From Variovorax sp. 54 (GTDB taxonomy: Bacteria > Pseudomonadota > Gammaproteobacteria > Burkholderiales > Burkholderiaceae_C): a stretch of 64,000 bases of DNA. This document shows, one piece after another, positions 1 to 64,000 of the stretch (positions are counted from its first letter, which is position 1; the number at the start of each line of letters is the position of its first letter). The notes below the pieces were generated by a model. That model did not search any database and was not told where the DNA came from. It saw nothing but the letters and a program-made list of their open reading frames with translations. Location of the stretch: positions 6,279,501-6,343,500 of the forward strand of contig NZ_PEFF01000001.1 in NCBI RefSeq assembly GCF_002754375.1, given 5' to 3'. Made by a program: the position numbers and the translations under genes.

Positions 1-1
1 G

Positions 2-94
2 TACTCGGTGGCCGAGGAGCTGCCGATCTTCCTGTTCATCTTCGCGGTGCCGGCCGTGGTGGCGGGGTTGCTCTGGTGGAAGTTCGGGCGCTGA
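2..94 (+). CDS. C-terminal tail of a membrane transporter, probably MFS (partial)
   Basis: The window opens inside a gene. Reading frame 2 gives 30 residues and then TGA at 92-94. The residues contain a long hydrophobic run (PIFLFIFAVPAVVAGLLWW) followed by a short basic end (KFGR). This is the usual appearance of the last transmembrane helix and cytoplasmic tail of a major facilitator superfamily permease. The family and substrate cannot be fixed from so short a piece, and any polytopic membrane protein could end this way. The gene runs in the same direction as lgt, 57 bases upstream of it. Confidence 0.45.
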   Translation, partial: YSVAEELPIFLFIFAVPAVVAGLLWWKFGR

Positions 95-151
95 CATTGC
101 CCTGAATGCCCCCGTGCCGGCGGCGTCATGGCGCCACGGCACAATCGTCGG

Positions 152-982
152 ATGCTCATGTATCCGCAGATCAATCCCGTCGCCTTGCAGCTGGGGCCGG
201 TGGCCATTCACTGGTACGGCCTGACCTACCTGGCGGCCTTCGCGCTGTTTTACTTTCTTGGCACGCGCCGCCTGCGCCACGAGCCGTTCCGCTCGCTGGC
301 CACGGCCGGCGTGTGGCAACGCAAGGACATTGAGGACATCCTGTTCCTCGGCGTCATGGGCGTGATCGTCGGTGGCCGGCTCGGCTACTGCCTGTTCTAC
401 AAGCCCGGGTACTACCTCACGCACCCGCTCGAGATCCTGTATGTGTGGCAGGGCGGCATGAGCTTCCACGGCGGCCTGCTCGGCGTGGTCGGCGCCATGG
501 TGTGGTTCTCGCGCTCGCGTGCGCGGCCGTTCTGGCAGGTGATGGACTTCGTTGCGCCCTGCGTGCCGACCGGCCTGGCCGCGGGCCGCGTGGGCAACTT
601 CATCAACGGCGAGCTGTGGGGCCGCTTCAGCAGCCCCGACCTGCCGTGGGGCATGGTGTTCCCACAAAGCGGCTCGACGCTGCCGCGCCATCCGTCGCAG
701 GTCTACCAGTTCCTGCTCGAAGGGCTGCTGCTGTTCGTCGTGATGTGGCTCTACGCGCGCAAGGAGCGCAAGCAGGGGCAGGTCGCCGCCGTGTTCCTCA
801 TCGGCTATGGCGTGCTGCGCTTCGTGGCCGAGTACTTCCGCGAGCCCGACGATTTCCTGGGTCTGCGCGCGCTCAGCCTGAGCCAGGGCCAGTGGCTCAG
901 CGTGCCGATGGTGATCGGCGGCATCGCGCTGTGGATCTGGTTCGGCCGGGCCGGCAAGACCGGCAGCACCGCGCGCGCCTGA
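152..982 (+). CDS. lgt: Prolipoprotein diacylglyceryl transferase Lgt
   Basis: Lgt transfers the diacylglyceryl group of phosphatidylglycerol to the lipobox cysteine of prolipoproteins at the inner membrane, the first step of lipoprotein maturation. The 276-residue product has the family's multiple membrane helices and hallmark motifs: an HWYGL segment near the N terminus, [15 protein letters not shown] containing the conserved His-Gly, and the Lgt signature [14 protein letters not shown] with its Arg, Asn and Glu. EYFREPD lies near the C terminus. Length is normal. I chose the ATG at 152 because the protein matches family N termini from there. In-frame ATGs at 128 and 158 are alternatives, and none has a clear Shine-Dalgarno. 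The OMF lipoprotein at 35701 is a likely client. A strong terminator follows. Confidence 0.95.
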
Positions 983-1014
983 CGCTCCACACACCCGCGA
1001 TACACCCGCGAAAC

Positions 1015-1050
1015 GCGGCGCAGCACCTTCGGGTGCACGCCGCTTTTTTT
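1015..1050 (+). terminator. Rho-independent terminator after lgt
   Basis: A GC-rich stem is formed by GCGGCG at 1015-1020 with CGCCGC at 1038-1043 and by GCACC at 1023-1027 with GGTGC at 1032-1036. It has a stable TTCG tetraloop and is followed directly by seven T residues. It lies 33 bases after the lgt stop and separates lgt from the malonate operon. Confidence 0.9.
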
Positions 1051-1128
1051 CGTCCGTCTCAGGGTAATTCCGGGCCGCAAGGGCAGGGCGTGGCCCTTGC
1101 ATTGCGTTAACTGTCCACTCACAATTAT

Positions 1129-1150
1129 GCGTAATTACAGGAAATTACGC
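1129..1150. promoter_or_regulatory. Perfect palindrome, candidate operator of the GntR regulator
   Basis: GCGTAATT at 1129-1136 and its exact reverse complement AATTACGC at 1143-1150 flank a 6-base spacer. The AT-rich 8-bp arms stand out in a GC-rich background. The site lies 34 bases upstream of the chosen start of the GntR-family gene. FadR-subfamily GntR dimers bind such inverted repeats and often autoregulate, so this is a reasonable autoregulatory operator and may control the whole malonate operon. No binding data exist; the function is inferred. Confidence 0.6.
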
Positions 1151-1183
1151 GAAACGCCCACCGACTTTCCGAGTCTTCAACGC

Positions 1184-1852
1184 ATGCGCCTGGTCCCCAA
1201 TTCCCTCCACGACGAAGTCGCCGCCACCCTGCGCGAGCAGATCTTCGACGGCACGCTGGCGCCCGGCAGCTTCGTGGACGAGGTGACCCTGTGCGAGCGG
1301 CTGTCGATCTCGCGCACGCCGCTGCGCGAAGCGCTGAAGGTGCTCACGGCTGAAGGCCTGCTGCGCCATGAGCCGCGCCGCGGCTGCTTCGTGAACGAGG
1401 TGACGGAGCGCGACCTCGACGAGATCTTTCCGGTCATTGCGCTGCTCGAAGGGCGCTGCGCCTACGAGGCTGCGCGCAACGCCAGCGACGCCGAGCTGAA
1501 CGAGCTCGACGCGTTGCACGAGCGCCTGGTGCGCTATGCCAAGGCGCGGCGCATCAACGACTACTACGCCACCAACCACATCATTCACGAGGCGATCATC
1601 AAGCTCGCCGACAACAAGTGGCTGGCGCTGGTGATCGGCGACCTGCGCAAGATTCTCAAACTCGCGCGGCTGCAGCAGCTGCACGCGCCGGGGCGGCTCG
1701 ACCAGAGCCTGTCGGAGCACCTGGCCGTGTTCGCGGCGCTCAAGGCGCGCGACAGCGAAGGCGCCGACGCCGCCATGCGCACCCACATGACGCGCCAGCG
1801 CGAAGCATTGCGCGAAGTCATGCAACAGCAGAAATCCCGGGTGATGCCGTGA
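1184..1852 (+). CDS. GntR family (FadR subfamily) transcriptional regulator of the malonate operon
   Basis: The 222-residue protein has an N-terminal winged helix-turn-helix (RTPLREALKVLTAEGLLRHE, with the conserved PLREAL core) and a C-terminal all-helical FCD-type effector domain with the usual acidic and His residues (ALLEGRCAYEAA, HIIHEAII, THMTRQREAL). It is the first gene of a run containing malonyl-CoA decarboxylase and malonyl-CoA synthetase. By analogy with MatR of rhizobial mat operons it probably senses malonate or malonyl-CoA. An earlier in-frame ATG at 1127 would place the palindrome 1129-1150 inside the coding region, so I prefer 1184, although no strong ribosome-binding site precedes either start. 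Confidence 0.85.
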   Translation: MRLVPNSLHDEVAATLREQIFDGTLAPGSFVDEVTLCERLSISRTPLREALKVLTAEGLLRHEPRRGCFVNEVTERDLDEIFPVIALLEGRCAYEAARNASDAELNELDALHERLVRYAKARRINDYYATNHIIHEAIIKLADNKWLALVIGDLRKILKLARLQQLHAPGRLDQSLSEHLAVFAALKARDSEGADAAMRTHMTRQREALREVMQQQKSRVMP

Positions 1853-1892
1853 GAGGCACCGCCCATATAGCCAACGGCACAGGAGCAGATCG

Positions 1893-3359
1893 ATGAGTGC
1901 GACCGAGTGGTTCCAGGCGCGCCTGCGCATGGGCGAATCGTCCAAGGTCCCCGTGGCGAGCAACGGCGCCACGAAGGGCTCGGCCCGCCACACGCCCAAG
2001 CCCAGCGCCCGCACCACCGCCGAGCGGCTGCTGGCCACGCTGCGCAAGGCCGACGAGGCGCTGTCGCCGCGCACACTGCGCCGCGTGCTGGCCGAGTTGC
2101 AGGCCGTGATCGATCCGCGCGTGAGCGAGGTCGAGGGCGGCCGCCGCGCCCATGCCATCGCGCAGGCCTACGCCGGCGCTTCGCCTGAAGAGCGCCGCGA
2201 CTACTGGGCGCTCATGAGCGAGCATTTCGCCGCCGACGCGGGCAAGCTCAACAGCGCGCGCGACCAGCACCAGACCGCCGTCGGCACGCCCGACGAAGGG
2301 CAGGCCGAGCTGCGCCTGCGCCGCGCGCTGGTGTCGCCGCGCATGCGGCTGCTGCAGCGCTTCGCGGTCGAGCCTGGTGGCATGCGCTTTCTGGTCGACC
2401 TGCGCGCCGACCTGCTGCCGTGCCTGAAGTCCGACAAGCGCCTGCTCGCGCTCGAGGCCGAGCTGGAGCACCTGTTTTCCACCTGGTTCGACGTGGCGTT
2501 CCTTGAGCTGCGCCGCATCGACTGGAACTCGCCGGCGTCGCTGATCGAGAAGCTCATCCGCTACGAGGCGGTGCATGACATCAAGAGCTGGTCCGATGTG
2601 AAGAACCGGCTCGACGACAGCGACCGCCGCTGCTACGGCTTCTTCCATCCGCGCCTGCCGAACGAACCGCTCATCTTTGTCGAGGTGGCGCTGGTCGACC
2701 GCATCAGCGAAGGCATCATGCCGCTGCTCGACGAGGCCGCCGTGCCGGTGCAGCCGGCCAAGGCGACCACCGCGATCTTCTATTCGATCAGCAACACGCA
2801 GACCGGCCTGCGCGGCGTGAGCTTTGGCGACTCGCTCATCAAGCGCGTGGTCGAGACCCTGCAGGACGAGCTGCCGCGCCTGAAGACCTTCGCCACGCTG
2901 TCGCCCATTCCGGGCCTGCGCGCGTGGCTCGCCAAGAACGCCGCCGAGCTGCTGCCGCGCCTGGACGAGAAGCGCGAAGCCGAACTCGGCCGCCTCGTCG
3001 GCTCGGTGCCGCCGACGGCCGAGCGCTTGCTGGCCGCGGTCGATGCGGCCGCAGAGCTCGACGCGAAATCGCCGCTGCGCCAGTGGCTGCTGCAGGCCGC
3101 TGCCGAGTACCTGGGCCGCACGCTGGTCGACGGCACGCCGGCCGACCCGGTGGCGCGCTTCCACCTTGGCAATGGCGCGCGCGTCGAACGGCTCAACTGG
3201 GCCGGCGACCCGTCGGCCAAGGGGCTCAAGCAGTCGTATGGCCTCATGGTCAACTACCTGTACGACCTCAAGCGCCTGGACCGCCATCGCACCTGGCTGG
3301 CCGAAGGCAAGATCGCGGTTTCGGGAGACATCGAAGGCCTGTTCCTCAAAAAAGGCTGA
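1893..3359 (+). CDS. matA: Malonyl-CoA decarboxylase
   Basis: This enzyme converts malonyl-CoA to acetyl-CoA and CO2. The 488-residue protein carries the two catalytic landmarks of the family: Ser337 in LSPIPGL and His424 in FHLGNGARVERLNW. These correspond to the Ser and His of the catalytic dyad described for the human enzyme. The N-terminal part is a helical bundle and the C-terminal part the GNAT-like catalytic domain. An AGGAG ribosome-binding site precedes the ATG. It sits 40 bases after the GntR gene and upstream of a solute receptor, a crotonase and malonyl-CoA synthetase, the order expected for malonate catabolism (malonate to malonyl-CoA to acetyl-CoA). The symbol follows rhizobial mat usage. 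Confidence 0.93.
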   Translation: MSATEWFQARLRMGESSKVPVASNGATKGSARHTPKPSARTTAERLLATLRKADEALSPRTLRRVLAELQAVIDPRVSEVEGGRRAHAIAQAYAGASPEERRDYWALMSEHFAADAGKLNSARDQHQTAVGTPDEGQAELRLRRALVSPRMRLLQRFAVEPGGMRFLVDLRADLLPCLKSDKRLLALEAELEHLFSTWFDVAFLELRRIDWNSPASLIEKLIRYEAVHDIKSWSDVKNRLDDSDRRCYGFFHPRLPNEPLIFVEVALVDRISEGIMPLLDEAAVPVQPAKATTAIFYSISNTQTGLRGVSFGDSLIKRVVETLQDELPRLKTFATLSPIPGLRAWLAKNAAELLPRLDEKREAELGRLVGSVPPTAERLLAAVDAAAELDAKSPLRQWLLQAAAEYLGRTLVDGTPADPVARFHLGNGARVERLNWAGDPSAKGLKQSYGLMVNYLYDLKRLDRHRTWLAEGKIAVSGDIEGLFLKKG

Positions 3360-3452
3360 GTCCGTTCGCTTCGCCGCGGCAGCGCTGCGGCCCGCACCTT
3401 GACCGCCGGAGGGCGGCAACTTCCACAACGACGACGACAGGAGACGAGACAG

Positions 3453-4442
3453 ATGACGCAACAGAGTTTTCAACGACGCGATGTGCTGCGCGTCGCCGCC
3501 GCTGCCGGGGCCGTGGCCCTTTGCGGTGGTGCGCGCGCCCAAGGCTGGCCGACCAAGCCGGTGACCATGGTGGTGCCGTTCCCGGCCGGCGGAGGCACCG
3601 ACGCCTTTGCGCGCCCGCTGTCGGCCCAGTTCTCACGCGCTGCAGGCCAGACGCTGGTCATCGACAACCGCGGCGGCGCCGGCGGCACCGTGGGCGCGAG
3701 CATTGCAGCCAAGCTGCCGGCCGACGGCTACTCGCTCTTCATGGGCGCCGTGCACCACGCCATCGCACCGTCGATCTACCCCAAGCTCGACTACGACCTC
3801 GAGAAAGACTTCGTGCCCCTGATGCTGCTGGCCAACGTGCCGCAGGTGGTGGTGGTCAACCCGAAGCGGGTGCAGGCCGCGACCATCCAGGAATTCATTG
3901 CCACCGCCAAGCGCAACCCCGGCAAGCTCAACTACGGTTCGGCCGGCTCGGGCACGTCGCACCACCTGGCGGGCGAGCTGTTCAAGCTGCAGACCGGCAC
4001 CTTCATCACCCACATTCCGTACCGCGGCGCGGGCCCGGCGCTGTCCGACCTGATCGCGGGCAACGTCGACCTGATGTTCGACGGCCTCGGTTCTTCCGCG
4101 CAGCATATCAAGGGCGGGCGCGTCAAGGCGCTGATGGTCGCCGGCGCCAAGCGCAACCCCGCCTTCCCCGACGTGCCCTGCGCCGCCGAGGTCGGCTTGC
4201 CCGACTACACCGTCACCACCTGGTATGGCCTGTGGGCGCCCAAGGGCACGCCGGCCGAAGCGCAGACGCAGATCATCGAGACGATGAAGAAGGCGCTCGG
4301 CACCGACGAGCTGAAAGCCATCTGGGCCCAGAACGGCTCCGAGATTCCGAACGTCACGAACGCCGCCTACGGTCGCTTCGTCAACGCCGAGATCAAGCGA
4401 TGGGCGACCGTCGTGAAGGCCTCGGGCGCCAAGCTCGAATGA
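3453..4442 (+). CDS. Bug-family (TctC-like) periplasmic solute receptor
   Basis: The 329-residue secreted protein has an N-terminal signal with a twin-arginine-like QRRDVL followed by an Ala-rich hydrophobic core ending GGARAQG. The mature part starts WPTKPVTMVVPFPAGGGTDAFAR, a typical Bug start, and has the usual two-lobe fold signature (DNRGGAGGT, GSAGSGTSHHLAGELF, PYRGAGPAL). Bug proteins bind carboxylates such as tricarboxylates or benzoates for TTT transporters. Here the ligand is probably malonate or a related dicarboxylate, inferred from the operon. No TctA/TctB membrane subunits are encoded nearby, which is common for Bug genes. A GGAGACGAG element precedes the ATG. Its stop overlaps the next start (ATGA). 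Confidence 0.88.
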   Translation: MTQQSFQRRDVLRVAAAAGAVALCGGARAQGWPTKPVTMVVPFPAGGGTDAFARPLSAQFSRAAGQTLVIDNRGGAGGTVGASIAAKLPADGYSLFMGAVHHAIAPSIYPKLDYDLEKDFVPLMLLANVPQVVVVNPKRVQAATIQEFIATAKRNPGKLNYGSAGSGTSHHLAGELFKLQTGTFITHIPYRGAGPALSDLIAGNVDLMFDGLGSSAQHIKGGRVKALMVAGAKRNPAFPDVPCAAEVGLPDYTVTTWYGLWAPKGTPAEAQTQIIETMKKALGTDELKAIWAQNGSEIPNVTNAAYGRFVNAEIKRWATVVKASGAKLE

Positions 4443-5224
4443 GCGATCGGCAGGTCTCGCTGCGCCGCGAAGGCGCCGTGGCGGTCGTCACGCTGTCGAA
4501 CCCGGGGCGTCTCAATGCGATGACGCGCGCCATGTGGCGCGAGTTGCGCGCGGTGTTCGACGGCTTGCGTGCCGACGACGGCGCGTTGCGCTGCGTCGTC
4601 GTGCGCGGGGAGGGCGGTGCCTTCTGCGCGGGCGGCGACATCTCCGAGTACCCCTCGTTCCGCTTCGAGGAAGCGAGCCTGCGCGAATTCCACGAAAACG
4701 AAGTCTGGGCCGCGCTGCAGGCGATGCTCGACTACCCGCTGCCGCTGGTGGCCCAGATCGAAGGTGCCTGCATGGGCGCCGGCGTCGAGATCGCCAGCTG
4801 CTGCGACATCCGCCTGGCCGGCGCGTCGTCGAAGTTCGGCGCGCCGATCGCGAAGCTGGGCTTCCCGATGGCGCCGCGCGAAGCCGCGCTGGTGCATGGC
4901 GCCATCGGCGACGTGCTGGCGCGCGACATGCTGCTGGCCGCCGGTGTGCATGGCGCGCAGCGGCTGTACGACGCCGGCTTTCTCTTGCACGTGCTGCCCG
5001 ACGCCGAAGTGCCCGCCGCCGCGCAGGCGCATGCCGCGCGCATCGCGGCGCTGTCGCCGCAGGCCGCGCGCCTGCACAAGGCCACCTTCACCGCACTGAA
5101 GAGCGGCGGTGCGGCGGCGCAGCAGTTGCTGGCCACCGCGTATGACTACGCCGACACCGCCGAGCACCGCGAAGGCATCGATGCCTTCCTGGCCAAGCGC
5201 CCTCCGAATTTCCGCTCTTCCTGA
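4439..5224 (+). CDS. Enoyl-CoA hydratase/isomerase (crotonase) family protein
   Basis: The 261-residue crotonase-fold protein has the two oxyanion-hole regions GEGGAFCAGGDISEYPSF and GACMGAGVEIASCCDIRLAG, followed by SSKFGAPIAKLGFPMAP. Length is typical of single-domain enoyl-CoA hydratases. The start ATG overlaps the TGA of the Bug receptor gene, indicating translational coupling. Its substrate is unknown. Within a malonate operon it may act on a malonyl-CoA-related or short-chain CoA ester, but crotonases catalyse many reactions and the context does not decide. It is 12 bases from malonyl-CoA synthetase. Confidence 0.88.
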   Translation: MSDRQVSLRREGAVAVVTLSNPGRLNAMTRAMWRELRAVFDGLRADDGALRCVVVRGEGGAFCAGGDISEYPSFRFEEASLREFHENEVWAALQAMLDYPLPLVAQIEGACMGAGVEIASCCDIRLAGASSKFGAPIAKLGFPMAPREAALVHGAIGDVLARDMLLAAGVHGAQRLYDAGFLLHVLPDAEVPAAAQAHAARIAALSPQAARLHKATFTALKSGGAAAQQLLATAYDYADTAEHREGIDAFLAKRPPNFRSS

Positions 5225-5236
5225 GCCTGCCGTTCG

Positions 5237-6796
5237 ATGATGACGAAGATGATGAAGACGAAGTCCTCCCCCAACGCCAACCTGTTCGCCGCCTTGCGCG
5301 CGGCCTTTCCCGCCGACCTCGACGCCATCGCGGTCGAGACCGAGAACGGCCTGCATTACTCGTGGCGCGACCTCGACCGCGCCAGCGCGATGATCGCCAA
5401 CCTGCTCGACGGCCTGAAGCTCGAGAAGGGCGCACGCGTCGCCGTGCAGGTCGAGAAATCGGTCGAAGCCATGCTGCTGTACCTCGCGACCCTGCGCGCG
5501 GGCTACGTGTTCCTGCCGCTCAACACGGCCTACCAGAGCGCAGAGATCGAGTACTTCATCGGCAACGCCGAGCCCGCCGTGGTCGTGTGCACCGGCCGCA
5601 ACGCGGCCTGGGTGCGCCCGATTGCCGAAGCGGCCGGCACGCGCCATGTGTTCACGCTGGACGACGACCGCACCGGCACGCTGCTCGATGCTGCAGCGCG
5701 CTGCAGCGACCGCCACACCGTCGCCATCAAGAAGCCCGACGACCTCGCCGCCATCCTGTACACCAGCGGCACCACGGGCCGCAGCAAGGGCGCGATGCTC
5801 ACGCACCGCAACCTGCTGTCGAACGCCGAAGTGCTCAAGACCTATTGGGGCTGGAAGAAGGGCGACGTGCTCATTCACGCGCTGCCCATCTTCCACGTGC
5901 ATGGGCTGTTCGTGGCGCTGCACGGCGCGCTGCTCAACGGCAGCAAGATCATCTGGTTCTCGAAGTTCGACCCGAAGCGCATCGTCGCCAAGCTGCCCGA
6001 GGCCACCGTGTTCATGGGCGTGCCCACGCTCTACGTGCGTCTGCTGGCCGAGCCGGGCCTCACGCGCGAGGCGGTGCGCACCATGCGCCTGTTCGTCGCG
6101 GGCTCGGCGCCGCTGCTCATCGAGACCTTTGACGAATGGCGCGAGCGCACCGGCCACACGATCCTCGAACGCTACGGCATGAGCGAGACCGCGATGCTCA
6201 CGTCCAACCCGTACGACGCGAAGAAGGGCGAGCGCCGCGGCGGCACCGTCGGCTTCGCGCTGCCCGGCGTGCAGCTGCGCGTGCGCGACGACGAGGGCAA
6301 GGACCTGCCGGTCGACGAAATCGGCGGCATCCAGGTGAAGGGCCCCAACGTGTTCGCCGGCTACTGGCGCATGCCCGAGAAGACGAAGGAAGAGTTCACC
6401 GCCGACGGTTTCTTCAAGACCGGCGACGTGGGCAAGATCGATGCACGCGGCTACATCACCATCGTGGGGCGCAGCAAGGACCTGATCATCAGCGGCGGCT
6501 ACAACGTCTACCCGGCCGAGATCGAGGGCTACATCAACGAGATGGCCGGCGTGGCCGAAAGCGCCGTCATCGGCGTGCCGCACCCCGATTTTGGCGAGGT
6601 GGGCGTGGCCATCGTGATCCCCAAGGCCGGCGCCGCGATCGACGCTGACGCCATCGTGGCCGAACTCAAGGCCAAGCTCGCGAACTTCAAGATTCCGAAG
6701 CGCTGCTTCGTCGTGCCGGAACTGCCGCGCAACACGATGGGGAAGGTGCAGAAGGCGCTGCTGCGGGCGGAGCACAAGGAACTGTTCGCAGGCTAG
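5237..6796 (+). CDS. matB: Malonyl-CoA synthetase (malonate-CoA ligase) MatB
   Basis: This is a 519-residue acyl-adenylate-forming enzyme (ANL superfamily) that activates malonate with ATP and CoA. Visible motifs are the P-loop YTSGTTGRSKGAML (A3), the ERYGMSETAM motif (A5), the GDVGKID region (A7), GRSKDLIISGGYNVYPAEIE (A8 hinge) and the catalytic Lys in PRNTMGKVQKALL (A10). The stretch MLTSNPYDAKKGERRGGTVG is characteristic of MatB. With the upstream decarboxylase it completes malonate to acetyl-CoA. The ATG at 5237 has a second ATG immediately after it and no strong ribosome-binding site. Its stop overlaps the stop of the convergent nitrilase by four bases. Confidence 0.93.
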   Translation: MMTKMMKTKSSPNANLFAALRAAFPADLDAIAVETENGLHYSWRDLDRASAMIANLLDGLKLEKGARVAVQVEKSVEAMLLYLATLRAGYVFLPLNTAYQSAEIEYFIGNAEPAVVVCTGRNAAWVRPIAEAAGTRHVFTLDDDRTGTLLDAAARCSDRHTVAIKKPDDLAAILYTSGTTGRSKGAMLTHRNLLSNAEVLKTYWGWKKGDVLIHALPIFHVHGLFVALHGALLNGSKIIWFSKFDPKRIVAKLPEATVFMGVPTLYVRLLAEPGLTREAVRTMRLFVAGSAPLLIETFDEWRERTGHTILERYGMSETAMLTSNPYDAKKGERRGGTVGFALPGVQLRVRDDEGKDLPVDEIGGIQVKGPNVFAGYWRMPEKTKEEFTADGFFKTGDVGKIDARGYITIVGRSKDLIISGGYNVYPAEIEGYINEMAGVAESAVIGVPHPDFGEVGVAIVIPKAGAAIDADAIVAELKAKLANFKIPKRCFVVPELPRNTMGKVQKALLRAEHKELFAG

Positions 6797-7803
6797 GCCT
6801 GGACAGTCGCAGGCTCGGGCACGCTGCCCTCAGGCTCCGGCGTGAGCTGCACCACCACGGGCGTGCGCCGCGTCTTGTTCAGCAGCAGCTGCGTGACGTC
6901 GGGCCGCGCATAGTGGCCGCTCGGGTCGGCCGCCGCCTTGGCGAGCGCGATCATGCCGAGGTCGATGTCGGCGATCACCAGGCCTTCGGCGTCCTCGGCC
7001 AGCGGCGTGCCCAGCGGCGAACCGTCCGGACCGTAGATGCGCGCATGCCCGCCGCCGACGCCCAGCATCTGCCGCTTGCCGTCGTCGGTGCACATCAGCT
7101 CGCTCATGGCCTTCGACACCGTGGCGCAGGGCGCGATGACGAAGCAGCCGCCCTCGACCGCATACACCTGGCTCGCGGCGTTGTTGACCTCATGGCCCAG
7201 CGCGTAGGCCGCGCCGCGGTAGAGCGAAAAGCTCGGCCATGCGCCGCAGTGGATCTGCTCGTTCTGCGAATACATCGCGTACTTGCTCAGCGGCTGCAGA
7301 TGCTCCCAGCAGCACAGCGAGCCGATGTTGCCCAGCGGCGTCTCGACCACATGCAGGTCGGCGCCGTCGCCTTCGCCGAACACGGTGCGCTCCACGTGCG
7401 TGGGCTTGAGCTTGCGGCGCGTCTGCACCGTGCGGCCCTGGTCGTCGATCAGCGCCTGCGCGATGTACAGGCTGCCCGCGGCTTTCTCGCTGTAGCCGAG
7501 CGACAGCCAGATCTTGTGCTGGCGCGCCGCGGCCTGCAGGCGCTCGAACTCGGGCGAGCCGATGACCAGCGAGTTGTCGTGGTAGCGCTGCACGAACTGC
7601 ATGCCCCACGCCGGCGAATCGAGCCAGACCCACCACGGGTAGCCGGGCACCCAGGTCTCGGGAAAGGCGATGAGCTGCACGCCCTGTTGCGCGGCCTGCG
7701 CCATCAGCTCGATGGTCTTGTCGATGGTGGCGTCGAGGTCGAGGAACACGGGTGCGGCCTGCACGGCGGCGACGCGGAGCTTGGGGTGGACGGTGGTCGG
7801 CAT
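6793..7803 (-). CDS. Nitrilase family carbon-nitrogen hydrolase
   Basis: The 336-residue protein has the nitrilase-superfamily triad: Glu49 in AFPETWVPGYPWW, Lys in RRKLKPTHVERTVFGEGDG (K131/K133) and Cys165 in GSLCCWEHLQPL. The CWEH and RTVFGEGDG motifs are those of true nitrilases (branch 1), which hydrolyse a nitrile to acid plus ammonia, rather than amidases. Substrate preference cannot be read from sequence. The ATG has a GGAG ribosome-binding site eight bases upstream. A divergent AraC regulator 178 bases away is the likely controller. Longer upstream reading in frame is intergenic and not part of the gene. Confidence 0.92.
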   Translation of the reverse strand: MPTTVHPKLRVAAVQAAPVFLDLDATIDKTIELMAQAAQQGVQLIAFPETWVPGYPWWVWLDSPAWGMQFVQRYHDNSLVIGSPEFERLQAAARQHKIWLSLGYSEKAAGSLYIAQALIDDQGRTVQTRRKLKPTHVERTVFGEGDGADLHVVETPLGNIGSLCCWEHLQPLSKYAMYSQNEQIHCGAWPSFSLYRGAAYALGHEVNNAASQVYAVEGGCFVIAPCATVSKAMSELMCTDDGKRQMLGVGGGHARIYGPDGSPLGTPLAEDAEGLVIADIDLGMIALAKAAADPSGHYARPDVTQLLLNKTRRTPVVVQLTPEPEGSVPEPATVQA

Positions 7804-7905
7804 GGGGTGTTCTCCAGGGGCAATGAACGTAACGAAATCCCCGCCGTGCGCACCGGGTTTGCGCGGTGGCATGCGGGTTGCATGAAGCGTAGATTCGCGC
7901 CGCCG

Positions 7906-7934
7906 GAACGCCTTGACCCGGATTGGCGGCGTTC
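7906..7934. promoter_or_regulatory. Inverted repeat in the nitrilase/AraC intergenic region
   Basis: GAACGCC at 7906-7912 and GGCGTTC at 7928-7934 form a 7-bp inverted repeat with a 15-base gap, in the 178-base divergent region. It could be a regulator-binding site. GC-rich sequence of this size gives such repeats by chance, so the call is weak. Confidence 0.25.
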
Positions 7935-7981
7935 TTGTTCCAGCGTTGCATGTGCCTTGCGAAGGCCTTCCGAGGACCCCG

Positions 7982-8947
7982 ATGACCCATCTGCTCAGCA
8001 CCGATGCCGTTTCGCGCGACCAGCGGCTCGCGTACTGGACCGACATGATCTGCAACGTCTACGTGCAGCTCGAATGCGATGCGGTGCGCCCCGGTGACGG
8101 CGGCGACTTCGAGGGCAGCATCCGCCAGCACGCGCTGCCCGGCCTCGGCATGTCGGTCGTGACCTCGCGGGCGCAGAAGGTGGTGCGCACGCCGCGCCAC
8201 ATCGCCGCGTCGAGCGACGACTGCTTTCTTGTCAGCATCCAGGCGCGCGGGCAAGGCGTGGTGCGCCAGGACGGGCGCGACGCCGTGCTCGGCGCCGGCG
8301 ACTTCGCGCTGTACGACAGCACGCGGCCTTACGAGCTGCTGTTCGACCAGCCCTTCGAGCAGATCGTGCTCAAGCTGCCCGGCGAGCGGCTGCGCAGCGA
8401 GCTGCGCGACACCGAGGCGCTCACGGCCACCACCGTGTCAGGGCGCGAGGGTGCGGGGCACCTGCTGCTGGGCATGATCCGCACGCTGCGCGAGGACTTC
8501 GACGCGCTGCAGCCGGCCTCGGCGCTGGCGGTGGCGCATGGCGTGCAGAACATCCTCGTGGCCGGCCTGCAGACGCTGCCCGCGGCGCACGCACCGGCGC
8601 TCAGCAACCTCACGGCGTACCACCTGGGGCGCGTGAAGCAGCGCATCGACGAGCAGCTGGCCGACCCGACGCTGTCGGTGGGCACGCTGGCGGCGCAGCT
8701 GGGCATGTCGGTGAGCCATATCCACCGCGTGTTCAAGAGCGAGCCGCTGACGCCCTCGCAGTACATCTGGGAGCGCCGGCTTGACGCGTGCAGCCGCGAC
8801 CTGCTGGAGCCGCGCCTGGCAGGGCGGCCGGTGGGGGAGATCGCGTATGGGAGGGGGTTCAACGACGCGGCGCATTTCAGCCGCGCGTTTCGCGAGCGCT
8901 TCGGATGTTCGCCGCGCGAATGGCGGCGGCAGCGCTCGCAACCATGA
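7982..8947 (+). CDS. AraC family transcriptional regulator
   Basis: The 321-residue protein has an N-terminal AraC_binding_2-type sensor domain (about residues 1-190) and a C-terminal double helix-turn-helix AraC domain: LADPTLSVGTLAAQLGMSVSHIHRVFKSE followed by IAYGRGFNDAAHFSRAFRERFGCSPREWR. This arrangement is shared with NitR-type activators of nitrilase genes. A GAGGA ribosome-binding site precedes the ATG at 7982. It is transcribed away from the nitrilase gene and is the best candidate for its activator. An in-frame start at 7913 has no support. Confidence 0.88.
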   Translation: MTHLLSTDAVSRDQRLAYWTDMICNVYVQLECDAVRPGDGGDFEGSIRQHALPGLGMSVVTSRAQKVVRTPRHIAASSDDCFLVSIQARGQGVVRQDGRDAVLGAGDFALYDSTRPYELLFDQPFEQIVLKLPGERLRSELRDTEALTATTVSGREGAGHLLLGMIRTLREDFDALQPASALAVAHGVQNILVAGLQTLPAAHAPALSNLTAYHLGRVKQRIDEQLADPTLSVGTLAAQLGMSVSHIHRVFKSEPLTPSQYIWERRLDACSRDLLEPRLAGRPVGEIAYGRGFNDAAHFSRAFRERFGCSPREWRRQRSQP

Positions 8948-8992
8948 CCGCGGCCACGGCGCATCGGCCGTCGCCGGGGTGACCGGGTCTTC

Positions 8993-9418
8993 TTACTGGA
9001 CCAGCAGCACCGAGATGTTGGTCTCTGCCACGACCTTGGTCGCGACCGAACCCATCAGCGCGCGGCCCAGGATGCCGTGGCCGTGCGTGCCGAGCACGAT
9101 CAGCTCGGCCTTCGATTCGGTGGCCGACTTGAGGATTTCTTCAGACGCGTGGCCGTGGCGTGCGTCGGCTTTGTAGTTGGTCACGCCCTTGTCGGCGAAC
9201 CAGGCCTTCACCGGGTCGAGCACCTTGGCGTTTTCCTCGGCGTAGTAGTCGGCGACGATCTCCTTGCTGAGGTGTCGCGCCACGTGGCCGGAGATGCCCG
9301 TGCAGACATTCACCACCACCAGCTCATGGCCGTCCACGAACATGGCGCGGTTGGCGAGCAGGTAGTTGAGGGCTTTTTGCGTGTAGGCGCTGCCGTCGAC
9401 GGCGATGAGGATTTTCAT
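8993..9418 (-). CDS. Universal stress protein UspA family
   Basis: The 141-residue single-domain Usp protein starts MKILIAVDGS (the first strand and Asp of the fold). It carries the ATP-binding signature G-2x-G-9x-G-S as GTHGHGILGRALMGS near the C terminus, so it is probably the ATP-binding type. An AAGGAAAG ribosome-binding site sits directly before the ATG at 9418. An upstream extension to 9463 lacks support. Usp proteins are small cytoplasmic stress-response factors; no specific partner is visible here. Confidence 0.93.
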   Translation of the reverse strand: MKILIAVDGSAYTQKALNYLLANRAMFVDGHELVVVNVCTGISGHVARHLSKEIVADYYAEENAKVLDPVKAWFADKGVTNYKADARHGHASEEILKSATESKAELIVLGTHGHGILGRALMGSVATKVVAETNISVLLVQ

Positions 9419-9491
9419 GGCTTTCCTTATACGACTGTGAAGAACTGCCGCATAGGATGGCACAGGAAAGCCGGGGAGTGTTTGATATGCC

Positions 9492-10319
9492 TCAGCCCCG
9501 CAGGCCCTTCCAGAGCATGTAGGCGGCCAGCAGGTACAGGATGCTCGCGAACACGCGCTTGAGCTTCTTCACCGGCAGGCTGTGCGCGGCCTTGGCGCCC
9601 AGCGGCGCGGTGAACACGCTGCAGGCCGCGATCACCACGAGCGCGGGCAGCCAGATGTAGCCGAAGGCGCCGGCCGGCAGGCCCTGCACCGACTGGCCGC
9701 TGAGCACATAGCCCAGCACGTTGGCCACCGCAATCGGAAAGCCCAGCGCCGCGCTGGTTGCCACCGCGTTGTGGATCGCGACGTTGCACCAGGTCATGAA
9801 CGGCACGCTGATGAAGCCGCCGCCCGCGCCCACCAGGCCCGAGATGAAACCGATGGTGCCGCCCGCCGCGAGCTGGCCGCCGGTGCCCGGCATCTGGCGT
9901 GTCGGCTTGGGCTTCTTGTCGAGGAACATCTGCGTGGCCGAGAAGCCCACGAACAGCGCGAAGAAGATGGCCAGCGCCGTGCCCTTGAGCAGCGCGAACA
10001 CGCCCAGGCTGCCCGCGAGGCTGCCGATGACGATGCCGGGTGCCAGGCGTTGCACGATGTCCCAGCGCACCGCGCCGCGCTTGTGGTGCGCGCGCACGCT
10101 GGACACCGACGTGAAGATGATCGTCGCCATCGAGGTCGCGATCGCCATCTTCACCGCGAGGTCGGCCGGCACGCCGCGCTGGCCCATGATGATCGTGATG
10201 AACGGCACCATCAGCATGCCGCCGCCGATGCCCAGGAGGCCCGCGAGGAAACCGGTGCCCAGGCCGAGCGCGGCGAGTTCGGCGATCAGGAGCGGGTCGA
10301 GCAGGGCGGTGAAGTTCAC
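9492..10319 (-). CDS. TauE/SafE (TSUP) family membrane permease
   Basis: The 275-residue polytopic protein has two homologous halves, each with the TSUP glycine-rich motif: GIGGGMLMVPF in the first half and GLVGAGGGFISVPF in the second. About eight membrane helices are visible. The family exports or imports sulfur-containing or carboxylate anions (sulfite, sulfoacetate, taurine-related). The substrate is unknown here. The start codon is GTG with little ribosome-binding sequence. The 6S RNA and its terminator lie immediately upstream on the same strand, so some expression by read-through is possible. Confidence 0.88.
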   Translation of the reverse strand: MNFTALLDPLLIAELAALGLGTGFLAGLLGIGGGMLMVPFITIIMGQRGVPADLAVKMAIATSMATIIFTSVSSVRAHHKRGAVRWDIVQRLAPGIVIGSLAGSLGVFALLKGTALAIFFALFVGFSATQMFLDKKPKPTRQMPGTGGQLAAGGTIGFISGLVGAGGGFISVPFMTWCNVAIHNAVATSAALGFPIAVANVLGYVLSGQSVQGLPAGAFGYIWLPALVVIAACSVFTAPLGAKAAHSLPVKKLKRVFASILYLLAAYMLWKGLRG

Positions 10320-10339
10320 GGGGTGTTTGGAAAAAGAGC

Positions 10340-10382
10340 GGCTGAAAAAGCAACGGCCCCGTGCGGTGAAGCAGGGGGCCGT
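10340..10382 (-). terminator. Rho-independent terminator downstream of 6S RNA
   Basis: On the minus strand ACGGCCCC pairs with GGGGCCGT (plus-strand arms 10353-10360 and 10375-10382), with a 14-base loop. The stem is followed by TTGCTTTTTC. It lies about 10 bases past the predicted 3' end of 6S RNA and before the TauE/SafE gene. Confidence 0.75.
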
Positions 10383-10392
10383 GGCGGGAAAA

Positions 10393-10568
10393 GGTGTCTG
10401 CAGATGGTGTGCCGGACCCGCATCCTGAACCAGGGTTCAGGTGGGCGAGGGCAGCAAGACTTCGGGTTCATCTGACGCGAGATGATCACGCCCGTCTAGC
10501 GATGTACCAAGCCCGGCTCCGGAGAGCATTGGAACAAGGAAATATTAAGCCCGACACGTCTGCAGACG
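10393..10568 (-). ncRNA. ssrS: 6S RNA
   Basis: 6S RNA binds sigma-70 RNA polymerase holoenzyme by mimicking an open promoter. Identification rests on four things. (1) The 3' part reads CACCTGAACCCTGGTTCAGG, the conserved hairpin matching E. coli CACCUUGAACCAAGGGUUCAAGG, followed by a GC-rich arm. (2) The 5' side has TAATATTTCC, close to E. coli GAUAUUUC. (3) The two ends close into one long stem: GTCTGCAGA at the 5' end pairs with the 3' end copy at 10395-10403, continuing with GTGTCGGGC against GTCCGGCAC. (4) It lies right after zapA, the conserved neighbour in many proteobacteria. Length is about 176 nt, as expected. The exact ends are estimates. The palindrome 10424-10441 is the conserved hairpin. 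Confidence 0.85.
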
Positions 10569-10574
10569 AAGTGG

Positions 10575-10580
10575 ATTTTA
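10575..10580 (-). promoter_or_regulatory. Predicted -10 box of the 6S RNA promoter
   Basis: TAAAAT on the minus strand ends seven bases before the inferred 6S RNA 5' end. The -35 region is not convincing. It sits in the gap between the zapA stop and 6S RNA, so 6S RNA can be made independently of zapA. Confidence 0.5.
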
Positions 10581-10608
10581 CGCCCCGTCTGCGTCGTGCC
10601 GCGTGCCT

Positions 10609-10956
10609 TCAGAGCAAATGTCCATCGCCCGCCAGGGCTTGATCGAGTCTTTGAATGAGCTGGGCGGCCTGCGGGTCGGTGTCCCCGGAGGTTTCGCCGG
10701 TGCTGGCGGTGGCTGCGACGGCAACCGCAGGGGCCGGTGCGGCGGCAGCAGCGGCCTGCTGTGCCGCGAGATCGAAAGCCAGGTTCAGCGAGGCGAGCAC
10801 GGCGATGCGGTCGCGGGCCTTCACCTTGCCTGCGTCGCGGATCTTGCACATGGCCGCGTCCACGCGGTCGACGGCCTCGCGCAGTTGCGCCTCGCCGCCG
10901 TCGGGACAGCCGAGCAAATAGCTCTGGCCCATGATCTGTACTTCAATCTGCTTCAT
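10609..10956 (-). CDS. zapA: Cell division protein ZapA
   Basis: The 115-residue ZapA promotes FtsZ filament bundling at the division ring. The N-terminal part (KQIEVQIMGQSYLLGCPDGGEAQLREAVDRVDAAM) is the family's beta-hairpin plus helix. RDRIAVLASLNLAFDL is the conserved helix. It is followed by an Ala/Pro-rich linker and a short C-terminal helix with QLIQRLDQAL. The Ala-rich insertion makes it slightly longer than E. coli ZapA. Its ATG overlaps the stop of the zapB-like gene (ATGA), so the two are co-translated. Confidence 0.92.
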   Translation of the reverse strand: MKQIEVQIMGQSYLLGCPDGGEAQLREAVDRVDAAMCKIRDAGKVKARDRIAVLASLNLAFDLAAQQAAAAAAPAPAVAVAATASTGETSGDTDPQAAQLIQRLDQALAGDGHLL

Positions 10957-11180
10957 GCGTGATGGGAATCTTCGGAAGGGGGTTCGGCCGGCAGCCGTTC
11001 CAGCAGGGCATCGAGGCGGGTGCGGGCCGCGGCGAGCCGCGACTTCAGGCCGTCGCGTTCACGCGTGAGCGCATCGACCTGTTCCTGCAGCAGCGCATTG
11101 GTGCGCTGCACCTCTTCGTGACGCACGAGCAGGCGTTCCACACGCTCGGCGATCTGGTCGATGGGGCTGGAGGCGGGCAT
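10953..11180 (-). CDS. Small coiled-coil protein, ZapB-like
   Basis: The 75-residue protein is almost entirely a predicted coiled coil (heptads through DQIAERVERLLVRHEEVQ, LLQEQVDALTRERDGL and ARTRLDALLERL). Such small coiled-coil genes commonly precede zapA in betaproteobacteria and resemble ZapB/DUF904 proteins that form a layer around the Z ring. The sequence is too low in complexity to prove homology to ZapB itself. The start at 11180 gives MPASSPIDQ; an upstream GTG or ATG is possible. Confidence 0.75.
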   Translation of the reverse strand: MPASSPIDQIAERVERLLVRHEEVQRTNALLQEQVDALTRERDGLKSRLAAARTRLDALLERLPAEPPSEDSHHA

Positions 11181-11321
11181 GGTTGGCGATTGTAGTTTCC
11201 CGGGAATTCGGAAGGTCTGGCGCACCGCGCGGGCGCGCGCCGGACGTGGCCGAGATTCTGGGGCCTGCGCCGCCGGTGATCAAACCCGGTGTGGCGTGCG
11301 CGCCCCGTGGGCCTAAAATCC

Positions 11322-11541
11322 TGTCCGTTGGTGCTCGCGGCGTGGTTCGCACGGCGCAGTTCAACGGGAAGCAGGAGTGGACGCCCCCCGGGGCCGAAGC
11401 CGCCTGCGCTGCCCCCGCAACGGTCAAGCAGACGACGCCGCAAGGCGTCACCCCTTTCCATCCAGCCACTGGGCGCTCTGAAACAGGCGCCTGGGAAGGC
11501 GGCAAAGGGTCGATCTGCCAGCCCGGATACCGGCCAACAAG
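11322..11541 (+). promoter_or_regulatory. Cobalamin (adenosylcobalamin) riboswitch
   Basis: Conserved class-I B12 riboswitch segments appear in order. They are GGTGCTCGCGG near 11330, CAACGGGAAGCAGG near 11363, GCTGCCCCCGCAACGG near 11410, GCCACTGGGCGC near 11464, CCTGGGAAGGCGG near 11490 and the B12 box AGCCCGGATACCGGCC near 11520. They lie in the long leader of btuB. High adenosylcobalamin would reduce btuB and probably downstream expression. A TAAAAT -10-like element at 11314-11319 fits transcription starting just before it. Boundaries are approximate. Confidence 0.92.
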
Positions 11542-11543
11542 GC

Positions 11544-11562
11544 GGCTGCCGCATCGGCAGCC
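11544..11562 (+). promoter_or_regulatory. Hairpin after the B12 riboswitch, probable expression platform
   Basis: GGCTGCCG and CGGCAGCC (11544-11551 and 11555-11562) form a perfect 8-bp stem with a CAT loop, immediately after the B12 box. There is no T-run, so this is not a simple intrinsic terminator. A second hairpin (GCCGGC at 11577-11582 with 11589-11594) follows. Control is more likely translational or Rho-dependent. Confidence 0.5.
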
Positions 11563-11624
11563 ATGACGCCCATGGCGCCGGCGGGGAAGCCGGCCAGGGC
11601 ATAGAAGTTCGTTCGGTTCACCCC

Positions 11625-13577
11625 ATGATTTCCTGTGTTTCCCTCTCCAGCGGCCGCGCCAGCGCGCGCCGCAACCGTCCCGCGTGCCTGCCGCTGACAC
11701 TTGCCCTGGCCTCGGCCTTCGGCGGCCTGGCCCTGGTGCCGCTGGCTGCGCAGGCGCAAGCCGCCGCAGCAGCATCTGCCACGCTCGACGAGACCGTCGT
11801 CACCGCCAACCGCACGCCGCAGGCGCTGTCGGACCTGGTGGGCGATGTCTCCATCGTCGACCGCAAGACCATCGAGCGCAGCGGCGCGACCGGCGTGGCC
11901 GACGTGCTGGCGCGCCTGCCCGGCATGGAGCTCTCGCGCAGCGGCGGCGTGGGCAACGCCACCAGCCTGTTCATCCGCGGCGCCGAATCGCGCTTCACCG
12001 CGGTCTACCTCGACGGCGTGCGCATCGACTCGCAATCGACCGGCGGCGCCGGCTGGGAAGGCATTCCGCTGTCGCAGATCGATCGCATCGAAGTGCTGCG
12101 CGGCCCGGCCGCCGCGGTGTACGGCTCGGACGCCGTGGGCGGCGTGATCCAGCTCTTCACCAAGCGCGGCGAAGAGGGCGTGTCGCCCTACGCCGGCATC
12201 GGCTTCGGCAGCCACGGCCTGCGCCGCATCGAAGGCGGCGTGAGCGGCAAGTCGGGCCTGCTTGATTACTCGTTTGGCGTGGCACATGAAGAAAGCAAGG
12301 GCTTCAACATCCAGCCCATCGCCAAGCGCACGCCCTCGAAAGACGGCTTCACCAACCCCGACCGCGACGGCTACCGCAGCACCTCGGGCAACCTGAAGCT
12401 GGGTTTCCAGATCACGCCCGACCAGCGCATCGACGCCACCTTGCTCACCAGCAACACCGAAGCGGCCTACGACCCGTCGGTGAGCTTTCGCACCAAGCTG
12501 CCGATCACCTTCCGCGACGATGTGTCGACCAACGAGCTGCGCACCGCCGGCCTGACCTGGTCGGCCAAGTGGAACGACATCTACAGCACCCGCCTGCAGG
12601 TGACCGATTCGCAGACCGTCTACAAGACCCAGCCTTCGTTCTATCGCACCGAAACCCGCCTGCGCGGCTACCTGTTCCAGAACGAATTCCGCTTTGGCGC
12701 GCACCTGGTGACCGCCACGCTCGAGCGCCGCGAAGACGCGCTCGAAAACGCGCCGACCACCTCGGCCAAGCTGTTCTCGCGCGACCGTTCGCAGAACGCC
12801 GCCGCACTGGGCTACGGCTACGTGAAGGGCCCGCATTCGCTGCAGCTGCACGTGCGCCACGACGACGACAGCGAGTTCGGCGGCAAGACCACCGGCAGCG
12901 CCGCCTACGGCTACGCCATCACGCCGAGCCTGCGCGCCACCGTGTCGGCCGGCACCGCGTTCCGCGCGCCCACGCTGTACCAGCGCTTCAGCGAGTACGG
13001 CCTGGCAAGCCTGCAGCCCGAATCGAGCCGCAACGTCGAGCTGGGCCTGCAGTACACGGCCGGCGCCACGCAGGCCGGCATCGTGCTGTACCGCAACCGC
13101 GTGCAGAACCTCATCGTGTTCGACGGCAGCGCCAAGGGTTGCCAGTCGTCGTTCGGCTGCTACGCCAGCACGGCCCGCGCGCGCTACCAGGGCGTGACGC
13201 TCACGGGCGGCCACCGCATCGGCGACGTCACCTTGCGCGCCTCGCTCGACTACCAGGACCCGCGCGACCTCGCCACCGACAACCTGCTGGCACGCCGCGC
13301 CCGGGCCCACGGCACGCTGGGTGCCGACTGGCGCGTCGCCGGCTGGACGCTGGGCGCCGAGATCCAGAGCTCGGGCAAGCGTTTCGACGACGCCGCCAAC
13401 ACCGTCAAGCTCGGCGGCTACACGCTGCTGAACCTGTCGGCCAGCACGCAGATCACGCGTGACCTGAACCTCGTGGCGCGCGTGGACAATGTGGGCGACA
13501 AGGACTACCAGTTCGCACGGCTCTACGCCAACGGGGGCCGCACCGCGTACGTCGGACTCAAGTGGACTCCGCAGTAA
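11625..13577 (+). CDS. btuB: TonB-dependent vitamin B12 receptor BtuB
   Basis: The 650-residue outer-membrane receptor has a long signal region ending near AAQAQA and a TonB box around DETVVTAN (residues 55-62). The plug domain follows, with DVLARLPGMELSRSGGVGN, FIRGAESRF and IEVLRGPAAAVYGSDAVGGVIQ, then a 22-strand barrel ending in an aromatic-rich terminus (AYVGLKW). The riboswitch upstream and the BtuFCD genes downstream make cobalamin the substrate. The ATG at 11625 has no clear ribosome-binding site, and the frame stays open far upstream through the riboswitch; that extension is not protein-like. The 3' end overlaps cobB by 16 bases. Confidence 0.92.
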   Translation: MISCVSLSSGRASARRNRPACLPLTLALASAFGGLALVPLAAQAQAAAAASATLDETVVTANRTPQALSDLVGDVSIVDRKTIERSGATGVADVLARLPGMELSRSGGVGNATSLFIRGAESRFTAVYLDGVRIDSQSTGGAGWEGIPLSQIDRIEVLRGPAAAVYGSDAVGGVIQLFTKRGEEGVSPYAGIGFGSHGLRRIEGGVSGKSGLLDYSFGVAHEESKGFNIQPIAKRTPSKDGFTNPDRDGYRSTSGNLKLGFQITPDQRIDATLLTSNTEAAYDPSVSFRTKLPITFRDDVSTNELRTAGLTWSAKWNDIYSTRLQVTDSQTVYKTQPSFYRTETRLRGYLFQNEFRFGAHLVTATLERREDALENAPTTSAKLFSRDRSQNAAALGYGYVKGPHSLQLHVRHDDDSEFGGKTTGSAAYGYAITPSLRATVSAGTAFRAPTLYQRFSEYGLASLQPESSRNVELGLQYTAGATQAGIVLYRNRVQNLIVFDGSAKGCQSSFGCYASTARARYQGVTLTGGHRIGDVTLRASLDYQDPRDLATDNLLARRARAHGTLGADWRVAGWTLGAEIQSSGKRFDDAANTVKLGGYTLLNLSASTQITRDLNLVARVDNVGDKDYQFARLYANGGRTAYVGLKWTPQ

Positions 13578-14959
13578 ACAACCGCCGTTTCCCGCCTGGC
13601 GCCGCTGCCACCTGCGCCGCGGTGCTCGTGGCCGCCCCGGCTTCGGGGCAGGGCAAGACGACCGTCGCAGCCGCGCTCGCGCGGCTGCACGTGCGCCAGG
13701 GCCGCCGCGTGCGGGCCTTCAAGTGCGGGCCCGACTTCCTCGATCCGCACTGGCTCGCGCTGGCGACCGGCGCGCCGGTGCATTCGCTCGACCTGTGGAT
13801 GACCGGCGAGGCCGACTGCCGCGCGCGCCTGCATGCCGCCGCGTGCGAGGCCGACCTGGTCATCGTCGAAGGCGTGATGGGCCTGTTCGACGGCACGCCC
13901 AGCGCGGCCGAACTGGCCGCGCGCCTGGGCCTGCCCGTGCTGGCCGTGATCGACGCGCAGGCCATGACCGGCACCTTCGGCGCACTGGCCTACGGCCTGC
14001 AGAACTTCCAGCCGGGCCTGCCCTGGGCCGGCGTGCTCGCGAATCGCGTGGCCAGCGAGCGCCATGCCGACATGCTGAAGGACGCGTTGCGCGAGCCCGC
14101 CGATTGGCTCGGCGCCTTGCCGCGCAGCGCCGACTTCGCATTGCCCGAACGCCACCTCGGGCTGGTCGGCGCGGCCGAACTCGGCGACGCGATGGAGCGG
14201 CTCGACGCTGCGGCCGACGTGCTCGCCACCACGCCGCTCGGACAGCGCACGCCAGAGCAGTTGCCGCAGTTGCGCTTCGAGCCGGAGGCCGCAGTGCCCA
14301 TCGCGCCGCTGCTGGCCGGACGCACCATCGCCATCGCGCGCGACGCGGCGTTCTCGTTCATCTACCCGGCCAACCTCGACGTGCTCGAAGCCCTCGGTGC
14401 GCGGCTCGCGTTCTTCTCGCCGCTGGCGGATGAGCCGCTGCCGCCTTGCGACGCGGCCTGGTTCCCCGGCGGCTATCCCGAGCTGCACGCCGAAGTGCTG
14501 TCGGCCAGCGACCGGTTGCGGCTTTCGCTCGCGAACCATGTGACGTCCGGCAAGCCCATCTGGGCCGAGTGCGGCGGCATGATGGCGCTGTTCGACGAAC
14601 TCGCCACGCGCGACGACGCCGAGCCGCACGACGTGCACCGCCTCTGGGGCGTGCTGCCGGGACGGGCGGTCATGCAGAAGCGGCTGGCCGGCCTCGGCCC
14701 GCAGCAGCTCGACCTCGGCGTGCATGCCTTGCGCGGCCACACCTTCCACTACTCGCGCTGCGAGACGCCGCTCGCGCCCGCCGCGCGCACCGTCGGCACG
14801 CGCGGCGGCGAGGCGCTGTACGTGCACGGCCCCGTGCGCGCGAGCTACTTCCATGCGTGGTTCGCGTCCAGCCCGGAGGCGACCGCGCGGCTCTTCGGCG
14901 CCATGCCCCTCGAACTCGACAGCCGCGCCGTACAGGCGTCTTCCGATGCCCCTCATTGA
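13562..14959 (+). CDS. cobB: Cobyrinate a,c-diamide synthase
   Basis: This enzyme amidates the a and c side chains of cobyrinic or hydrogenobyrinic acid using glutamine and ATP. The 465-residue protein has an N-terminal dethiobiotin-synthetase-like ATPase with the P-loop APASGQGKTTVAAAL and FKCGPDFLDPHW, then VEGVMGLFDG. A C-terminal class-I-like glutamine amidotransferase domain has the catalytic Cys in WAECGGMMAL (about residue 337). It begins inside btuB and overlaps cobP by 14 bases, indicating a tightly coupled operon. The orthologue in anaerobic pathways is CbiA. Confidence 0.93.
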   Translation: MDSAVNNRRFPPGAAATCAAVLVAAPASGQGKTTVAAALARLHVRQGRRVRAFKCGPDFLDPHWLALATGAPVHSLDLWMTGEADCRARLHAAACEADLVIVEGVMGLFDGTPSAAELAARLGLPVLAVIDAQAMTGTFGALAYGLQNFQPGLPWAGVLANRVASERHADMLKDALREPADWLGALPRSADFALPERHLGLVGAAELGDAMERLDAAADVLATTPLGQRTPEQLPQLRFEPEAAVPIAPLLAGRTIAIARDAAFSFIYPANLDVLEALGARLAFFSPLADEPLPPCDAAWFPGGYPELHAEVLSASDRLRLSLANHVTSGKPIWAECGGMMALFDELATRDDAEPHDVHRLWGVLPGRAVMQKRLAGLGPQQLDLGVHALRGHTFHYSRCETPLAPAARTVGTRGGEALYVHGPVRASYFHAWFASSPEATARLFGAMPLELDSRAVQASSDAPH

Positions 14960-15527
14960 GCACGAATTCATCCTCGGCGGCCAGAAAAGCGGCAAGTCGC
15001 GCCGCGCCGAACAGCGCGCCGCCGACTGGCTCGCCGCCGCGCCCACATCGCGCCGCGCGGTGCTGATCGCCACCGCACAGGCCCACGACGACGAGATGCG
15101 CGATCGCATCGCGCGCCACCAGAGCGACCGCGCCGAGCGCGTGCCGGGCCTGCAGACCCTCGAGGAGCCGATCGAGCTGGCGCGTGCCATCGTCACGCAG
15201 AGCGCGCCCGACACGCTCGTGGTGGTCGACTGCCTCACGCTGTGGCTCACCAACCTGCTGATGCCGCTGCGCACCGAAGGTGCCGCCGTGGTCACGCGCA
15301 CGCCCTCGGCGCACGCCACGCTGCTGCTGATCGCGCTGCGCGAGGCGCGCGGACCGGTGGTGCTGGTCGGCAACGAGATCGGCCTCGGCGTGATCCCGCT
15401 GGGCCGCGAGACCCGCGCCTTCGTCGATGTGCTCGGCCGGCTGAACCAGGACGTGGCGGCCGCGTGCCACCGCGCGACGCTGATGGTCGCCGGCCTGCCG
15501 CTGACGCTGAAGGCGCCCGTCGCATGA
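14946..15527 (+). CDS. cobP: Adenosylcobinamide kinase / adenosylcobinamide-phosphate guanylyltransferase
   Basis: CobP (CobU in enterics) phosphorylates adenosylcobinamide and then transfers GMP to it, in nucleotide-loop assembly. The 193-residue protein has the P-loop GGQKSGKSRRAE, the IARHQSDR segment holding the His that becomes guanylylated, VVVDCLTLWLTNLL and VGNEIGLGVIPLGRETRAFVD. Length is normal. The ATG lies inside the end of cobB, and the stop overlaps the btuF start (ATGA). Confidence 0.93.
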   Translation: MPLIEHEFILGGQKSGKSRRAEQRAADWLAAAPTSRRAVLIATAQAHDDEMRDRIARHQSDRAERVPGLQTLEEPIELARAIVTQSAPDTLVVVDCLTLWLTNLLMPLRTEGAAVVTRTPSAHATLLLIALREARGPVVLVGNEIGLGVIPLGRETRAFVDVLGRLNQDVAAACHRATLMVAGLPLTLKAPVA

Positions 15528-16405
15528 GGTTCGAACCCATGAAGACGTGGCTGCGTGCGTCGCTGTTTGGCCTTGCGTTGGTGGTGTGCGCACAGGCTGC
15601 GCAGGCCATCGATGTGGTCGACGAGCGCGGCGTCACCGTGCACCTGGCGCAACCGCCGCAGCGCATCGTCTCGCTGCTGCCATCGCTCACTGAAGGCGTC
15701 TGCGCGCTCGGTGCCTGCGACCGGTTGATCGGCGTCGACCGTTACTCCAACTCGCCCGCGCAGGTGCGTGCGCTGCCGCAGCTTGGCGGCGGGATCGATC
15801 CGAATGTCGAAGCCGTCGTCGCGCTCAAGCCCGACGTGGTGCTGCTCGCCAAGTCGTCGCGCGTGACGCAGCGACTCGAGGCGCTGGGCCTGAAGGTGAT
15901 CGTGCTCGAACCCAAAAGCCATGCCGACGTGCGTCGCGTACTCAGCGCACTCGACCAGGTGCTCGGCACGCACGAGGCGCCGGCCGTCTGGCGCGCGATC
16001 GATGCGGCCGTGTCCGCCGCAGCGCAGTCGCTGCCCGCCAGTGCCAAGGGCCTGCGCGTGTACTTCGAAGTCAACACCGGCCCCTACGCGGCGGGCGATT
16101 CGTCCTTCATCGGCGAGACGCTCGCGCGGCTCGGCGTGAAGAACATCGTGCCGGCGTCGCTCGGCCCCTTTCCCAAGCTCAACCCCGAGTTTGTCGTGCG
16201 TGCGAACCCCGACCTCATCATGGTCAGCGTGCGCAGCGCGATGGGGCTGGAACAGCGCCCCGGTTGGGGCGGCATCCGCGCGGTGCGCGAAGGGCGCGTG
16301 TGCCGCTTCGACGCCGAACAGACCGACGTGGTCGTGCGCCCCGGTCCGCGCATGGACGAGGCCGCGCGCCTGATGGCGCAGTGCCTGTCGGACAAGGGCC
16401 GGTGA
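15524..16405 (+). CDS. btuF: Cobalamin ABC transporter, periplasmic binding protein BtuF
   Basis: The 293-residue class III binding protein has a signal peptide ending AAQAID. RIVSLLPSLTEGVCALGACDRLIGVDRYSN is the typical BtuF N-lobe, followed by GGIDPNVEAVVALKPDVVL and the second lobe. It delivers corrinoid from BtuB to BtuCD in the periplasm. The ATG at 15524 overlaps the cobP stop. A second ATG at 15539 (MKTWLRASLFG) would give a more typical signal peptide start. Confidence 0.9.
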   Translation: MRFEPMKTWLRASLFGLALVVCAQAAQAIDVVDERGVTVHLAQPPQRIVSLLPSLTEGVCALGACDRLIGVDRYSNSPAQVRALPQLGGGIDPNVEAVVALKPDVVLLAKSSRVTQRLEALGLKVIVLEPKSHADVRRVLSALDQVLGTHEAPAVWRAIDAAVSAAAQSLPASAKGLRVYFEVNTGPYAAGDSSFIGETLARLGVKNIVPASLGPFPKLNPEFVVRANPDLIMVSVRSAMGLEQRPGWGGIRAVREGRVCRFDAEQTDVVVRPGPRMDEAARLMAQCLSDKGR

Positions 16406-17421
16406 GCGGCATGCATTCCGCCCATCTGCGTCGCGTGCTGCTGCTCGGTGCCGGCTTGCTGCTGCTGGGCGCGGCGTTGCTGCTCTTCGGCCTCGGCATC
16501 GGCAGCACCGGTTTCCAGAGCCTGCTGTCCGCGCGGCACGATCCGGTGGCGCTGCAGATCGTCTGGGACATCCGCCTGCCGCGCACCCTCGGCGCATGGC
16601 TCGCGGGCGCGCTGCTCGGGCTCGCTGGCGCGGTGGCGCAGGGCTTGTTCCGCAATCCGCTGGCCGACCCGTACCTGCTGGGCAGTGCTTCGGGTGCGTC
16701 ACTCGGCGTGGCGTTGGCGCTGATGCTGTTCGGCGGCTCCGTCACCAGCACGCAATGGGTGATGCGCATCGGGCTCACCGGCGCGGCTTTCGTCGGCGCC
16801 GTGGCCGCGGTGCTGCTCACGCTCACGCTGGCGCGTGGCGTGCAGCAGACCTTGCGGTTGCTGCTCGCCGGCGTGATCGTCGGCGTGGTGCTGGGCGCCG
16901 CCAAAGACCTCATCACCATCGCCTCGGCCGACATCCTGCAGGCGCTGCAGGGCTTCGTGCTCGGCAGCACCGGACTGGTCGGCTGGACCGCCTGCGCCGT
17001 GATGGCGGCGGTCGGTGCGGTCTGCCTGCTGCTGGCCTGGGCGCTCGCGCCGGTGCTCGACGGGCTCGCGCTCGGCGAGGCCACGGCGCGCAGCCTCGGG
17101 TTGCCACTCGGCGGCATGCGCGCCGCGCTGGTGGCGGTGCTGGCGCTGGCGACCGGCGCCGCCGTCGCGCAGACCGGCCTGATCGCTTTCGTCGGCCTGG
17201 CCGCACCGCACCTGGTGCGCTCGGTGGTCAAGACCACGCATGCGCGCCTGATCGTGCTGTCGGCGTTGATGGGCGGGTTGCTGCTGATGGCGGCTGACCT
17301 GCTGGCGCGCTGGCTGATTGCGCCGCAGGAACTGCCGGTGGGCGTGCTCACGGCCGTGCTCGGCGGCAGCTACCTGCTGTGGCTGATGCACCGGCGCGGC
17401 GCGAAGGGAGGCGGACTGTGA
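16402..17421 (+). CDS. btuC: Cobalamin ABC transporter permease BtuC
   Basis: This FecCD-type permease has about ten membrane helices. It carries the family signature RLPRTLGAWLAGALLGLAGA, then QGLFRNPLADPYLLGSASGA, GFVGLAAPHLVR-like GLIAFVGLAAPHLVR (the coupling region contacting BtuD) and LPVGVLTAVLGGSYLLWL. I place the start at the GTG that overlaps the btuF stop (GTGA) with AGGG upstream, giving 339 residues. The ATG at 16411 (MHSAHLRRV) is an alternative. The stop overlaps btuD. Confidence 0.92.
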   Translation: MSGMHSAHLRRVLLLGAGLLLLGAALLLFGLGIGSTGFQSLLSARHDPVALQIVWDIRLPRTLGAWLAGALLGLAGAVAQGLFRNPLADPYLLGSASGASLGVALALMLFGGSVTSTQWVMRIGLTGAAFVGAVAAVLLTLTLARGVQQTLRLLLAGVIVGVVLGAAKDLITIASADILQALQGFVLGSTGLVGWTACAVMAAVGAVCLLLAWALAPVLDGLALGEATARSLGLPLGGMRAALVAVLALATGAAVAQTGLIAFVGLAAPHLVRSVVKTTHARLIVLSALMGGLLLMAADLLARWLIAPQELPVGVLTAVLGGSYLLWLMHRRGAKGGGL

Positions 17422-18200
17422 GCCGCACCCCATCCGCCGCGCTCGAAGCGCACGGCCTCAGCGCCACGCTCGGGTCGGTCGAGGTGCTGCACAGCATCGA
17501 CCTGTCGCTCGCCGCCGGCCGCTGGACCAGCATCGTCGGACCGAACGGGGCCGGCAAGTCGACGTTGTTGAAGGCGTTGGCTGGCTTGCTCGCACACCGC
17601 GGCGAGGTGCGGCTCTTCGGCGACGCACAGGCTGCCGTGCCGGCCCGCGTGCGCGCACGACGCCTGTCGTGGCTCGGCCAGAGCGGCACGGGCGAGGGCA
17701 GTGCCGACGACCTGATGGTCTACGACGTCGCCATGCTCGGTCGCCTGCCGCATCAGCGATGGCTCGCGGCACCTAGCGAAGCCGACCGCGACGCCGTCGA
17801 ACGCGCACTGCGCAGCACCCAGGCCTGGGATTGGCGCGACCGTCCGTTGGGGCAGCTCTCGGGTGGCGAACGTCAGCGTGTGCTGCTGGCGCGGGCGCTG
17901 GCCGTCGAGGCCGAGTTGTTGCTGATGGACGAGCCGCTGGCCAACCTCGATCCGCCGCATCAGGCGGACTGGATGAAGACGGCGCGCGAACTGGTGGCGC
18001 AAGGCCGCACCGTGGTCAGCGTGTTGCATGAATTGCCGATGGCGTTGGCTGCAGACGAATTGGTAGTGATGAATCGGGGGAGGGTGGTGCATCACGGTGC
18101 GTGTTCCGATCCAGTGACTCACGAGGCGCTCGAGCAAGTCTTCGACCATCGGATTCGCGTTCACCGCGTCGCGGATCAGTGGATCGCGTTGCCGCTATGA
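17418..18200 (+). CDS. btuD: Cobalamin ABC transporter ATP-binding protein BtuD
   Basis: The 260-residue ATPase has Walker A GPNGAGKSTLLKAL, a Q-loop at SWLGQSG, the ABC signature LSGGERQRVLLARAL, Walker B LLLMDEPLANLD and the switch His in VVSVLHEL. It powers BtuC. The GTG start overlaps the btuC stop and has a strong GGGAGG ribosome-binding site eight bases upstream. The operon is interrupted downstream by a palindromic repeat before cobO. Confidence 0.93.
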   Translation: MSRTPSAALEAHGLSATLGSVEVLHSIDLSLAAGRWTSIVGPNGAGKSTLLKALAGLLAHRGEVRLFGDAQAAVPARVRARRLSWLGQSGTGEGSADDLMVYDVAMLGRLPHQRWLAAPSEADRDAVERALRSTQAWDWRDRPLGQLSGGERQRVLLARALAVEAELLLMDEPLANLDPPHQADWMKTARELVAQGRTVVSVLHELPMALAADELVVMNRGRVVHHGACSDPVTHEALEQVFDHRIRVHRVADQWIALPL

Positions 18201-18215
18201 CACCTCGCGCATCGA

Positions 18216-18477
18216 GTCATTCAGGGCGCGCTCCCGCCGACGAGGCACCTTGCTCCGCGAATGTCCCCCGGCCTGCGGCCTCCTCCTTGATTTCGCTGCG
18301 CAAGGCACCCCATCAGCGTGATCGTTGTTCGCAGCGGTGGTCGATCGGCCGCAAACGCAGAGCGTGCCGTCGTGCGCAGGGCACTGGGTGCTTCCCGCAG
18401 CGAAATAAAGGAGGAGCGAAGCGGGGGACATTCGCGGAGGGAAGTACCCGGTGTCCTGTGCACACGCCCTGAACGAC
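18216..18477. repeat. 262-bp imperfect palindromic element (MITE-like or large REP-like repeat)
   Basis: The whole btuD-cobO gap (309 bases) is filled by a sequence whose two halves are inverted copies of each other over about 95 bases. The outer ends match (GTCATTCAGGGCG at 18216 and, inverted, GTCGTTCAGGGCG from 18477). An 18-base core CTCCGCGAATGTCCCCCG is identical in both arms (18253-18270 and inverted 18422-18439), and ATTTCGCTGCG is also repeated (18290-18300, inverted 18396-18406). The middle, about 18315-18383, is not palindromic. It encodes nothing convincing. Such an element is most likely a non-autonomous mobile or dispersed repeat that can fold into a large RNA hairpin and may separate btuD from cobO transcription. 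Confidence 0.75.
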
Positions 18478-18509
18478 CGCGCCAAGAACACAAGCAAACG
18501 GAAAACCTC

Positions 18510-19079
18510 ATGCAAATAGAAACCCCTCCCAGCGAAAAGCCCTACGAGAAGCCCGAAGGCGAACGCCGCGGCATCGTCATCGTCAACACCGGCGACGGCA
18601 AGGGCAAGAGCACCGCTGCCTTCGGCCTCGCGCTGCGCGCACACGGCCGCGGCAAGGCCGTGAAGATCTACCAGTTCATGAAGGTGCCTTCGGCGCGCTT
18701 CGGCGAGCACCGCATGTTCGAGCAGATTGGCATTCCCATCGAAGGCCTCGGCGACGGCTTCAGCTGGAAGAGCCAGGACCTCGAGCGCTCGGGTCAGCTG
18801 GCGCGCGACGGCTGGGAAAAGGCCAAGGCCGCGATCCTGTCGGGCGACTTTTTCCTCGTGGTGCTCGACGAGATCACCTATCCGCTGATCTACGGCTGGC
18901 TGCCGCTCGAAGGCGTGCTCGAGACCCTGCGCGCACGCCCGAAGCACGTGCACGTTGTGCTCACCGGCCGCCGCTGCCCGCCCGAGCTCATCGAGCTGGC
19001 CGACACCGTCACCGAGATGCAGATGGTCAAGCATGCGTTCAAGGCCGGTATTCCGGCGCAGCGCGGCATCGAGGACTGA
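18510..19079 (+). CDS. cobO: Cob(I)yrinic acid a,c-diamide adenosyltransferase CobO
   Basis: CobO (BtuR/CobA type) transfers the adenosyl group of ATP to reduced cobalt, giving the adenosylated corrinoid. The 189-residue protein has the P-loop [33 protein letters not shown] and [18 protein letters not shown], with [18 protein letters not shown] near the C terminus. Length matches the family. The palindromic element ends 33 bases before the ATG. The bluB start follows six bases after the stop. Confidence 0.94.
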
Positions 19080-19084
19080 ACCCG

Positions 19085-19783
19085 ATGGTGGCGCATGCGT
19101 TCGCGGCCGACGAGGCCAAGGCGGTGTACCGCGCCATCCACGAGCGGCGCGACATGCGCCACTTTGCAGGGGGTGAGGTGCCGCCCGACGTGCTGCGCCG
19201 CCTGCTCGACGCCGCGCACCATGCGCCCAGCGTCGGCTTCATGCAGCCGTGGCGCTTCATCCGTGTGCGCGGCGAAGAACTGCGCCGACAGTTGCACGAG
19301 GTGGTCGAGCGCGAACGCGTGCTCACTGCCCGCGCGCTCGGCCAGCGCGAAGACGAGTTCATGCGCCTCAAGGTGCAGGGCGTGCTCGACGCGGCCGAGC
19401 TGTTGGTGGTGACGCTGGCCGACGGTCGCGAGCAGCATGTGTTCGGTCGCCGCACCCTGCCGCAGATGGACCTGGCCTCGGCCTCCTGCGCGATCCAGAA
19501 CCTCTGGCTCGCGGCGCGTGCCGAAGGGCTGGGCATGGGCTGGGTGTCGCTGTTCGAGCCCGCCGAGCTGAGCGTGCTGCTCGGCCTGCCCGAAGGCGCC
19601 GAGCCGATCGCCTTGCTGTGCCTGGGGCCGGTGCATGCGTTCTACGAAGAGCCGATGCTGCAGCGCGAACGCTGGGCCAGGCGTGCGCCGCTTGCCTCGC
19701 TGGTGTTCGACGAACGCTGGGGCCGTCCGTCGGACCTGTTCGATCCTTCTTCCACTTCATCTTCTTCCGTGGAGCCCACCTGA
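19085..19783 (+). CDS. bluB: 5,6-dimethylbenzimidazole synthase BluB
   Basis: BluB breaks down reduced FMN with oxygen to make the lower ligand dimethylbenzimidazole. The 232-residue nitroreductase-fold protein has the BluB pattern HERRDMRHFAGG (with the Asp aligned to the essential Asp of Sinorhizobium BluB), HHAPSVGFMQPWRF and ASASCAIQNLWLAARAEGLGMGWVS with conserved serines. A GAGGA ribosome-binding site precedes the ATG. Its presence means the organism can make its own lower ligand aerobically. Its stop overlaps the next start (TGATG). Confidence 0.93.
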   Translation: MVAHAFAADEAKAVYRAIHERRDMRHFAGGEVPPDVLRRLLDAAHHAPSVGFMQPWRFIRVRGEELRRQLHEVVERERVLTARALGQREDEFMRLKVQGVLDAAELLVVTLADGREQHVFGRRTLPQMDLASASCAIQNLWLAARAEGLGMGWVSLFEPAELSVLLGLPEGAEPIALLCLGPVHAFYEEPMLQRERWARRAPLASLVFDERWGRPSDLFDPSSTSSSSVEPT

Positions 19784-20256
19784 TGCTGGCCTTCGACACC
19801 GTTCTCTTCGAACTCGCGCGCCTGTTCCTCTGGCCCGTGACGCTCGGCGTGCTGCTGTCTTTCGTCTACGCGGTGTACTGCCTCGGCGCCTTCGGCATCG
19901 AGTGGTGGCAGCGCCGCCGCGATCCGTCGCGCGCGCTGGTGCTGCAGCGCCATGCGCAGGCCAGCCAGGAGCAGATGGAGCTGGTCGTGCTCAAGCAGCT
20001 CGAAGGCGTGCGCCTGTGCAGCCGCGTGGCGCCGATGCTCGGGCTGATCGCCACCATGATCCCCATGGGCCCGGCGCTCGTGGCCGTGGCCTCGGGCGAA
20101 TCGCAGGGCGTGGCGCAGAGCCTGGCGCCCGCGTTCGCGGCCGTGATCGTGGCGCTGGCTTCGGCCTCGATCACCTTCGTGGTCTACACGGTGCGCCGCC
20201 GCTGGCTCATGCGCGAGTTGGTGATGCTGCTCGACGCGCGGGATCGGCTGTCATGA
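19783..20256 (+). CDS. MotA/TolQ/ExbB-like membrane protein
   Basis: The 157-residue protein has an N-terminal membrane helix (residues about 8-33) and a cytoplasmic segment. Two further helices form a conserved core: RVAPMLGLIATMIPMGPALVAVASG and LAPAFAAVIVALASASITFVVYTV. The PxLGLIATMIPMG stretch is the proton-channel motif of ExbB/TolQ/MotA proteins, so it is probably the channel half of a proton-driven motor. It is shorter than E. coli ExbB. It overlaps bluB upstream and the DUF2149 gene downstream, and is coupled to a CobN-like gene, suggesting it serves that protein rather than TonB in general. Confidence 0.8.
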   Translation: MLAFDTVLFELARLFLWPVTLGVLLSFVYAVYCLGAFGIEWWQRRRDPSRALVLQRHAQASQEQMELVVLKQLEGVRLCSRVAPMLGLIATMIPMGPALVAVASGESQGVAQSLAPAFAAVIVALASASITFVVYTVRRRWLMRELVMLLDARDRLS

Positions 20257-20606
20257 GCCGCAGGCAGTTCTCGATTTTGAGCAGTCTCGACAGCGATGAC
20301 GACGACCCGGTGCTCTCGACCATCAACCTGATCGACGTCTTTATGGTCGTGATCGGCATGCTGATGATCGCGGTCATCAACAACCCGGTGAATCCGTTCT
20401 CGCAGGACAAGGTGACGGTCATTCGCCACGAGGGCCAGCCCGACATGGAGATCATCACGCGCGAAGGCCAGAAGGTCACGCGCTTCAAGGCCAGCGGCGC
20501 GACGGGGCAGGGCGACGGTGAAAAGGCGGGCACCGCCTGGCGCCTGAAGGACGGCACGATGATCTACGTGCCGGCGGACGCGGTGCCGGCGTCGGGCGGG
20601 AAGTGA
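20253..20606 (+). CDS. DUF2149 family protein, ExbD-like partner
   Basis: The 117-residue protein has one N-terminal membrane helix preceded by an acidic patch. The key segment is DDPVLSTINLIDVFMVVIGM, with the helix continuing LMIAVINNP. The Asp in NLIDVF sits where ExbD/TolR/MotB carry the essential membrane Asp, so it may bind the proton. The rest is a small periplasmic domain rich in charged residues. It starts with ATGA overlap on the ExbB-like gene and ends overlapping cobN. The function is unproven; the ExbD-like role is inferred from arrangement and the Asp. Confidence 0.75.
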   Translation: MSRRQFSILSSLDSDDDDPVLSTINLIDVFMVVIGMLMIAVINNPVNPFSQDKVTVIRHEGQPDMEIITREGQKVTRFKASGATGQGDGEKAGTAWRLKDGTMIYVPADAVPASGGK

Positions 20607-23600
20607 CGCGGATTTTCGCGCTTCTGCTCTGCCTCCTGTGCCTGGCGGCGCAGCCTGTGATGGCGGCCGAGTCTCGCGTGGTGGTGTTGAGCACGGCGCT
20701 GGTGTCGCCCGCGCGCGTGGTGCGGTTGCAGACGGCGGCGCACACGGCTGGTGTGCCGCTGCAGGTGGTGTCGGCCGCGCAGGACACGCCCGATGCGCTG
20801 GCTGCCGCGCTCGACGGTGCGCGCCTGCTGGTCATCGATGCGCCGCACCTCAGTGTCGCCCAGTCGGTGGCGGCGCGCTTCGGCGACGTCATCGCACGCA
20901 GCGCCGTTCCCTATGTGCAGATCGGTGAATTCGCGCTCGTGGCGAAAGGCCAGAAGCCGCCCGAGGTGCCACCGCTCGCGGCCGAGCGCGGCGTCGATGC
21001 GGCCTGGGCGCAGCGGCTGCGCGCCTACTGGCGTTTTCCGGGCGAAGCGAACCTGAAGGCCTCGGTCCAGGCTATGGCACGCGCCGGCGATCTAGCCGGG
21101 CTGCCCGACCCCGTGCCGCTGCCACTCGCCGGCTTCTATCACCCCGACTGGCCGCGCGTCGAAAGCAGCATCGCGGCCGTCGAAGCACTGCCGGGCGGAC
21201 AGGGCACCGTCGCCATCGCGGTCAACAGCGCCACGCTCACCGGCGACGACACCGACTGGCTCGACCGCCTGATCGGCACGCTCGCGCAGCGCGGCCTGCG
21301 CGCCTACGCCTTCTACGGCCCGCGCCAGCAGAAGGACCTGTTCTTCCGCATGACCCACGCCAACGAGGGCGAGCGCCGCGTGGCCGACCTCCTCATCAAC
21401 GCCGCGCTGGTGTTCAGCCCGAACGAACGCAAGGCCGAACTCGAACGCATCGGCGTGCCAGTGCTGCAGACGCTGCCGTCGCTCGCCATGGACGCGGCGC
21501 AATGGGCGCGCAGCAAGGACGGCCTCGCGCAGACCGACATCGCCGCTTACTACAGCCCGAGCGAACTCGCGGGCATGACCGACCCGATGCTCGTCACCGC
21601 GCGCGACGCTGCCACCGGCAGCCTGCAGCCGCTGCCCGCGCAGATCGATGCCGTGGCCGACAAGGCCGCCGCGCTGCTGCGCCTGCGGCGCACGCCTGCC
21701 GCTGAGCGCCGCGTGGCGATGCTGGTCTACAACTACCCGCCGGGAGAGGCCAACTTCGGTGCGTCGTTCCTCAATGTGCCGCGCAGCGTCGACCGGATGC
21801 TGTCCGCGATGCAGGCCGCCGGCTACCGCACCGAGGCGCCGGGCGCGGACAAGGTGATCGCGCAGGTGCAGGCCACGATGAAGGCCTACTACCCGACGGC
21901 ACAAGGCGGTGATGCGCTGCAGCCGCTGCTCGACCAGGGGCTGGCCGACACGCTGCCGCTGTCGCAATACCTCGCGTGGTTCCGCGCGCTGCCCGTGGAG
22001 ACGCAACGCCGCATCGAAACCTACTGGGGCCCGCCCGAAGCCTCGGCCATGCTGCGGCCCGTGGCCGGCGCACCGGCCTTCGTGGTGCCGCGCGTGCAGT
22101 TCGGTCAGGTGGTCGTGCTGCGCCAGCCGCCGCGCTTCGAGCCCGGCACGCAGGTGGCCGACAAGGCGCAGCAGGTCTATCACCGCGCGGCCGTGCCGCT
22201 GAGCCACGGCTACCTCGCGACCTACCTCTGGCTGCGCAGCCGCTTCGGTGCCGATGCGCTCGTGCATGTGGGCACGCACGGCACGGTCGAGTGGTCGGCG
22301 GGCAAGGAGCGCGGGCTCTCGGTGCAAGACGATCCGCTGCTCGCGCTGGGCGACGTGCCCAACGTCTACCCTTACATCATGGACAACCTCGGCGAGGCGA
22401 CGACTGCGAAGCGCCGCGGTCGCGCGACGATGGTGAGCCATTCGACGCCGATGTTCGCGCCTGCGGGCTTTCGCCCCGGCGTGCGGGACATGCACGACCG
22501 CCTGCACGACTGGGAAACGCTGGCGCCCGGCGCAGTGAAGACGGCGATGGAACGGCGCCTCACCGCCGACTTCGTTGCCCAGCACTACGACCGCGACCTG
22601 CAATGGACGCCCGCGCGCATCCGCGCCGACTTCGCCGGCTTCATCGCCGTGCTGCATCCGTACCTCGACGAGCTCGCGCAGACCGCGCAGCCGCTGGGCC
22701 TGGCGACCTTCGGCGAGGCGCCCGATGCGCAGCGGCGACGTCAGACCATCCTGCAGATCCTCGGCAAGCCCGTGGCGCAGGCGATGGGCGAAGACCTCGA
22801 CGAGATGTTCCTCACCGATGCGCAAGGCATTGCCGCGTCGAAGCCTGCGCGTTGGCTGGAAGCCGTGCTGGCGGGCCAGGACACGGCCGACGCTGAGCCT
22901 TTGCGCGCCCTGGCCGCACGGGCCCGCGCGCTCGACGCGGTGCTGGCCCACAACGAGGAGATCGAAGGCCTGCTCACCGCGCTCGACGGCCGCTACCTGA
23001 AATCGCGCTACGGCGGCGACCCGGTGCGCGACCCCGACAGCCTGCCGACCGGCCGCAACCTCTACGGCTTCGATCCCAGCCGCGTGCCCACGCGCGCCGC
23101 CTGGGACACCGGCGTCGCCGCGATGGACGACTGGATCGCTGCACACGTCCGCACCCACGGTGGCCGTCCGCCGCAAAAGATCGCCTTCACGCTCTGGGCC
23201 GGCGAGGCCTCGCGCCACCAGGGCGTGACCGAGAGCCAGGCCTTTCATGCGCTGGGCGTGAAGCCGCGCTGGGACGAGGCCGGGCGCATGGTCGGCATCG
23301 AGATCGTGCCGGCCGCGGTGCTGAAACGGCCGCGCATGGACGTGCTGATCAGCGTCACCGGTTCCTACCGCGACCAGTTCCCGCACGTGATGCGCTGGCT
23401 CGACGAGGCCGTGCAGCAGGTGGCCACGCTCGACGAGCCCGGCAACGCCGTCGCGCAGCACAGCGAGGCGATGGCGCGCACGCTGCGTGGGGAGGGCGCG
23501 ACGGCGGCCGAGGCGCGGCGCTGGTCGACCGCGCGTGTGTTCTCGAACGAGCAGGGCAGCTATGGCGCCGGGCTCGAGGAAGCGGTACTCGCGACCGAGC

Positions 23601-24595
23601 TCTGGAAAGGCCAGCAGCGCGGCGGCGGCGACGCCCAGATGGCCGGGCTCTACATGGACCGCATGGGCCACGCTTACGGGCGCGGCCTCGACGGCGCCAC
23701 GCGCACGGGCGCCTTCGCGGGCAACCTCGCGCAGGTCGATGCCGCGCTGATGGCGCGCACCTCCAACCTCTACGGCGTGCTGACCAACGACGACCCGTTC
23801 CAGTACCTGGGCGGCATCGCGCTCGCCGTGCGCCACCTCACGGGCAAGGACCCGGCGTTGTACGTGCAGAACCTGCGCGACGGCGCGGCCGTGCGCACCG
23901 ACACCGCCGCCGGCGCCATCGCGCGCGAGATGCAGACGCGCTACCTGCACCCCCAGTGGATCGAGGCGCAGAAGGCCGAGGGCTACAGCGGCGCGCTGCA
24001 GGTGCTCAAGACCGCGCAGTTCCTCTGGGGCTGGCAGGCGACCGCGCCCGCGGCCGTGCGCGCGGACCACTGGCAGTCGCTGCACGAGGTCTATGTGCGC
24101 GACACCTACAGGCTCGGCACGCGGCAGTGGCTGGAGCGCGAGAACCGCGCCGCCTTCGCGCAGACGCTGGAGCGCATGCTCGATGCCGTCCGGCTGAACT
24201 ACTGGAAGCCCGATGCCACGACGCGGCGCGAACTGGCGCAGGCCTACACGGAAGCAGCAAGCGCCACTGGGCTGCGCGAGCGGAACGAGGCGGTGCAGCG
24301 GTTTGCGCAGGCTGCGTTGGTGCCTTCGCCGTCGGCGGTGACTGCCCCTGCGCCGGTCGTTGCTGCGCCGCCCATCGCGCCCGTTGAGGCGGCGGCGCCC
24401 GCACCCGAGTCGCCCACGGCAGATCTGGCGCAGTCGGTGACCGGCCTCCAGCTGAAGCCCATCACTGACACCGCATCGCCCCCGCCGCCATCCGCCGTGC
24501 TGCCGCGCCTGCTCGCCGCGTTCGGCGCTGCTTTGCTGCTGGCCGTCGGCGCGCTGGTGCAATGGCGGCGCGGCCGGGCCGTGCCTGCCGCCTGA
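20603..24595 (+). CDS. cobN: Exported, membrane-anchored CobN/chelatase H-subunit homologue
   Basis: The 1330-residue protein is homologous to the large subunit of cobaltochelatase (CobN) and magnesium chelatase (BchH/ChlH). Family landmarks include VHVGTHGTVEWSAGKERGLS (about residue 555), PNVYPYIMDNLGEATTAKRR, VLISVTGSYRDQFPHVMRWL and the C-terminal MARTSNLYGVLTNDDPFQYLGG. Unlike classical cytoplasmic CobN it starts with a clear signal peptide (FALLLCLLCLAAQPVMA). It ends with a Pro/Ala-rich linker, a transmembrane helix (LLAAFGAALLLAVGALVQW) and a basic tail, so most of it should be periplasmic. No CobS/CobT ATPase genes are near. The GTG start overlaps the DUF2149 stop. It could insert or remove metal from tetrapyrroles or bind corrinoids; the activity is unknown. 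Confidence 0.88.
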   Translation: MTRIFALLLCLLCLAAQPVMAAESRVVVLSTALVSPARVVRLQTAAHTAGVPLQVVSAAQDTPDALAAALDGARLLVIDAPHLSVAQSVAARFGDVIARSAVPYVQIGEFALVAKGQKPPEVPPLAAERGVDAAWAQRLRAYWRFPGEANLKASVQAMARAGDLAGLPDPVPLPLAGFYHPDWPRVESSIAAVEALPGGQGTVAIAVNSATLTGDDTDWLDRLIGTLAQRGLRAYAFYGPRQQKDLFFRMTHANEGERRVADLLINAALVFSPNERKAELERIGVPVLQTLPSLAMDAAQWARSKDGLAQTDIAAYYSPSELAGMTDPMLVTARDAATGSLQPLPAQIDAVADKAAALLRLRRTPAAERRVAMLVYNYPPGEANFGASFLNVPRSVDRMLSAMQAAGYRTEAPGADKVIAQVQATMKAYYPTAQGGDALQPLLDQGLADTLPLSQYLAWFRALPVETQRRIETYWGPPEASAMLRPVAGAPAFVVPRVQFGQVVVLRQPPRFEPGTQVADKAQQVYHRAAVPLSHGYLATYLWLRSRFGADALVHVGTHGTVEWSAGKERGLSVQDDPLLALGDVPNVYPYIMDNLGEATTAKRRGRATMVSHSTPMFAPAGFRPGVRDMHDRLHDWETLAPGAVKTAMERRLTADFVAQHYDRDLQWTPARIRADFAGFIAVLHPYLDELAQTAQPLGLATFGEAPDAQRRRQTILQILGKPVAQAMGEDLDEMFLTDAQGIAASKPARWLEAVLAGQDTADAEPLRALAARARALDAVLAHNEEIEGLLTALDGRYLKSRYGGDPVRDPDSLPTGRNLYGFDPSRVPTRAAWDTGVAAMDDWIAAHVRTHGGRPPQKIAFTLWAGEASRHQGVTESQAFHALGVKPRWDEAGRMVGIEIVPAAVLKRPRMDVLISVTGSYRDQFPHVMRWLDEAVQQVATLDEPGNAVAQHSEAMARTLRGEGATAAEARRWSTARVFSNEQGSYGAGLEEAVLATELWKGQQRGGGDAQMAGLYMDRMGHAYGRGLDGATRTGAFAGNLAQVDAALMARTSNLYGVLTNDDPFQYLGGIALAVRHLTGKDPALYVQNLRDGAAVRTDTAAGAIAREMQTRYLHPQWIEAQKAEGYSGALQVLKTAQFLWGWQATAPAAVRADHWQSLHEVYVRDTYRLGTRQWLERENRAAFAQTLERMLDAVRLNYWKPDATTRRELAQAYTEAASATGLRERNEAVQRFAQAALVPSPSAVTAPAPVVAAPPIAPVEAAAPAPESPTADLAQSVTGLQLKPITDTASPPPPSAVLPRLLAAFGAALLLAVGALVQWRRGRAVPAA

Positions 24596-24604
24596 TTCAC
24601 GAGA

Positions 24605-25594
24605 ATGCCTGCCATGCCTGCGCTAGATCCCTTCACTGTCTTCGCCCTCGCGCTGGTCGCCGCCCTGTGGCTGGCGCTGGCCGTCGACCGCTGGCTGGGC
24701 GAGCCGCCCGCGCCGCTGCACCCTGTCGTGTGGATGGGCGGCTACCTGGAATGGATCGGCAGCCGCCTCGCACCGCGCGCCGCCGACGCGAAGCCACGCG
24801 ACCTGCCGGGCTTCGCGATGGGCGCGCTCGGCTGGTGCGTGGGCGCGATGGCCGCATTCGCCGTCGCGTCGGCGGTGCAGAGCCTGGCGATGCAATGGCT
24901 GCCGGTGTGGGCCATGGCCGTGGTGCTTGGGCTCGCGTTCAAGCCGCTATTTGCATGGCGCATGCTGCGCAACGAAGTGCTGGCGGTCGAGGCCGCGCTG
25001 GGCGAATCGCTGGACGCGGGCCGCGCACGGCTCGCGCGCCTCGTGAGCCGCGACGTCTCGGTACTGAGCGAGCGCGAGGTGCGCGAAAGCGCCATCGAGT
25101 CGCTGGCCGAGAACCTCAACGACTCGCTGGTGGCGCCCGTGTTCTGGTTCGTGCTGTTCGGCCTGCCGGGTGCGGCGCTCTACCGCTTCGCCAACACCGC
25201 CGACGCCATGTGGGGTTATCGCGGCGAACGCGGCGGGCGCGACTGGACCTGGTTCGGCAAGTGGGCCGCACGCGCCGACGACGTGCTCTCGTGGCTGCCC
25301 GCGCGCCTCACCGTGCTGCTGCTGGCGCTTGCGGCGGCCCGCTGGCCGCGCGGCGTGGTCCGTGAGGCGCGCCGCACGCCATCGCCCAACAGCGGCTGGC
25401 CGATGGGTGCGATGGCGCTGCTGCTGGGGGTGCGGCTTGCGAAGCCGGGCGTCTATGCGCTGAACGGGGAAGGGCGCGCGGCCACGTCTGCCGACACCGC
25501 GCGCACCGCGCAGCTCGGCGAACGGGCGGCGTGGGGGCTGGCGGTGATCGCTTCGCTCGCGATGCTGTCGCCGCTGCTGGCGAGGTGGGCATGA
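24605..25594 (+). CDS. cobD: Adenosylcobinamide-phosphate synthase CobD (CbiB)
   Basis: CobD attaches aminopropanol or its phosphate to cobyric acid. The 329-residue integral membrane protein has the conserved DRWLGEPPAPLHPVVWMG start, VRESAIESLAENLNDSLVAPVFW, FGLPGAALYRFANTADAMWGYR and SPNSGWPMGAMALLLGVRLAKPGVYALN, all diagnostic of CbiB. Starts at 24605 or 24614 are both possible. The stop overlaps the next gene (ATGA), which supplies the aminopropanol-phosphate precursor. Confidence 0.93.
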   Translation: MPAMPALDPFTVFALALVAALWLALAVDRWLGEPPAPLHPVVWMGGYLEWIGSRLAPRAADAKPRDLPGFAMGALGWCVGAMAAFAVASAVQSLAMQWLPVWAMAVVLGLAFKPLFAWRMLRNEVLAVEAALGESLDAGRARLARLVSRDVSVLSEREVRESAIESLAENLNDSLVAPVFWFVLFGLPGAALYRFANTADAMWGYRGERGGRDWTWFGKWAARADDVLSWLPARLTVLLLALAAARWPRGVVREARRTPSPNSGWPMGAMALLLGVRLAKPGVYALNGEGRAATSADTARTAQLGERAAWGLAVIASLAMLSPLLARWA

Positions 25595-26607
25595 CGAATC
25601 ACGCGATGGTGCACGGCGGCCCCGACGAGACGGGCGCTGCGCCGCACGACTTCTCGACCAACGGCAACGCGGTCGGCTCGTGTCCCGTGGTGCTGGCCGC
25701 ACTGCGCGAGGCCGACGCGGCGCACTATCCCGACCCGCGCTACACCGCGCTGCGCGCCGCGCTCGCTGCCTTCCACGGTGTGGCCGTGGAGCGCGTCGCG
25801 ATCGCTGCGAGCGCGAGTGAATTCATCCACCGCATCAGCGCCGCTGTGGCGCAGGGCGGCGGTGGAGATGTCTGGCTGCCCGCACACAGCTATGGCGACT
25901 ACGAGCGCGCCGCCGGGGCCTGGGGCCTCGGCGTGCGACGCGCACCCGAAGAGGCCGAAGGCGCCGCGTTGCGCTGGTGTTGCGAACCATCGAGCCCGTT
26001 CGGCCAGCCGCAGCCCGACATCGCGCAGCATGCCGCGAGCGATGCGGTCTGCGTGCTCGACATGGCCTACGAACCGCTGCGCCTCGAAGGCCAGCCCTCG
26101 CACGACGACGCGCAGCGCGACCGCGTCTGGCAGCTGTGGACACCGAACAAGGCCATGGGCCTCACGGGCATCCGCGCCGCCTACGCCATCGCGCCGGCGA
26201 ACAGCGACGTGGCCGGCCCGCTGCTGGAGCGGCTCGAACGCCTCGCGCCCTCGTGGCCGCTGGGCACGCACGGCGTGGCGCTGCTCACGACATGGACCAC
26301 CGACGAAGCGCAAGGCTGGCTCGCGCGCAGCCTCGACATCCTGCGCGACTGGAAGGCGCGGCAGCGCGCCGTCTGCGAATCGCTCGGTTGGGAGGTGCTG
26401 CGAGGCGACGCCAACTTCTTCGGCGCGCGGCCCGACACGCCATACCCGCCCCGCGCCGCCGCACTGCGCGCCGAGGGCATCAAGCTGCGCGACTGCGCCT
26501 CTTTCGGTCTGCCGGGGCACCTGCGCCTGGGCGTGCTGTCGCCGGCCAGCCAGCAGGCATTGAAGGCCGCGTGGGCGAGGGCCAGCGCCGCACGACACAG
26601 CGGCTGA
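25591..26607 (+). CDS. cobC: CobC-type PLP-dependent aminotransferase (threonine-phosphate decarboxylase-like)
   Basis: The 338-residue fold-type I PLP protein of the histidinol-phosphate aminotransferase family is found as CobC or CobD in B12 clusters, where it makes (R)-1-aminopropan-2-ol phosphate from threonine phosphate. It has DFSTNGNAVG near the start, HYPDPRYTALRAALA, and the PLP lysine in WTPNKAMGLTGIRAAYA, followed by an Arg-containing C-terminal domain. The usual GSXELI loop reads ASASEFI. It is coupled to cobD by ATGA overlap. It is the last gene of the first cobalamin block. Confidence 0.88.
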   Translation: MTNHAMVHGGPDETGAAPHDFSTNGNAVGSCPVVLAALREADAAHYPDPRYTALRAALAAFHGVAVERVAIAASASEFIHRISAAVAQGGGGDVWLPAHSYGDYERAAGAWGLGVRRAPEEAEGAALRWCCEPSSPFGQPQPDIAQHAASDAVCVLDMAYEPLRLEGQPSHDDAQRDRVWQLWTPNKAMGLTGIRAAYAIAPANSDVAGPLLERLERLAPSWPLGTHGVALLTTWTTDEAQGWLARSLDILRDWKARQRAVCESLGWEVLRGDANFFGARPDTPYPPRAAALRAEGIKLRDCASFGLPGHLRLGVLSPASQQALKAAWARASAARHSG

Positions 26608-26660
26608 ACGCACCTCGCACCACAATAGGGCCGTCGCAAAAAAGGAAAACAACGAGGCCC

Positions 26661-27014
26661 ATGCTCTACGCCATCACCACGCTCTTTCTGTGCCAGCTCG
26701 CGGGCGAACTGCTCGTGCAGTGGCTGTCGCTGCCGATCCCCGGTCCGCTGATCGGCATGCTGCTGCTCTTCGTCGGCCTGCTCGTGCGCGGCGGCGTGCC
26801 GGAAGCGCTGACCGACACCTCGGGCCATCTGCTGCGCAACCTGATGCTGTTGTTCATCCCGGCGGTGACCGGCGTCATGCTGCACTTCGAGCGCGTGGGG
26901 CGCGAGTGGCTGCCGTTCCTTGCGGCCGGTGTCGTGGGCGGCGCCTTCACCATGGCGGTGACCGCGCTCACGCTGCGCTGGATGATCCGCATCACCGGCA
27001 AGGACGCTGAATGA
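26661..27014 (+). CDS. CidA/LrgA family membrane protein
   Basis: The 117-residue protein has four predicted membrane helices and the family motifs CQLAGELLVQWLSLPIPGPLIGMLLLF and LFIPAVTGVMLHFE. CidA/LrgA proteins are holin-like or transport small molecules such as pyruvate. They pair with an LrgB partner, as here with a four-base overlap. GAGG precedes the ATG. It is separated from the cobalamin genes by 53 bases and probably has its own promoter. Confidence 0.9.
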   Translation: MLYAITTLFLCQLAGELLVQWLSLPIPGPLIGMLLLFVGLLVRGGVPEALTDTSGHLLRNLMLLFIPAVTGVMLHFERVGREWLPFLAAGVVGGAFTMAVTALTLRWMIRITGKDAE

Positions 27015-27739
27015 ACGCGCCCGCCAAACTCTCCGAGATCTGGGTCTTTCTCGCCCAGTCGCCGCTGCTGTGGCTGTCACTCACGCTGCTGGCCTATCTG
27101 GGCGCGCTGTGGCTGCACGCGCGCAGCGGGCGCAACCCGATGGTCAACCCGGTGCTTGTGTCGGTGATCGTCATCGTGGGCGTGCTGCTGCTCACGCGCA
27201 CGCCGTACGACACCTACTTCGAAGGCGCCAAGTTCGTCCACTTCCTGATCGGCCCGGCCACCGTGGCGCTGGCCGTGCCGCTGTACAGCCAGGTCGGTCG
27301 CCTGCGGCGCCTGTGGCTGCCGATCGGCGTGGCGCTGCTGGTGGGCTCGGTCGCAGCCATCGTCTCGGCCATCGGCATCGGCTGGGTGCTCGGCGGTTCG
27401 CACGAGCTCTTGATGTCGCTCGCGCCCAAGTCGGCCACCATGCCGATCGCGATGGGCGTGGCCGAAAAGATCGGCGGCCTGCCGTCACTGGCGGCCGTGG
27501 CTGCGGCCATCGCCGGCATCTCGGGCGCGATCATGGCGACGGGCTTGCTGAACCTGCTGCGCATCAAGGAACCCGCGGTGCGCGGCTTTGCCGTCGGCAT
27601 GGCGGCGCACGGCATCGGCACCGCGCGGGCCATCCAGGTGAACGAAACCGCAGGCGCGTTCTCGGCGTTGGCGATGGGGCTCAACGGCATCGCGACCGCG
27701 CTGCTGGTGCCGCTGATCGTGAAGCTGATGAGCGTCTGA
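27011..27739 (+). CDS. LrgB family membrane protein
   Basis: The 242-residue polytopic protein is the partner of the upstream CidA/LrgA protein. It shows FLIGPATVALAVPLYSQ, LMSLAPKSATMPIAMGVAEKIGG, AIAGISGAIMATGLLNLLRI, and GFAVGMAAHGIGTARAIQVNETAGAFSALAMGLNGIATALL, all typical of LrgB/CidB. It is presumed to act with its partner in murein hydrolase control or metabolite export. A short ATTC repeat tract (27745-27762) lies just after the stop. Confidence 0.92.
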   Translation: MNAPAKLSEIWVFLAQSPLLWLSLTLLAYLGALWLHARSGRNPMVNPVLVSVIVIVGVLLLTRTPYDTYFEGAKFVHFLIGPATVALAVPLYSQVGRLRRLWLPIGVALLVGSVAAIVSAIGIGWVLGGSHELLMSLAPKSATMPIAMGVAEKIGGLPSLAAVAAAIAGISGAIMATGLLNLLRIKEPAVRGFAVGMAAHGIGTARAIQVNETAGAFSALAMGLNGIATALLVPLIVKLMSV

Positions 27740-27778
27740 CATCCATTCATTCATTCCATCCATCGAGGAGCACGACCC

Positions 27779-28243
27779 ATGTCCGAGTACACCGCCGAAA
27801 TCGTTTGGGAGCGAGGTGACCAGGACTTCCTGGCCAACACCTACAGCCGCCACCACGTGCTGCGCTTCGACGGTGGCGCAGAGGTGCCGGGCTCTTCGTC
27901 ACCGCATGTGGTGCCGCTGCCGTTCTCCGATGCGTCGGCCGTCGACCCGGAAGAGATGTTCGTGGCCTCGCTGTCCAGCTGCCACATGCTGTGGTTCCTC
28001 ACCATGGCGGTGAAGCGCAAGTTCGTGGTCGACCGCTATGTCGACGCGGCCACGGGCGTGATGGAAAAGAACGCCGAAGGAAAGATGGCGATGACTGTCG
28101 TCACGCTGCGTCCGCAGGTGAGCTTTTCGGGCGAGAACCTGCCGACGCGGGAGCAGGTCGAACACATGCACCATCGGGCGCATGAGGAGTGCTTCATTGC
28201 GAATTCGGTGAAGACTGAGGTGCGGTGCGAGCCGGTCTACTGA
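27779..28243 (+). CDS. OsmC family peroxiredoxin-like protein
   Basis: The 154-residue OsmC/Ohr-fold protein has two redox cysteines, one in SLSSCHMLWFL and one in HEECFIANSVKTEV, the pattern of thiol-dependent peroxidases of the family. It starts with an N-terminal strand segment typical of the YhfA/OsmC branch (YTAEIVWERGDQDF). GAGGAG seven bases before the ATG is a strong ribosome-binding site. It is probably a cytoplasmic hydroperoxide reductase, and the exact subfamily is not certain. Confidence 0.9.
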   Translation: MSEYTAEIVWERGDQDFLANTYSRHHVLRFDGGAEVPGSSSPHVVPLPFSDASAVDPEEMFVASLSSCHMLWFLTMAVKRKFVVDRYVDAATGVMEKNAEGKMAMTVVTLRPQVSFSGENLPTREQVEHMHHRAHEECFIANSVKTEVRCEPVY

Positions 28244-28254
28244 CGCCGGGGTGA

Positions 28255-28277
28255 CCTCCATGCGACTGTGATGGAGG
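28255..28277. promoter_or_regulatory. Inverted repeat between osmC-like and paiB-like genes
   Basis: CCTCCAT (28255-28261) and ATGGAGG (28271-28277) form a perfect 7-bp inverted repeat with a 9-base loop. It lies 50 bases before the GTG of the PaiB-like gene. No T-run follows, so it is more likely an operator or RNA hairpin than a terminator. Confidence 0.35.
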
Positions 28278-28326
28278 GGCGGGAGCGCAATACTCGACGG
28301 GCATCGATCCCCCGAAAGGCTTCCCC

Positions 28327-28953
28327 GTGCACATCCAGCCCCTTTTCGCCATCGAGGCGCGCGACGAGCTTCACCGGCTCATGCGTGCCTACCCGTTGGC
28401 CACGCTCTTCACGGTCGCGGGCAGCTCGGTCGATGCCAACCTGCTGCCGCTGGAGGTGATTGATCGCGGCCCGCACGGCACGCTGGCAGGCCATGTGGCC
28501 CGCAACCATTCGCTGTGGACCAGCGAGGTGCGAGGCGGTTGCGACGTCACGGTCGTGTTCCAGAGTCCGAACGCGTTCATCTCCCCGCGCTGGTACGTCA
28601 ACGGCCAGCGCAGCGGGCGCTTGGCGCCGAGCTGGAACTACATCGCGGTGCAGGCTACAGGCCGGTTGCGGTTCATTGAAGACCGCGTCTGGCTGCGGTC
28701 GCACCTCGAAGCGCTGACGCAGTCGCAGGAAGCAAATCGCGACGATCCCTGGTCCCTCGCCGATGCATCGCCCGAGTTCGTCGATGACGCGCTGCAGCGG
28801 CTGGTCGGCTTCGAGATCGACATCCTCGCGCTGACCGGCAAGCGCTTTCTCTCGCAGCAGCGCACCGAGGCCGACCGGCGCAGCCTGGTCGAGCACCTGG
28901 GCCGGGAAACATCACCCTCGGCACATGCTCTGGCCGCGTTGATCCAGCCCTGA
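28327..28953 (+). CDS. FMN-binding negative transcriptional regulator, PaiB family
   Basis: The 208-residue protein has the split-barrel flavin-binding fold of PaiB/YumB proteins. It shows the conserved GHVARNHSLW motif, FQSPNAFISPRWYVNGQ and APSWNYIAVQATGRLRF. Members were first described in Bacillus as repressors of sporulation and degradative enzymes, but many are uncharacterised flavin-binding proteins. A GTG start is used, with CCCCGAAAGG some bases upstream. A 7-bp inverted repeat lies ahead of it. The physiological role here is unknown. Confidence 0.88.
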   Translation: MHIQPLFAIEARDELHRLMRAYPLATLFTVAGSSVDANLLPLEVIDRGPHGTLAGHVARNHSLWTSEVRGGCDVTVVFQSPNAFISPRWYVNGQRSGRLAPSWNYIAVQATGRLRFIEDRVWLRSHLEALTQSQEANRDDPWSLADASPEFVDDALQRLVGFEIDILALTGKRFLSQQRTEADRRSLVEHLGRETSPSAHALAALIQP

Positions 28954-28972
28954 AGAGACGGAAAGAGCTCCC

Positions 28973-29887
28973 TCAGCGCCGCTGCAACCGCGGATTCTTC
29001 GCAAACAGATCCGCCGCCCAGTCCACAAACGCCCGCACCTTCGCACTCAGGTGCCGGTTCGGCGGGTACACCACGTGGATCGGCAGCGGGTCGCGATGCC
29101 AGTCGGCCAGCACCTCGACGAGCTCGCCGGTTTCCAGCAGCGGCTCGGCCGAGAAGGTGATGCACTGCGACAGGCCGAAGCCCGCGAGCACGGCCGTCAT
29201 GTGCGCGTTGCTCTCGTTGACCGACACGCGGTAGGGGCCGTTGAGCTCGATGTACTCGTCGCCCTTCTTGAACTCGTGCGGGTACACGCGCCGGGTGGTG
29301 CCCGAGAAGTAGCTCACGACGTGGTGCCGCTTCTCGATGTCGTTGGGATGTTGCGGCGCACCATAGCGCTTGATGTAGGCCGGCGAGGCCACGGTGACGA
29401 AGTGCAGGGTGCCGATGCGGCGCGCCACCAGCGACTGGTCGTTCAGCTCGCCGGCGCGGATCACGCAGTCGACGTTGTCGCTGATCAGGTCCACCGTACG
29501 GTCGCTCACGCCCAGGTCGACCTGGATGTCGGGGTAGCGGTCGCAGAAGCTGGCCAGGTTGGGCAGGATGATCTGCTGCGCCACCGAGGTGCCCACGTCG
29601 ATGCGCAGCCGCCCCGTGGGGTTGGCCTGCGCATTCGTCATGCTGGCTTCCATGTCGTCGAAGTCGTTCAGCAGCCGCGCCGCGCGCTCGAAGTAGGCGG
29701 CGCCGTCGGGCGTGACGGTGACGCGCCGCGTCGTGCGGTTGAGCAGCTTCACGTGCAGGCGCGCTTCCAGCGCCTGGATCTGCTTGGTGACGGTGCCCTT
29801 GGGCAGGGCCAGAGAGTCGGCGGCACGGGTGAAGGTGCCGGCTTCCACCACGCGGACAAAGATCCGCATTGCCTGGATTTGATCCAT
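28973..29887 (-). CDS. LysR family transcriptional regulator
   Basis: The 304-residue regulator has the N-terminal helix-turn-helix of the family (MRIFVRVVEAGTFTRAADSL, followed by KGTVTKQIQALEARLHVKLL) and a C-terminal two-lobed effector domain beginning GRLRIDVGTSVAQQIILP. It belongs to the CrgA-like branch (YFERAARLLNDFDDME). It is transcribed away from the hydrolase-RND operon, with 181 bases between, and is a candidate regulator of that operon. No effector can be inferred. Confidence 0.92.
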   Translation of the reverse strand: MDQIQAMRIFVRVVEAGTFTRAADSLALPKGTVTKQIQALEARLHVKLLNRTTRRVTVTPDGAAYFERAARLLNDFDDMEASMTNAQANPTGRLRIDVGTSVAQQIILPNLASFCDRYPDIQVDLGVSDRTVDLISDNVDCVIRAGELNDQSLVARRIGTLHFVTVASPAYIKRYGAPQHPNDIEKRHHVVSYFSGTTRRVYPHEFKKGDEYIELNGPYRVSVNESNAHMTAVLAGFGLSQCITFSAEPLLETGELVEVLADWHRDPLPIHVVYPPNRHLSAKVRAFVDWAADLFAKNPRLQRR

Positions 29888-29982
29888 CGAATGCCTGTTC
29901 AGGGAGACCGGCGTATGCCGGAAGGAGGCGGATTCTCACACAAGGAATGCGTCCCTACGGTGTGCCTGATTGTTCTCCGTTT

Positions 29983-30007
29983 GGAAACAGAGTAGGGCTG
30001 TGTTTCC
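29983..30007. promoter_or_regulatory. Inverted repeat in the LysR/hydrolase divergent region
   Basis: GGAAACA (29983-29989) and TGTTTCC (30001-30007) are exact inverted repeats with an 11-base gap. The dyad is AT-richer than its surroundings and continues imperfectly outward (GGAAACAGAG against GGAAACACAG). The size and gap fit a LysR-type recognition dyad. Binding is inferred only. Confidence 0.45.
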
Positions 30008-30068
30008 TGTTTCAACGCGCAGGTAGCGCCTTATATTTCAACCATCGCCTAAATCCCTGAGGTCGCCC

Positions 30069-30950
30069 ATGTCACCCCGTCCATCGTCCCGGTCCGCTGA
30101 AGCTGCTGCGCTTGCCGCGGCACAAGGCGTGGAGTCCGATCTGTTGATCGAGCTGCCCGGCCGCGAGCCCGTGGCTGCCCGTGTCTACGGACAGCGTCCA
30201 CGGGGCGAGACCGTGCCGCTGGTGCTGCACTTCCATGGCGGCACCTTCATCTGCGGCAATCTCGACAACGGCCGCAACGTGGCCCGGCTGCTGGCCGGTG
30301 CGGGTGCGGTGGTGGTGTCGCTCGATTACCCGCTGGCCCCGGCGGCCCCGTTCCCGGAGCCGGTCGAGGTGGGTTATGCGGCGCTCGAGTGGCTCTACAA
30401 GCAGCGCGTGAAGCTCGGCGGCAAGGGCGCCCAGGTGTACCTGGCCGGCGAAGAAGCCGGCGGCAACCTGGCGGCCAGCGTGGCCCTGGTGGCCCGTGAC
30501 CGCGCCCATCCGCCGCTGGCAGGCCAGATCCTGCTGTCGCCCATGCTCGACCCGTGCGCCGGCACCGCCTCGCTGCGCAATGCCACGAACGATGCCGCCG
30601 AGTGCCGTTGGGCCACGGGCTGGGCCAAGTATTTGAGCTGTCCGTCGAACGCCACGCACCCCTATGCGGTGCCGAGCGGATCGCTGCGGCTGGCCGCCCT
30701 GGCACCGGCGCTGGTGCTGGTGGGGCCCGACGACGCGATGCGCGACGAGGCCATGACCTTCGCAGCCCGGCTGCGCTCGGCCGGCATCGAGGTCACGAGC
30801 AGCGTGCTGACCGGCGCCGACAACTGGCCCAAGGCGCTGTACGACACCGAGGCCGTGGGATGCGCATCCTGCGAAGCCAGCGTGCAGCAGCACTTCCGCG
30901 AGTTCTTCAGCGCCACCACACCGCCCCCGGCGGTCCCTGAGCCCAGCTAG
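30069..30950 (+). CDS. Alpha/beta hydrolase (hormone-sensitive lipase family) lacking the catalytic serine
   Basis: The 293-residue protein has the HSL-family oxyanion motif LHFHGGTFICG and the preceding and following strands of the fold (VVVSLDYPLAPAAPFPEPVE). At the nucleophile elbow, where the family has GDSAGG, it reads GEEAGG, so Glu129 replaces the catalytic Ser. The usual C-terminal His region is also changed (LTGADNWPKAL). It is therefore probably not an esterase and may bind a ligand or be a degenerate relic. The frame is intact and starts with a GAGG ribosome-binding site. It lies upstream of the RND operon, 155 bases from the membrane-fusion gene, with a weak hairpin between. Confidence 0.8.
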   Translation: MSPRPSSRSAEAAALAAAQGVESDLLIELPGREPVAARVYGQRPRGETVPLVLHFHGGTFICGNLDNGRNVARLLAGAGAVVVSLDYPLAPAAPFPEPVEVGYAALEWLYKQRVKLGGKGAQVYLAGEEAGGNLAASVALVARDRAHPPLAGQILLSPMLDPCAGTASLRNATNDAAECRWATGWAKYLSCPSNATHPYAVPSGSLRLAALAPALVLVGPDDAMRDEAMTFAARLRSAGIEVTSSVLTGADNWPKALYDTEAVGCASCEASVQQHFREFFSATTPPPAVPEPS

Positions 30951-30987
30951 GCCCGCGAGGGTCCGCTCCGCCCCCTGAAACAAGCCG

Positions 30988-31005
30988 CCGCCTCCACAGA
31001 GGCGG
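30988..31005 (+). terminator. Weak hairpin between hydrolase and RND genes
   Basis: CCGCCTC (30988-30994) and GAGGCGG (30999-31005) form a 7-bp stem with a CACA loop. The T-rich tract that follows (CTTTCTGTTCTC, about 11 bases later) is poor, so this is at best a partial terminator or attenuator. Confidence 0.35.
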
Positions 31006-31105
31006 GTGGCAGGGCTTTCTGTTCTCTGAATTCCGCCTCCTGACGCCGCCGGCGCCGGGATGGCCTGTTGCATCCCGAAAAAGTCATCGAGAAGGACGAA
31101 CCATC

Positions 31106-32362
31106 ATGTCGAACAAGAACGAACAAGCGCTGTCTTCCACCGCCCGCAAGGGTCTGTGGCCCGCCGTGACCGGCCTCACCGCGGTGCTGGCTGTGGCCGC
31201 CGCGGTGGTGGGCATGTACAGCTTCAAGGCCGAGGCCACCGCCCCGGTCGCCGCGCAACAGGGCACGCCGGTGTCGGTCGCCACCGTGGCGTCGAGCGAG
31301 ATCAACGCCTGGGACGAGTTCTCGGGCCGCCTCGAAGCCGTGCAGCGCGTCGATGTGCGCTCCCGCGTGGCAGGCGCCGTGCAGGCGGTGCACTTCCGCG
31401 AAGGCGCGCTGGTGAAGCAGGGCGACCTGCTCATCACCATCGACCCCGCACCGTACGCCGCCGAGGTGGAGCGTGCCGAAGCGCAGGTCGCGTCGGCACA
31501 AGCCCGCCAGGCCTTCAGCCGCAGCGAGCAGGAACGCGCCAAGCGCCTGTGGGACGAGCAGGCCATCGCGCAGCGTGAACTCGACGAGCGCGTGAACGCC
31601 GGCCGCGAAGCCGAAGCCAACCTGCGCGCCGCGCAGGCCTCGCTGCAGACCGCACGCCTGAGCCTGGGCTACACCCAGGTGCGCGCACCGGTGTCGGGCC
31701 GCATCGGCAAGCTCGAAGTGACCGTGGGCAACCTGGTGGCCGCCGGCCCCGGCGCACCGGTACTGACCACGCTGGTGTCGGTGAGCCCGATCTACGCGAG
31801 CTTCGATGCCGACGAGCAGGTCATCACCCGCGCGCTGAAGGACCTGCCGGCCAACGCCGGCGCCCGCGGCCAGATCGACACCATCCCCGTGCAGATGGGC
31901 ACCGCCGGCCTCGAAGGCACGCCCTTCACCGGCAAGCTGCAGCTGATCGACAACCAGGTCGACGCCCGCAGCGGCACCGTGCGTGTGCGTGCTTCGTTCG
32001 ACAACAAGGACGGCGCGCTCATTCCCGGCCAGTTCGCCCGCATCCGCATGGGCCAGGCCCGCAACGACACCGCGCTGCTGGTGAGCGAGCGCGCCATCGG
32101 CACCGACCAGAACAAGAAGTTCGTGATGGTCGTGGGTGAAGACAACAAGGCGGTCTACCGCGAGGTGACGCTGGGTGCGCCCATCAACGGCCTGCGCGTG
32201 GTGAGCAAAGGCTTGAAGGCCGGCGACCGCGTGGTGGTGAACGGCCTGCAGCACATCCGCCCGGGTGCGCTGGTGGTGCCGCAGCAAGTGACCATGGACG
32301 CCAAGGCCGACACGAAGCAACAACAACCGGAACGCGTGGCCGAGGAGGCCGCGAAGTCCTGA
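31106..32362 (+). CDS. RND efflux periplasmic adaptor (membrane fusion protein)
   Basis: The 418-residue protein links the inner-membrane pump to the outer-membrane channel. It has an N-terminal membrane anchor (about residues 18-40), a barrel-sandwich lipoyl half-motif (VDVRSRVAGAVQAVHFREGALVKQGDLLITIDPAPY) and a helical hairpin (residues about 130-200, rich in Ala, Glu and Arg). The second lipoyl half is LGYTQVRAPVSGRIGKLEVTVGN, followed by the beta-barrel domain. It lacks a lipobox. The closest known type is MexE/AcrA. GAGAAGGA precedes the ATG. It is 40 bases upstream of the transporter gene, with the outer-membrane gene third: a complete tripartite pump. Substrates are unknown. Confidence 0.93.
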   Translation: MSNKNEQALSSTARKGLWPAVTGLTAVLAVAAAVVGMYSFKAEATAPVAAQQGTPVSVATVASSEINAWDEFSGRLEAVQRVDVRSRVAGAVQAVHFREGALVKQGDLLITIDPAPYAAEVERAEAQVASAQARQAFSRSEQERAKRLWDEQAIAQRELDERVNAGREAEANLRAAQASLQTARLSLGYTQVRAPVSGRIGKLEVTVGNLVAAGPGAPVLTTLVSVSPIYASFDADEQVITRALKDLPANAGARGQIDTIPVQMGTAGLEGTPFTGKLQLIDNQVDARSGTVRVRASFDNKDGALIPGQFARIRMGQARNDTALLVSERAIGTDQNKKFVMVVGEDNKAVYREVTLGAPINGLRVVSKGLKAGDRVVVNGLQHIRPGALVVPQQVTMDAKADTKQQQPERVAEEAAKS

Positions 32363-32402
32363 TTTCGGAGGAGGGCGCCCTGGCGCCCGCCGGAGAACCA
32401 AC

Positions 32403-35400
32403 ATGAATCTCTCAAAATTCTTCATCGACAGGCCGATCTTTGCCGGCGTGCTGTCGCTCTTGATGCTGATCGCAGGCCTGATTGCGCTGCGCGGCCTGCC
32501 GATCTCGGAGTACCCCGAAGTCGCGCCGCCTTCGGTGGTGGTGCGCGCAACGTACCCGGGCGCCAACCCGAAGGTGATTGCTGAAACGGTGGCCACGCCG
32601 CTCGAAGAGCAGATCAACGGCGTCGAAGGCATGCTCTACATGGGCAGCCAGGCGACGACCGACGGCGTGATGACGCTGACCGTCACCTTCCGCCTCGGCA
32701 CCGATCCCGACAAGGCCCAGCAGCTCGTGCAGAACCGCGTCTCGCAAGCCGAGCCGCGCCTGCCCGAAGAAGTGCGGCGTCTCGGCATCACGACCGTCAA
32801 GAGCGCGCCCGACCTGACGATGGTGGTCCACCTCGTCTCGCCGAACAACCGCTACGACATCAACTACCTGCGCAACTACGCGGTGCTGAATGTGAAGGAC
32901 CCGCTCGCGCGCATCGAAGGCGTGGGACAGGTCCAGATCTTCGGCGGCGGCGACTACTCGATGCGCGTGTGGCTCGACCCGCAGAAGGTCGCGCAGCGTG
33001 GCCTGTCGGCCAGCGACGTGGTGGCAGCGATTCGCGGCCAGAACGTGCAGGCCGCGGCCGGCGTGGTCGGCGCATCGCCGGGCCTGTCGGACGTGGACAT
33101 GCAGCTGTCGATCAATGCGCAAGGGCGCCTGCAGAGCGAAGAAGAGTTCGGCGACATCATCGTCAAGAGCGGTACCGACGGCGCCGTCACGCGCCTTCGC
33201 GACATCGGCCGCCTCGAAATGGGCGCCGCCGACTACTCGCTGCGTTCGCTGCTGAACAACGACCCGGCCGTCGGCATGGGCGTGTTCCAGGCACCGGGCT
33301 CCAACGCGCTCGACATCTCGTCCAACGTCCGCAAGACGATGAACGAGCTGAACAAGAACATGCCCGAAGGCCTGGAATACCGCATCGCCTATGACCCGAC
33401 TCAGTTCGTGCGTGCGTCGATCGAATCGGTGATCCACACGCTGCTCGAAGCCATCGCGCTGGTGGTGCTCGTGGTGATCCTGTTCCTGCAAACGTGGCGC
33501 GCCTCCATCATTCCGCTGCTGGCCGTGCCGGTGTCGGTGATCGGTACCTTCGCGGTGCTGCATGTCCTCGGTTTCTCGATCAACGCACTGAGCCTGTTCG
33601 GGCTGGTGCTGGCCATCGGCATCGTGGTGGACGACGCCATCGTGGTGGTGGAGAACGTCGAGCGCAACATCGAAGCCGGGCTCACGCCGCGTGAAGCCAC
33701 GTACCGCGCCATGCGCGAAGTGTCGGGCCCCATCATCGCGATCGCGCTGGTGCTGGTGGCCGTGTTTGTGCCGCTGGCTTTCATCAGTGGTCTCACGGGC
33801 CAGTTCTACAAGCAGTTCGCGGTGACCATCGCGATCTCGACGGTGATCTCGGCCATCAACTCGCTGACGCTGTCGCCCGCGCTCGCCGCACTGCTGCTGC
33901 GCGGCCACGACCAGCCCAAGGACGCCCTGACGCGCGGCATGGACAAGGCCTTCGGCTGGCTGTTCCGCGGCTTCAACAAGTTCTTCCATCGCGGCTCCGA
34001 GGCCTACAGCGGCGGCGTCAAGCGCGTGATCTCGCGCAAGACGCTGATGCTGGTGATCTACCTCGCGCTGGTCGGCGTGACCTTCGGCCTCTTCAAGGCG
34101 GTGCCCAGCGGCTTCGTGCCGGCGCAGGACAAGCAGTACCTCATCGGTTTTGCCCAGCTGCCCGACGGCGCCACGCTCGACCGCACGGAAGAGGTGATCA
34201 CCCGCATGGGCGAGATCATGAAGAAGAACCCGAACGTGGAAGACGCGATTGCCTTCCCGGGCCTGTCGATCAATGGCTTCACCAACAGCTCGAACTCGGG
34301 CATCGTGTTCGCCACGCTCAAGCCCTTCGACCAGCGCAAGCGCGAAGACCAGAGCGGCGGTGCGGTGGCCGGCCAGCTCAACGGTGCGTTCTCGAGCATC
34401 CAGGATGCGTTCATCGTGATGTTCCCGCCGCCGCCGGTGGCAGGCCTGGGCACGACCGGCGGCTTCAAGCTGCAGATCGAAGACCGCGCCTCGGTCGGCT
34501 ACGACCAGATGGACGTCGCGGTGAAGGCCTTCATGGCCAAGGCGTATGCAGCGCCCGAACTGACGGGCATGTTCACGAGCTGGCAGGTCAACGTGCCGCA
34601 GCTGTATGCCGACATCGACCGCACCAAGGCGCGCCAGCTCGGCGTGCCCGTGACGGACATCTTCGACACGATGCAGATCTACCTCGGTAGCCTGTACGCC
34701 AACGACTTCAACAAGTTCGGCCGCACGTACTCCGTGCGCGTTCAGGCCGATGCGCCGTACCGCGCCCGTGCCGAAGACGTGGGTATGCTGAAGGTGCGCT
34801 CGACCTCGGGTGAGATGGTGCCGCTGGCTGCGCTGATGAAGGTCAACTCGACCTTCGGCCCGGAACGCGCCATGCGCTACAACGGCTACCTCGCCGCTGA
34901 CATCAACGGCGGCCCAGCCCCCGGCTATTCGTCGGGCCAGGCGCAGGACGTGATCACCAAGATCGCGGCCGAGACGCTGCCCAAGGGTGTGAGCTTCGAG
35001 TGGACCGAGCTGACGTACCAGGAAATCCTGGCCGGCAACTCCGCCTTCCTGGTGTTCCCGCTGGCGATCCTGCTGGTGTTCCTGGTGCTGGCCGCGCAGT
35101 ACGAAAGCCTGACGCTGCCGATCGCGATCATCCTGATCGTGCCGATGGGCATCATGGCCGCGATGGCGGGCGTATGGATCTCGGGAGGCGACAACAACGT
35201 CTTCACGCAGATCGGGTTGATCGTGCTGGTGGGGCTGAGTGCGAAGAACGCGATCCTGATCGTGGAGTTCGCACGGGAGCTGGAGTTCGCCGGACGCACG
35301 CCCATTCAGGCTGCGATCGAAGCCAGCCGCCTGCGCCTGCGCCCGATTTTGATGACCTCGCTGGCCTTCGTGATGGGCGTGCTGCCCCTGGTGCTCTCGA

Positions 35401-35675
35401 CCGGTGCCGGCTCCGAGATGCGCAAGGCGATGGGTGTGGCGGTGTTCGCCGGAATGATCGGCGTGACGGCCTTCGGCCTGTTCCTGACGCCGGTGTTCTA
35501 CGTGCTGATGCGCCGCCTGGCGGGCAACCGGCCGCTCAAGCTGCATGGCGAAGTGCCGCACGGCGACGACTTCGTGTCGGCCGACCATCCTGCGACCCCT
35601 TCGCACGGTGGTGGTGGTGGTGGTCTGCACCCGGTGCCGGCCTCGCCGCGCCCTTCGCATGGCGCGCATGACTGA
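32403..35675 (+). CDS. RND multidrug efflux inner-membrane transporter
   Basis: The 1090-residue HAE1-family proton antiporter has about 12 membrane helices with two large periplasmic loops. It begins NLSKFFIDRPIFAGVLSLLM and has the proton-relay acidic pair in IGIVVDDAIVVVENVERN (about residues 409-410), with FLTGQFYKQFAVT-like segments following. It resembles MexF/AcrB. The C terminus carries an unusual tail of six glycines encoded by a GGT repeat, then His- and Pro-rich residues. A CGGAGAA element precedes the ATG. The gene lies between the adaptor and the channel gene. Confidence 0.95.
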   Translation: MNLSKFFIDRPIFAGVLSLLMLIAGLIALRGLPISEYPEVAPPSVVVRATYPGANPKVIAETVATPLEEQINGVEGMLYMGSQATTDGVMTLTVTFRLGTDPDKAQQLVQNRVSQAEPRLPEEVRRLGITTVKSAPDLTMVVHLVSPNNRYDINYLRNYAVLNVKDPLARIEGVGQVQIFGGGDYSMRVWLDPQKVAQRGLSASDVVAAIRGQNVQAAAGVVGASPGLSDVDMQLSINAQGRLQSEEEFGDIIVKSGTDGAVTRLRDIGRLEMGAADYSLRSLLNNDPAVGMGVFQAPGSNALDISSNVRKTMNELNKNMPEGLEYRIAYDPTQFVRASIESVIHTLLEAIALVVLVVILFLQTWRASIIPLLAVPVSVIGTFAVLHVLGFSINALSLFGLVLAIGIVVDDAIVVVENVERNIEAGLTPREATYRAMREVSGPIIAIALVLVAVFVPLAFISGLTGQFYKQFAVTIAISTVISAINSLTLSPALAALLLRGHDQPKDALTRGMDKAFGWLFRGFNKFFHRGSEAYSGGVKRVISRKTLMLVIYLALVGVTFGLFKAVPSGFVPAQDKQYLIGFAQLPDGATLDRTEEVITRMGEIMKKNPNVEDAIAFPGLSINGFTNSSNSGIVFATLKPFDQRKREDQSGGAVAGQLNGAFSSIQDAFIVMFPPPPVAGLGTTGGFKLQIEDRASVGYDQMDVAVKAFMAKAYAAPELTGMFTSWQVNVPQLYADIDRTKARQLGVPVTDIFDTMQIYLGSLYANDFNKFGRTYSVRVQADAPYRARAEDVGMLKVRSTSGEMVPLAALMKVNSTFGPERAMRYNGYLAADINGGPAPGYSSGQAQDVITKIAAETLPKGVSFEWTELTYQEILAGNSAFLVFPLAILLVFLVLAAQYESLTLPIAIILIVPMGIMAAMAGVWISGGDNNVFTQIGLIVLVGLSAKNAILIVEFARELEFAGRTPIQAAIEASRLRLRPILMTSLAFVMGVLPLVLSTGAGSEMRKAMGVAVFAGMIGVTAFGLFLTPVFYVLMRRLAGNRPLKLHGEVPHGDDFVSADHPATPSHGGGGGGLHPVPASPRPSHGAHD
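35607..35624 (+). repeat. (GGT)6 trinucleotide repeat in the RND transporter 3' end
   Basis: Six tandem GGT units encode six glycines in the cytoplasmic tail of the RND transporter. In-frame gain or loss of units would only change glycine number, so this is a likely length polymorphism rather than a phase-variation switch. Confidence 0.8.
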
Positions 35676-35700
35676 TCGACAAGAAGAAAGAAGGTTTTCC

Positions 35701-37194
35701 ATGACATTCGGAATCCCCACCCTGATGCGCCCATTGCGCACCGCCATGCTGCCGCTGGTGGCGGCCCTCGTGCTGGCCGGTTGCGCCAGCGTGCCCTCGG
35801 GCATGCCCTCGGTGCCGACCGCGGCCCAGTTCAAGGAACAGCCGCAGCAGCAACCGGGCGCCACGGCGCCGGCCGGCTTCACCCGGGCCACGCCCGCCGA
35901 GGCGCAACCGCGCGGCGAATGGTGGCTGGCGTTCAACGACCCGGTGCTCAACACGCTGGTCGAGCGCGCCGCGGTCGACAACGCCAACATCCAGGCCGCC
36001 GCCGCACGGCTGGCCGAGGCCCGTGCGCTGGCGCGCAGCGCGCAGGCCGACCGCCTGCCGCAGATCGGCCTGGGCGCCGGCGCCAACCGCGGTGCGGGCC
36101 TGGACAAGGCCACGGCCAGCACCCGGCCCGGCACCATGACCAACATCGGCGCCACGTTCTCGTACGAGGTTGACCTGTTCGGTCGTCTCTCGGGCGCGGC
36201 CGATGCGGCCAAGCTCGACGCGGCGGGCCGCGAGGCGCTGCTGCAGAGCACCCGGCTCGCGGTGCAGGCCGAAGTGGCGCAGACCTACCTGCAACTGCGC
36301 GCGCTCGACGCCGAGCGCGTGCTGGTGCGCGAATCGGTCGCCGCCTACCGCGACACGCTGCGCCTGACGCAGCGCCGCCAGCAGGCCGGCGACATCGCCG
36401 AGCTCGACGTGGCGCGCGTGCAGACCGAGGTGTCATCCACCGAATCGGACGCGCTTGCGCTCGACCGCCAGCGTGCGCAGGTCGAACATGCGCTGGCCGT
36501 GCTGGTGGGCGATTCGGCCTCCAGCTTCGGCATGCGGCCCGACGACTGGGCGACCGCGCTGCCGGTGATTCCGCCGGGCGTGCCGTCTACCGTGCTCACG
36601 CGCCGGCCCGACGTGTCGGCCGCGCAGAGTGCCGTCATGGCGGCGCAGGCCCGCGTGGGCGTGGCGCAGACCGCGTGGTTCCCGAACATCTCGCTGACCG
36701 GCGCGGCCGGCTACGCCTCGCCCGAGATTGGCGACCTCTTCAAGTGGTCGGCCCGCTCGTGGGGCGTGGGCGCACTGCTGTCGCTGCCGATCTTCGACGG
36801 CGGCCGCCGCGAGGCCGGCGTGCAGGGCGCCAATGCCCAGCTCGACGGCGCGCTCGCCAGCTACCGCTCGCAGGTGCTGGTGGCGTTCCAGGAGGTCGAA
36901 GACCAGCTGGCCGCCATCCGCATCCTGCAGGAGCAGTCGGTGGTGCAGGCGCAGGCCGTGACCTCGGCGCAGCGTGCCACCAGCCTGTCGGACACGCGCT
37001 ACCGCAACGGCTACGTGAGCCAGCTCGACCTGCTCGACGCGCGCCGCAGCGAGCTGCGCAACCGGCGCCAGGCGCTGCAGGTGAAGTCGGCCCAGTACCA
37101 GGCGACGGTGGGGCTGATCCGCGCGATCGGCGGCGGCTGGGACGTGCCGGGCGCCGTGGCGTCGGCCGACGCACCGCGCGGCCCGCAGAGCTGA
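35701..37194 (+). CDS. RND efflux outer-membrane channel lipoprotein (NodT/OprM family)
   Basis: The 497-residue TolC-like protein has a lipoprotein signal with lipobox LAGC (Cys near residue 27) and the family start GEWWLAFNDPVLNTLVERA. The two homologous repeats include AARLAEARALARSAQADRLPQIGLGAG and VGVAQTAWFPNISLTGAAGYAS. It forms the exit duct of the pump encoded upstream and is a client of Lgt. GAAGG precedes the ATG. It converges with the MarR-family gene, with 15 bases between their ends. Confidence 0.93.
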   Translation: MTFGIPTLMRPLRTAMLPLVAALVLAGCASVPSGMPSVPTAAQFKEQPQQQPGATAPAGFTRATPAEAQPRGEWWLAFNDPVLNTLVERAAVDNANIQAAAARLAEARALARSAQADRLPQIGLGAGANRGAGLDKATASTRPGTMTNIGATFSYEVDLFGRLSGAADAAKLDAAGREALLQSTRLAVQAEVAQTYLQLRALDAERVLVRESVAAYRDTLRLTQRRQQAGDIAELDVARVQTEVSSTESDALALDRQRAQVEHALAVLVGDSASSFGMRPDDWATALPVIPPGVPSTVLTRRPDVSAAQSAVMAAQARVGVAQTAWFPNISLTGAAGYASPEIGDLFKWSARSWGVGALLSLPIFDGGRREAGVQGANAQLDGALASYRSQVLVAFQEVEDQLAAIRILQEQSVVQAQAVTSAQRATSLSDTRYRNGYVSQLDLLDARRSELRNRRQALQVKSAQYQATVGLIRAIGGGWDVPGAVASADAPRGPQS

Positions 37195-37209
37195 GCGGGC
37201 CGGCAGGCC

Positions 37210-37803
37210 CTACGCGCCCCGCATCGGCCAGCGGTGGCGCGTGCCGCCCGAACGGCGGTCGGCCTTCTCGGGCACCAGGCCTTGCGCGCTCAGCGCGCTG
37301 CCGCGTTGCTCGAGCCGCTGCAGGCATTGCAGCAGGATCTCGATGTCTGCCGGGGCCATACCTTCGAGCAGGCCCGTGTTGAGGTCGGCGACCCGCGAGA
37401 ACAGGTCGTCATAGAGCTGGCGTCCTGCCGGGCTCAGCCGCACGTGCACTTCGCGGCGGTCCTTGGCGTCGCGGCGCCGTTCCACCAACTGCTTTTCGAC
37501 CAGGCTGCCCAGTCCGCGCGAGGTGCGCACGCGGTCCAGGTTCAGTTGTTCCGACAGCATGGAGGAGGTGATCTCTCCGGTCTGCGCGAGCGTGCCGATC
37601 ATTCCCCATTCGCGGCGCGTGATGCCGAAACCGCCTTCGACGAGGCGCGTGGCCATGCCGCTGCCGGCGCGCGCGGCGCGCGAGAGCCGGTAAAGCAGCA
37701 GGTCGTCGAGGGAGCGGGGCGCGAGCAGCGCGGCCGCGTCGGGGAAGGCTGGCACGGAAGAACTCACGGGTGCAGGGTGTGGTGGCGCCGCCTCGGCGGG
37801 CAA
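37210..37803 (-). CDS. MarR family transcriptional regulator
   Basis: The 197-residue protein has a winged-helix core (ITRREWGMIGTLAQTGEITSSMLSEQLNLDRVRTSRGLGSLVEKQLV and the wing RRRDAKDRREVHVRLSPAG) flanked by helices for dimerisation. The N terminus is extended and the annotated start is TTG; a GTG at 37767 is a realistic alternative. It is divergent from a Bug receptor gene with a palindrome between them and convergent with the RND operon. Either could be its target. Confidence 0.88.
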   Translation of the reverse strand: MPAEAAPPHPAPVSSSVPAFPDAAALLAPRSLDDLLLYRLSRAARAGSGMATRLVEGGFGITRREWGMIGTLAQTGEITSSMLSEQLNLDRVRTSRGLGSLVEKQLVERRRDAKDRREVHVRLSPAGRQLYDDLFSRVADLNTGLLEGMAPADIEILLQCLQRLEQRGSALSAQGLVPEKADRRSGGTRHRWPMRGA

Positions 37804-37822
37804 TGATGGATTAGATCAACTA

Positions 37823-37853
37823 TTTGTTACCTGAATATAAACAACGTAACAAA
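37823..37853. promoter_or_regulatory. Inverted repeat in the MarR/Bug divergent region
   Basis: TTTGTTAC (37823-37830) and GTAACAAA (37846-37853) are exact 8-bp inverted repeats with a 15-base AT-rich spacer (contains AATATAAA, a possible -10). The dyad lies in the 85-base gap between the MarR gene and the Bug receptor gene, the usual place for a MarR operator controlling both. Confidence 0.6.
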
Positions 37854-37888
37854 GCTGGCCGCCTGCCGCCGGCGATACAGGAGATCCC

Positions 37889-38878
37889 ATGCCCTTTCTT
37901 TGGTCCCGGCGAAGCCTCGCCGCCCGCTGCCTCGCGCTCGCGATCGGCGGCGCCGTGGTGCCCGCGCAGGCACAGACGCCCGCGCCAGTGCTCGAGGGCC
38001 CGCTCACGCTGGTCGTCGGCTATGCGCCCGGCGGCAGCACCGACCGCATCGCGCGGCTGATCGCCGAGCGGCTCGGCCCCCAGCTCGGCGTGGCGGTGAC
38101 GGTGGAGAACCGTGCAGGCGAGGGCGGCCGTCTCGCGGCCAAGCAATTGCGGCGCGCGCCCGCGAGCGAGAACGTGCTGATGCTCGGCAACCCCGCCGTG
38201 ATGATGGTGGCGCCGCTCGTGCTCAAGGACGCCGGCTACGACCCCGACAAGGACTTCGTGCCGGTCACGCAGGTCAGCAGCTACGACTTCGCGCTGGCCG
38301 TGGGTCAGAAGCTGCAGCTGGACCGCGCGATGTTCCTCGTGGGCCGGCTCTGGGCCCACCCCGAGGAGGCGGTGTTCGGCGTGCCGGCAACCGGCAGCCT
38401 GCCGCACTTCTTCGGCCTGATGGTGGGCGATGCCTTGAGCGTGCAGCCGCAGATCAAGGGCTATGGCGGTTCGGCGCCGCTGCTGGCCGACCTGAGCGGC
38501 GGATCGCTGCCGATCGCCATCGACACGCTGGACTCGCTCTACGCGCAGCACGTGGCCGGCAAGATTCGCATCCTGGCCGTGTCGGGCAAGAAGCGCGCGA
38601 GCTTCGCGCCCGCCGTGCCGACCTTCCGCGAGGCCGGCATGAAGATCGATGCCGACGGCTGGAACACCTTCTTCGCGCCGAGCAGCATGCCGCCGGCCAA
38701 GGTGCAGTTGCTGGCCGGCAAGATCCGCGAGGTGATGCAGGACCCGGGGCTGCAGAAGGCGGCCATCGCGCTCTACATCCAGCCGGTGGTCAGCAGCAAT
38801 GCCGAGACCGTGCAGATGCTCAAGGCCTACCGCCAGCAGTGGGAGCCGGTGGTGCGGCGCTCGGGCTTCTCGCCCTGA
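37889..38878 (+). CDS. Bug-family (TctC-like) periplasmic solute receptor
   Basis: The 329-residue secreted protein has a signal with an Arg-Arg pair (SRRSLAARCLALAIGGAVVPAQAQ) and Bug-family features: GPLTLVVGYAPGGSTDRIARLIAERLG, VENRAGEGG, YDPDKDFVPVTQVSSY and AVPTFREAG. The family's usual cleft residues appear, but substitutions in the second lobe (PATGSLPHFFGLMVG) mean the ligand cannot be guessed. A strong AGGAG ribosome-binding site precedes the ATG. It is divergent from a MarR regulator. No membrane subunits are near. Confidence 0.88.
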   Translation: MPFLWSRRSLAARCLALAIGGAVVPAQAQTPAPVLEGPLTLVVGYAPGGSTDRIARLIAERLGPQLGVAVTVENRAGEGGRLAAKQLRRAPASENVLMLGNPAVMMVAPLVLKDAGYDPDKDFVPVTQVSSYDFALAVGQKLQLDRAMFLVGRLWAHPEEAVFGVPATGSLPHFFGLMVGDALSVQPQIKGYGGSAPLLADLSGGSLPIAIDTLDSLYAQHVAGKIRILAVSGKKRASFAPAVPTFREAGMKIDADGWNTFFAPSSMPPAKVQLLAGKIREVMQDPGLQKAAIALYIQPVVSSNAETVQMLKAYRQQWEPVVRRSGFSP

Positions 38879-38888
38879 CGGAGCAGGC

Positions 38889-39113
38889 TCAGTCGCCGAT
38901 GTCGGGTGAGGCCTTGGCGCTGAGCTTCTGCAGCTGCGCCACGCCCATTGCCAGCGCGTTCGAATAGCTGCCTTCGGCGCGCACGGCCCGGCGGTGGACG
39001 CGGTAGTCGAGCGCATCGGCGTCGCCGTTGTCCCCTGCTTTGAGCAGGACCCAGTGGAACCGGCCCGGTTCGGTTTCTTCGACGGTGAGCGCCAGGTCGT
39101 TGAGGGCGGACAT
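38889..39113 (-). CDS. Small protein of unknown function
   Basis: The 74-residue protein starts MSALNDLALTVEETEPGRFHWVLLKAG and has a basic, Tyr-containing middle (YRVHRRAVRAEGSYSNALAMG) and a short acidic end. It has no signal peptide, membrane helix or known motif. Codon use resembles a real gene and a TGGA-like element precedes the ATG. I cannot assign it to a family. It converges with the Bug gene and lies upstream of cobQ on the opposite strand. Confidence 0.65.
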   Translation of the reverse strand: MSALNDLALTVEETEPGRFHWVLLKAGDNGDADALDYRVHRRAVRAEGSYSNALAMGVAQLQKLSAKASPDIGD

Positions 39114-39206
39114 GAGGTTCCAGGGTTCGGCCTTGAGGGGCCCTACCCACTAGTTCGTCTGATCGGCCCATTCGGTTTCAGTTCGGCGCTCAACGACAAT
39201 CCCCGG

Positions 39207-40673
39207 ATGAGTTCTAGAGCGACAAGCGGACCGGCGCGCTGCGTCATGGTCCTGGGCACCACGAGCGGCGCCGGCAAGAGCTGGCTGGCCACCGCGCTGT
39301 GCCGGTGGTATGCCCGCCAGGGGTTGCGGGTGGCGCCTTTCAAGGCGCAGAACATGAGCAACAACGCCCGCGTGGTCGAGGGCGGCGAGATCGGCAGCGC
39401 CCAGTACTTCCAGGCCCTGGCCGCCAACGCCGTGCCCGACGTGCGCATGAATCCGCTGCTGCTCAAGCCCGAGCGCGACACCCACAGCCAGGTGGTGCTG
39501 ATGGGGCAGGTGAGCGAGTCGCTCTCGACCCTGCCGTGGCGCGGGCGCAGCGAGCGCGTCTGGCCGCAGATCGTGCAGGCCTTCGACGACCTGCGCGCCG
39601 AGAACGACGTGGTCGTGATCGAAGGCGCGGGCTCTCCGGCCGAGATCAACCTCATGGCTAGCGACATCGTCAACATGCGCGTCGCGCGCCACGCGCGGGC
39701 GCGCTGCCTGCTGGCAACCGACATCGACCGCGGCGGCGCCTTTGCCCACCTGTACGGCACCTGGGCGCTGCTGCCCGAGGCCGACCGGGTGCTCATCAAC
39801 GGCTTCGTGCTCAACAAATTCCGTGGCGATGCCTCGCTGCTGGCGCCCGCGCCGCAGCAACTGCAGGAACTGACTGGCGTGCCCACCGTGGCGACGCTGC
39901 CGATGTGGTGGCAGCACGGCCTGCCCGAGGAAGACGGCGTGTTCGACGACCGCAGCCGCGCCAGCGGCGTGGTCACGCGCACTGTGGCGGTGGTCGCGTA
40001 CCCGCGCCTGAGCAACCTCGATGAATTCCAGGCGCTGAAGAACGTGCCCGGCGTGCGCCTGGTCTGGGCTCGCACGCCCGCCGATGTGGCCGGTGCCGAC
40101 TGGATCGTGCTGCCCGGCTCCAAGCACACGAGCGGTGACCTTGCCTGGCTGCGCGCGCAGGGGCTGGACCGCGCGGTGGCCGAGCACGCGGGGCGCGGCG
40201 GCGCGGTGCTGGGCGTCTGCGGCGGGCTGCAGATGCTGGGCGAGGCGCTGGTCGATCCGCACGGCATCGATGGAAACGCGCCGGGGCTCGGGCTGCTGCC
40301 GCTGGTGACGGTGTTCGAGCGCGAGAAGACCGTGCGGCACCGCGAGGCGACCTTTGCTGGTGACCTCGTGGCCGGCCCCTGGGCCGCGCTGTCGGGCGTG
40401 CGCATTGCCGGCTACGAAATCCACCACGGCCAGACCGCGGCCCACCCGCAACTGGCCCATGACGGCCGCGCCGTGATGCCCGAGGGCCTGGCCTGGCAGA
40501 ACGCGCGCGGCAACGTGCTGGGCCTCTATTTGCATGGCCTGTTCGAAGACCGGGCCGCGCTGCAGGCGCTGTTCGGTACCACGGCGCCCACGTTGGACGC
40601 CACCTTCGACGGCCTGGCCGACTTCATCGACACCCACTTCGACGCCGGCGTGCTCGCCGGCCTGATCGCATGA
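39207..40673 (+). CDS. cobQ: Cobyric acid synthase CobQ
   Basis: CobQ amidates the b, d, e and g side chains of adenosylcobyrinic acid a,c-diamide. The 488-residue protein has a P-loop GTTSGAGKSWLATALCRWYA, APFKAQNMSNNARVV, VVIEGAGSPAEINL and DIDRGGAFAHLYGTWALL. The C-terminal class-I-like glutaminase domain has the catalytic Cys in GVCGGLQMLGEAL (about residue 338) and GYEIHHGQT. The ATG at 39207 has little ribosome-binding sequence. It opens the second cobalamin block, which has no riboswitch in its short leader. The stop overlaps cobT. Confidence 0.95.
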   Translation: MSSRATSGPARCVMVLGTTSGAGKSWLATALCRWYARQGLRVAPFKAQNMSNNARVVEGGEIGSAQYFQALAANAVPDVRMNPLLLKPERDTHSQVVLMGQVSESLSTLPWRGRSERVWPQIVQAFDDLRAENDVVVIEGAGSPAEINLMASDIVNMRVARHARARCLLATDIDRGGAFAHLYGTWALLPEADRVLINGFVLNKFRGDASLLAPAPQQLQELTGVPTVATLPMWWQHGLPEEDGVFDDRSRASGVVTRTVAVVAYPRLSNLDEFQALKNVPGVRLVWARTPADVAGADWIVLPGSKHTSGDLAWLRAQGLDRAVAEHAGRGGAVLGVCGGLQMLGEALVDPHGIDGNAPGLGLLPLVTVFEREKTVRHREATFAGDLVAGPWAALSGVRIAGYEIHHGQTAAHPQLAHDGRAVMPEGLAWQNARGNVLGLYLHGLFEDRAALQALFGTTAPTLDATFDGLADFIDTHFDAGVLAGLIA

Positions 40674-41713
40674 CCGACACCGACCTGATTCCCTCCGTTC
40701 CAGACATTGCCGACGCCGCACTCGCGGCGCGTCTGCAGGCCGCGCTCGACAACAAGACCAAGCCGGTCGGCGCGCTGGGCCGCCTCGAAGCGCTGGCGTT
40801 GCGCATCGGCACCATCCTCGGCACCGAGCAGCCCGTGCTCGACGCGCCGCAGATGCTCGTGTGCGCGGGCGACCACGGGCTGGCGGCGCGCGGCGTGTCG
40901 GCCTATCCGAGCGACGTGACCTGGCAGATGGTCGAGAACTTCCTGGCCGGCGGCGCGGCGGTCAGCGTGCTGGCGCGCCAGCATGGCTTGGCTCTCACTG
41001 TGGTCGATTGCGGCGTGCGGCGCGACTTCCAGCCGCGCCCCGGTCTGGTGTCGCGGCGCATCGGCGCCGGCACGGCCGACGCGTCGGCTGGCCCCGCCAT
41101 GACGCCCGAACAGTGCGCCCAGGCCATCGCCAACGGCCGCGAGGTCGTGCGCGCGCTGCCGGGCAACGCGCTGCTGCTCGGCGAAATGGGCATCGGCAAC
41201 AGCTCGTCCGCGGCGCTGCTGTTGTCGCGTCTGGCCGGGCTGGACATCGGCCTGTGCACCGGCGCCGGCACGGGGCTCGACGCCGACGGCCTCGCACGCA
41301 AGCGCGAGGTGCTGCGCGAAGTGCTCGCCCTGCACGCGGGCGCAACCGCGCCGCTCGAGGCACTGGCCGCGTTCGGCGGCTTCGAGGTGGCGACGCTGGT
41401 CGGCGCGGTGCTGCAGGCGGCGCAGGAGCGGCGCGTGATCGTGGTCGATGGCTTCATCGCCAGCGCCGCCGTGCTGGTCGCGCAGGCAATCCGCCCGCAG
41501 GTGACGCAGCGCTGCGTGGCGGCGCACAGTTCGGCCGAGCCGGGGCACACGCTGCTCCTGAAGTACCTCGGGCTCGAGCCGCTGCTGAACCTCGACCTGC
41601 GCCTGGGCGAAGGCTCGGGCGGTGCGCTGGCGTGGCCTCTGCTCGAATCGGCCTGCCGCATCCTGCGCGAGATGGCGAGCTTCGAATCGGCGGGCGTGTC
41701 GCGCCAGCAATGA
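40670..41713 (+). CDS. cobT: Nicotinate-nucleotide-dimethylbenzimidazole phosphoribosyltransferase
   Basis: CobT (CobU in the aerobic nomenclature) transfers ribose phosphate to dimethylbenzimidazole to make alpha-ribazole phosphate. The 347-residue protein has NKTKPVGALGRLEALALRIG, VCAGDHGLAARGVSAYP, GEMGIGNSSSAALLLSRLAG, GFIASAAVLVA and the catalytic Glu in LGEGSGGALAWPLLESA (about residue 315). It uses the product of BluB at 19085. Overlaps: ATGA with cobQ, and its stop overlaps cobS. Confidence 0.95.
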   Translation: MTDTDLIPSVPDIADAALAARLQAALDNKTKPVGALGRLEALALRIGTILGTEQPVLDAPQMLVCAGDHGLAARGVSAYPSDVTWQMVENFLAGGAAVSVLARQHGLALTVVDCGVRRDFQPRPGLVSRRIGAGTADASAGPAMTPEQCAQAIANGREVVRALPGNALLLGEMGIGNSSSAALLLSRLAGLDIGLCTGAGTGLDADGLARKREVLREVLALHAGATAPLEALAAFGGFEVATLVGAVLQAAQERRVIVVDGFIASAAVLVAQAIRPQVTQRCVAAHSSAEPGHTLLLKYLGLEPLLNLDLRLGEGSGGALAWPLLESACRILREMASFESAGVSRQQ

Positions 41714-42504
41714 ACGGCGTGCGCCACTTCCTGCTGGCCGTCCAGTTCTTCACCCGCGTGCCGGTGACGGGAAAACTCGCCGCCTGGGTCGGCTTCAGCC
41801 CGCAGATGCTCCGCGCTGCCGCGGCGCACCTGCCGGCCATCGGCTGGATCGCGGGCGGTGTGGCTGCAGCCGTGTTCGTCGCTGTGGGCGCCGGCCTGCC
41901 GGGCGTCGGCGGGGCCTTTGCGGCGGCCGTGCTGAGCACTGTCGCCACCGTGATGCTCACGGGCGCCTTCCACGAAGACGGCCTGGCCGACGTGGCCGAC
42001 GGCCTCGGCGGTTCGGCCAGCCGCGAGCGGGCGCTGGAAATCATGAAGGACTCGCGCATCGGCGCCTTCGGCGCGGTCGCGCTGGTGCTGGCGCTGGGCC
42101 TGAAATTCGGCCTGCTGGCCGCGCTGGCTGCGCGCGGGCTGGACGTGGTGGCCGTGTCCATCGTCGGCGCGCATGTGCTGTCGCGGCTGGCGCCGCTGTT
42201 CCTGATCCGCTGGTTGCCTTATGTGGGCGACAGCAGCGGCAGCAAGGCCAAGCCGCTGGCCGACGCGATCAGCGGCGGTGCGCTGCTCGTCGCCGTGCTC
42301 TGGGCCGCGCCTGCCGTGGCGCTGCTGCTGTGCGCGCACGACGCGGTGCATGTGGGCGCGGCGCTCGTGGCGCTGGTGCTGGCCGGGGGCTGGATGGCAC
42401 GGCTCTTCGTGCGTCGGTTGCAGGGCTTCACGGGCGACGGGCTCGGCGCCACGCAGCAGGTGTGCGAACTGGCGATCTACCTCGCATTGGCGTGGAAGGC
42501 ATGA
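41710..42504 (+). CDS. cobS: Adenosylcobinamide-GDP ribazoletransferase (cobalamin synthase)
   Basis: CobS (CobV) joins adenosylcobinamide-GDP to alpha-ribazole (phosphate) in the membrane. The 264-residue integral membrane protein has LAVQFFTRVPV at the N terminus, the diagnostic FHEDGLADVADGLGG, ERALEIMKDSRIGAFG and a GDGLGATQQVCELAIYL end. ATGA overlap with cobT upstream and with the phosphatase gene downstream shows one operon. Confidence 0.95.
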   Translation: MNGVRHFLLAVQFFTRVPVTGKLAAWVGFSPQMLRAAAAHLPAIGWIAGGVAAAVFVAVGAGLPGVGGAFAAAVLSTVATVMLTGAFHEDGLADVADGLGGSASRERALEIMKDSRIGAFGAVALVLALGLKFGLLAALAARGLDVVAVSIVGAHVLSRLAPLFLIRWLPYVGDSSGSKAKPLADAISGGALLVAVLWAAPAVALLLCAHDAVHVGAALVALVLAGGWMARLFVRRLQGFTGDGLGATQQVCELAIYLALAWKA

Positions 42505-43076
42505 GCAACAAGGGCACGGCCCAGCTCTGGCTGCAGCGCCACGCGCCGGTGATCGCGCCGGCGGGCCTGTGCTACGGCGCGACCGACCTCGACGCGCACG
42601 CCGACGGTACGCAGGCCGCCGCCGAGCGCATCGCGTCGGTGCTGCCGGCCGGCATCGTGCTGTGGAGTTCGCCGCTGCGGCGTTGCGCCATGCTGGCCGA
42701 CGCCATTGCTGCGCTACGGCCCGATCTGTCGGTGCGCCGCGATGTGCGGCTGGCCGAAATGAATTTCGGCGCCTGGGAAGGGCGCCTGTGGTCTGCTGTG
42801 GCCCGCGAAGAATTCGAAGCGTGGACAACCCGTTTTGCCGACGCCCCGGCCGGCGGCGATGGCGAGAGTGTGCGCGCCTTCATGCAGCGCGTGGCTTCAG
42901 CCCATGCCGACTGGCTGGCGACCGGCGCCGATGCGCTGTGGGTCACGCATGCCGGCGTGCTGCGGGCGGTGCAGCTGCTGTCGCAGGGTGTGTCGTGCCC
43001 CGAGCGGGCGGATCAATGGCCCAACGACGCGGCGGCTTTCGGCGACTGGCGCGTGGTCGCGGCGCCGGTCGCCTGA
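42501..43076 (+). CDS. cobC: Alpha-ribazole phosphatase (histidine phosphatase family)
   Basis: This enzyme dephosphorylates alpha-ribazole phosphate or the final cobalamin phosphate. The 191-residue phosphoglycerate-mutase-like protein has the LQRHAPV motif (the catalytic His in the RH pair), WSSPLRRCAMLADAI and MNFGAWEGR. The second catalytic His is in VTHAGVLRAV. The family is broad; assignment as CobC rests on its position after cobS with ATGA overlap. It is the last cobalamin gene of the block and is convergent with the Ivy-domain gene. Confidence 0.88.
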   Translation: MSNKGTAQLWLQRHAPVIAPAGLCYGATDLDAHADGTQAAAERIASVLPAGIVLWSSPLRRCAMLADAIAALRPDLSVRRDVRLAEMNFGAWEGRLWSAVAREEFEAWTTRFADAPAGGDGESVRAFMQRVASAHADWLATGADALWVTHAGVLRAVQLLSQGVSCPERADQWPNDAAAFGDWRVVAAPVA

Positions 43077-43086
43077 CGAGGCATCG

Positions 43087-43941
43087 TCAGTTCTTGGCGC
43101 GCCACTGCTCGCGCCAGAGCCGGTCGAGCTGCCCCGCGAACTGCGGCGAAGGCCCGCCCACGAGCTGGTTCTGCCCGTTGCGCTGCACCAGGCCGTAGAG
43201 CCGGCCCGAGCCCTGGTCGTAGAGCGCGATGGCGTTGTGGTCGTGGCAGTCGTGCGGCTTGCAGAAGGCGTGCAGCAGATAGCGCGTGCCGTCCACTGTC
43301 ACCCATTGCGGCTCGGGCGCCGGGCCTTCGCGGCGCACCAGCCACGGTTCGGTCTCGCGCGTGCCCAGTGCGGCGCGCCAGGCCTTGTCCATCGCCGGGC
43401 CCCGGGCGAGGGCGGCCGGGCTGCCCGTCGCCGGTGCCGGCGGCTTGGCCGTGGCAACAGGTTCGGTGGGCGGCGTCGCGGCGCGAGCCGGGCCGTCGCA
43501 TCGCCAGTAGCGCTGCTTCATCAGCTCCGGGCCCAGCTGGCCGATGACCGGCTTGTCGGCCTTCAGCGTGATCGACTGGCCGCGCGCTTCGCGAAAGACC
43601 AGGAAATTCATCGTCGCGTTGTCGCCCTTGCCCACGCGGCTGATCAGCGCCACGTCGAAGTTCGGCGGGGGCGGCTGGTTGCCGAAGAAGCTGTGCGCCG
43701 TGTCCGGCTGGCGGCCCACGACGCGGCGCTTGCCGCGCTCGGCGATCAGCATGTCTTCGCGCACCTGCAGCGTTGGTGCCGCTGCGTCGGCGCAGTTGGT
43801 GGACCAGCGCCCGCCGTAGAGCGCCATCGTCTCCGGCGGCAGCACGCCGTCGCGCGACCAGGCGGTGCCCGCGCTGCACAGCGCTGCGAGCAGGAGGAGC
43901 GCGGCGGGCGTTGTCTTCTTGAAAATCGTCGTTGTTGTCAT
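43087..43941 (-). CDS. Secreted protein with a C-terminal Ivy (lysozyme inhibitor) domain
   Basis: The 284-residue protein has a signal peptide (residues about 1-29) and a beta-rich N-terminal region (about 30-150) with Cys50 and Cys148. A Pro/Ala-rich linker follows (about 151-180). The C-terminal region contains CKPHDC at 227-232, the hallmark inhibitory loop of Ivy-family C-type lysozyme inhibitors. Typical Ivy proteins are about 130-160 residues, so the N-terminal domain is an addition I do not recognise. The likely role is periplasmic protection against lysozyme. The downstream neighbour on the same strand upstream is nth; no link is evident. Confidence 0.75.
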   Translation of the reverse strand: MTTTTIFKKTTPAALLLLAALCSAGTAWSRDGVLPPETMALYGGRWSTNCADAAAPTLQVREDMLIAERGKRRVVGRQPDTAHSFFGNQPPPPNFDVALISRVGKGDNATMNFLVFREARGQSITLKADKPVIGQLGPELMKQRYWRCDGPARAATPPTEPVATAKPPAPATGSPAALARGPAMDKAWRAALGTRETEPWLVRREGPAPEPQWVTVDGTRYLLHAFCKPHDCHDHNAIALYDQGSGRLYGLVQRNGQNQLVGGPSPQFAGQLDRLWREQWRAKN

Positions 43942-43962
43942 GTGCGATGTGTGTGGTGCCGC

Positions 43963-44610
43963 TCAGGCGGTCTTGGGCGCCGGCGTCTTGGGCTTGAACG
44001 AGCAGAAGGTGGAGACCGCGCATTCCCAGCAGCGCGGCTTGCGCGCCACGCAGACATAGCGCCCGTGCAGGATCAGCCAGTGGTGCGCGTGCAGGCGGAA
44101 TTCGGGTGGGATGCGCTTTTCGAGCTTGAGTTCCACATCCAGCGGCGTCTTGCCGGGCGCAAGCCCGGTGCGGTTGCCGATGCGGAAGATGTGCGTATCG
44201 ACCGCGATGGTCTCCTCGCCGAAGGCCACGTTGAGCACCACGTTCGCCGTCTTGCGCCCGACGCCCGGCAGCGCCTCGAGCTCGGCGCGCGTGCGCGGCA
44301 CCTCGCCGCCGTGCAGCTCGACCAGCATCCGGCAGGCCTCGATCAGGTGCTTGGCCTTGCTGCGATACAGCCCGATCGTCTTGATGTACGACTCCAGCCC
44401 TTCGACCCCGAGGTCGAGGATCGCCTGCGGCGTGTTCGCCACCGGATAGAGCCGGCGCGTCGCCTTGTTCACGCCCACGTCAGTGGCCTGCGCCGACAGC
44501 AGCACCGCGGCCAGCAGCTCGAAGGGCGTGGTGTATTCGAGCTCCGTGCGCGGCTCGGGGTTGGCGGCCTGCAGGGTTGCAAAGAAGAGGGGGATGTCGG
44601 TTTTTTTCAT
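43963..44610 (-). CDS. nth: Endonuclease III (DNA glycosylase/AP lyase)
   Basis: Nth excises oxidised pyrimidines and cleaves the strand at the resulting site. The 215-residue protein has the helix-hairpin-helix LPGVGRKTANVVLN with the catalytic Lys, the catalytic Asp in AVDTHIFRIGNRTG, and the iron-sulfur ligands spaced C-X6-C-X2-C-X5-C (CVARKPRCWECAVSTFC). The ATG overlaps the stop of hipA by four bases, so it is translationally coupled to a toxin-antitoxin operon, an unusual neighbourhood. It may also have its own promoter within hipA. Confidence 0.95.
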   Translation of the reverse strand: MKKTDIPLFFATLQAANPEPRTELEYTTPFELLAAVLLSAQATDVGVNKATRRLYPVANTPQAILDLGVEGLESYIKTIGLYRSKAKHLIEACRMLVELHGGEVPRTRAELEALPGVGRKTANVVLNVAFGEETIAVDTHIFRIGNRTGLAPGKTPLDVELKLEKRIPPEFRLHAHHWLILHGRYVCVARKPRCWECAVSTFCSFKPKTPAPKTA

Positions 44611-45959
44611 GGGGTCTTCGTGGAATTCTGTGCCTGGTCGAGGCCGGCTTCGAAGCGCACGCATTGCGCCCGCACGCCCGCCTCGACGGCGCGCCAGACC
44701 GGCTCGGGGAAGTCCGGCGGCAGTTCCTGCTCGACCTGCTGCAAGGCGAGCGGCGCATGTGCGACGAGGCTGCACAAGGTGTCGAAGGCATCGGGCACGC
44801 CCGATTGGGCTGCGAGCGCGTGCCAGTGCCGCGTCTGGATGCTCTGCAGCGTGTAGTGGGCGTTCTTGCCGCGCAGGGCCATCGCAAGGCGCGCCTTGTG
44901 CGCGGACACGAGGTTGGGCCCGTGGCCGATGATGGGCCACATCGACAGCATGTCGTACAGCGGCGTCATGTCGTAGCCGCCCCCTCGGCGCAGGAAGATC
45001 GAGTAGTTCTTGGCGTGCCCGTCCGTCGCGGCCAGCAGCCAGAACGCGAGCTGCACGCGTGCAAAGGTGGCCTTGTCCTTGCGCGCATCGCTGCTGCCCG
45101 CAAGCAGCGACAGGCACTGTCGGATGCCCGGTCCGCCGTCGCTTTCGTACTTGATTGCCGCAGGCAGTCCGTTGGCCTGGCAGAAGTCTTCTTGCGGCAG
45201 GCGTGCGATCCAGCGGCCCTGGTCCATCCAGCGACGGTCGAAACGCTCGACCACCAGCACCTTCTGGTCGCCGAAACGGCCGATGGCGGTCGGGGCCACG
45301 TCGAAGCCGAAGGCCGTCATCAGGCGCGCACAGAGCCACTCGTTCTCCACGGAGTGCGTCATGTCTGCGCGCATGTTGCCGACCAGCCCGAGCGGCAGTT
45401 TGAGGATGTGCGTGGTCGGCGTGGCGCCGTGCGGACGGTGCCATTGGTCGCCGATGCGCAGCAGCGCTGTCTTTTCCTGTGCGCCCGCGATCGAGATGCG
45501 AAAGTCGTCGTCGGTATCGCTGCGTTGTCCAAGCACCGGGTCGCTCGTGACATTGCGCAGCAACTGCGCCACGCGGTCTTCGGTCAGGGCTTCACTGTCG
45601 ACGCGGTCGAAGGGCTCTGGTGCCTGGCCGGCAGGGAGTAACTGCACGGCCCCGATGCAGTCGCGCCCGATGGCCGCGAGCAGGTCGGCGGCTTCGATGC
45701 TGGCCGTGCGAAAACGCCGGCGCAGACGTTCGCGGATGCGGTCGCTGTCGGGCAGGAGGTTGTCGAAGTAGTTCTCGACCGCGGGACCCCGCAGTTCCTT
45801 CTCGCCGTGCGGGATCGGCAGCGACAGCGACAGCGCGCGCACGTTGGGCGAGCGCAGCCACGCGTCGTCGTAGCGCAGGGCCGGCACGCCGGTTCGTGTC
45901 CAGAACCAGGCGCCGACGTACTCGCCGTTCATCCAGATGTCGAGCGCGGGATGGGCCAT
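44607..45959 (-). CDS. hipA: HipA-type serine/threonine kinase toxin
   Basis: HipA phosphorylates targets such as glutamyl-tRNA synthetase and triggers growth arrest; HipB neutralises it. The 450-residue protein has the N-terminal HipA domain and the kinase core. Visible are SIAGAQEKTALL with Ser156 matching the autophosphorylation Ser150 of E. coli HipA, the catalytic Asp313 and Asn318 in ATDGHAKNYS, and the metal-binding Asp336 in PLYDMLS. Length matches E. coli HipA. It follows hipB by nine bases and is coupled to nth by overlap. All key residues are intact, so it is probably active. Confidence 0.93.
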   Translation of the reverse strand: MAHPALDIWMNGEYVGAWFWTRTGVPALRYDDAWLRSPNVRALSLSLPIPHGEKELRGPAVENYFDNLLPDSDRIRERLRRRFRTASIEAADLLAAIGRDCIGAVQLLPAGQAPEPFDRVDSEALTEDRVAQLLRNVTSDPVLGQRSDTDDDFRISIAGAQEKTALLRIGDQWHRPHGATPTTHILKLPLGLVGNMRADMTHSVENEWLCARLMTAFGFDVAPTAIGRFGDQKVLVVERFDRRWMDQGRWIARLPQEDFCQANGLPAAIKYESDGGPGIRQCLSLLAGSSDARKDKATFARVQLAFWLLAATDGHAKNYSIFLRRGGGYDMTPLYDMLSMWPIIGHGPNLVSAHKARLAMALRGKNAHYTLQSIQTRHWHALAAQSGVPDAFDTLCSLVAHAPLALQQVEQELPPDFPEPVWRAVEAGVRAQCVRFEAGLDQAQNSTKTP

Positions 45960-45968
45960 GGGCAGCGG

Positions 45969-46226
45969 CTACCAGTCGGCGGCGCCCGGTGCGGCGCTGG
46001 GGGAGGTCTTGTCGGCGGAGGTCAGCAGCAGGCGCGTGTCGAGCGCATGCAGCACTTCGAGCAGTTGGGCCACGTTGACCGCGCCCGGGTTCTTTTCGAT
46101 GTCGGCCACGCGGGCCTGGCCGACGCCGATCAGCGCGCCGAGCTGCGCCTGTGTCAGCCGGCGGGCCTTGCGCAGCGACTTCAGGTGCGCGGAAAGCTGG
46201 GCCGGGGAATGTATGAGGGAGTCCAT
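45969..46226 (-). CDS. hipB: HipB-type XRE family antitoxin
   Basis: The 85-residue protein has a helix-turn-helix of the Cro/C1 type: LTQAQLGALIGVGQARVADIEKNPGAVNVAQLLEVLHAL. The C-terminal tail (TSADKTSPSAAPGAADW) resembles the degradation-sensitive tail of E. coli HipB. It directly precedes hipA. Two HipB-type operators and a good promoter lie upstream. An AAGG element sits about ten bases before the ATG. Confidence 0.92.
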   Translation of the reverse strand: MDSLIHSPAQLSAHLKSLRKARRLTQAQLGALIGVGQARVADIEKNPGAVNVAQLLEVLHALDTRLLLTSADKTSPSAAPGAADW

Positions 46227-46253
46227 CGTTTACCGCCTTGAGGTGGCAAATAC

Positions 46254-46282
46254 AAATTATCGTCTTTGGGCGATATTGTCAA
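46254..46282 (-). promoter_or_regulatory. Promoter of the hipBA-nth operon
   Basis: On the minus strand TTGACA (plus-strand 46277-46282) and TAATTT (46254-46259) are separated by 17 bases, near-ideal sigma-70 elements. Transcription would start about 20 bases before the hipB ATG. The first HipB operator occupies most of the spacer, so HipB binding should block polymerase. Confidence 0.8.
46258..46275. promoter_or_regulatory. HipB-type operator O1
   Basis: TATCG-N8-CGATA, a perfect 5-bp inverted repeat with an 8-base spacer. E. coli HipB operators read TATCC-N8-GGATA, so spacing and outer bases match while the arm ends differ. It lies inside the hipBA promoter. Confidence 0.8.
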
Positions 46283-46284
46283 TA

Positions 46285-46302
46285 TATCGTTGAAAGGCGA
46301 TA
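46285..46302. promoter_or_regulatory. HipB-type operator O2
   Basis: A second TATCG-N8-CGATA with the same geometry, centred 27 bases from O1 (about 2.5 helical turns). Two copies fit cooperative HipB dimers. The site also lies upstream of the divergent aminotransferase gene. Confidence 0.8.
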
Positions 46303-46368
46303 AATCTACGCAGTTTTATTGCCTGCTGCTTTCGCGACAATGACGCCCAGAAAGTGAGACTGACCATC

Positions 46369-47556
46369 ATGCAATTCGCCTCCCGCCTCGACAACGTCGA
46401 AACCTCCGCCATCCGCGAACTCTTCAAGCTGCTGGGCAAGCCCGGCATCATCAGTTTTGCGGGCGGTTTTCCCGACAGCGCCATGTTCGACGTCGAGGGC
46501 CTGAAGGAGGCGAGCCAGAAAGCGCTCACCGAAGAGGCCGGCGCGGCCCTGCAGTACGGCGCCACCGAAGGCTACGAGCCGCTGCGCCACCAGCTCTCCG
46601 ATTTCATGAAGCCCAAGGGCGTCGATGTCGACCCCAGCGGCCTGATCGTCACCACCGGCAGCCAGCAGGCGCTCGACCTGCTGGGCAAGACCATGATCTC
46701 GCCCGGCGACAAGGTGATCGTCGAAGGCCCGACCTTCCTGGCGACCATCCAGTGCTTCCGCCTGTACGGCGCGCAGCTCATCAGCGCGCCCATCGACGCC
46801 AACGGCGTGAAGACCGACGAGCTCGAAAAGCTCATCGCCGAGCACAAGCCCAAGTTCGTCTACCTGATCCCGACCTTCGGCAACCCCAGCGGCGCGATGC
46901 TGACGCTGGAGCGTCGCAAGAAGGTGCTCGAGCTGGCCGTGAAGTACCAGACGCTGATCGTCGAGGACGACCCCTACGGCGACCTGTACTTCGGCGAAGC
47001 GCCGCCGCCGTCGATCATGTCGCTCAGCAAGGACGTGCCCGGCAGTCGCGAGCTGCTGGCGCACTGCGGCAGCCTGAGCAAGGTGCTGAGCCCGGGCCTG
47101 CGCATCGGCTGGATGATCGCGCCGCCCGAGTTGCTGGCCAAGGCGACGATGTGCAAGCAGTTCAGCGACGCCCATACCAGCACGTTCGCGCAGGCCACGG
47201 CCGCGCAGTACCTCAAGAGCGGCCGCATGCCCGGCACGCTGGCGCATGTGCGCGAGGTTTACGGCCAACGCGCCCAGGCCATGGGCGCGGCGCTGACGCG
47301 CGAGCTGGGCGATGCGGTGAGCTTCACGCAGCCCAACGGCGGCCTGTTCTTCTGGGCCCGCCTCACGGGCGCCAACGGCAAGCTGGCCGATGCCAACGAG
47401 CTGGCCAAGCGTGCGATCGAGAAGCTGGTGGCCTTCGTGCCCGGCGCGCCGTTCTTCGCCGAGAAGCCCGATGTGGCGACCTTGCGCCTGAGTTTTGCGA
47501 CGGCCGACATCGCGAAGATCGAAGAAGGCGTGAAGCGCCTCGGCCAGGCCCTGTAA
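46369..47556 (+). CDS. PLP-dependent aminotransferase (MocR/AAT-I class)
   Basis: The 395-residue fold-type I aminotransferase of the 2-aminoadipate/kynurenine-type branch has ISFAGGFPDSAMF, LQYGATEGYEPLR, TTGSQQALDLLGK and YLIPTFGNPSGA. It also has VEDDPYGDLYF and the PLP Lys in HCGSLSKVLSPGLRIGW. The substrate is not evident. The ATG at 46369 is chosen because the family begins there; a GTG at 46354 is possible. Neither has a strong ribosome-binding site. It diverges from hipB, and the HipB operators lie between, so its promoter may be affected by HipB. Confidence 0.9.
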   Translation: MQFASRLDNVETSAIRELFKLLGKPGIISFAGGFPDSAMFDVEGLKEASQKALTEEAGAALQYGATEGYEPLRHQLSDFMKPKGVDVDPSGLIVTTGSQQALDLLGKTMISPGDKVIVEGPTFLATIQCFRLYGAQLISAPIDANGVKTDELEKLIAEHKPKFVYLIPTFGNPSGAMLTLERRKKVLELAVKYQTLIVEDDPYGDLYFGEAPPPSIMSLSKDVPGSRELLAHCGSLSKVLSPGLRIGWMIAPPELLAKATMCKQFSDAHTSTFAQATAAQYLKSGRMPGTLAHVREVYGQRAQAMGAALTRELGDAVSFTQPNGGLFFWARLTGANGKLADANELAKRAIEKLVAFVPGAPFFAEKPDVATLRLSFATADIAKIEEGVKRLGQAL

Positions 47557-47566
47557 ACGCTGACGT

Positions 47567-47794
47567 TCAGGGGGACCGGTGCAGGCGGGGTGCCGCCAGC
47601 AGGTCCAGGTTCTCTGAAATGGCCGCATCCACGTTCGGATAGCGGCCTTTCATTTTGGAGAGCGTCATGATGGTCTGAAGCGCCTTCAGGTCCTTGACCG
47701 AGGGCGCGACCTTGATCTGCGCAATGGCCGCAGGGGCGTTGCCGCCGTTCACCAATGCCATCACCTTGCTTGCCCAGTCGTTTGCGCGTGCCAT
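47567..47794 (-). CDS. Small protein of unknown function
   Basis: The 75-residue protein (MARANDWASKVMALVNGGNA and so on) is probably helical, basic and soluble, with no known motif. An AGGTGAAAG ribosome-binding site lies right before the ATG at 47794, which supports this start over longer readings. It is convergent with the aminotransferase gene. I do not recognise its family. Confidence 0.7.
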   Translation of the reverse strand: MARANDWASKVMALVNGGNAPAAIAQIKVAPSVKDLKALQTIMTLSKMKGRYPNVDAAISENLDLLAAPRLHRSP

Positions 47795-47905
47795 GCTTTC
47801 ACCTGTAATCCGTTGAATGCGCCGACTGTACACAGCGGCCAGACCCCTGAAGGGCCTGCCATCGCCGCCGGGCCGCCCCAAGGCGGGGCCGGGTTACCAT
47901 CGACC

Positions 47906-48232
47906 ATGAGAAAAACCTTCCAGCTTCAGGTCGAGGGCAAGCACCCCGACCGTCACCTCGAAGCCGTCAAGCACGAGATCCGCAAGTACATCAAGCGCGA
48001 GCGCCGCCGCGACCTGCCTGAAGGCGCCGACTTCTGGGACTTCGACTGCAAGTTCGGCACCGCCCAGGAATCCGCCGAAACCACCCACCTCACGGCCATC
48101 ACCGGCCTCATCGACGGTGTGGTGAAAGAGGGCGGCAAGCAGTTCTACATCGAGATCCTGGCCAAGCCCGGCAAGCGCCAGCCGCGGCCCGCAGGCGCGC
48201 CCGAGCACACCGAGAACGACGACGAGGAATAA
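47906..48232 (+). CDS. DUF6172 family protein
   Basis: The 108-residue protein is soluble and highly charged, beginning MRKTFQLQVEGKHPDRHLEAVKHEIRKYIKRERR, with DFWDFDCKFG in the middle and an acidic end. From memory it matches small conserved betaproteobacterial proteins annotated DUF6172; function unknown. It is convergent with the Ldh-family gene. Confidence 0.75.
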   Translation: MRKTFQLQVEGKHPDRHLEAVKHEIRKYIKRERRRDLPEGADFWDFDCKFGTAQESAETTHLTAITGLIDGVVKEGGKQFYIEILAKPGKRQPRPAGAPEHTENDDEE

Positions 48233-48238
48233 ACCCCG

Positions 48239-49306
48239 TCAGATGATCAGCGCCTGCGCCAGCCGCAGGCCATGCCGCTGCTCCGCCTCCTGCAGCGAGC
48301 GCGCAATCGACGGGTGCAGCCGCACCCCGTTCGCCGATTGCGCTTCCCGACGCTTCAACCCGCCTTCACCCGGCAGCCGCACAGGCCTGGCCGGGTCGAC
48401 GGGCGTGTTGTCGCGGCATTTCGCGGCCACGTGGTCCATCTGGCGCAGGAAGGCCTCCTTGCCGCCGAAGGCGTTCAGGTCGTGCAGCGTGAGGTGCACC
48501 GTCGCGCCCCAGCCTTCGGGCGGGTCGGCGCGGCCGTGGCCTGCGAGGCCGGCCGTGAGCGTCTCGACCAAGAGCGCCATGCCGTAACCCTTGTGGCCAT
48601 GGCTCAGGCCGCCCACGGGCAGCAGCGTGCCCGGGGGCTGGTCGAACAGCACCTGCGGGTTGTTCGACGGCTGGCCCGATGCGTCGATCAGCCACTCTTC
48701 GGCGAAGGTCTCGCCGGCCGCGCGCTTGCGGTTGCTCATGCCGTTGGTGGTGATCGAGGCCGAGATGTCGACCATCACGCCGCCCTGAGACAGCGGAAAG
48801 CCCATCGCCAGCGGATTCGGCGTGAACACGGCCTGCGTGCCGCCGAAGGGCGCGACGCTGGCGGTGTTGGGGTCGGAGCAGGCCAGCAGCATCAGCATGT
48901 CTTCCTGCAGCGCACGCAGCATGTAGACCGCGAGGCAGGCGATGTGGTGGCTGCGACGGATCACGAGCGAGGCGGTGCCCAGTTCGCGCGCACGCGGCAC
49001 CAGCAGGTCCATGCCCTGGTCCATGAGCCAGGGGCCGGGCAGGCGCTTGCCGTCCCACAGCACGGCGGCGGGGCGGTCGGACAGCACCTCTGGCGCGCCG
49101 TCGCGGGTCATGCCGCCCGATTCGATTTCTTTCACGTAGCCGGCGAGCAGCGCAAGGCCGTGCGTGTCATGGCCCAGCAGGTCGCCTTCGACCAGCGTGC
49201 GTGCCACGCTGTCGGCCATCGAGGCCGCGAGGCCCGCTTTCTGCAGCAGGGCGCTGGCGTAGTCGCGCAGCGCGTCGGCGCGGTAGAGCGGGGCGGCGTC
49301 TGTCAT
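48239..49306 (-). CDS. Ldh family oxidoreductase (malate/L-sulfolactate dehydrogenase-like)
   Basis: The 355-residue NAD(P)-dependent enzyme of the type-2 malate/lactate dehydrogenase family (YbiC/YiaK-like) has EGDLLGHDTHGLALLAGYV, IRRSHHIACLAVYM with the catalytic His, PNPLAMGFPLSQGGVMVDIS and HGHKGYGMALLVETLTAGL. Its reaction is reduction or oxidation of a 2-oxo/2-hydroxy acid; the substrate is not clear. ATGA overlap with serB makes it the last gene of an mfd-serB-Ldh run. Confidence 0.9.
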   Translation of the reverse strand: MTDAAPLYRADALRDYASALLQKAGLAASMADSVARTLVEGDLLGHDTHGLALLAGYVKEIESGGMTRDGAPEVLSDRPAAVLWDGKRLPGPWLMDQGMDLLVPRARELGTASLVIRRSHHIACLAVYMLRALQEDMLMLLACSDPNTASVAPFGGTQAVFTPNPLAMGFPLSQGGVMVDISASITTNGMSNRKRAAGETFAEEWLIDASGQPSNNPQVLFDQPPGTLLPVGGLSHGHKGYGMALLVETLTAGLAGHGRADPPEGWGATVHLTLHDLNAFGGKEAFLRQMDHVAAKCRDNTPVDPARPVRLPGEGGLKRREAQSANGVRLHPSIARSLQEAEQRHGLRLAQALII

Positions 49307-50013
49307 TTCATGATCTCCAGCACGCGGTCGAGCCCGCCTTCGTTGATCGCCACCATGGCCTTCTCGCGCACCTTCGGCTTGGCGTGATAGGCCACCGAAA
49401 GCCCGGCCTCGCCCATCATCGGCAGGTCGTTGGCGCCGTCGCCCACGGCGATGGTCTCCTGCGGCGAGATGCCCATGAGCGACGCCACTTCGAGCAGCGT
49501 GCGGCGCTTTTCGGCGCCGTCGCAGATGTCGCCCCAGCTTTGCGTCACGACCTGGCCGGTGAGCTGGCCATCGGCCTCATCGAGCAGGTTGGAGCGTGCG
49601 AAGTCGATGCCCAGTCGGTCCTTCACGCGGTTCGCGAAGAAGGTGAAGCCGCCCGACACCAGCAGCACCTTGAGGCCCGCCGCCTTGCAGGCCGCGACCA
49701 GTTCGGTGGCGCCCGGGTTGAGCTGCAGGCGCTCGTCGTACACCTGCTGCAGCGCGGCTACGGGCACGCCCTGCAGCAGCGCCACGCGGCGGCGCAGGCT
49801 TTCCTTGAAGTCCTTGATCTCGCCGCGCATCGTGGCCTCGGTGATCGCGGCCACCTCGGCCTTCTTGCCGACGGCATCGGCGATCTCGTCGATGCATTCG
49901 ATGTTGATGAGCGTCGAGTCCATGTCGAACGCGATCAGCTTGAAGTCGGCGAGCCGCAGCGGCGGCTTCACGCGCTGGAGGACGAGGCCGGGGGAAAATT
50001 CTGTAGCGCTCAT
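49303..50013 (-). CDS. serB: Phosphoserine phosphatase
   Basis: SerB converts O-phosphoserine to serine. The 236-residue HAD enzyme has motif I FDMDSTLINIECIDEIAD (DXDST), motif II LLVSGGFTFFANRV, a Lys further on (GAEKRRTLLEV) and motif III GDGANDLPMMGEAGLSVAYHAKP. It lacks the N-terminal ACT domain of E. coli SerB, as in many betaproteobacteria. It overlaps mfd by four bases. Confidence 0.95.
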   Translation of the reverse strand: MSATEFSPGLVLQRVKPPLRLADFKLIAFDMDSTLINIECIDEIADAVGKKAEVAAITEATMRGEIKDFKESLRRRVALLQGVPVAALQQVYDERLQLNPGATELVAACKAAGLKVLLVSGGFTFFANRVKDRLGIDFARSNLLDEADGQLTGQVVTQSWGDICDGAEKRRTLLEVASLMGISPQETIAVGDGANDLPMMGEAGLSVAYHAKPKVREKAMVAINEGGLDRVLEIMK

Positions 50014-53000
50014 GCGGGGGCGATTTCCTTGACGAGGGGTTGTCCGAGGCTGCGCAGCACGTCGCGCACCATCTGCGCGCGGTCCTTCGGCTCTTTCAGC
50101 TCGCGCTCGATGCGCAGCTTCTCGTTGCCGGCGAGCTTGATGTGCTTGTTCTTCTGGATCAACTGGATGATGGCCATGCCGTCGACCGGCGCGTCCTTCT
50201 TGAAGGTGATGTTGATGATGCCCGGCGCGGCATCGACCTTGATCACGCCGTAGGGCCGCGCAAGCACGCGCAGGCGGTGCGTGTCGATCAGCGTCTGGGC
50301 CTGCGGCGGCAGCTTGCCGAAGCGGTCGACGATTTCCTCGAGCAGCATGTCGATCTGGTCGGGCGTCTTCGCGGTGGCGAGCTTCTTGTAGAACGACAGG
50401 CGCAGGTGCACGTCGCCGCAGTAGTCGTCGGGCAGCAGGGCAGGCGCGTGCAGGTTGATCTCGGTCGTGACCGACAGCGGCGACAGCAGGTCGGGCTCCT
50501 GCCCGGCCTTCAGCGAGCGCACGGCTTCGCTGAGCATCTCGTTGTAGAGCTGGAAGCCGATTTCCATCATGTTGCCGCTCTGGTTCTCGCCGAGCACTTC
50601 GCCCGTGCCGCGAATCTCCAGGTCGTGCATCGCGAGGTAGAAGCCCGAGCCCAGTTCTTCCATCTGCTGGATCGCCTCGAGCCGCTGCGCAGCGTGCTTG
50701 GTCAGGCCTTCGGTGTCCGGCACCATGAGGTAGGCGTAGGCTTGGTGGTGCGAGCGCCCGACGCGGCCGCGCAGCTGGTGCAACTGCGCCAGGCCGAACT
50801 TGTCGGCGCGGCTCATCACGATGGTGTTGGCAGTCGGCACGTCGATGCCGGTCTCGATGATGGTCGAGCACAGCAGCATGTTGTAGCGCTGCGCAACGAA
50901 GTCGCGCATGACGCGCTCCAGCTCGCGCTCGGGCATCTGGCCGTGGGCCACGGCGATGCGGGCCTCGGGCAGGATTTCTTCGAGCTTCTGGCGCCGGTTC
51001 TGGATGGTCTCGACCTCGTTGTGCAGAAAGTACACCTGCCCGCCGCGCTTCAGCTCGCGCAGCACGGCTTCGCGGATCACGCCCGTGCCCTCGTTGCGCA
51101 CGAAGGTCTTGATGGCCAGCCGGCGCTGTGGCGCGGTGGCGATCACGCTGAGGTCGCGCAGGCCTTCGAGCGCCATGCCCAGCGTGCGCGGAATCGGCGT
51201 GGCGGTGAGCGTGAGCACGTCGACCTCGGCGCGCATGGCCTTCATCGCCTCCTTGTGGCGCACGCCGAAACGGTGCTCCTCGTCGATGATGAGCAGACCC
51301 AGGTTCTTGAACTTGATCGACGGCGACAGCAGCTTGTGCGTGCCGACCACGATGTCGACCTGGCCCTCGGCCAGGCCCTTGGCGGCGGCCGTGATTTCCT
51401 TGGCCGAGCGGAAGCGGCTCATCTCGGCGACCTTCACCGGCCACTTGGCGAAGCGGTCGACCAGCGTCTGGTAGTGCTGCTCGGCCAGCAGCGTGGTGGG
51501 CGCGAGAAACGCCACCTGCTTGCCGCCGGTGACGGCAATGAAGGCGGCGCGCAGCGCAACTTCGGTCTTGCCGAAGCCCACGTCGCCGCACACGAGGCGG
51601 TCCATCGGCTGGGGCGAGATCATGTCCTGCACCACGGCGTGGATCGCGGCCTTCTGGTCGGCGGTTTCCTGGAAGCCGAAGTCGTTGGCGAACACCTCGT
51701 AGTCGGCCGGCGAGTAGCGGAAGGCGTGGCCTTCGCGCGCGGCGCGGCGGGCGTAGATGTTGAGCAGCTCGGCGGCCGAGTCGCGCACCTGTTCGGCGGC
51801 CTTGCGCTTGGCTTTTTCCCACTGGCCGGAGCCCAGCTTGTGCAGCGGCGCCTCGTCGGCGCTCACGCCGGTGTAGCGGCTGATCTGGTGCAGCTGCGAC
51901 ACGGGCACGTAGAGCGTGGCCTTGTCGGCGTACTCCAGGTGCAGCATTTCCTGCAGCAGCGGCTTGCCTGCTTCGTCGACGCCCTGGCCCAGGTCCATGT
52001 GGATCAGGCCGCGGTAGCGGCCGATGCCGTGCGCGGAGTGCACCACCGGGTCGCCCACGTTGAGCTCGGACAGGTCCTTGATCAGCGCCTCGACGTCGCT
52101 GACCTGTTCCTGCTTCTTGTTGCGCCGGCGCGTGGTGGGCGCGGTGGCGAACAGCTCGGTCTCGGTGACGAAGTCGATCGCCTGTTCGCGCCACGCAAAG
52201 CCCGAGGCCAGCGCGGCGGTGGCGATGCCGATCTTCTCGTCGCCCGAGGCTTCGAACTCGGCCAGCGAGTCGAAGGCCGGCGGGTTCACGCCGCTGGCGC
52301 GCAGGAAGTCGAGCAGGCTCTCGCGGCGGCCGTCGCTCTCGGCGATGAGCAACACGCGGTGTGGCGTGGCGGCAATGTGGGCCTTCAGGCCGACCAGCGG
52401 GTCTTCGGCGCCGCGCACCACGGCAAAGGGCGGCAGCTTGTCGAACTCGGCATAGGGCGCGTCGGTGGCGATGTCGCCGCGAATGGCGAGCTGCGCATGC
52501 GGTTTGGCGCGCTGGTAGAACTGCTCGGCGTTGAGGAACAGCGCCTCGGGCGGGAGCGCGGGGCGCTCGGGGTCGCCCTGCACCAGGCGGTAGCGCTCGT
52601 TGGTGTCCTGCCAGAAGTGCTGGAACGCGGGTTCGAGGTCGCCGTGCAGCACCACGGTGGCGTCGGCGCCGAGGTAGTCGAACACCGTGGCCGTCTCGTC
52701 GAAGAACAGCGGCAGGTAGTACTCGATCCCGGCGGTGGCCACGCCGTTGCCCATGTCCTTGTAGATGCGGCTCTTGGTCGGGTCGCCTTCGAGCAGTTCG
52801 CGCCAGCGGCTGCGAAAGCGCGCGCGGGCGTCGTCGTCCATCGGGAACTCGCGGCCCGGCAGCAGGCGCACCTCGGGCACGGGATAGAGGCTGCGCTGGG
52901 TGTCGGGGTCGAAGGTGCGGATGGAGTCGATCTCGTCGTCGAACAGGTCGACGCGGAACGGCACCGGCGAGCCCATCGGGAACAGGTCGATCAGGCCGCC

Positions 53001-53492
53001 GCGCACGGCGTATTCGCCCGGGCTCACGACCTGCGTCACGTGGCTGTAGCCGGCCAGCGTGAGCTGGGCCTTGAGTTTGGACTCCTGCAGCTTCTGCTTG
53101 GCCTTGAACTGGAAGGTGTAGCCGGCCAGAAAGGCCGGCGGCGCCAGCCGGTACAGCGCGGTGGTGGCGGGCACCAGCACCACGTCGGCCTCTTTCTGGC
53201 TGATGCGCCACAGCGTGGCCAGGCGCTCGCTGATCAGGTCCTGGTGCGGCGAAAAGCTGTCGTAGGGCAGCGTTTCCCAGTCGGGGAAGAGGGCGCAGCG
53301 CAGCTCGGGCGCGAAGAAGGCGATTTCGTCGATGAGCCGCTGCGCGTCGTTCGCGTCGGCGGTGAACATCGCGGTGGCGCGGCCCGCGGCCTTCTCGCGC
53401 ATGCCGAGCTGGGCCAGCATCAGCGCATCGGCGGACAACGGGGGACGCGGCAGCGTGAATCGCTTGCCCGCCGGGAGAAGGGGGAGGTCCAT
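50010..53492 (-). CDS. mfd: Transcription-repair coupling factor Mfd
   Basis: Mfd releases stalled RNA polymerase at DNA lesions and recruits UvrA. The 1160-residue protein has the UvrB-homology N-terminal region and the RNA-polymerase interaction domain ([21 protein letters not shown], about residue 490). It also has the SF2 translocase with Walker [18 protein letters not shown] (about 640), DEEH motif in [18 protein letters not shown] (about 740), TATPIPRTL and [14 protein letters not shown], plus the C-terminal TRG/D7 domain. The start is the ATG at 53492. It is divergent from ispD. Confidence 0.95.
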
Positions 53493-53621
53493 GGAGCGGC
53501 TCGAAAAATGCACGACACCCCGCGCCGGACGGCGAGGGGTGTGCGAATGTCAATTCTAGAATGGCGGCCCTTTTCCTGTTTATCTGCTTGTCGGCCATTG
53601 GCCCGTGCCGCACCACCCCTC

Positions 53622-54335
53622 ATGTCATCTTCCCGTTTCTACGTGCTGATCCCCTGTGCCGGCTCCGGCCACCGTGCCGGCGGCACGCAGCCCAAGCAGC
53701 ACCGGCGCCTGGCGGGCCAGTCGATGGTGGCCCACACGGTGGACGCGTTTCGCGCGCTGGCCGGGCGTTTTGCGGGCGTGGCCGTGGTGGTGTCCCCCGA
53801 CGATCGCGAGGTGCAGACGGCGCTGCCGCGCTTTCCCGCGACCGGCGAGCACCTGCTGCGCGTGGGCGGCCTGACGCGCGCCGCCTCGGTGCGCAACGGG
53901 CTGGCGGCACTGCGCCAGAAGGGCGCGGGCGCGCACGACTGGGTGCTGGTGCACGACGCGGCGCGCTGCCTCGTCACCTCCAGCCAGATCGAGGCGCTGA
54001 TTGCCGCTTGCGAGCACGACGCCGTCGGCGGCCTGCTGGCGCAGCGGCTGGCCGACACGCTGAAGGTCTCGTCGACCGACAGCCGCTCGACCCAGACCCT
54101 GCCGCGCGCCGACAAGTGGCTCGCGCAGACGCCGCAGATGTTCCGCATCGGCATGCTGCTCGACGCGCTGGAGCGCGTGGGCGACGTGGTGACCGACGAG
54201 GCCAGCGCCATCGAAACCATCGGCCTGGCACCGTTGCTGGTGCCCGGCAGCGCGCAGAACTTCAAGGTCACGTTCCCCGAAGATTTCGCACTGGCCGAGG
54301 CGATTCTGCTCGGCCGCAAGAAGGCCATGGCATGA
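53622..54335 (+). CDS. ispD: 2-C-methyl-D-erythritol 4-phosphate cytidylyltransferase
   Basis: IspD makes CDP-methylerythritol in the non-mevalonate isoprenoid pathway. The 237-residue nucleotidyltransferase has the Gly-rich [18 protein letters not shown] with the conserved Lys, [25 protein letters not shown], and [28 protein letters not shown] lies near the end. Its stop overlaps ispF (ATGA). A longer upstream frame is antisense to mfd and not real. Confidence 0.95.
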
Positions 54336-54823
54336 CGACGACCCCGTTCAACATCCGCATCGGCGAAGGCTGGGACGTTCACCAACTGGTGGCGGGGCGC
54401 AAGCTCATCCTGGGCGGCATCGAGGTGCCGCACACCACCGGCCTGCTTGGGCATTCGGACGCCGACGTGCTGCTGCACGCCATCACCGACGCGCTGCTCG
54501 GCGGGGCCGGGCTGGGCGACATCGGCCGGCATTTCCCCGACACCGACGCCCAGTTCCGCGGCGCCGATTCGGCCGTGCTGCTGGCCGAGGCGGCGCGCCG
54601 CGTGCGTGCGGCGGGCTGGGAAATCGGCAACGTCGACAGCACCGTGATCGCGCAGGCGCCCAAGCTGGCGCCGCACATCCCGGCCATGTGCCAGCGCATT
54701 GCCGACACGCTGGGCATTACGCTCGATCAGGTCAATGTGAAGGCCAAGACGGCCGAGAAGCTCGGCCCGGTGGGCGAGGGGCGGGCGATGGAAGCCCGCG
54801 CCGCGGTGCTGCTGCACCGCTGA
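54332..54823 (+). CDS. ispF: 2-C-methyl-D-erythritol 2,4-cyclodiphosphate synthase
   Basis: IspF cyclises the CDP-methylerythritol phosphate intermediate. The 163-residue protein has [11 protein letters not shown] with the zinc-binding Asp and His, [19 protein letters not shown] (second zinc His), [11 protein letters not shown] and [17 protein letters not shown]. It is coupled to ispD and convergent with the sensor kinase gene. Confidence 0.96.
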
Positions 54824-54838
54824 CGCGCCGCGTCTTTC

Positions 54839-56326
54839 TCAGGCCGCTTGCTGCTTCTTGCCCGGCACGTCGCTGGGCTTGTGGCTGCCCGCCGGCATCG
54901 CGCGCGGCATCCGGATGTGGGCCGCGAGGCCCCGGCCCGGCGTGCTGGTGAGCGCAAAGGTGCCGCCCATGCGCTCGATGTTCTTCGCCACGATCGACAG
55001 CCCCAGGCCGGCGCCGGCCGCCGAGGTGCGTGCCGCGTCGCCGCGGAAGAAGGGCTTGGTCAGCTGCACGAGCAGGGCGGGCTCGACGCCCGCGCCATGG
55101 TCGCGCACCTTGATCAGCACCGCGTCGTTGTTGGCCTGCGCCTGGATCGTGACGTCGGCCACGCCGGTCGACGGCGTCTTGCCGTAGCGCCGCGCGTTCT
55201 CGACCAGGTTGGAGATCACGCGCGTGAGCTCCACCTCGTCGCCCATCACCTTCAGGTCGGCGGGCACATCGACGTGGATGTTCATCTCTTCGTAGTCCTG
55301 CACGGCGTAGGTGCAGGCGTCGATCACGTCGCGCAGCAGCACGGGGCGCTGGTCGACGTGGTCGGGGCGGGCGTAGTCGAGGAACTTGTCGATGATCGCG
55401 TCGAGCTGCGCGATGTCGGCGGCCATGTGGTCGCGCGCGTCTTCGTCGGCCACGCTCATCTCGGTTTCGAGCCGCAGCCGCGCCAGCGGCGTGCGCAGGT
55501 CGTGCGAGATGCCGGCCAGCATGATGGCGCGGTCCTGCTCGATCTTGGCAAGCTGGTCGGCCATGCGGTTGAAGCCGATGTTCACCGCGCGGATTTCGTT
55601 GGTGCGGGCGCGCTCGTCGAGCCGGTGCGCCTCGTACTCGCCCTCGCGCACCTGCAAGGTGGCGCGCGACAGCTGCTTGAGCGGCAGGTTGATGAGCCGC
55701 GTGATCAGCGCCGCGCCGGCGAGCGACAGCGCCATCGCCGTGCTGAGCCAGACCAGCCAGGTGCGCCCGCCCACGCGGCTGAAGCGCGTGGGGTCGAGCA
55801 GCAGCCAGTAGGTGTCGCTCTCGATGGTGAAGCCGATCCACAGGCCGGCCTCGTCGTTCACGCGGCTGGCCACGGTGGTGCCTTCGCCGAGTTGGGCGAT
55901 CAGCTCTTCGGTGACGCGCTCGTCGAGCGCGCCGCTGGTGTAGGGCTGGAAGCGGTCGTTGGGTTCGCGCGGCAGGATGCGCACGCCTTCCTGGTCGGCC
56001 AGCGTCTTGATCAGCGAGACCCGCGTGATCGCGTCCGAATACACGAGCGCCGCGCGCGTGAGGTTCACGAGCGAGGCGATCTGGTGTCCGGTCTGGATGG
56101 CGCGCGGCTCGTACTCGAGCGAGCGGAAGGTCTGCAGCCAGGCGACCGTGCAACCGATCAGCAGCAGGGCGAGCAGGAAGAAGGTGCGCCAGAAAAGGCT
56201 GAAGCCCAGCTTGAGGCCGGGGCGGCGGTCACGTTGCGCGCTCGCTTCGAGCGGGCTCGGCATCGTGACCTGCGCGCCGTCCTCCTGGGCCGGGTCAGGT
56301 CGGGCGGAATGGAGGCCGATGGCCAC
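54839..56326 (-). CDS. envZ: EnvZ-like sensor histidine kinase
   Basis: The 495-residue kinase has a first membrane helix (residues about 44-65), a periplasmic sensor region, a second helix (about 185-205) and a HAMP domain. The phospho-accepting His is in GISHDLRTPLARLRLETEM, followed by the N box (SNLVENARRYG), DHGAGV and the G boxes (GAGLGLSIVAKNIERMGG). It pairs with the OmpR homologue 14 bases upstream and should respond to osmotic or envelope signals. The start is uncertain: GTG at 56326 has a poor ribosome-binding site, and ATG at 56263 has AGGT upstream. Confidence 0.92.
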   Translation of the reverse strand: MAIGLHSARPDPAQEDGAQVTMPSPLEASAQRDRRPGLKLGFSLFWRTFFLLALLLIGCTVAWLQTFRSLEYEPRAIQTGHQIASLVNLTRAALVYSDAITRVSLIKTLADQEGVRILPREPNDRFQPYTSGALDERVTEELIAQLGEGTTVASRVNDEAGLWIGFTIESDTYWLLLDPTRFSRVGGRTWLVWLSTAMALSLAGAALITRLINLPLKQLSRATLQVREGEYEAHRLDERARTNEIRAVNIGFNRMADQLAKIEQDRAIMLAGISHDLRTPLARLRLETEMSVADEDARDHMAADIAQLDAIIDKFLDYARPDHVDQRPVLLRDVIDACTYAVQDYEEMNIHVDVPADLKVMGDEVELTRVISNLVENARRYGKTPSTGVADVTIQAQANNDAVLIKVRDHGAGVEPALLVQLTKPFFRGDAARTSAAGAGLGLSIVAKNIERMGGTFALTSTPGRGLAAHIRMPRAMPAGSHKPSDVPGKKQQAA

Positions 56327-56340
56327 CTCTCAGCGGGGCG

Positions 56341-57072
56341 TCAGGCCGTGCCGTCCGGCACGAACACGTAGCCCACGCCCCAGACGGTCTGGATGTAGCG
56401 CGGTGCCGCGGCGTCGGACTCGACCAGCTTGCGCAGGCGCGAGATCTGCACGTCCAGGCTGCGGTCGAAGGGTTCGAATTCGCGGCCGCGTGCCAGCTGG
56501 GCCAGCTTTTCGCGCGACAGCGGCTGGCGCGGGTGGCGCACCAGCGCCTTCAGCATCGCGAACTCGCCGGTGGTCAGCGAGAGTTCTTCGCCGTCCTTCT
56601 TCAGGGTGCGCGAGCCGAGGTCGAAGGCGAACGGGCCGAAGGTGACGGTCTCGTTCTCGGTGGAGGGGGCACCCGGCGCTTCGAGCGGCGGACGGCGGCG
56701 CAGCACGGCGTGCACGCGGGCCAGCAGTTCGCGCGGGTTGAAGGGCTTGCCGAGGTAGTCGTCGGCGCCGACTTCGAGACCGACGATGCGGTCCACGTCT
56801 TCACCCTTGGCGGTGAGCATGATGATCGGCGTGCGGTCGTTGGCGGCACGCAGGCGGCGGCACACCGAGAGACCGTCTTCGCCGGGCATCATCAGGTCGA
56901 GCACGATCAGGTCGACCGTGTCGCGCAACAGGATGCGGTTGAGCGCCTTGCCGTCCTCGGCCACGATCACTTCGAATCCTTCCTGTGTCAGGTAGCGGCG
57001 CAGGAGGTCGCGGATGCGGGCGTCGTCGTCGACGATCACGATCTTGTCGGTGCGAGCGGGAACTTGAGTCAT
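56341..57072 (-). CDS. ompR: OmpR family response regulator
   Basis: The 243-residue regulator has a receiver domain (DDDARIRDLLRRYL; phospho-acceptor Asp in IVLDLMMPGEDG; Lys in LGKPFNPREL) and a C-terminal OmpR winged helix ending YIQTVWGVGYVFVPDG. KPFNPRELLARVHAVLRR and the RGREFEPFDRSLDVQISRLRK match OmpR closely. It is the first gene of the ompR-envZ pair. The 173-base gap upstream to the divergent hypothetical gene has AT-rich stretches (57066-57100 and 57140-57170) likely to hold promoters. Confidence 0.94.
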   Translation of the reverse strand: MTQVPARTDKIVIVDDDARIRDLLRRYLTQEGFEVIVAEDGKALNRILLRDTVDLIVLDLMMPGEDGLSVCRRLRAANDRTPIIMLTAKGEDVDRIVGLEVGADDYLGKPFNPRELLARVHAVLRRRPPLEAPGAPSTENETVTFGPFAFDLGSRTLKKDGEELSLTTGEFAMLKALVRHPRQPLSREKLAQLARGREFEPFDRSLDVQISRLRKLVESDAAAPRYIQTVWGVGYVFVPDGTA

Positions 57073-57245
57073 TTCTACAACGTTGAATTTGTAACAGCGC
57101 CGATTCTGAAGGCGTTAGCACCCCATTGCTGCCGAATTCCGTAGTGGTTGACACTAAGTTACACAACTTGCGGACGCTCGCCGTCTGGTCATCCGGGCTT
57201 TGCCCGGCGGTGGCACAGTCCGTGCTGCCTTATGACGATTGTTCG

Positions 57246-57605
57246 ATGAGACCTTCTTTTTCTGCCTTGCCTCTGCTTTTTTTCGCTTGCGCTTGTGGTG
57301 CGACGTCCGCCGTTCCCGAAGGGTTTTTACGGGTCAGTGAAGGACGCCGCAGCGAAGTGCGCGATGCCGTGGCCGCGCACCGGGCGGCCCAGCGGGAAGA
57401 GCAGCGCCGAGGCGAAGCGATCGCCGGGCGCCGTCTCACGGCGGGCGAATTGTTCGAACTGCGGCAGCAGGTCAGGGGGCAGTGGGTGCCCGTGGGAACG
57501 GGTGTCCTTTTGAATTCGGCAGAATCACAGCCTGCCGAGCGCATCGTGCCGGCACCGCAGCCCGTCGCCAGTCCGCAAACCGCGCCGCGCAGCCTGCGCC
57601 ACTGA
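57246..57605 (+). CDS. Small secreted protein of unknown function
   Basis: The 119-residue protein starts MRPSFSALPLLFFACACGATSA, a probable signal peptide. The mature part is basic and Gln/Arg-rich (VSEGRRSEVRDAVAAHRAAQREEQ and so on), with LTAGELFELRQQVRGQW and a Pro-rich end. It resembles small periplasmic proteins with a short helical hairpin. No family is recognised. It is co-directional with the SIMPL gene 54 bases downstream and divergent from ompR. Confidence 0.65.
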   Translation: MRPSFSALPLLFFACACGATSAVPEGFLRVSEGRRSEVRDAVAAHRAAQREEQRRGEAIAGRRLTAGELFELRQQVRGQWVPVGTGVLLNSAESQPAERIVPAPQPVASPQTAPRSLRH

Positions 57606-57659
57606 AGAAGACGGCGCAGGCGAGGGCTTTTCCTCGCATCCACCAGGGAGAAATCTGTC

Positions 57660-58367
57660 TTGAAGACTGTTCAATTGATCGCGGCCTGCGCCGCGCTGAC
57701 CTTTGCCGGTGCCACCTTGGCCCAGAATGCCGTCATGCCTGCTCCACAAAACGTGCTCCAGCTGTCGGTCTCCGGCACCGTCGAAGTTCAGCAAGACCTG
57801 CTGAGCATGACCCTCGTGACCACGCGCGATGCCGCCGAGGCGGGCACCGTGCAAACCCAGCTCAAGACCGCGCTCGACGCCGCGCTGGCCGAAGCCAAGA
57901 AGAATGCACAGCCGGGCCAGCTCGACGTGCGCACCGGCAACTTCAGCCTCTCGCCGCGCTACACCAAGGACGGCAAGATCAACGGCTGGCAAGGTTCGAC
58001 CGAACTGGTGCTCGAAGGTCGCGACTTCGCACGCATCACCCAGACGGCCGGGCGCATCAGCACGCTCAGCGTGGGCAACGTCGGCTTCGGCCTGAGCCGC
58101 GAGCAGCGCGCCAAGACCGAGACCGAGGCACAGAACATCGCCATCGACAACTTCAAGCAGAAGGCCACCGAACTGGCCAAGGGCTTCGGCTTCGGCGGCT
58201 ACACGCTGCGCGAGGTGTCGGTGAACGCGAACGACAGCGGCCCGATCCGTCCGCGCGTGATGGCCATGCAGGCCAAGTCGTTCTCGGCCGCCGACTCGGC
58301 CGTGCCGGTGGAAGCGGGCAAGACCAGCGTGGTCGTGAACGTTTCCGGCTCGGTGCAGCTCAAGTAA
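57660..58367 (+). CDS. SIMPL domain (DUF541) periplasmic protein
   Basis: The 235-residue secreted protein has a signal peptide ending FAGATLAQN and a DUF541/SIMPL fold of alternating strands and helices: LQLSVSGTVEVQQDLLSMTLVTTRDA near the start, FSLSPRYTKDGKINGWQGSTELVLEG in the middle and TSVVVNVSGSVQLK at the end. Relatives (BP26/OMP28 of Brucella, YggE of E. coli) form ring-shaped oligomers and lower oxidative stress. The start codon is TTG, with AGGGAG 10 bases upstream. A strong terminator follows. Confidence 0.9.
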   Translation: MKTVQLIAACAALTFAGATLAQNAVMPAPQNVLQLSVSGTVEVQQDLLSMTLVTTRDAAEAGTVQTQLKTALDAALAEAKKNAQPGQLDVRTGNFSLSPRYTKDGKINGWQGSTELVLEGRDFARITQTAGRISTLSVGNVGFGLSREQRAKTETEAQNIAIDNFKQKATELAKGFGFGGYTLREVSVNANDSGPIRPRVMAMQAKSFSAADSAVPVEAGKTSVVVNVSGSVQLK

Positions 58368-58378
58368 GAGGCGTGCAG

Positions 58379-58409
58379 CGCCGGCGGGCGAGTGCCGCCG
58401 GCGTTTTTT
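58379..58409 (+). terminator. Rho-independent terminator after the SIMPL gene
   Basis: CGCCGGCGG (58379-58387) pairs with CCGCCGGCG (58395-58403) around a 7-base loop, followed by six T residues. It lies 11 bases after the stop and just before the end of the convergent dehydrogenase gene. Confidence 0.92.
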
Positions 58410-58425
58410 GAATGCCTCTGTCTAT

Positions 58426-59196
58426 TTACTGAGCCGTCCAGCCGCCGTCCATGGCCCAGGCGACGCCCCGCACCTGATCGGCTGCGGGAGAGCTCAGGAA
58501 GACGGCCAGCCCGCCCAGTTGCTCGACCGTCGTGAACTGCAGCGAGGGCTGTTTTTCCCCCAGCAATTCGTTCTGCGCCTGGAGGGCCGAAATGCCTTCG
58601 CGTGCCGCGCGGTCGTCGATCTGCTTTTGCACCAGCGCCGTGAGCACCCAGCCCGGGCAGATCGCGTTGCAGGTGACGCCGGTAGTGGCGGTTTCGAGCG
58701 CCACCGACTTGGTCAGGCCGACGATGCCGTGCTTGGCCGCAACATACGCCGACTTCTGCGCCGAGGCCACGAGCCCGTGCGCCGACGCCACGTTGATGAT
58801 GCGGCCCCAGTTGGCCTCGCGCATCGCGGGAATCGCCAGGCGTGTCGTGTGGAAGGCGCTCGTGAGGTTGATCGCGATGATTGCGTCCCAACGTTCGGTC
58901 GGAAAGTCTTCGACCTTGGCGACGTGCTGGATGCCGGCGTTGTTGACGAGGATGTCGACGCGGCCGAACTTCGACGCGGCGAACTTCATCATGTCCTCGA
59001 TCTGGTCGGGCTTGCTCATGTCGGCCCCGTGGTATTCGGCACGCACGCCGAGCGCCTCGATCTGGGCCTTGGGGGTTTCGGCGTCGCCGAAACCGTTGAG
59101 CACGATGTGTGCGCCCTGTTGGGCCAGCGCGGTGGCGATGGCGAAGCCAATGCCACTGGTGGACCCCGTGACAAGCGCGGTTTTGCCTTTGAGCAT
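58426..59196 (-). CDS. 3-hydroxybutyrate dehydrogenase
   Basis: The 256-residue short-chain dehydrogenase matches D-3-hydroxybutyrate dehydrogenases: TGSTSGIGFAIATALA (NAD-binding Gly motif), NNAGIQHVAKVEDFP, the catalytic Ser in NVASAHGLVASAQKSAY with Tyr-Lys in YVAAKHG, and CNAICPGWVLTALVQKQID. It oxidises 3-hydroxybutyrate to acetoacetate in polyhydroxybutyrate turnover, which fits phaR nearby. The ATG at 59196 has GGAG ten bases upstream. It diverges from an alpha/beta hydrolase gene. Confidence 0.92.
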   Translation of the reverse strand: MLKGKTALVTGSTSGIGFAIATALAQQGAHIVLNGFGDAETPKAQIEALGVRAEYHGADMSKPDQIEDMMKFAASKFGRVDILVNNAGIQHVAKVEDFPTERWDAIIAINLTSAFHTTRLAIPAMREANWGRIINVASAHGLVASAQKSAYVAAKHGIVGLTKSVALETATTGVTCNAICPGWVLTALVQKQIDDRAAREGISALQAQNELLGEKQPSLQFTTVEQLGGLAVFLSSPAADQVRGVAWAMDGGWTAQ

Positions 59197-59222
59197 GAAG
59201 ATCAATCTCCGGATGAATTAGG

Positions 59223-60218
59223 ATGCAACGAGACCATTATCCGCACCTGAACCCCTCCGTTTCCATGACAGAACCGACCCTTCACGACGTGGCCTGCAAC
59301 GACGCCCAGGGCGGTCATCGCATGGCCTATTGGCAATGGGGCAACGCGCACAGCGCGCATGTCGTGGTCTGCGTGCATGGGTTGACCCGGCAGGGGCGCG
59401 ACTTCGACGTGCTCGCGCAGGCCATCGTGGCGCGCGCGGGCGGCGATGTGCGCGTGGTCTGTCCCGATGTTGTCGGGCGCGGGCGCAGCGACTGGCTTCG
59501 CGACCCTTCCTTCTATCAAGTGCCGGTGTATGCCGCGGACATGGTGACGCTGATCGCGCAGTTGCACGGCGAGCATCCCATCGACACGCTCGACTACGTC
59601 GGCACCAGCATGGGCGGGCTGATCGGCTTCGTGCTGGCCGGCCACAAGGAACTGCCGCTGCCACGGCCCATTCGCCGTTTCGTCGCGAACGATGTCGGCC
59701 CCACGGTCGAGCCCGCTGCCATCCAGCGCATCGGCGCGTATGTGGGAAAGAGCGGCCAGTTTCCGAGCGTGCAGGCTGCGGCCGACGCGATGTGGGCCCT
59801 GTCGACCACCTTCGGGCCGCACACGCCGGAACAGTGGCGGGCGCTGTCGCAGCACATGGTGGTGCCGGCGTCCGAACGCAGCGCCGACGGTGCCGCCAAG
59901 ACCGCCAGCGCCAGCCCGGTGGGCGAGGGCGCCTGGGTGCTGCACTACGACCCGGCCATCGGCGTGCCGCTGCGCGCCATCACGCCCGAAATCGCAGCGC
60001 AGGGCGGGGCCGTGATGTGGAGCCTGTACGACGCCATCGAAGCGCGCACGCTGCTCACGCGCGGTGCGGTGTCCGACCTGCTGTCCCCCGAGACGGCGGC
60101 GGCGATGACGCAGCGCGGGCCGCGTGCCACGCTCGTCGAGTTCGAGGGCGTGGGCCACGCGCCGACTTTCGTCGATCCCGCACAGGTCGCCGTCGTCACG
60201 AATTTCCTGTTCGATTGA
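59223..60218 (+). CDS. Alpha/beta hydrolase
   Basis: The 331-residue alpha/beta-hydrolase-fold protein has an HGLTRQGRDFDVL oxyanion region, the nucleophile Ser in YVGTSMGGLIGF and the C-terminal His in VEFEGVGHAPTF. It diverges from the 3-hydroxybutyrate dehydrogenase gene, so it may hydrolyse 3-hydroxybutyrate oligomers or esters, but this is inference. The chosen ATG at 59223 has AGG directly before it; an ATG at 59265 (MTEPTLHDV) is also likely. Confidence 0.88.
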   Translation: MQRDHYPHLNPSVSMTEPTLHDVACNDAQGGHRMAYWQWGNAHSAHVVVCVHGLTRQGRDFDVLAQAIVARAGGDVRVVCPDVVGRGRSDWLRDPSFYQVPVYAADMVTLIAQLHGEHPIDTLDYVGTSMGGLIGFVLAGHKELPLPRPIRRFVANDVGPTVEPAAIQRIGAYVGKSGQFPSVQAAADAMWALSTTFGPHTPEQWRALSQHMVVPASERSADGAAKTASASPVGEGAWVLHYDPAIGVPLRAITPEIAAQGGAVMWSLYDAIEARTLLTRGAVSDLLSPETAAAMTQRGPRATLVEFEGVGHAPTFVDPAQVAVVTNFLFD

Positions 60219-60225
60219 GGGCATC

Positions 60226-62466
60226 GTGAAGCGAGAGTCTGGGAACCTTCAGACGGCACCCCTGTCCGACGGCGTCATGGTTGATTACCCGCTGTCGGCC
60301 GCCACGGCCGACCGCTCGCCGGTCATGGAGAACATGCTGGCGCGCGCCCGCGCGTTCGCCGAGCCGCTGATCGCCGATGAAAAACTCGACACCGGCGAGA
60401 ACACGCTGGCGCACGCCGATGCCGTGGCCGCCATCGTCGCGAAGATGGGCGGCTCCGAGGCAATGCAGGCCGCGAGCTACCTCGTGTATTCGTGCCAGCA
60501 CCTGAACCGCCCGCAGGAGGTGATCGCCAAGGTCTTCGGCGACAACTTCGCGGCGCTCGCGGTTGAGACCACCAAGCTCGTGCGCGTGCAGGAGCAGGCG
60601 CGCACGGCCTCGCAAGGGCACCATGGCGAAGGCGCCGGTGCGCAGACCGAGAACGTGCGCAAGATGCTGCTCGCGTTTTCGCGCGACCTGCGCGTCGTGA
60701 TGCTGCGGCTGGCCTCGCGCCTGCAGACGCTGCGACACGCGGCGGCCAGCAAGCAGCCCGCGCCCGAGAGTGTGGCGCGCGAGTCGCTGCAGGTGTTTGC
60801 GCCGCTCGCGAACCGGCTGGGCATCTGGCAGGTGAAGTGGGAGATCGAAGACCTCTCGTTCCGCTTTCTGGAGCCTGACACCTACAAGCTGATCGCGCGG
60901 CTGCTCGACGAGAAGCGCATCGAGCGCGAAGGCCACGTCGAGCAGTTGCGCTCGCAGCTGGAGCACGAACTGCAGGCCGAGGGCGTCAAGGCCACGGTGC
61001 AGGGGCGCCCGAAGAACATCTACAGCATCGTCAAGAAGATGCGCGGCAAGTCGCTCGATTTCGAGCAGGTCTTCGACATCCTCGCGCTGCGCGTGGTGGT
61101 GCAGGACGTGAAGGACTGCTATGCCGCGCTGGCCTGGGTGCACTCGCACTTCCAGCCCATCGACGAAGAATTCGACGACTACATCGCGCGGCCCAAGCCG
61201 AACGGTTATCAGTCGCTGCACACGGTGGTGCGCGAGATCGTCGACGGCAAGGTGGGCAAGCCGATCGAGATCCAGATTCGCACCGAGGAAATGCACGACC
61301 ATGCCGAACATGGCGTGGCCGCGCACTGGGCCTACAAGGAAGCGGGTCACAAGGGCTACGCCGGTGTCTGGGCGAGCGGCGAGTACGACGCCAAGATTGC
61401 GGTGTTGCGCCAACTGTTGGCCTGGGAGCGCGATCTGTCGGGCGGGCTGCAGGGGCAGGGCTTGTTCGACGACCGCATCTATGTGCTCACGCCCGATGCC
61501 GCCATCGTCGAACTGCCGCAGGGCGCGACGCCGGTCGACTTCGCCTACACGGTGCACACGACATTGGGGCATCGCTGCCGCGGTGCGCGTGTCGATGGCG
61601 CGATGGTGCCGCTCAACACGCCGCTGTCGAATGGGCAGACCGTCGAGATCATGGCGGCCAAGGAAGGCGGGCCGTCGCGCGACTGGCTGAATGCAGAGCT
61701 GGGTTATCTCGCGAGCCATCGTGCGCGCGCCAAGGTGCGCGCCTGGTTCAACGCGCAGATCACGCACGAGACCGTGGCGCGCGGACGCGAAGCCGTCGAG
61801 AAGCTGCTGCAGCGCGAAGGCAAGACGGCCATGCGGCTCGAAGACCTGGCCTCGCAGCTCGGCTTCAAGTCGGCGGACCATCTGTTCGAGGTGGTCGGCA
61901 AGGACGAGTTCTCGCTGCGCAACATCGAGACGCTGCTGCGTCCGCCCGAGCCGGCGCTGAATCCCGACGACGGCGTGCAGATCAAGAAGGCGCGCGGCAG
62001 CGAGAAGTCGGGCAAGGGCGGCGTGCTCGTGGTGGGCGTGTCGTCGCTGATGACGCAGCTCGCCAAGTGCTGCAAGCCGGCGCCGCCGGATGCCATCCGC
62101 GGCTTCGTCACGCGCGGCCATGGCGTCAGCGTGCATCGTGCGGACTGCAGCAACTTCCGCACGATGGCCGCGAAGGATGGCGAGCGCGTGATCGATGTCG
62201 AATGGGGCCTGCCGAAGAAGGGCGCCGATGCACCGGTCTACGCGGTGGACGTGGCGGTGGAAGCTGCCGACCGTCAGGGCCTGCTGCGCGATATCTCTGA
62301 TGTGTTTGCGCGCGAGAAGATGAACGTGATCGGCGTGCAGACGCAGTCGATCAAGGGCACGGCCTGGATGACTTTCACCGTGGAAATCGCCGATGCCGCG
62401 CGCCTGACGCAAGTGCTCGGCGTGGTGACGGCAGTGACTGGTGTGCGATCTGCACGTCGGCGCTGA
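60226..62466 (+). CDS. relA: (p)ppGpp synthetase RelA
   Basis: The 746-residue protein makes (p)ppGpp when uncharged tRNA binds the ribosome. The hydrolase (HD) domain is degenerate: the metal-binding His-Asp of SpoT/Rel is missing (SYLVYSCQHLN). The synthetase domain is intact (GRPKNIYSIVKKM, EFDDYIARPKPNGYQSLHT). EFDD is the acidic EXDD motif of monofunctional RelA rather than the RXKD of bifunctional enzymes. A TGS domain, a zinc-finger region (LAKCCKPAPPDAIRGFVTRG) and an ACT domain follow. The start is the GTG at 60226 with GAGG upstream. Confidence 0.94.
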   Translation: MKRESGNLQTAPLSDGVMVDYPLSAATADRSPVMENMLARARAFAEPLIADEKLDTGENTLAHADAVAAIVAKMGGSEAMQAASYLVYSCQHLNRPQEVIAKVFGDNFAALAVETTKLVRVQEQARTASQGHHGEGAGAQTENVRKMLLAFSRDLRVVMLRLASRLQTLRHAAASKQPAPESVARESLQVFAPLANRLGIWQVKWEIEDLSFRFLEPDTYKLIARLLDEKRIEREGHVEQLRSQLEHELQAEGVKATVQGRPKNIYSIVKKMRGKSLDFEQVFDILALRVVVQDVKDCYAALAWVHSHFQPIDEEFDDYIARPKPNGYQSLHTVVREIVDGKVGKPIEIQIRTEEMHDHAEHGVAAHWAYKEAGHKGYAGVWASGEYDAKIAVLRQLLAWERDLSGGLQGQGLFDDRIYVLTPDAAIVELPQGATPVDFAYTVHTTLGHRCRGARVDGAMVPLNTPLSNGQTVEIMAAKEGGPSRDWLNAELGYLASHRARAKVRAWFNAQITHETVARGREAVEKLLQREGKTAMRLEDLASQLGFKSADHLFEVVGKDEFSLRNIETLLRPPEPALNPDDGVQIKKARGSEKSGKGGVLVVGVSSLMTQLAKCCKPAPPDAIRGFVTRGHGVSVHRADCSNFRTMAAKDGERVIDVEWGLPKKGADAPVYAVDVAVEAADRQGLLRDISDVFAREKMNVIGVQTQSIKGTAWMTFTVEIADAARLTQVLGVVTAVTGVRSARRR

Positions 62467-62485
62467 AAAGAGCCATTTCTCCTGC

Positions 62486-62491
62486 TATACT
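62486..62491 (+). promoter_or_regulatory. -10 box of the tRNA-Val promoter
   Basis: TATACT ends 13 bases before the tRNA 5' end, in the gap after relA. A matching -35 (TGAAAA near 62464) is weak. Confidence 0.5.
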
Positions 62492-62504
62492 CGATGCTTC
62501 TCTT

Positions 62505-62581
62505 AGGCGCGTAGCTCAGTTGGTTAGAGCACCACCTTGACATGGTGGGGGTCGTTGGTTCGAATCCAATCGCGCCTACCA
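62505..62581 (+). tRNA. tRNA-Val (anticodon GAC)
   Basis: The 77-nt tRNA has acceptor stem AGGCGCG/CGCGCCT, a D arm with GCTC/GAGC, anticodon stem CCACC/GGTGG with loop TTGACAT (anticodon GAC), T arm GTTCGAATC and an encoded 3' CCA. It is very similar to E. coli tRNA-Val GAC through the central arms. Confidence 0.97.
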
Positions 62582-62589
62582 AATCAAAC

Positions 62590-62636
62590 ACGGGTTGCAG
62601 CGATTTCGCTGCAACCCGTTCGTCGTTTGGACGACG
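62590..62636 (+). terminator. Strong hairpins after tRNA-Val, probable terminator
   Basis: ACGGGTTGCAGCG (62590-62602) and its exact complement (62607-62619) form a 13-bp stem with an ATTT loop. A second hairpin CGTCGT/ACGACG (62621-62626, 62631-62636) follows, then T-rich TGTTTGTCTTTGG. The T-run is imperfect but the stem is very stable. The remaining 62640-62799 holds nothing else I can identify. Confidence 0.7.
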
Positions 62637-62799
62637 TGTTTGTCTTTGGTTCAGCCCGGTCGCCATGAGTGATCGACACAAGCGAAAACCCCTTTCACGG
62701 GCGGCCCTTCGCGCGGTACAGGCAACGTCCCTGGGCCATGTGGTTGTGCTACCTTGAGCGGTCTGCCAACCTTCTCGAATTTCCTTGATAAGCGATCTG

Positions 62800-63171
62800 A
62801 TGAATACGCGATCAACGTCAGTTGATCGGGCGCACGCCGACCACCGCGTGGCCGCATTGCTCAAGCAAGCCCCTCTCGAATTTGCACGCGCGGTTTACGG
62901 CATCAATGACCTTGCTGCTGGCCGCACCGACACCATGGCCGCGCGCGAAGTGGCGCGTGCACAACGACAGGGCATGCCGGTGACCGAAGAGCGCGCCGAG
63001 CAGCGCGCGCGCGCCTACCTTCCGACGGTGGGGCAGGAGCATTGCCCTCGGTGCTGGGTTGTCTACGGGCAGAAGATCCCGCTGCGATTCAGGTTGTCGA
63101 CTCCGGAGCGTCCTGAAACTGCGGCGTGTCATGCGTGTGGCGCCGAGTACGCGACAGCGCAGGACGCGTGA
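62800..63171 (+). CDS. Small zinc-ribbon-like protein of unknown function
   Basis: The 123-residue soluble, Arg/Ala-rich protein has two CXXC pairs, CPRC (near residue 83) and CHAC (near 111), spaced like a zinc ribbon. The N-terminal half is helical (LEFARAVYGINDLAAGRTDTM). An ATG at 62800 is chosen over a TTG at 62785; neither has a strong ribosome-binding site. Function and family are not recognised. It follows tRNA-Val and precedes phaR. Confidence 0.6.
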   Translation: MNTRSTSVDRAHADHRVAALLKQAPLEFARAVYGINDLAAGRTDTMAAREVARAQRQGMPVTEERAEQRARAYLPTVGQEHCPRCWVVYGQKIPLRFRLSTPERPETAACHACGAEYATAQDA

Positions 63172-63267
63172 AGAAAAATCGCGGTCAGGGTAAACCTTGT
63201 CGCGATGCAGCAAAACCGCTCCCTAGAATCATCCGATGACATGGGCGTCCATGTGAAGGAGTCTGTA

Positions 63268-63801
63268 GTGCAGAGCAAGAAGTCCGGGGTGAAGCCGGTA
63301 CAGCGTGTGATCAAGAAGTACCCCAACCGACGGCTCTACGATACGGAGACATCCACGTACATCACGCTGACCGAGGTCAAGCAGCTGGTCATCGCGAACG
63401 CGCAGTTCGTGGTGCGCGACGCCAAGACCGGCGACGACCTCACGCGCAGCATCCTGCTGCAGATCATTCTGGAAGAAGAAGCGGGTGGCGCGCCGATGTT
63501 CACCGAGCAGGTGCTGGCCAACATCATCCGTTTCTACGGGCAGGCCATGCAGGGCTACATGGGCCCCTACCTCGAGAAGAACATCCAGGCCATGACCGAG
63601 GTGCAGGCCCAGCTCACCGAAAAGGCCGAGGGCCTGACGCCCGAGATGTGGTCGCGCTTCATGACCATGCAGTCGCCGATGATCCAGGGGCTGATGGGCA
63701 ATTACGTCGAGCAATCGAAGAACGTCTTCCTGCAGATGCAGGAGCAGATGCAGAAAAACACCGAGCAGGTGCTGGGCGCCTTTGGCATCAAGCGGCCCTG
63801 A
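63268..63801 (+). CDS. phaR: Polyhydroxyalkanoate synthesis repressor PhaR
   Basis: The 177-residue PhaR represses phasin genes and senses polyhydroxybutyrate granules. The N-terminal DNA-binding PHB_acc_N domain (RVIKKYPNRRLYDTETSTYITLTEV) and two PHB_acc repeats (LLQIILEEEAGGAPMFTEQVLANIIRFYG) are clear, and the C terminus is a Met/Gln-rich helix. The GTG at 63268 has a strong AAGGAG six bases upstream, so I prefer it to the ATG at 63241. It indicates that the organism makes polyhydroxybutyrate. Confidence 0.93.
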   Translation: MQSKKSGVKPVQRVIKKYPNRRLYDTETSTYITLTEVKQLVIANAQFVVRDAKTGDDLTRSILLQIILEEEAGGAPMFTEQVLANIIRFYGQAMQGYMGPYLEKNIQAMTEVQAQLTEKAEGLTPEMWSRFMTMQSPMIQGLMGNYVEQSKNVFLQMQEQMQKNTEQVLGAFGIKRP

Positions 63802-63883
63802 GCGCCGCGCGGCGGGCCGCCCGAATGGGGCGACTGTCCGATGAATGCCCCGCTGTCACCGATAGCTGGGACAATAGAGGCCT

Positions 63884-64000
63884 ATGAGCGAAGTTGCCTC
63901 CCCTGAACGTACTGTCACGCCGACCGCCCCCAAGGTCGGCTTCGTGAGCCTTGGCTGCCCCAAGGCTCTCACCGATTCCGAATTGATCCTGACCCGGCTG
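63884..64000 (+). CDS. rimO: Ribosomal protein S12 methylthiotransferase RimO (5' part)
   Basis: RimO methylthiolates Asp89 of ribosomal protein S12. Only the first 39 residues are in the window ([20 protein letters not shown] followed by [15 protein letters not shown]), which shows the RimO-specific VSLGCPKAL(T/V)DSE motif with the first Cys of the N-terminal iron-sulfur site. The gene runs off the right end. Confidence 0.9.

Follow-up and report, generated by a model that had tools for sequence, protein, structure and literature searches.

The window, by which we mean the whole stretch of 64,000 nucleotides of this Variovorax-like genome that was analysed, contains a btuB-cob-btuFCD gene run headed by a cobalamin riboswitch. 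Inside the run three overlapping reading frames, referred to here as the triad, follow one another in the order exbB-like, DUF2149, cobN homologue. The features of the run, in window positions, are these:

11312-11552, forward strand: cobalamin riboswitch RF00174 (62.4 bits, gathering threshold 31.5)
11289-13577, forward strand: btuB-like TonB-dependent receptor, open reading frame (TIGR01779 435 bits over residues 141-760, below the cut-off of 599.7; PF00593, PF07715)
13562-14959, forward strand: cobB, cobyrinic acid a,c-diamide synthase (NF002204 416.5 bits, above the cut-off of 254)
14724-15527, forward strand: cobU, open reading frame, matched domain 82-262 (PF02283 156 bits; NF004469 153.3, just below the cut-off of 161)
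15242-16405, forward strand: btuF-like periplasmic binding protein, open reading frame (PF01497 95 bits; BtuF model 66.9 bits, below the cut-off of 234)
16264-17421, forward strand: btuC-like permease, open reading frame (PF01032 252.8 bits; BtuC model below its cut-off)
17379-18200, forward strand: btuD-like ATPase, open reading frame (PF00005 95.6 bits)
18318-19079, forward strand: cobO/btuR corrinoid adenosyltransferase, open reading frame, likely ATG at 18510 (TIGR00708 198.5 bits, above cut-off)
19085-19783, forward strand: bluB, DMB synthase (TIGR02476 250.3 bits, above cut-off)
19783-20256, forward strand: ExbB/TolQ/MotA-like membrane protein, 157 residues, ATG start (PF01618 MotA_ExbB, cut-off 22.9)
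20253-20606, forward strand: DUF2149 protein, 117 residues, ATG start, one membrane helix with Asp28 (PF09919 88.7 bits, cut-off 27.1)
20603-24595, forward strand: exported CobN homologue of the HmuS/BtuS branch, 1330 residues, GTG start (PF02514 963.9 bits; hydrophobic ends; trees)
24437-24454, forward strand: juxtamembrane V-x-G-x-x-L box (VTGLQL, residues 1279-1284) before the C-terminal helix (pattern count among homologues)
24605-25594, forward strand: cbiB (TIGR00380 219 bits, above cut-off)
25531-26607, forward strand: cobD/cobC-like aminotransferase (PF00155; TIGR01140 101 bits, below cut-off)

Because the btuB-like reading frame overlaps the riboswitch, its coding part must begin past that element. 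The rechecked coordinates, frames and start codons of the triad agree with the initial annotation, which had described three genes joined by four-base overlaps: ATGA between the exbB-like gene and the DUF2149 gene, and GTGA between the latter and the cobN homologue. The exbB-like frame also shares one base with bluB.

The ExbB-like protein has four hydrophobic stretches, three of them strong, and its match to PF01618 is weak (30.3 bits) yet above the cut-off, while solved ExbB/TolQ structures reach only E 0.03-0.04 against the profile of its family. In the family profile alignment the second-helix Thr is retained, but the third-helix Glu and Thr of ExbB, both functionally important, are absent at the aligned positions. 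The DUF2149 protein has a single hydrophobic stretch (residues 24-42), and an Asp in that helix, as had been claimed for it, is indeed there: Asp28 is invariant in two alignments of relatives (14/14 and 29/29). Among solved structures the best match to DUF2149 (E 0.087) is unconvincing. Asp28 corresponds to the acidic residue in the partner helix of the ExbB-ExbD energiser of the Ton system, but the partner here belongs to PF09919 rather than being an ExbD, and the Ton energiser works with a TonB that the triad does not contain.

We surveyed 120 DUF2149 loci by tblastn, drawn from two collections with some loci common to both. Both small genes were detected in 115 of them, with exbB always upstream on the same strand, a pairing so conserved that the arrangement in the triad is not due to chance. 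The initial annotation had proposed a survey of DUF2149 neighbourhoods for CobN, and a CobN homologue does stand beside 99 of the 115 pairs. Five of the 16 pair loci lacking one are contigs of 3.8-10.5 kb; counting against the association are the 11 of 110 pair loci off such short contigs with no CobN nearby. Six of these 11 were assigned a type, ChaN accompanying the pair in two and a Sel1 protein in the other four, and among the genomes examined two that carry CobN-less pair loci have no CobN anywhere. In a 398-genome sample of the phylum, CobN was present in 17/17 genomes with DUF2149 versus 117/381 without it (p = 4e-9, kinship ignored), and in a family sample 2 of 24 DUF2149 genomes were without CobN.

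These counts bear on the possibility that the pair is a dedicated Ton motor that powers BtuB, with the CobN homologue a mere passenger. The ExbB family match would suit such a role, as would a figure legend in PMC12583661 in which HmuU and HmuV, relatives discussed below, act with HmuR. We nonetheless consider it very improbable, as the host genome has seven canonical ExbD genes and, on a Geobacter plasmid (L263), the pair adjoins a complete ExbB-ExbD-TonB set, so that both systems exist side by side; the lack of TonB in the triad and the regular company of CobN speak against it as well.

The CobN homologue had been described as having a signal peptide and a C-terminal anchor, and its hydrophobic stretches at residues 4-22 and 1303-1321 are consistent with export. 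Our calls were made with hydropathy rules, in a stricter home-made version in place of a dedicated predictor. By these rules a C-terminal helix is predicted in 51/51 homologues from B12 loci, 38/41 from outside such loci and 0/16 cytoplasmic-type proteins, and a signal-like N terminus in 43/51, 38/41 and 1/16, respectively; the counts omit L046, L078, L083 and L110, which belong to neither main group, and the fragment L122, which is too short to use. (A set of 33 non-redundant relatives likewise excludes L054, L164 and L165.) Simple N-terminal hydropathy separates poorly (114/146 exported versus 9/20 cytoplasmic forms) because start sites are uncertain. After redundancy reduction at 70%, 32 of 43 homologues carry the V-x-G-x-x-L box, where shuffling predicts 3.8; the pattern was picked after viewing the sequences, and its broader first form also matched 4/16 cytoplasmic-type C termini.

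The main branch of both trees (SH-aLRT 99 in each) places cytoplasmic CobN, ChlH and two proteins grouping with ChlH on one side, and HmuS with the exported homologues, the window protein included, on the other. CobN-CobS-CobT and ChlH-ChlI-ChlD, which are cytoplasmic and driven by an AAA+ motor as described in PMC7689651, thus share the class I chelatase body with the triad but not its side of the tree. When 17 exported homologues are combined into a profile, its best score among solved chains is against HmuS (777 bits; CobN 724 and 719, ChlH 669), and together with the tree this upholds the kinship with HmuS that had been suggested for the window protein. The window protein alone scores about equally against CobN (372 bits) and HmuS (364), whereas the host's cytoplasmic-type CobN strongly prefers CobN (1264 versus 357). 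When the tree is labelled by B12 association, the starred branches force three label changes.

In the Bacteroidota hmu operon, the partners of HmuS are HmuU (MotA/ExbB) and HmuV (DUF2149), according to PMC10434189, and HmuS is described with a signal peptide and a C-terminal anchor (PMC13227078). Three of the surveyed loci (L265, L268, L272) are hmu loci with these same three partners. The window triad has in common with HmuS/HmuU/HmuV the three partners, the side of the main branch, the export-like ends, and counterparts of His538 and Glu542; the architecture being the same, we take the triad to be a B12 version of a type of system already described. The neighbours are different, HmuY/HmuR in the one case and the B12 riboswitch with BtuB/BtuCDF/cob in the other, and no noteworthy Pfam match was obtained for three HmuT-like proteins.

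At the residue level the likeness to HmuS is partial. The cleft His538 of HmuS, in HFG(T/A)HG, is His559 here, in HVGTHG, and is His in 22/22 sequences, but it is common to HmuS, CobN and ChlH and is therefore not specific to HmuS. The four cleft residues His559, Glu563, Asp1063 and Asp1064 are all conserved in 22/22 non-redundant members. The HmuS signature LSLDHxxEFMGG, on the other hand, reads LTNDDPFQYLGG in the window protein, with His1209 replaced by Asp1064 and Glu1212 by Gln1067, and Asp at the 1209 position is the CobN state. By alignment, the head/neck heme ligands of HmuS are lost (Met79 to Pro81, His254 to Leu269), and Phe502 and Trp1202 are likewise replaced. Straightforward membership in HmuS fails on these two site features, the signature and the Met79/His254 pair, and the earlier suggestion that likeness to HmuS fits a dechelatase role needs correcting insofar as the window protein has lost the signature of the heme de-chelatase. 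When five cytoplasmic CobNs are set beside the clade at 17 clade-specific columns, only column 934 sides throughout with the window's clade; at column 601 the cytoplasmic proteins agree with relatives outside the clade. Both the divergent and the Geobacter B12 lineages again show Ala866 and Asp934, which may be an ancestral state. Ala866 is not B12-specific, since the HmuS-like L078 also has Ala, and Lys1136 is also found in the nikR-linked L266.

The initial annotation judged the system apparently undescribed in B12 uptake, which goes too far. According to PMC6460266, Rodionov et al. 2003 had put forward BtuS as a third type of CobN; there it is CobN-like, distinct from CobN/ChlH, and in Bacteroides fragilis anchored to the periplasmic face of the membrane. 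The context given there is heme use, and neither ExbB nor DUF2149 occurs anywhere in that paper. A Geobacter cobalamin region with CobN beside TonB genes and without CobS/CobT is described in PMC3403914, where Geobacter lovleyi is reported to make cobalamin. Like the window, the cluster on its plasmid pSZ77 has CobN, ExbB-like and DUF2149 genes preceded by cobalamin riboswitches within a cobalamin region; unlike the window, it has a separate place in the tree, a DUF2162 gene and a full Ton set. Pseudomonas aeruginosa PA1922-PA1925, described in PMC9431628 as receptor, CobN-like, ExbB/ExbD-like and DUF2149 genes of the Zur regulon, is a similar gene set by description alone, under zinc control instead.

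The initial annotation named CobS/CobT partners elsewhere in the genome, and a role confined to cobalt insertion in de novo synthesis, as evidence that would tell against its reading. Neither was borne out: CbiC, CbiD and CobT (PF06213) have no match in the host genome, and classical late cobalt insertion is therefore unlikely to be the job of the triad. The related statement that CobS/CobT are missing stands for the locus, where the genes scanned include no CobS/CobT or ChlI/ChlD partners, and for CobT in the genome; it does not extend to ChlI/ChlD-like partners, as a second, cytoplasmic-type CobN lies elsewhere (655817-659128) with cobW, ChlI-like AAA and VWA genes. Other genomes bearing the clade vary: CbiC was found in 0/10 of one set, the host included, and 5/26 of another, four of these five also having the anaerobic marker CbiD, and CobT-family matches exceed the cut-off in some (G555 103 bits, G561 95, G562 73). 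An ordinary CobN of de novo synthesis, mistaken for an exported one, would explain why the window protein passes the NCBIfam CobN model NF004644 (1326.8, cut-off 1248), though it does not reach the cut-offs of five other NCBIfam CobN models. Given the missing synthesis genes, the second CobN with partners of its own and the conserved export-like ends, a CobNST subunit is disfavoured in this host, and we find the idea scarcely credible.

The link to B12 that had been claimed for the locus is borne out at the level of gene context. Riboswitches were sought at 14 loci of the window's clade, seven outside it, four of five divergent loci, L263, L229 and L264; the cobalamin riboswitch was found in 12 of the 14 clade loci and none of the seven outside, and in clade operons the triad sits among btuB, btuFCD and cob genes. 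L164, L165 and L267 each have a riboswitch and no further B12 genes in the vicinity; that of L267 stops roughly 90 bp upstream of exbB. Computation thus supports part of the earlier interpretation, namely the exported form, the kinship with HmuS, a motor-like pair in the place of the AAA+ partners of cytoplasmic relatives, and a role linked to B12.

Such a setting would also suit a machine in which the pair drives the CobN-like body to take a corrinoid from BtuB to BtuF with its metal untouched, and in its favor PMC12583661 describes, in HmuS, a heme-binding site in the head/neck as well as a central cleft. The head-site ligands are not conserved here, though, and the invariant cleft residues have no obvious use in a mere carrier, so we regard simple hand-over as possible but rather unlikely. 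Somewhat less likely still is metal release in the manner of HmuS, in which an imported complex would lose its cobalt, or another metal, and the cell would take up the freed ion. Relatives do occur beside metal-specific genes, namely the hmu loci and nickel hyp plus nikR (L264, L266), the Pseudomonas genes are Zur-regulated, and in Azonexus (L165) a riboswitch, ZrgA and the triad are followed 1.9 kb on by a ZnuA-type importer. Free cobalt, however, would presumably yield no B12 in a genome without ring synthesis, and the altered HmuS signature argues against this reading as well.

The explanation we favor, at about an even chance of being right, is that the triad is a B12-regulated, exported class I chelatase of the HmuS-type branch, coupled to the proton motive force and acting on periplasmic corrinoids. 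The CobN-like body would be periplasmic and tethered by its C-terminal helix, and the ExbB-like and DUF2149 proteins would form an inner-membrane motor in the role that AAA+ CobS/CobT or ChlI/ChlD play in cytoplasmic relatives. Proton flow through the motor would open and close the body around a corrinoid arriving from BtuB on its way to BtuF. The computations themselves establish the gene order with its overlaps, the export-like ends, the place in the tree, the riboswitches, the lack of ring-synthesis markers and the residue pattern; from these we infer the motor coupling, the use of protons, the corrinoid substrate, and the reaction and its direction. The likeliest reaction would be to insert cobalt into corrinoids that lack a metal or carry the wrong one, or to exchange their metal, with plain hand-over second, because the host apparently lacks corrin ring synthesis and the metal site is CobN-like rather than HmuS-like. 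The more specific proposal of a proton-driven periplasmic cobaltochelatase, with which bacteria lacking ring synthesis would load imported metal-free or wrongly metallated corrinoids with cobalt before the inner membrane, is a speculative one that we think probably wrong; it would put the ExbB-like/DUF2149 motor where, to our knowledge, metal-inserting class I chelatases use an AAA+ ATPase. Counting against the favored explanation, E. coli imports B12 although it has no triad of this type, and HmuS activity is NADH dependent and is not described as proton-driven in the literature found. In its favor, recombinant HmuS alone makes only one or two turnovers (PMC12583661).

If the favored explanation is correct, one large enzyme family would have exchanged its intracellular ATP rings for a proton-driven membrane motor acting outside the cell, and this chelatase family would have been adapted to heme, nickel and B12 clusters, with a zinc-regulated one known from the literature. 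This could account for the halting of purified HmuS after one or two turnovers, and DUF2149 would gain a function. An exported CobN relative with a motor-like pair in a B12 uptake operon hints that the cell may process imported B12-type molecules outside its cytoplasm, in which case B12 salvage would gain a periplasmic step.

The triad of an ExbB-like gene, a DUF2149 gene and a gene for an exported CobN homologue is real, well conserved, B12-linked and of the HmuS kind, HmuS being the CobN-family heme de-chelatase of the Bacteroidota hmu operon with partners HmuU (MotA/ExbB) and HmuV (DUF2149). The window spans 6279501-6343500 of a genome of 6.64 Mb. Within it, positions 11312-11552 hold a cobalamin riboswitch, upstream of a single-strand B12 gene run in the order btuB, cobB, cobU, btuF, btuC, btuD, cobO, bluB, the triad, cbiB and a cobD-like gene, so that bluB precedes the triad and cbiB follows it:

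19783-20256, + strand, ExbB-like gene (Pfam PF01618)
20253-20606, + strand, DUF2149 gene (Pfam PF09919)
20603-24595, + strand, CobN homologue (Pfam PF02514)

The four-base overlaps described in the initial annotation are present, as ATGA at the first junction and GTGA at the second. The single hydrophobic stretch of the DUF2149 protein does contain the claimed aspartate (Asp28), and in the CobN homologue residues 4-22 and 1303-1321, both hydrophobic, correspond to the proposed signal peptide and C-terminal anchor. The genome holds one DUF2149 copy; among named DUF2149 proteins, those of Variovorax are the nearest. The btuD-cobO gap (18216-18477) is filled by nested imperfect inverted repeats, with arms of 31, 27 and 13 nt that are 85-92% complementary; these resemble a small mobile or palindromic element and may influence transcription into the triad.

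We carried out the neighbourhood survey of DUF2149 with CobN that had been proposed, covering 120 loci (L046-L165), some counted in both collections. Both genes of the pair, exbB and DUF2149, were detected by tblastn in 115 loci, exbB always first and on the same strand; the other five are divergent, their DUF2149 being found by Pfam and missed by tblastn. CobN is present in 99 of the 115 pair loci, and five of the 16 without it are contigs of 3.8-10.5 kb. Where at least three other B12 genes are present (56 loci), CobN comes after DUF2149 in 53, and the remaining 3 run into a contig end. DUF2149 occurs in 17 of 398 genomes of a phylum sample, all 17 having CobN, versus 117 of the 381 without DUF2149 (Fisher p 4e-9, kinship ignored), and in 24 of 150 genomes of a family sample, 22 of them with CobN. 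A further scan, of named genomes, retained the best 80 of at least 515 confirmed relatives.

Two maximum-likelihood trees of hand-picked sequences (49 and 39 rows, quick method) share one branch, with SH-aLRT 99 in both, that separates cytoplasmic CobN, ChlH and ChlH-grouping proteins from HmuS and all exported homologues included. A divergent B12 group (L052, L059 and L061, one from a genome of the window's order and the others of its class), exported in form, falls near the main branch with weak support (66) in the second tree. The window protein alone scores nearly equally against the solved chains of CobN (372 bits) and HmuS (364 bits), while a profile of 17 exported homologues gives 777 bits for HmuS versus 724 for CobN. 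The B12-linked members fall in three places (Burkholderiales with kin, the divergent group, and Geobacter), which takes a minimum of three label changes on starred branches; the B12 link may reflect several gains, or a single gain plus losses. One locus of the window's own family, L078 (G413), encodes the HmuS-like motif SLDHVYEFMGG, groups with HmuS and is likely a heme-type system.

By our own hydropathy rules, used instead of a dedicated predictor, the C-terminal helix is present in 51/51 homologues from B12 loci, 38/41 from outside such loci, 5/5 of the divergent group and 0/16 cytoplasmic-type proteins; for a signal-like N terminus the counts are 43/51, 38/41, 3/5 and 1/16. Porphyromonas HmuS expressed in E. 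coli gave evidence of a periplasm-exposed inner-membrane protein, to which the authors add caveats, in the available passages of PMC13227078. Among 43 homologues made non-redundant at 70%, 32 have a V-x-G-x-x-L/M box, a pattern chosen post hoc, ahead of the C-terminal helix, versus 3.8 expected by shuffling. The box is a candidate motor contact; it is not present in the hmu-type L265, L268 and L078, nor in L052, L059 and L061.

The cobalamin riboswitch was found at 12 of 14 tested loci of the window's clade, the tree group of exported homologues that holds the window protein: the window, six of seven in one set, L164, L165, L267, L073 and L081. None was found at L120 (17-kb contig) or L083 (14-kb contig), whose contigs extend only a short way upstream. 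The tree places L164, L165 and L267 in the clade, yet neither detection nor annotation shows a further B12 gene near them. The L267 riboswitch scores 40.2 bits against a gathering threshold of 31.5, and its end lies about 90 bp upstream of exbB; that of L164 ends about 210 bp upstream, and at L165 a ZrgA gene intervenes. Riboswitches also occur at all four divergent loci tested and at Geobacter L263, whereas the seven loci tested outside the clade had none; none was found at Ottowia L229 or Runella L264.

Could the CobN homologue instead serve de novo synthesis? A second CobN is encoded at 655817-659128 (G000:C1; L001, L003), adjoining cobW; of the solved chains, cytoplasmic CobN is the closest to it (1264 bits). 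It is accompanied by a ChlI-like AAA protein and by a VWA protein, whose best NCBIfam matches, below cut-offs, are cobaltochelatase or magnesium chelatase subunits. Neither CbiC nor CbiD had a match in the genome that carries this cytoplasmic-type CobN. The shared ring-making marker PF02570 (CbiC/CobH) had no match in the window's genome, and none in the ten genomes with B12-locus triads that include it; the same search was positive in 4 of 24 genomes searched. In a further set of clade genomes, of unstated completeness and overlapping the ten by at least two, PF02570 is present in 5 of 26, four of which have CbiD of the anaerobic pathway, where cobalt is inserted early (PMC7689651, in the portion available); the fifth, G558, has an additional cytoplasmic-type CobN. 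CobT (PF06213) had no match in the window's genome and was above cut-off in 7 of 27 genomes searched, once strongly (G570, 273 bits) and six times at 68-103 bits; these six may be CobT or other VWA proteins, and three of them are in clade genomes (G555, G561 and G562). Judging from these gene contents, late cobalt insertion is an unlikely role for the triad here. The window encodes cobB (cobyrinic acid a,c-diamide synthase, 13562-14959, above cut-off) in a genome that lacks the ring marker, which suggests salvage of early, unamidated corrinoids.

Mapped onto HmuS, whose residue roles are taken from the available part of PMC12583661, the window protein keeps His538 (His559 in the window protein), His506 (His527), Glu542 (Glu563) and Ser1199 (Ser1054), but Met79 becomes Pro, His254 Leu, Phe502 Gln and Trp1202 Tyr. 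HmuS His1209 and Glu1212 are replaced by Asp1064 and Gln1067, likewise Asp and Gln in the genome's cytoplasmic-type CobN. The Asp is not B12-specific, being shared by 32 of 33 relatives outside B12 loci; L055 and the nikR-linked L266 have His and Glu at these positions. Within the exported branch, at HmuS Ser1014 the window's clade has Ala (22/22) versus Ser in 33/33 relatives outside B12 loci, and at Glu1281 it has Lys (22/22) versus Asp in 30/33. The Ala is shared with the divergent group, with Geobacter and with the HmuS-like L078, and the Lys with Geobacter and L266. As sequence features, the clade's Ala and Lys fit an altered ligand, or may reflect descent.

We considered the pair as a Ton motor; this is disfavoured by seven canonical ExbD genes elsewhere in the window's genome, by the side-by-side sets of Geobacter lovleyi (receptor, DUF2162, ExbB-like, DUF2149, CobN, ExbB, ExbD, TonB, receptor), and by Methanosarcina acetivorans, a control genome with no outer membrane in which DUF2149 and CobN are both present at genome level. 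Metal insertion by CobNST and ChlIDH consumes ATP (PMC7689651, in part); HmuS needs none, is NADH- and membrane-dependent in lysates and makes 1-2 turnovers when pure (PMC12583661, in part), and an effect of HmuU and HmuV is not excluded by the authors in the passages available (PMC13227078). By analogy, the pair might be tied to class I chelatase energetics. The ExbB-like protein aligns without the third-helix Glu and Thr, and thus proton conduction is not assured. In the portions of the open-licence literature searched, the idea that an exported CobN of B12 uptake has a motor pair appears in no title or passage. The name BtuS was reportedly coined in a 2003 paper.

Eleven pair loci without CobN are not on short contigs, and six were typed. 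At L127 and L134 a ChaN-type heme-binding protein adjoins the pair, with no CobN within 10 kb; at L128, L145, L158 and L079 a Sel1(-repeat) protein accompanies it, with no CobN within the fetched locus. L158 has a kinase gene by Pfam, and other Sel1 loci have two-component-like genes by eye. L157 has a receptor-like gene, CobN, the pair and ChaN in a row. The genomes of L126, L127 and L134 have CobN at another place, whereas no CobN was found in those of L128 and L158. CobN is therefore not the pair's only companion, and this weakens the idea that driving CobN is the pair's sole purpose. An RND pump is also present at L127 (Pfam) and at L134 (by eye). Elsewhere in the genome of L127 (L231:4888-16281), an exported CobN homologue has cobW and a cytoplasmic-type CobN as neighbours, and no pair was seen in the 20 kb.

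Relatives lie alongside hmu genes (L265, L268, L272), inside a hyp nickel-hydrogenase cluster on a Runella plasmid (L264) and beside nikR on an Azospirillum plasmid (L266), the last two suggesting nickel versions; others belong to the Zur regulon (PMC9431628, in the passages available). At L165:8668-18541 the order is riboswitch, ZrgA-family metal-uptake protein and triad, with a ZnuA-type ABC importer 1.9 kb on, possibly B12-controlled cobalt uptake. Because relatives keep such company, metal chemistry is favoured over mere carrying of the corrinoid. Cobalt removal would yield no B12 gain in a genome without ring synthesis, and we therefore prefer insertion or exchange, though with low confidence.
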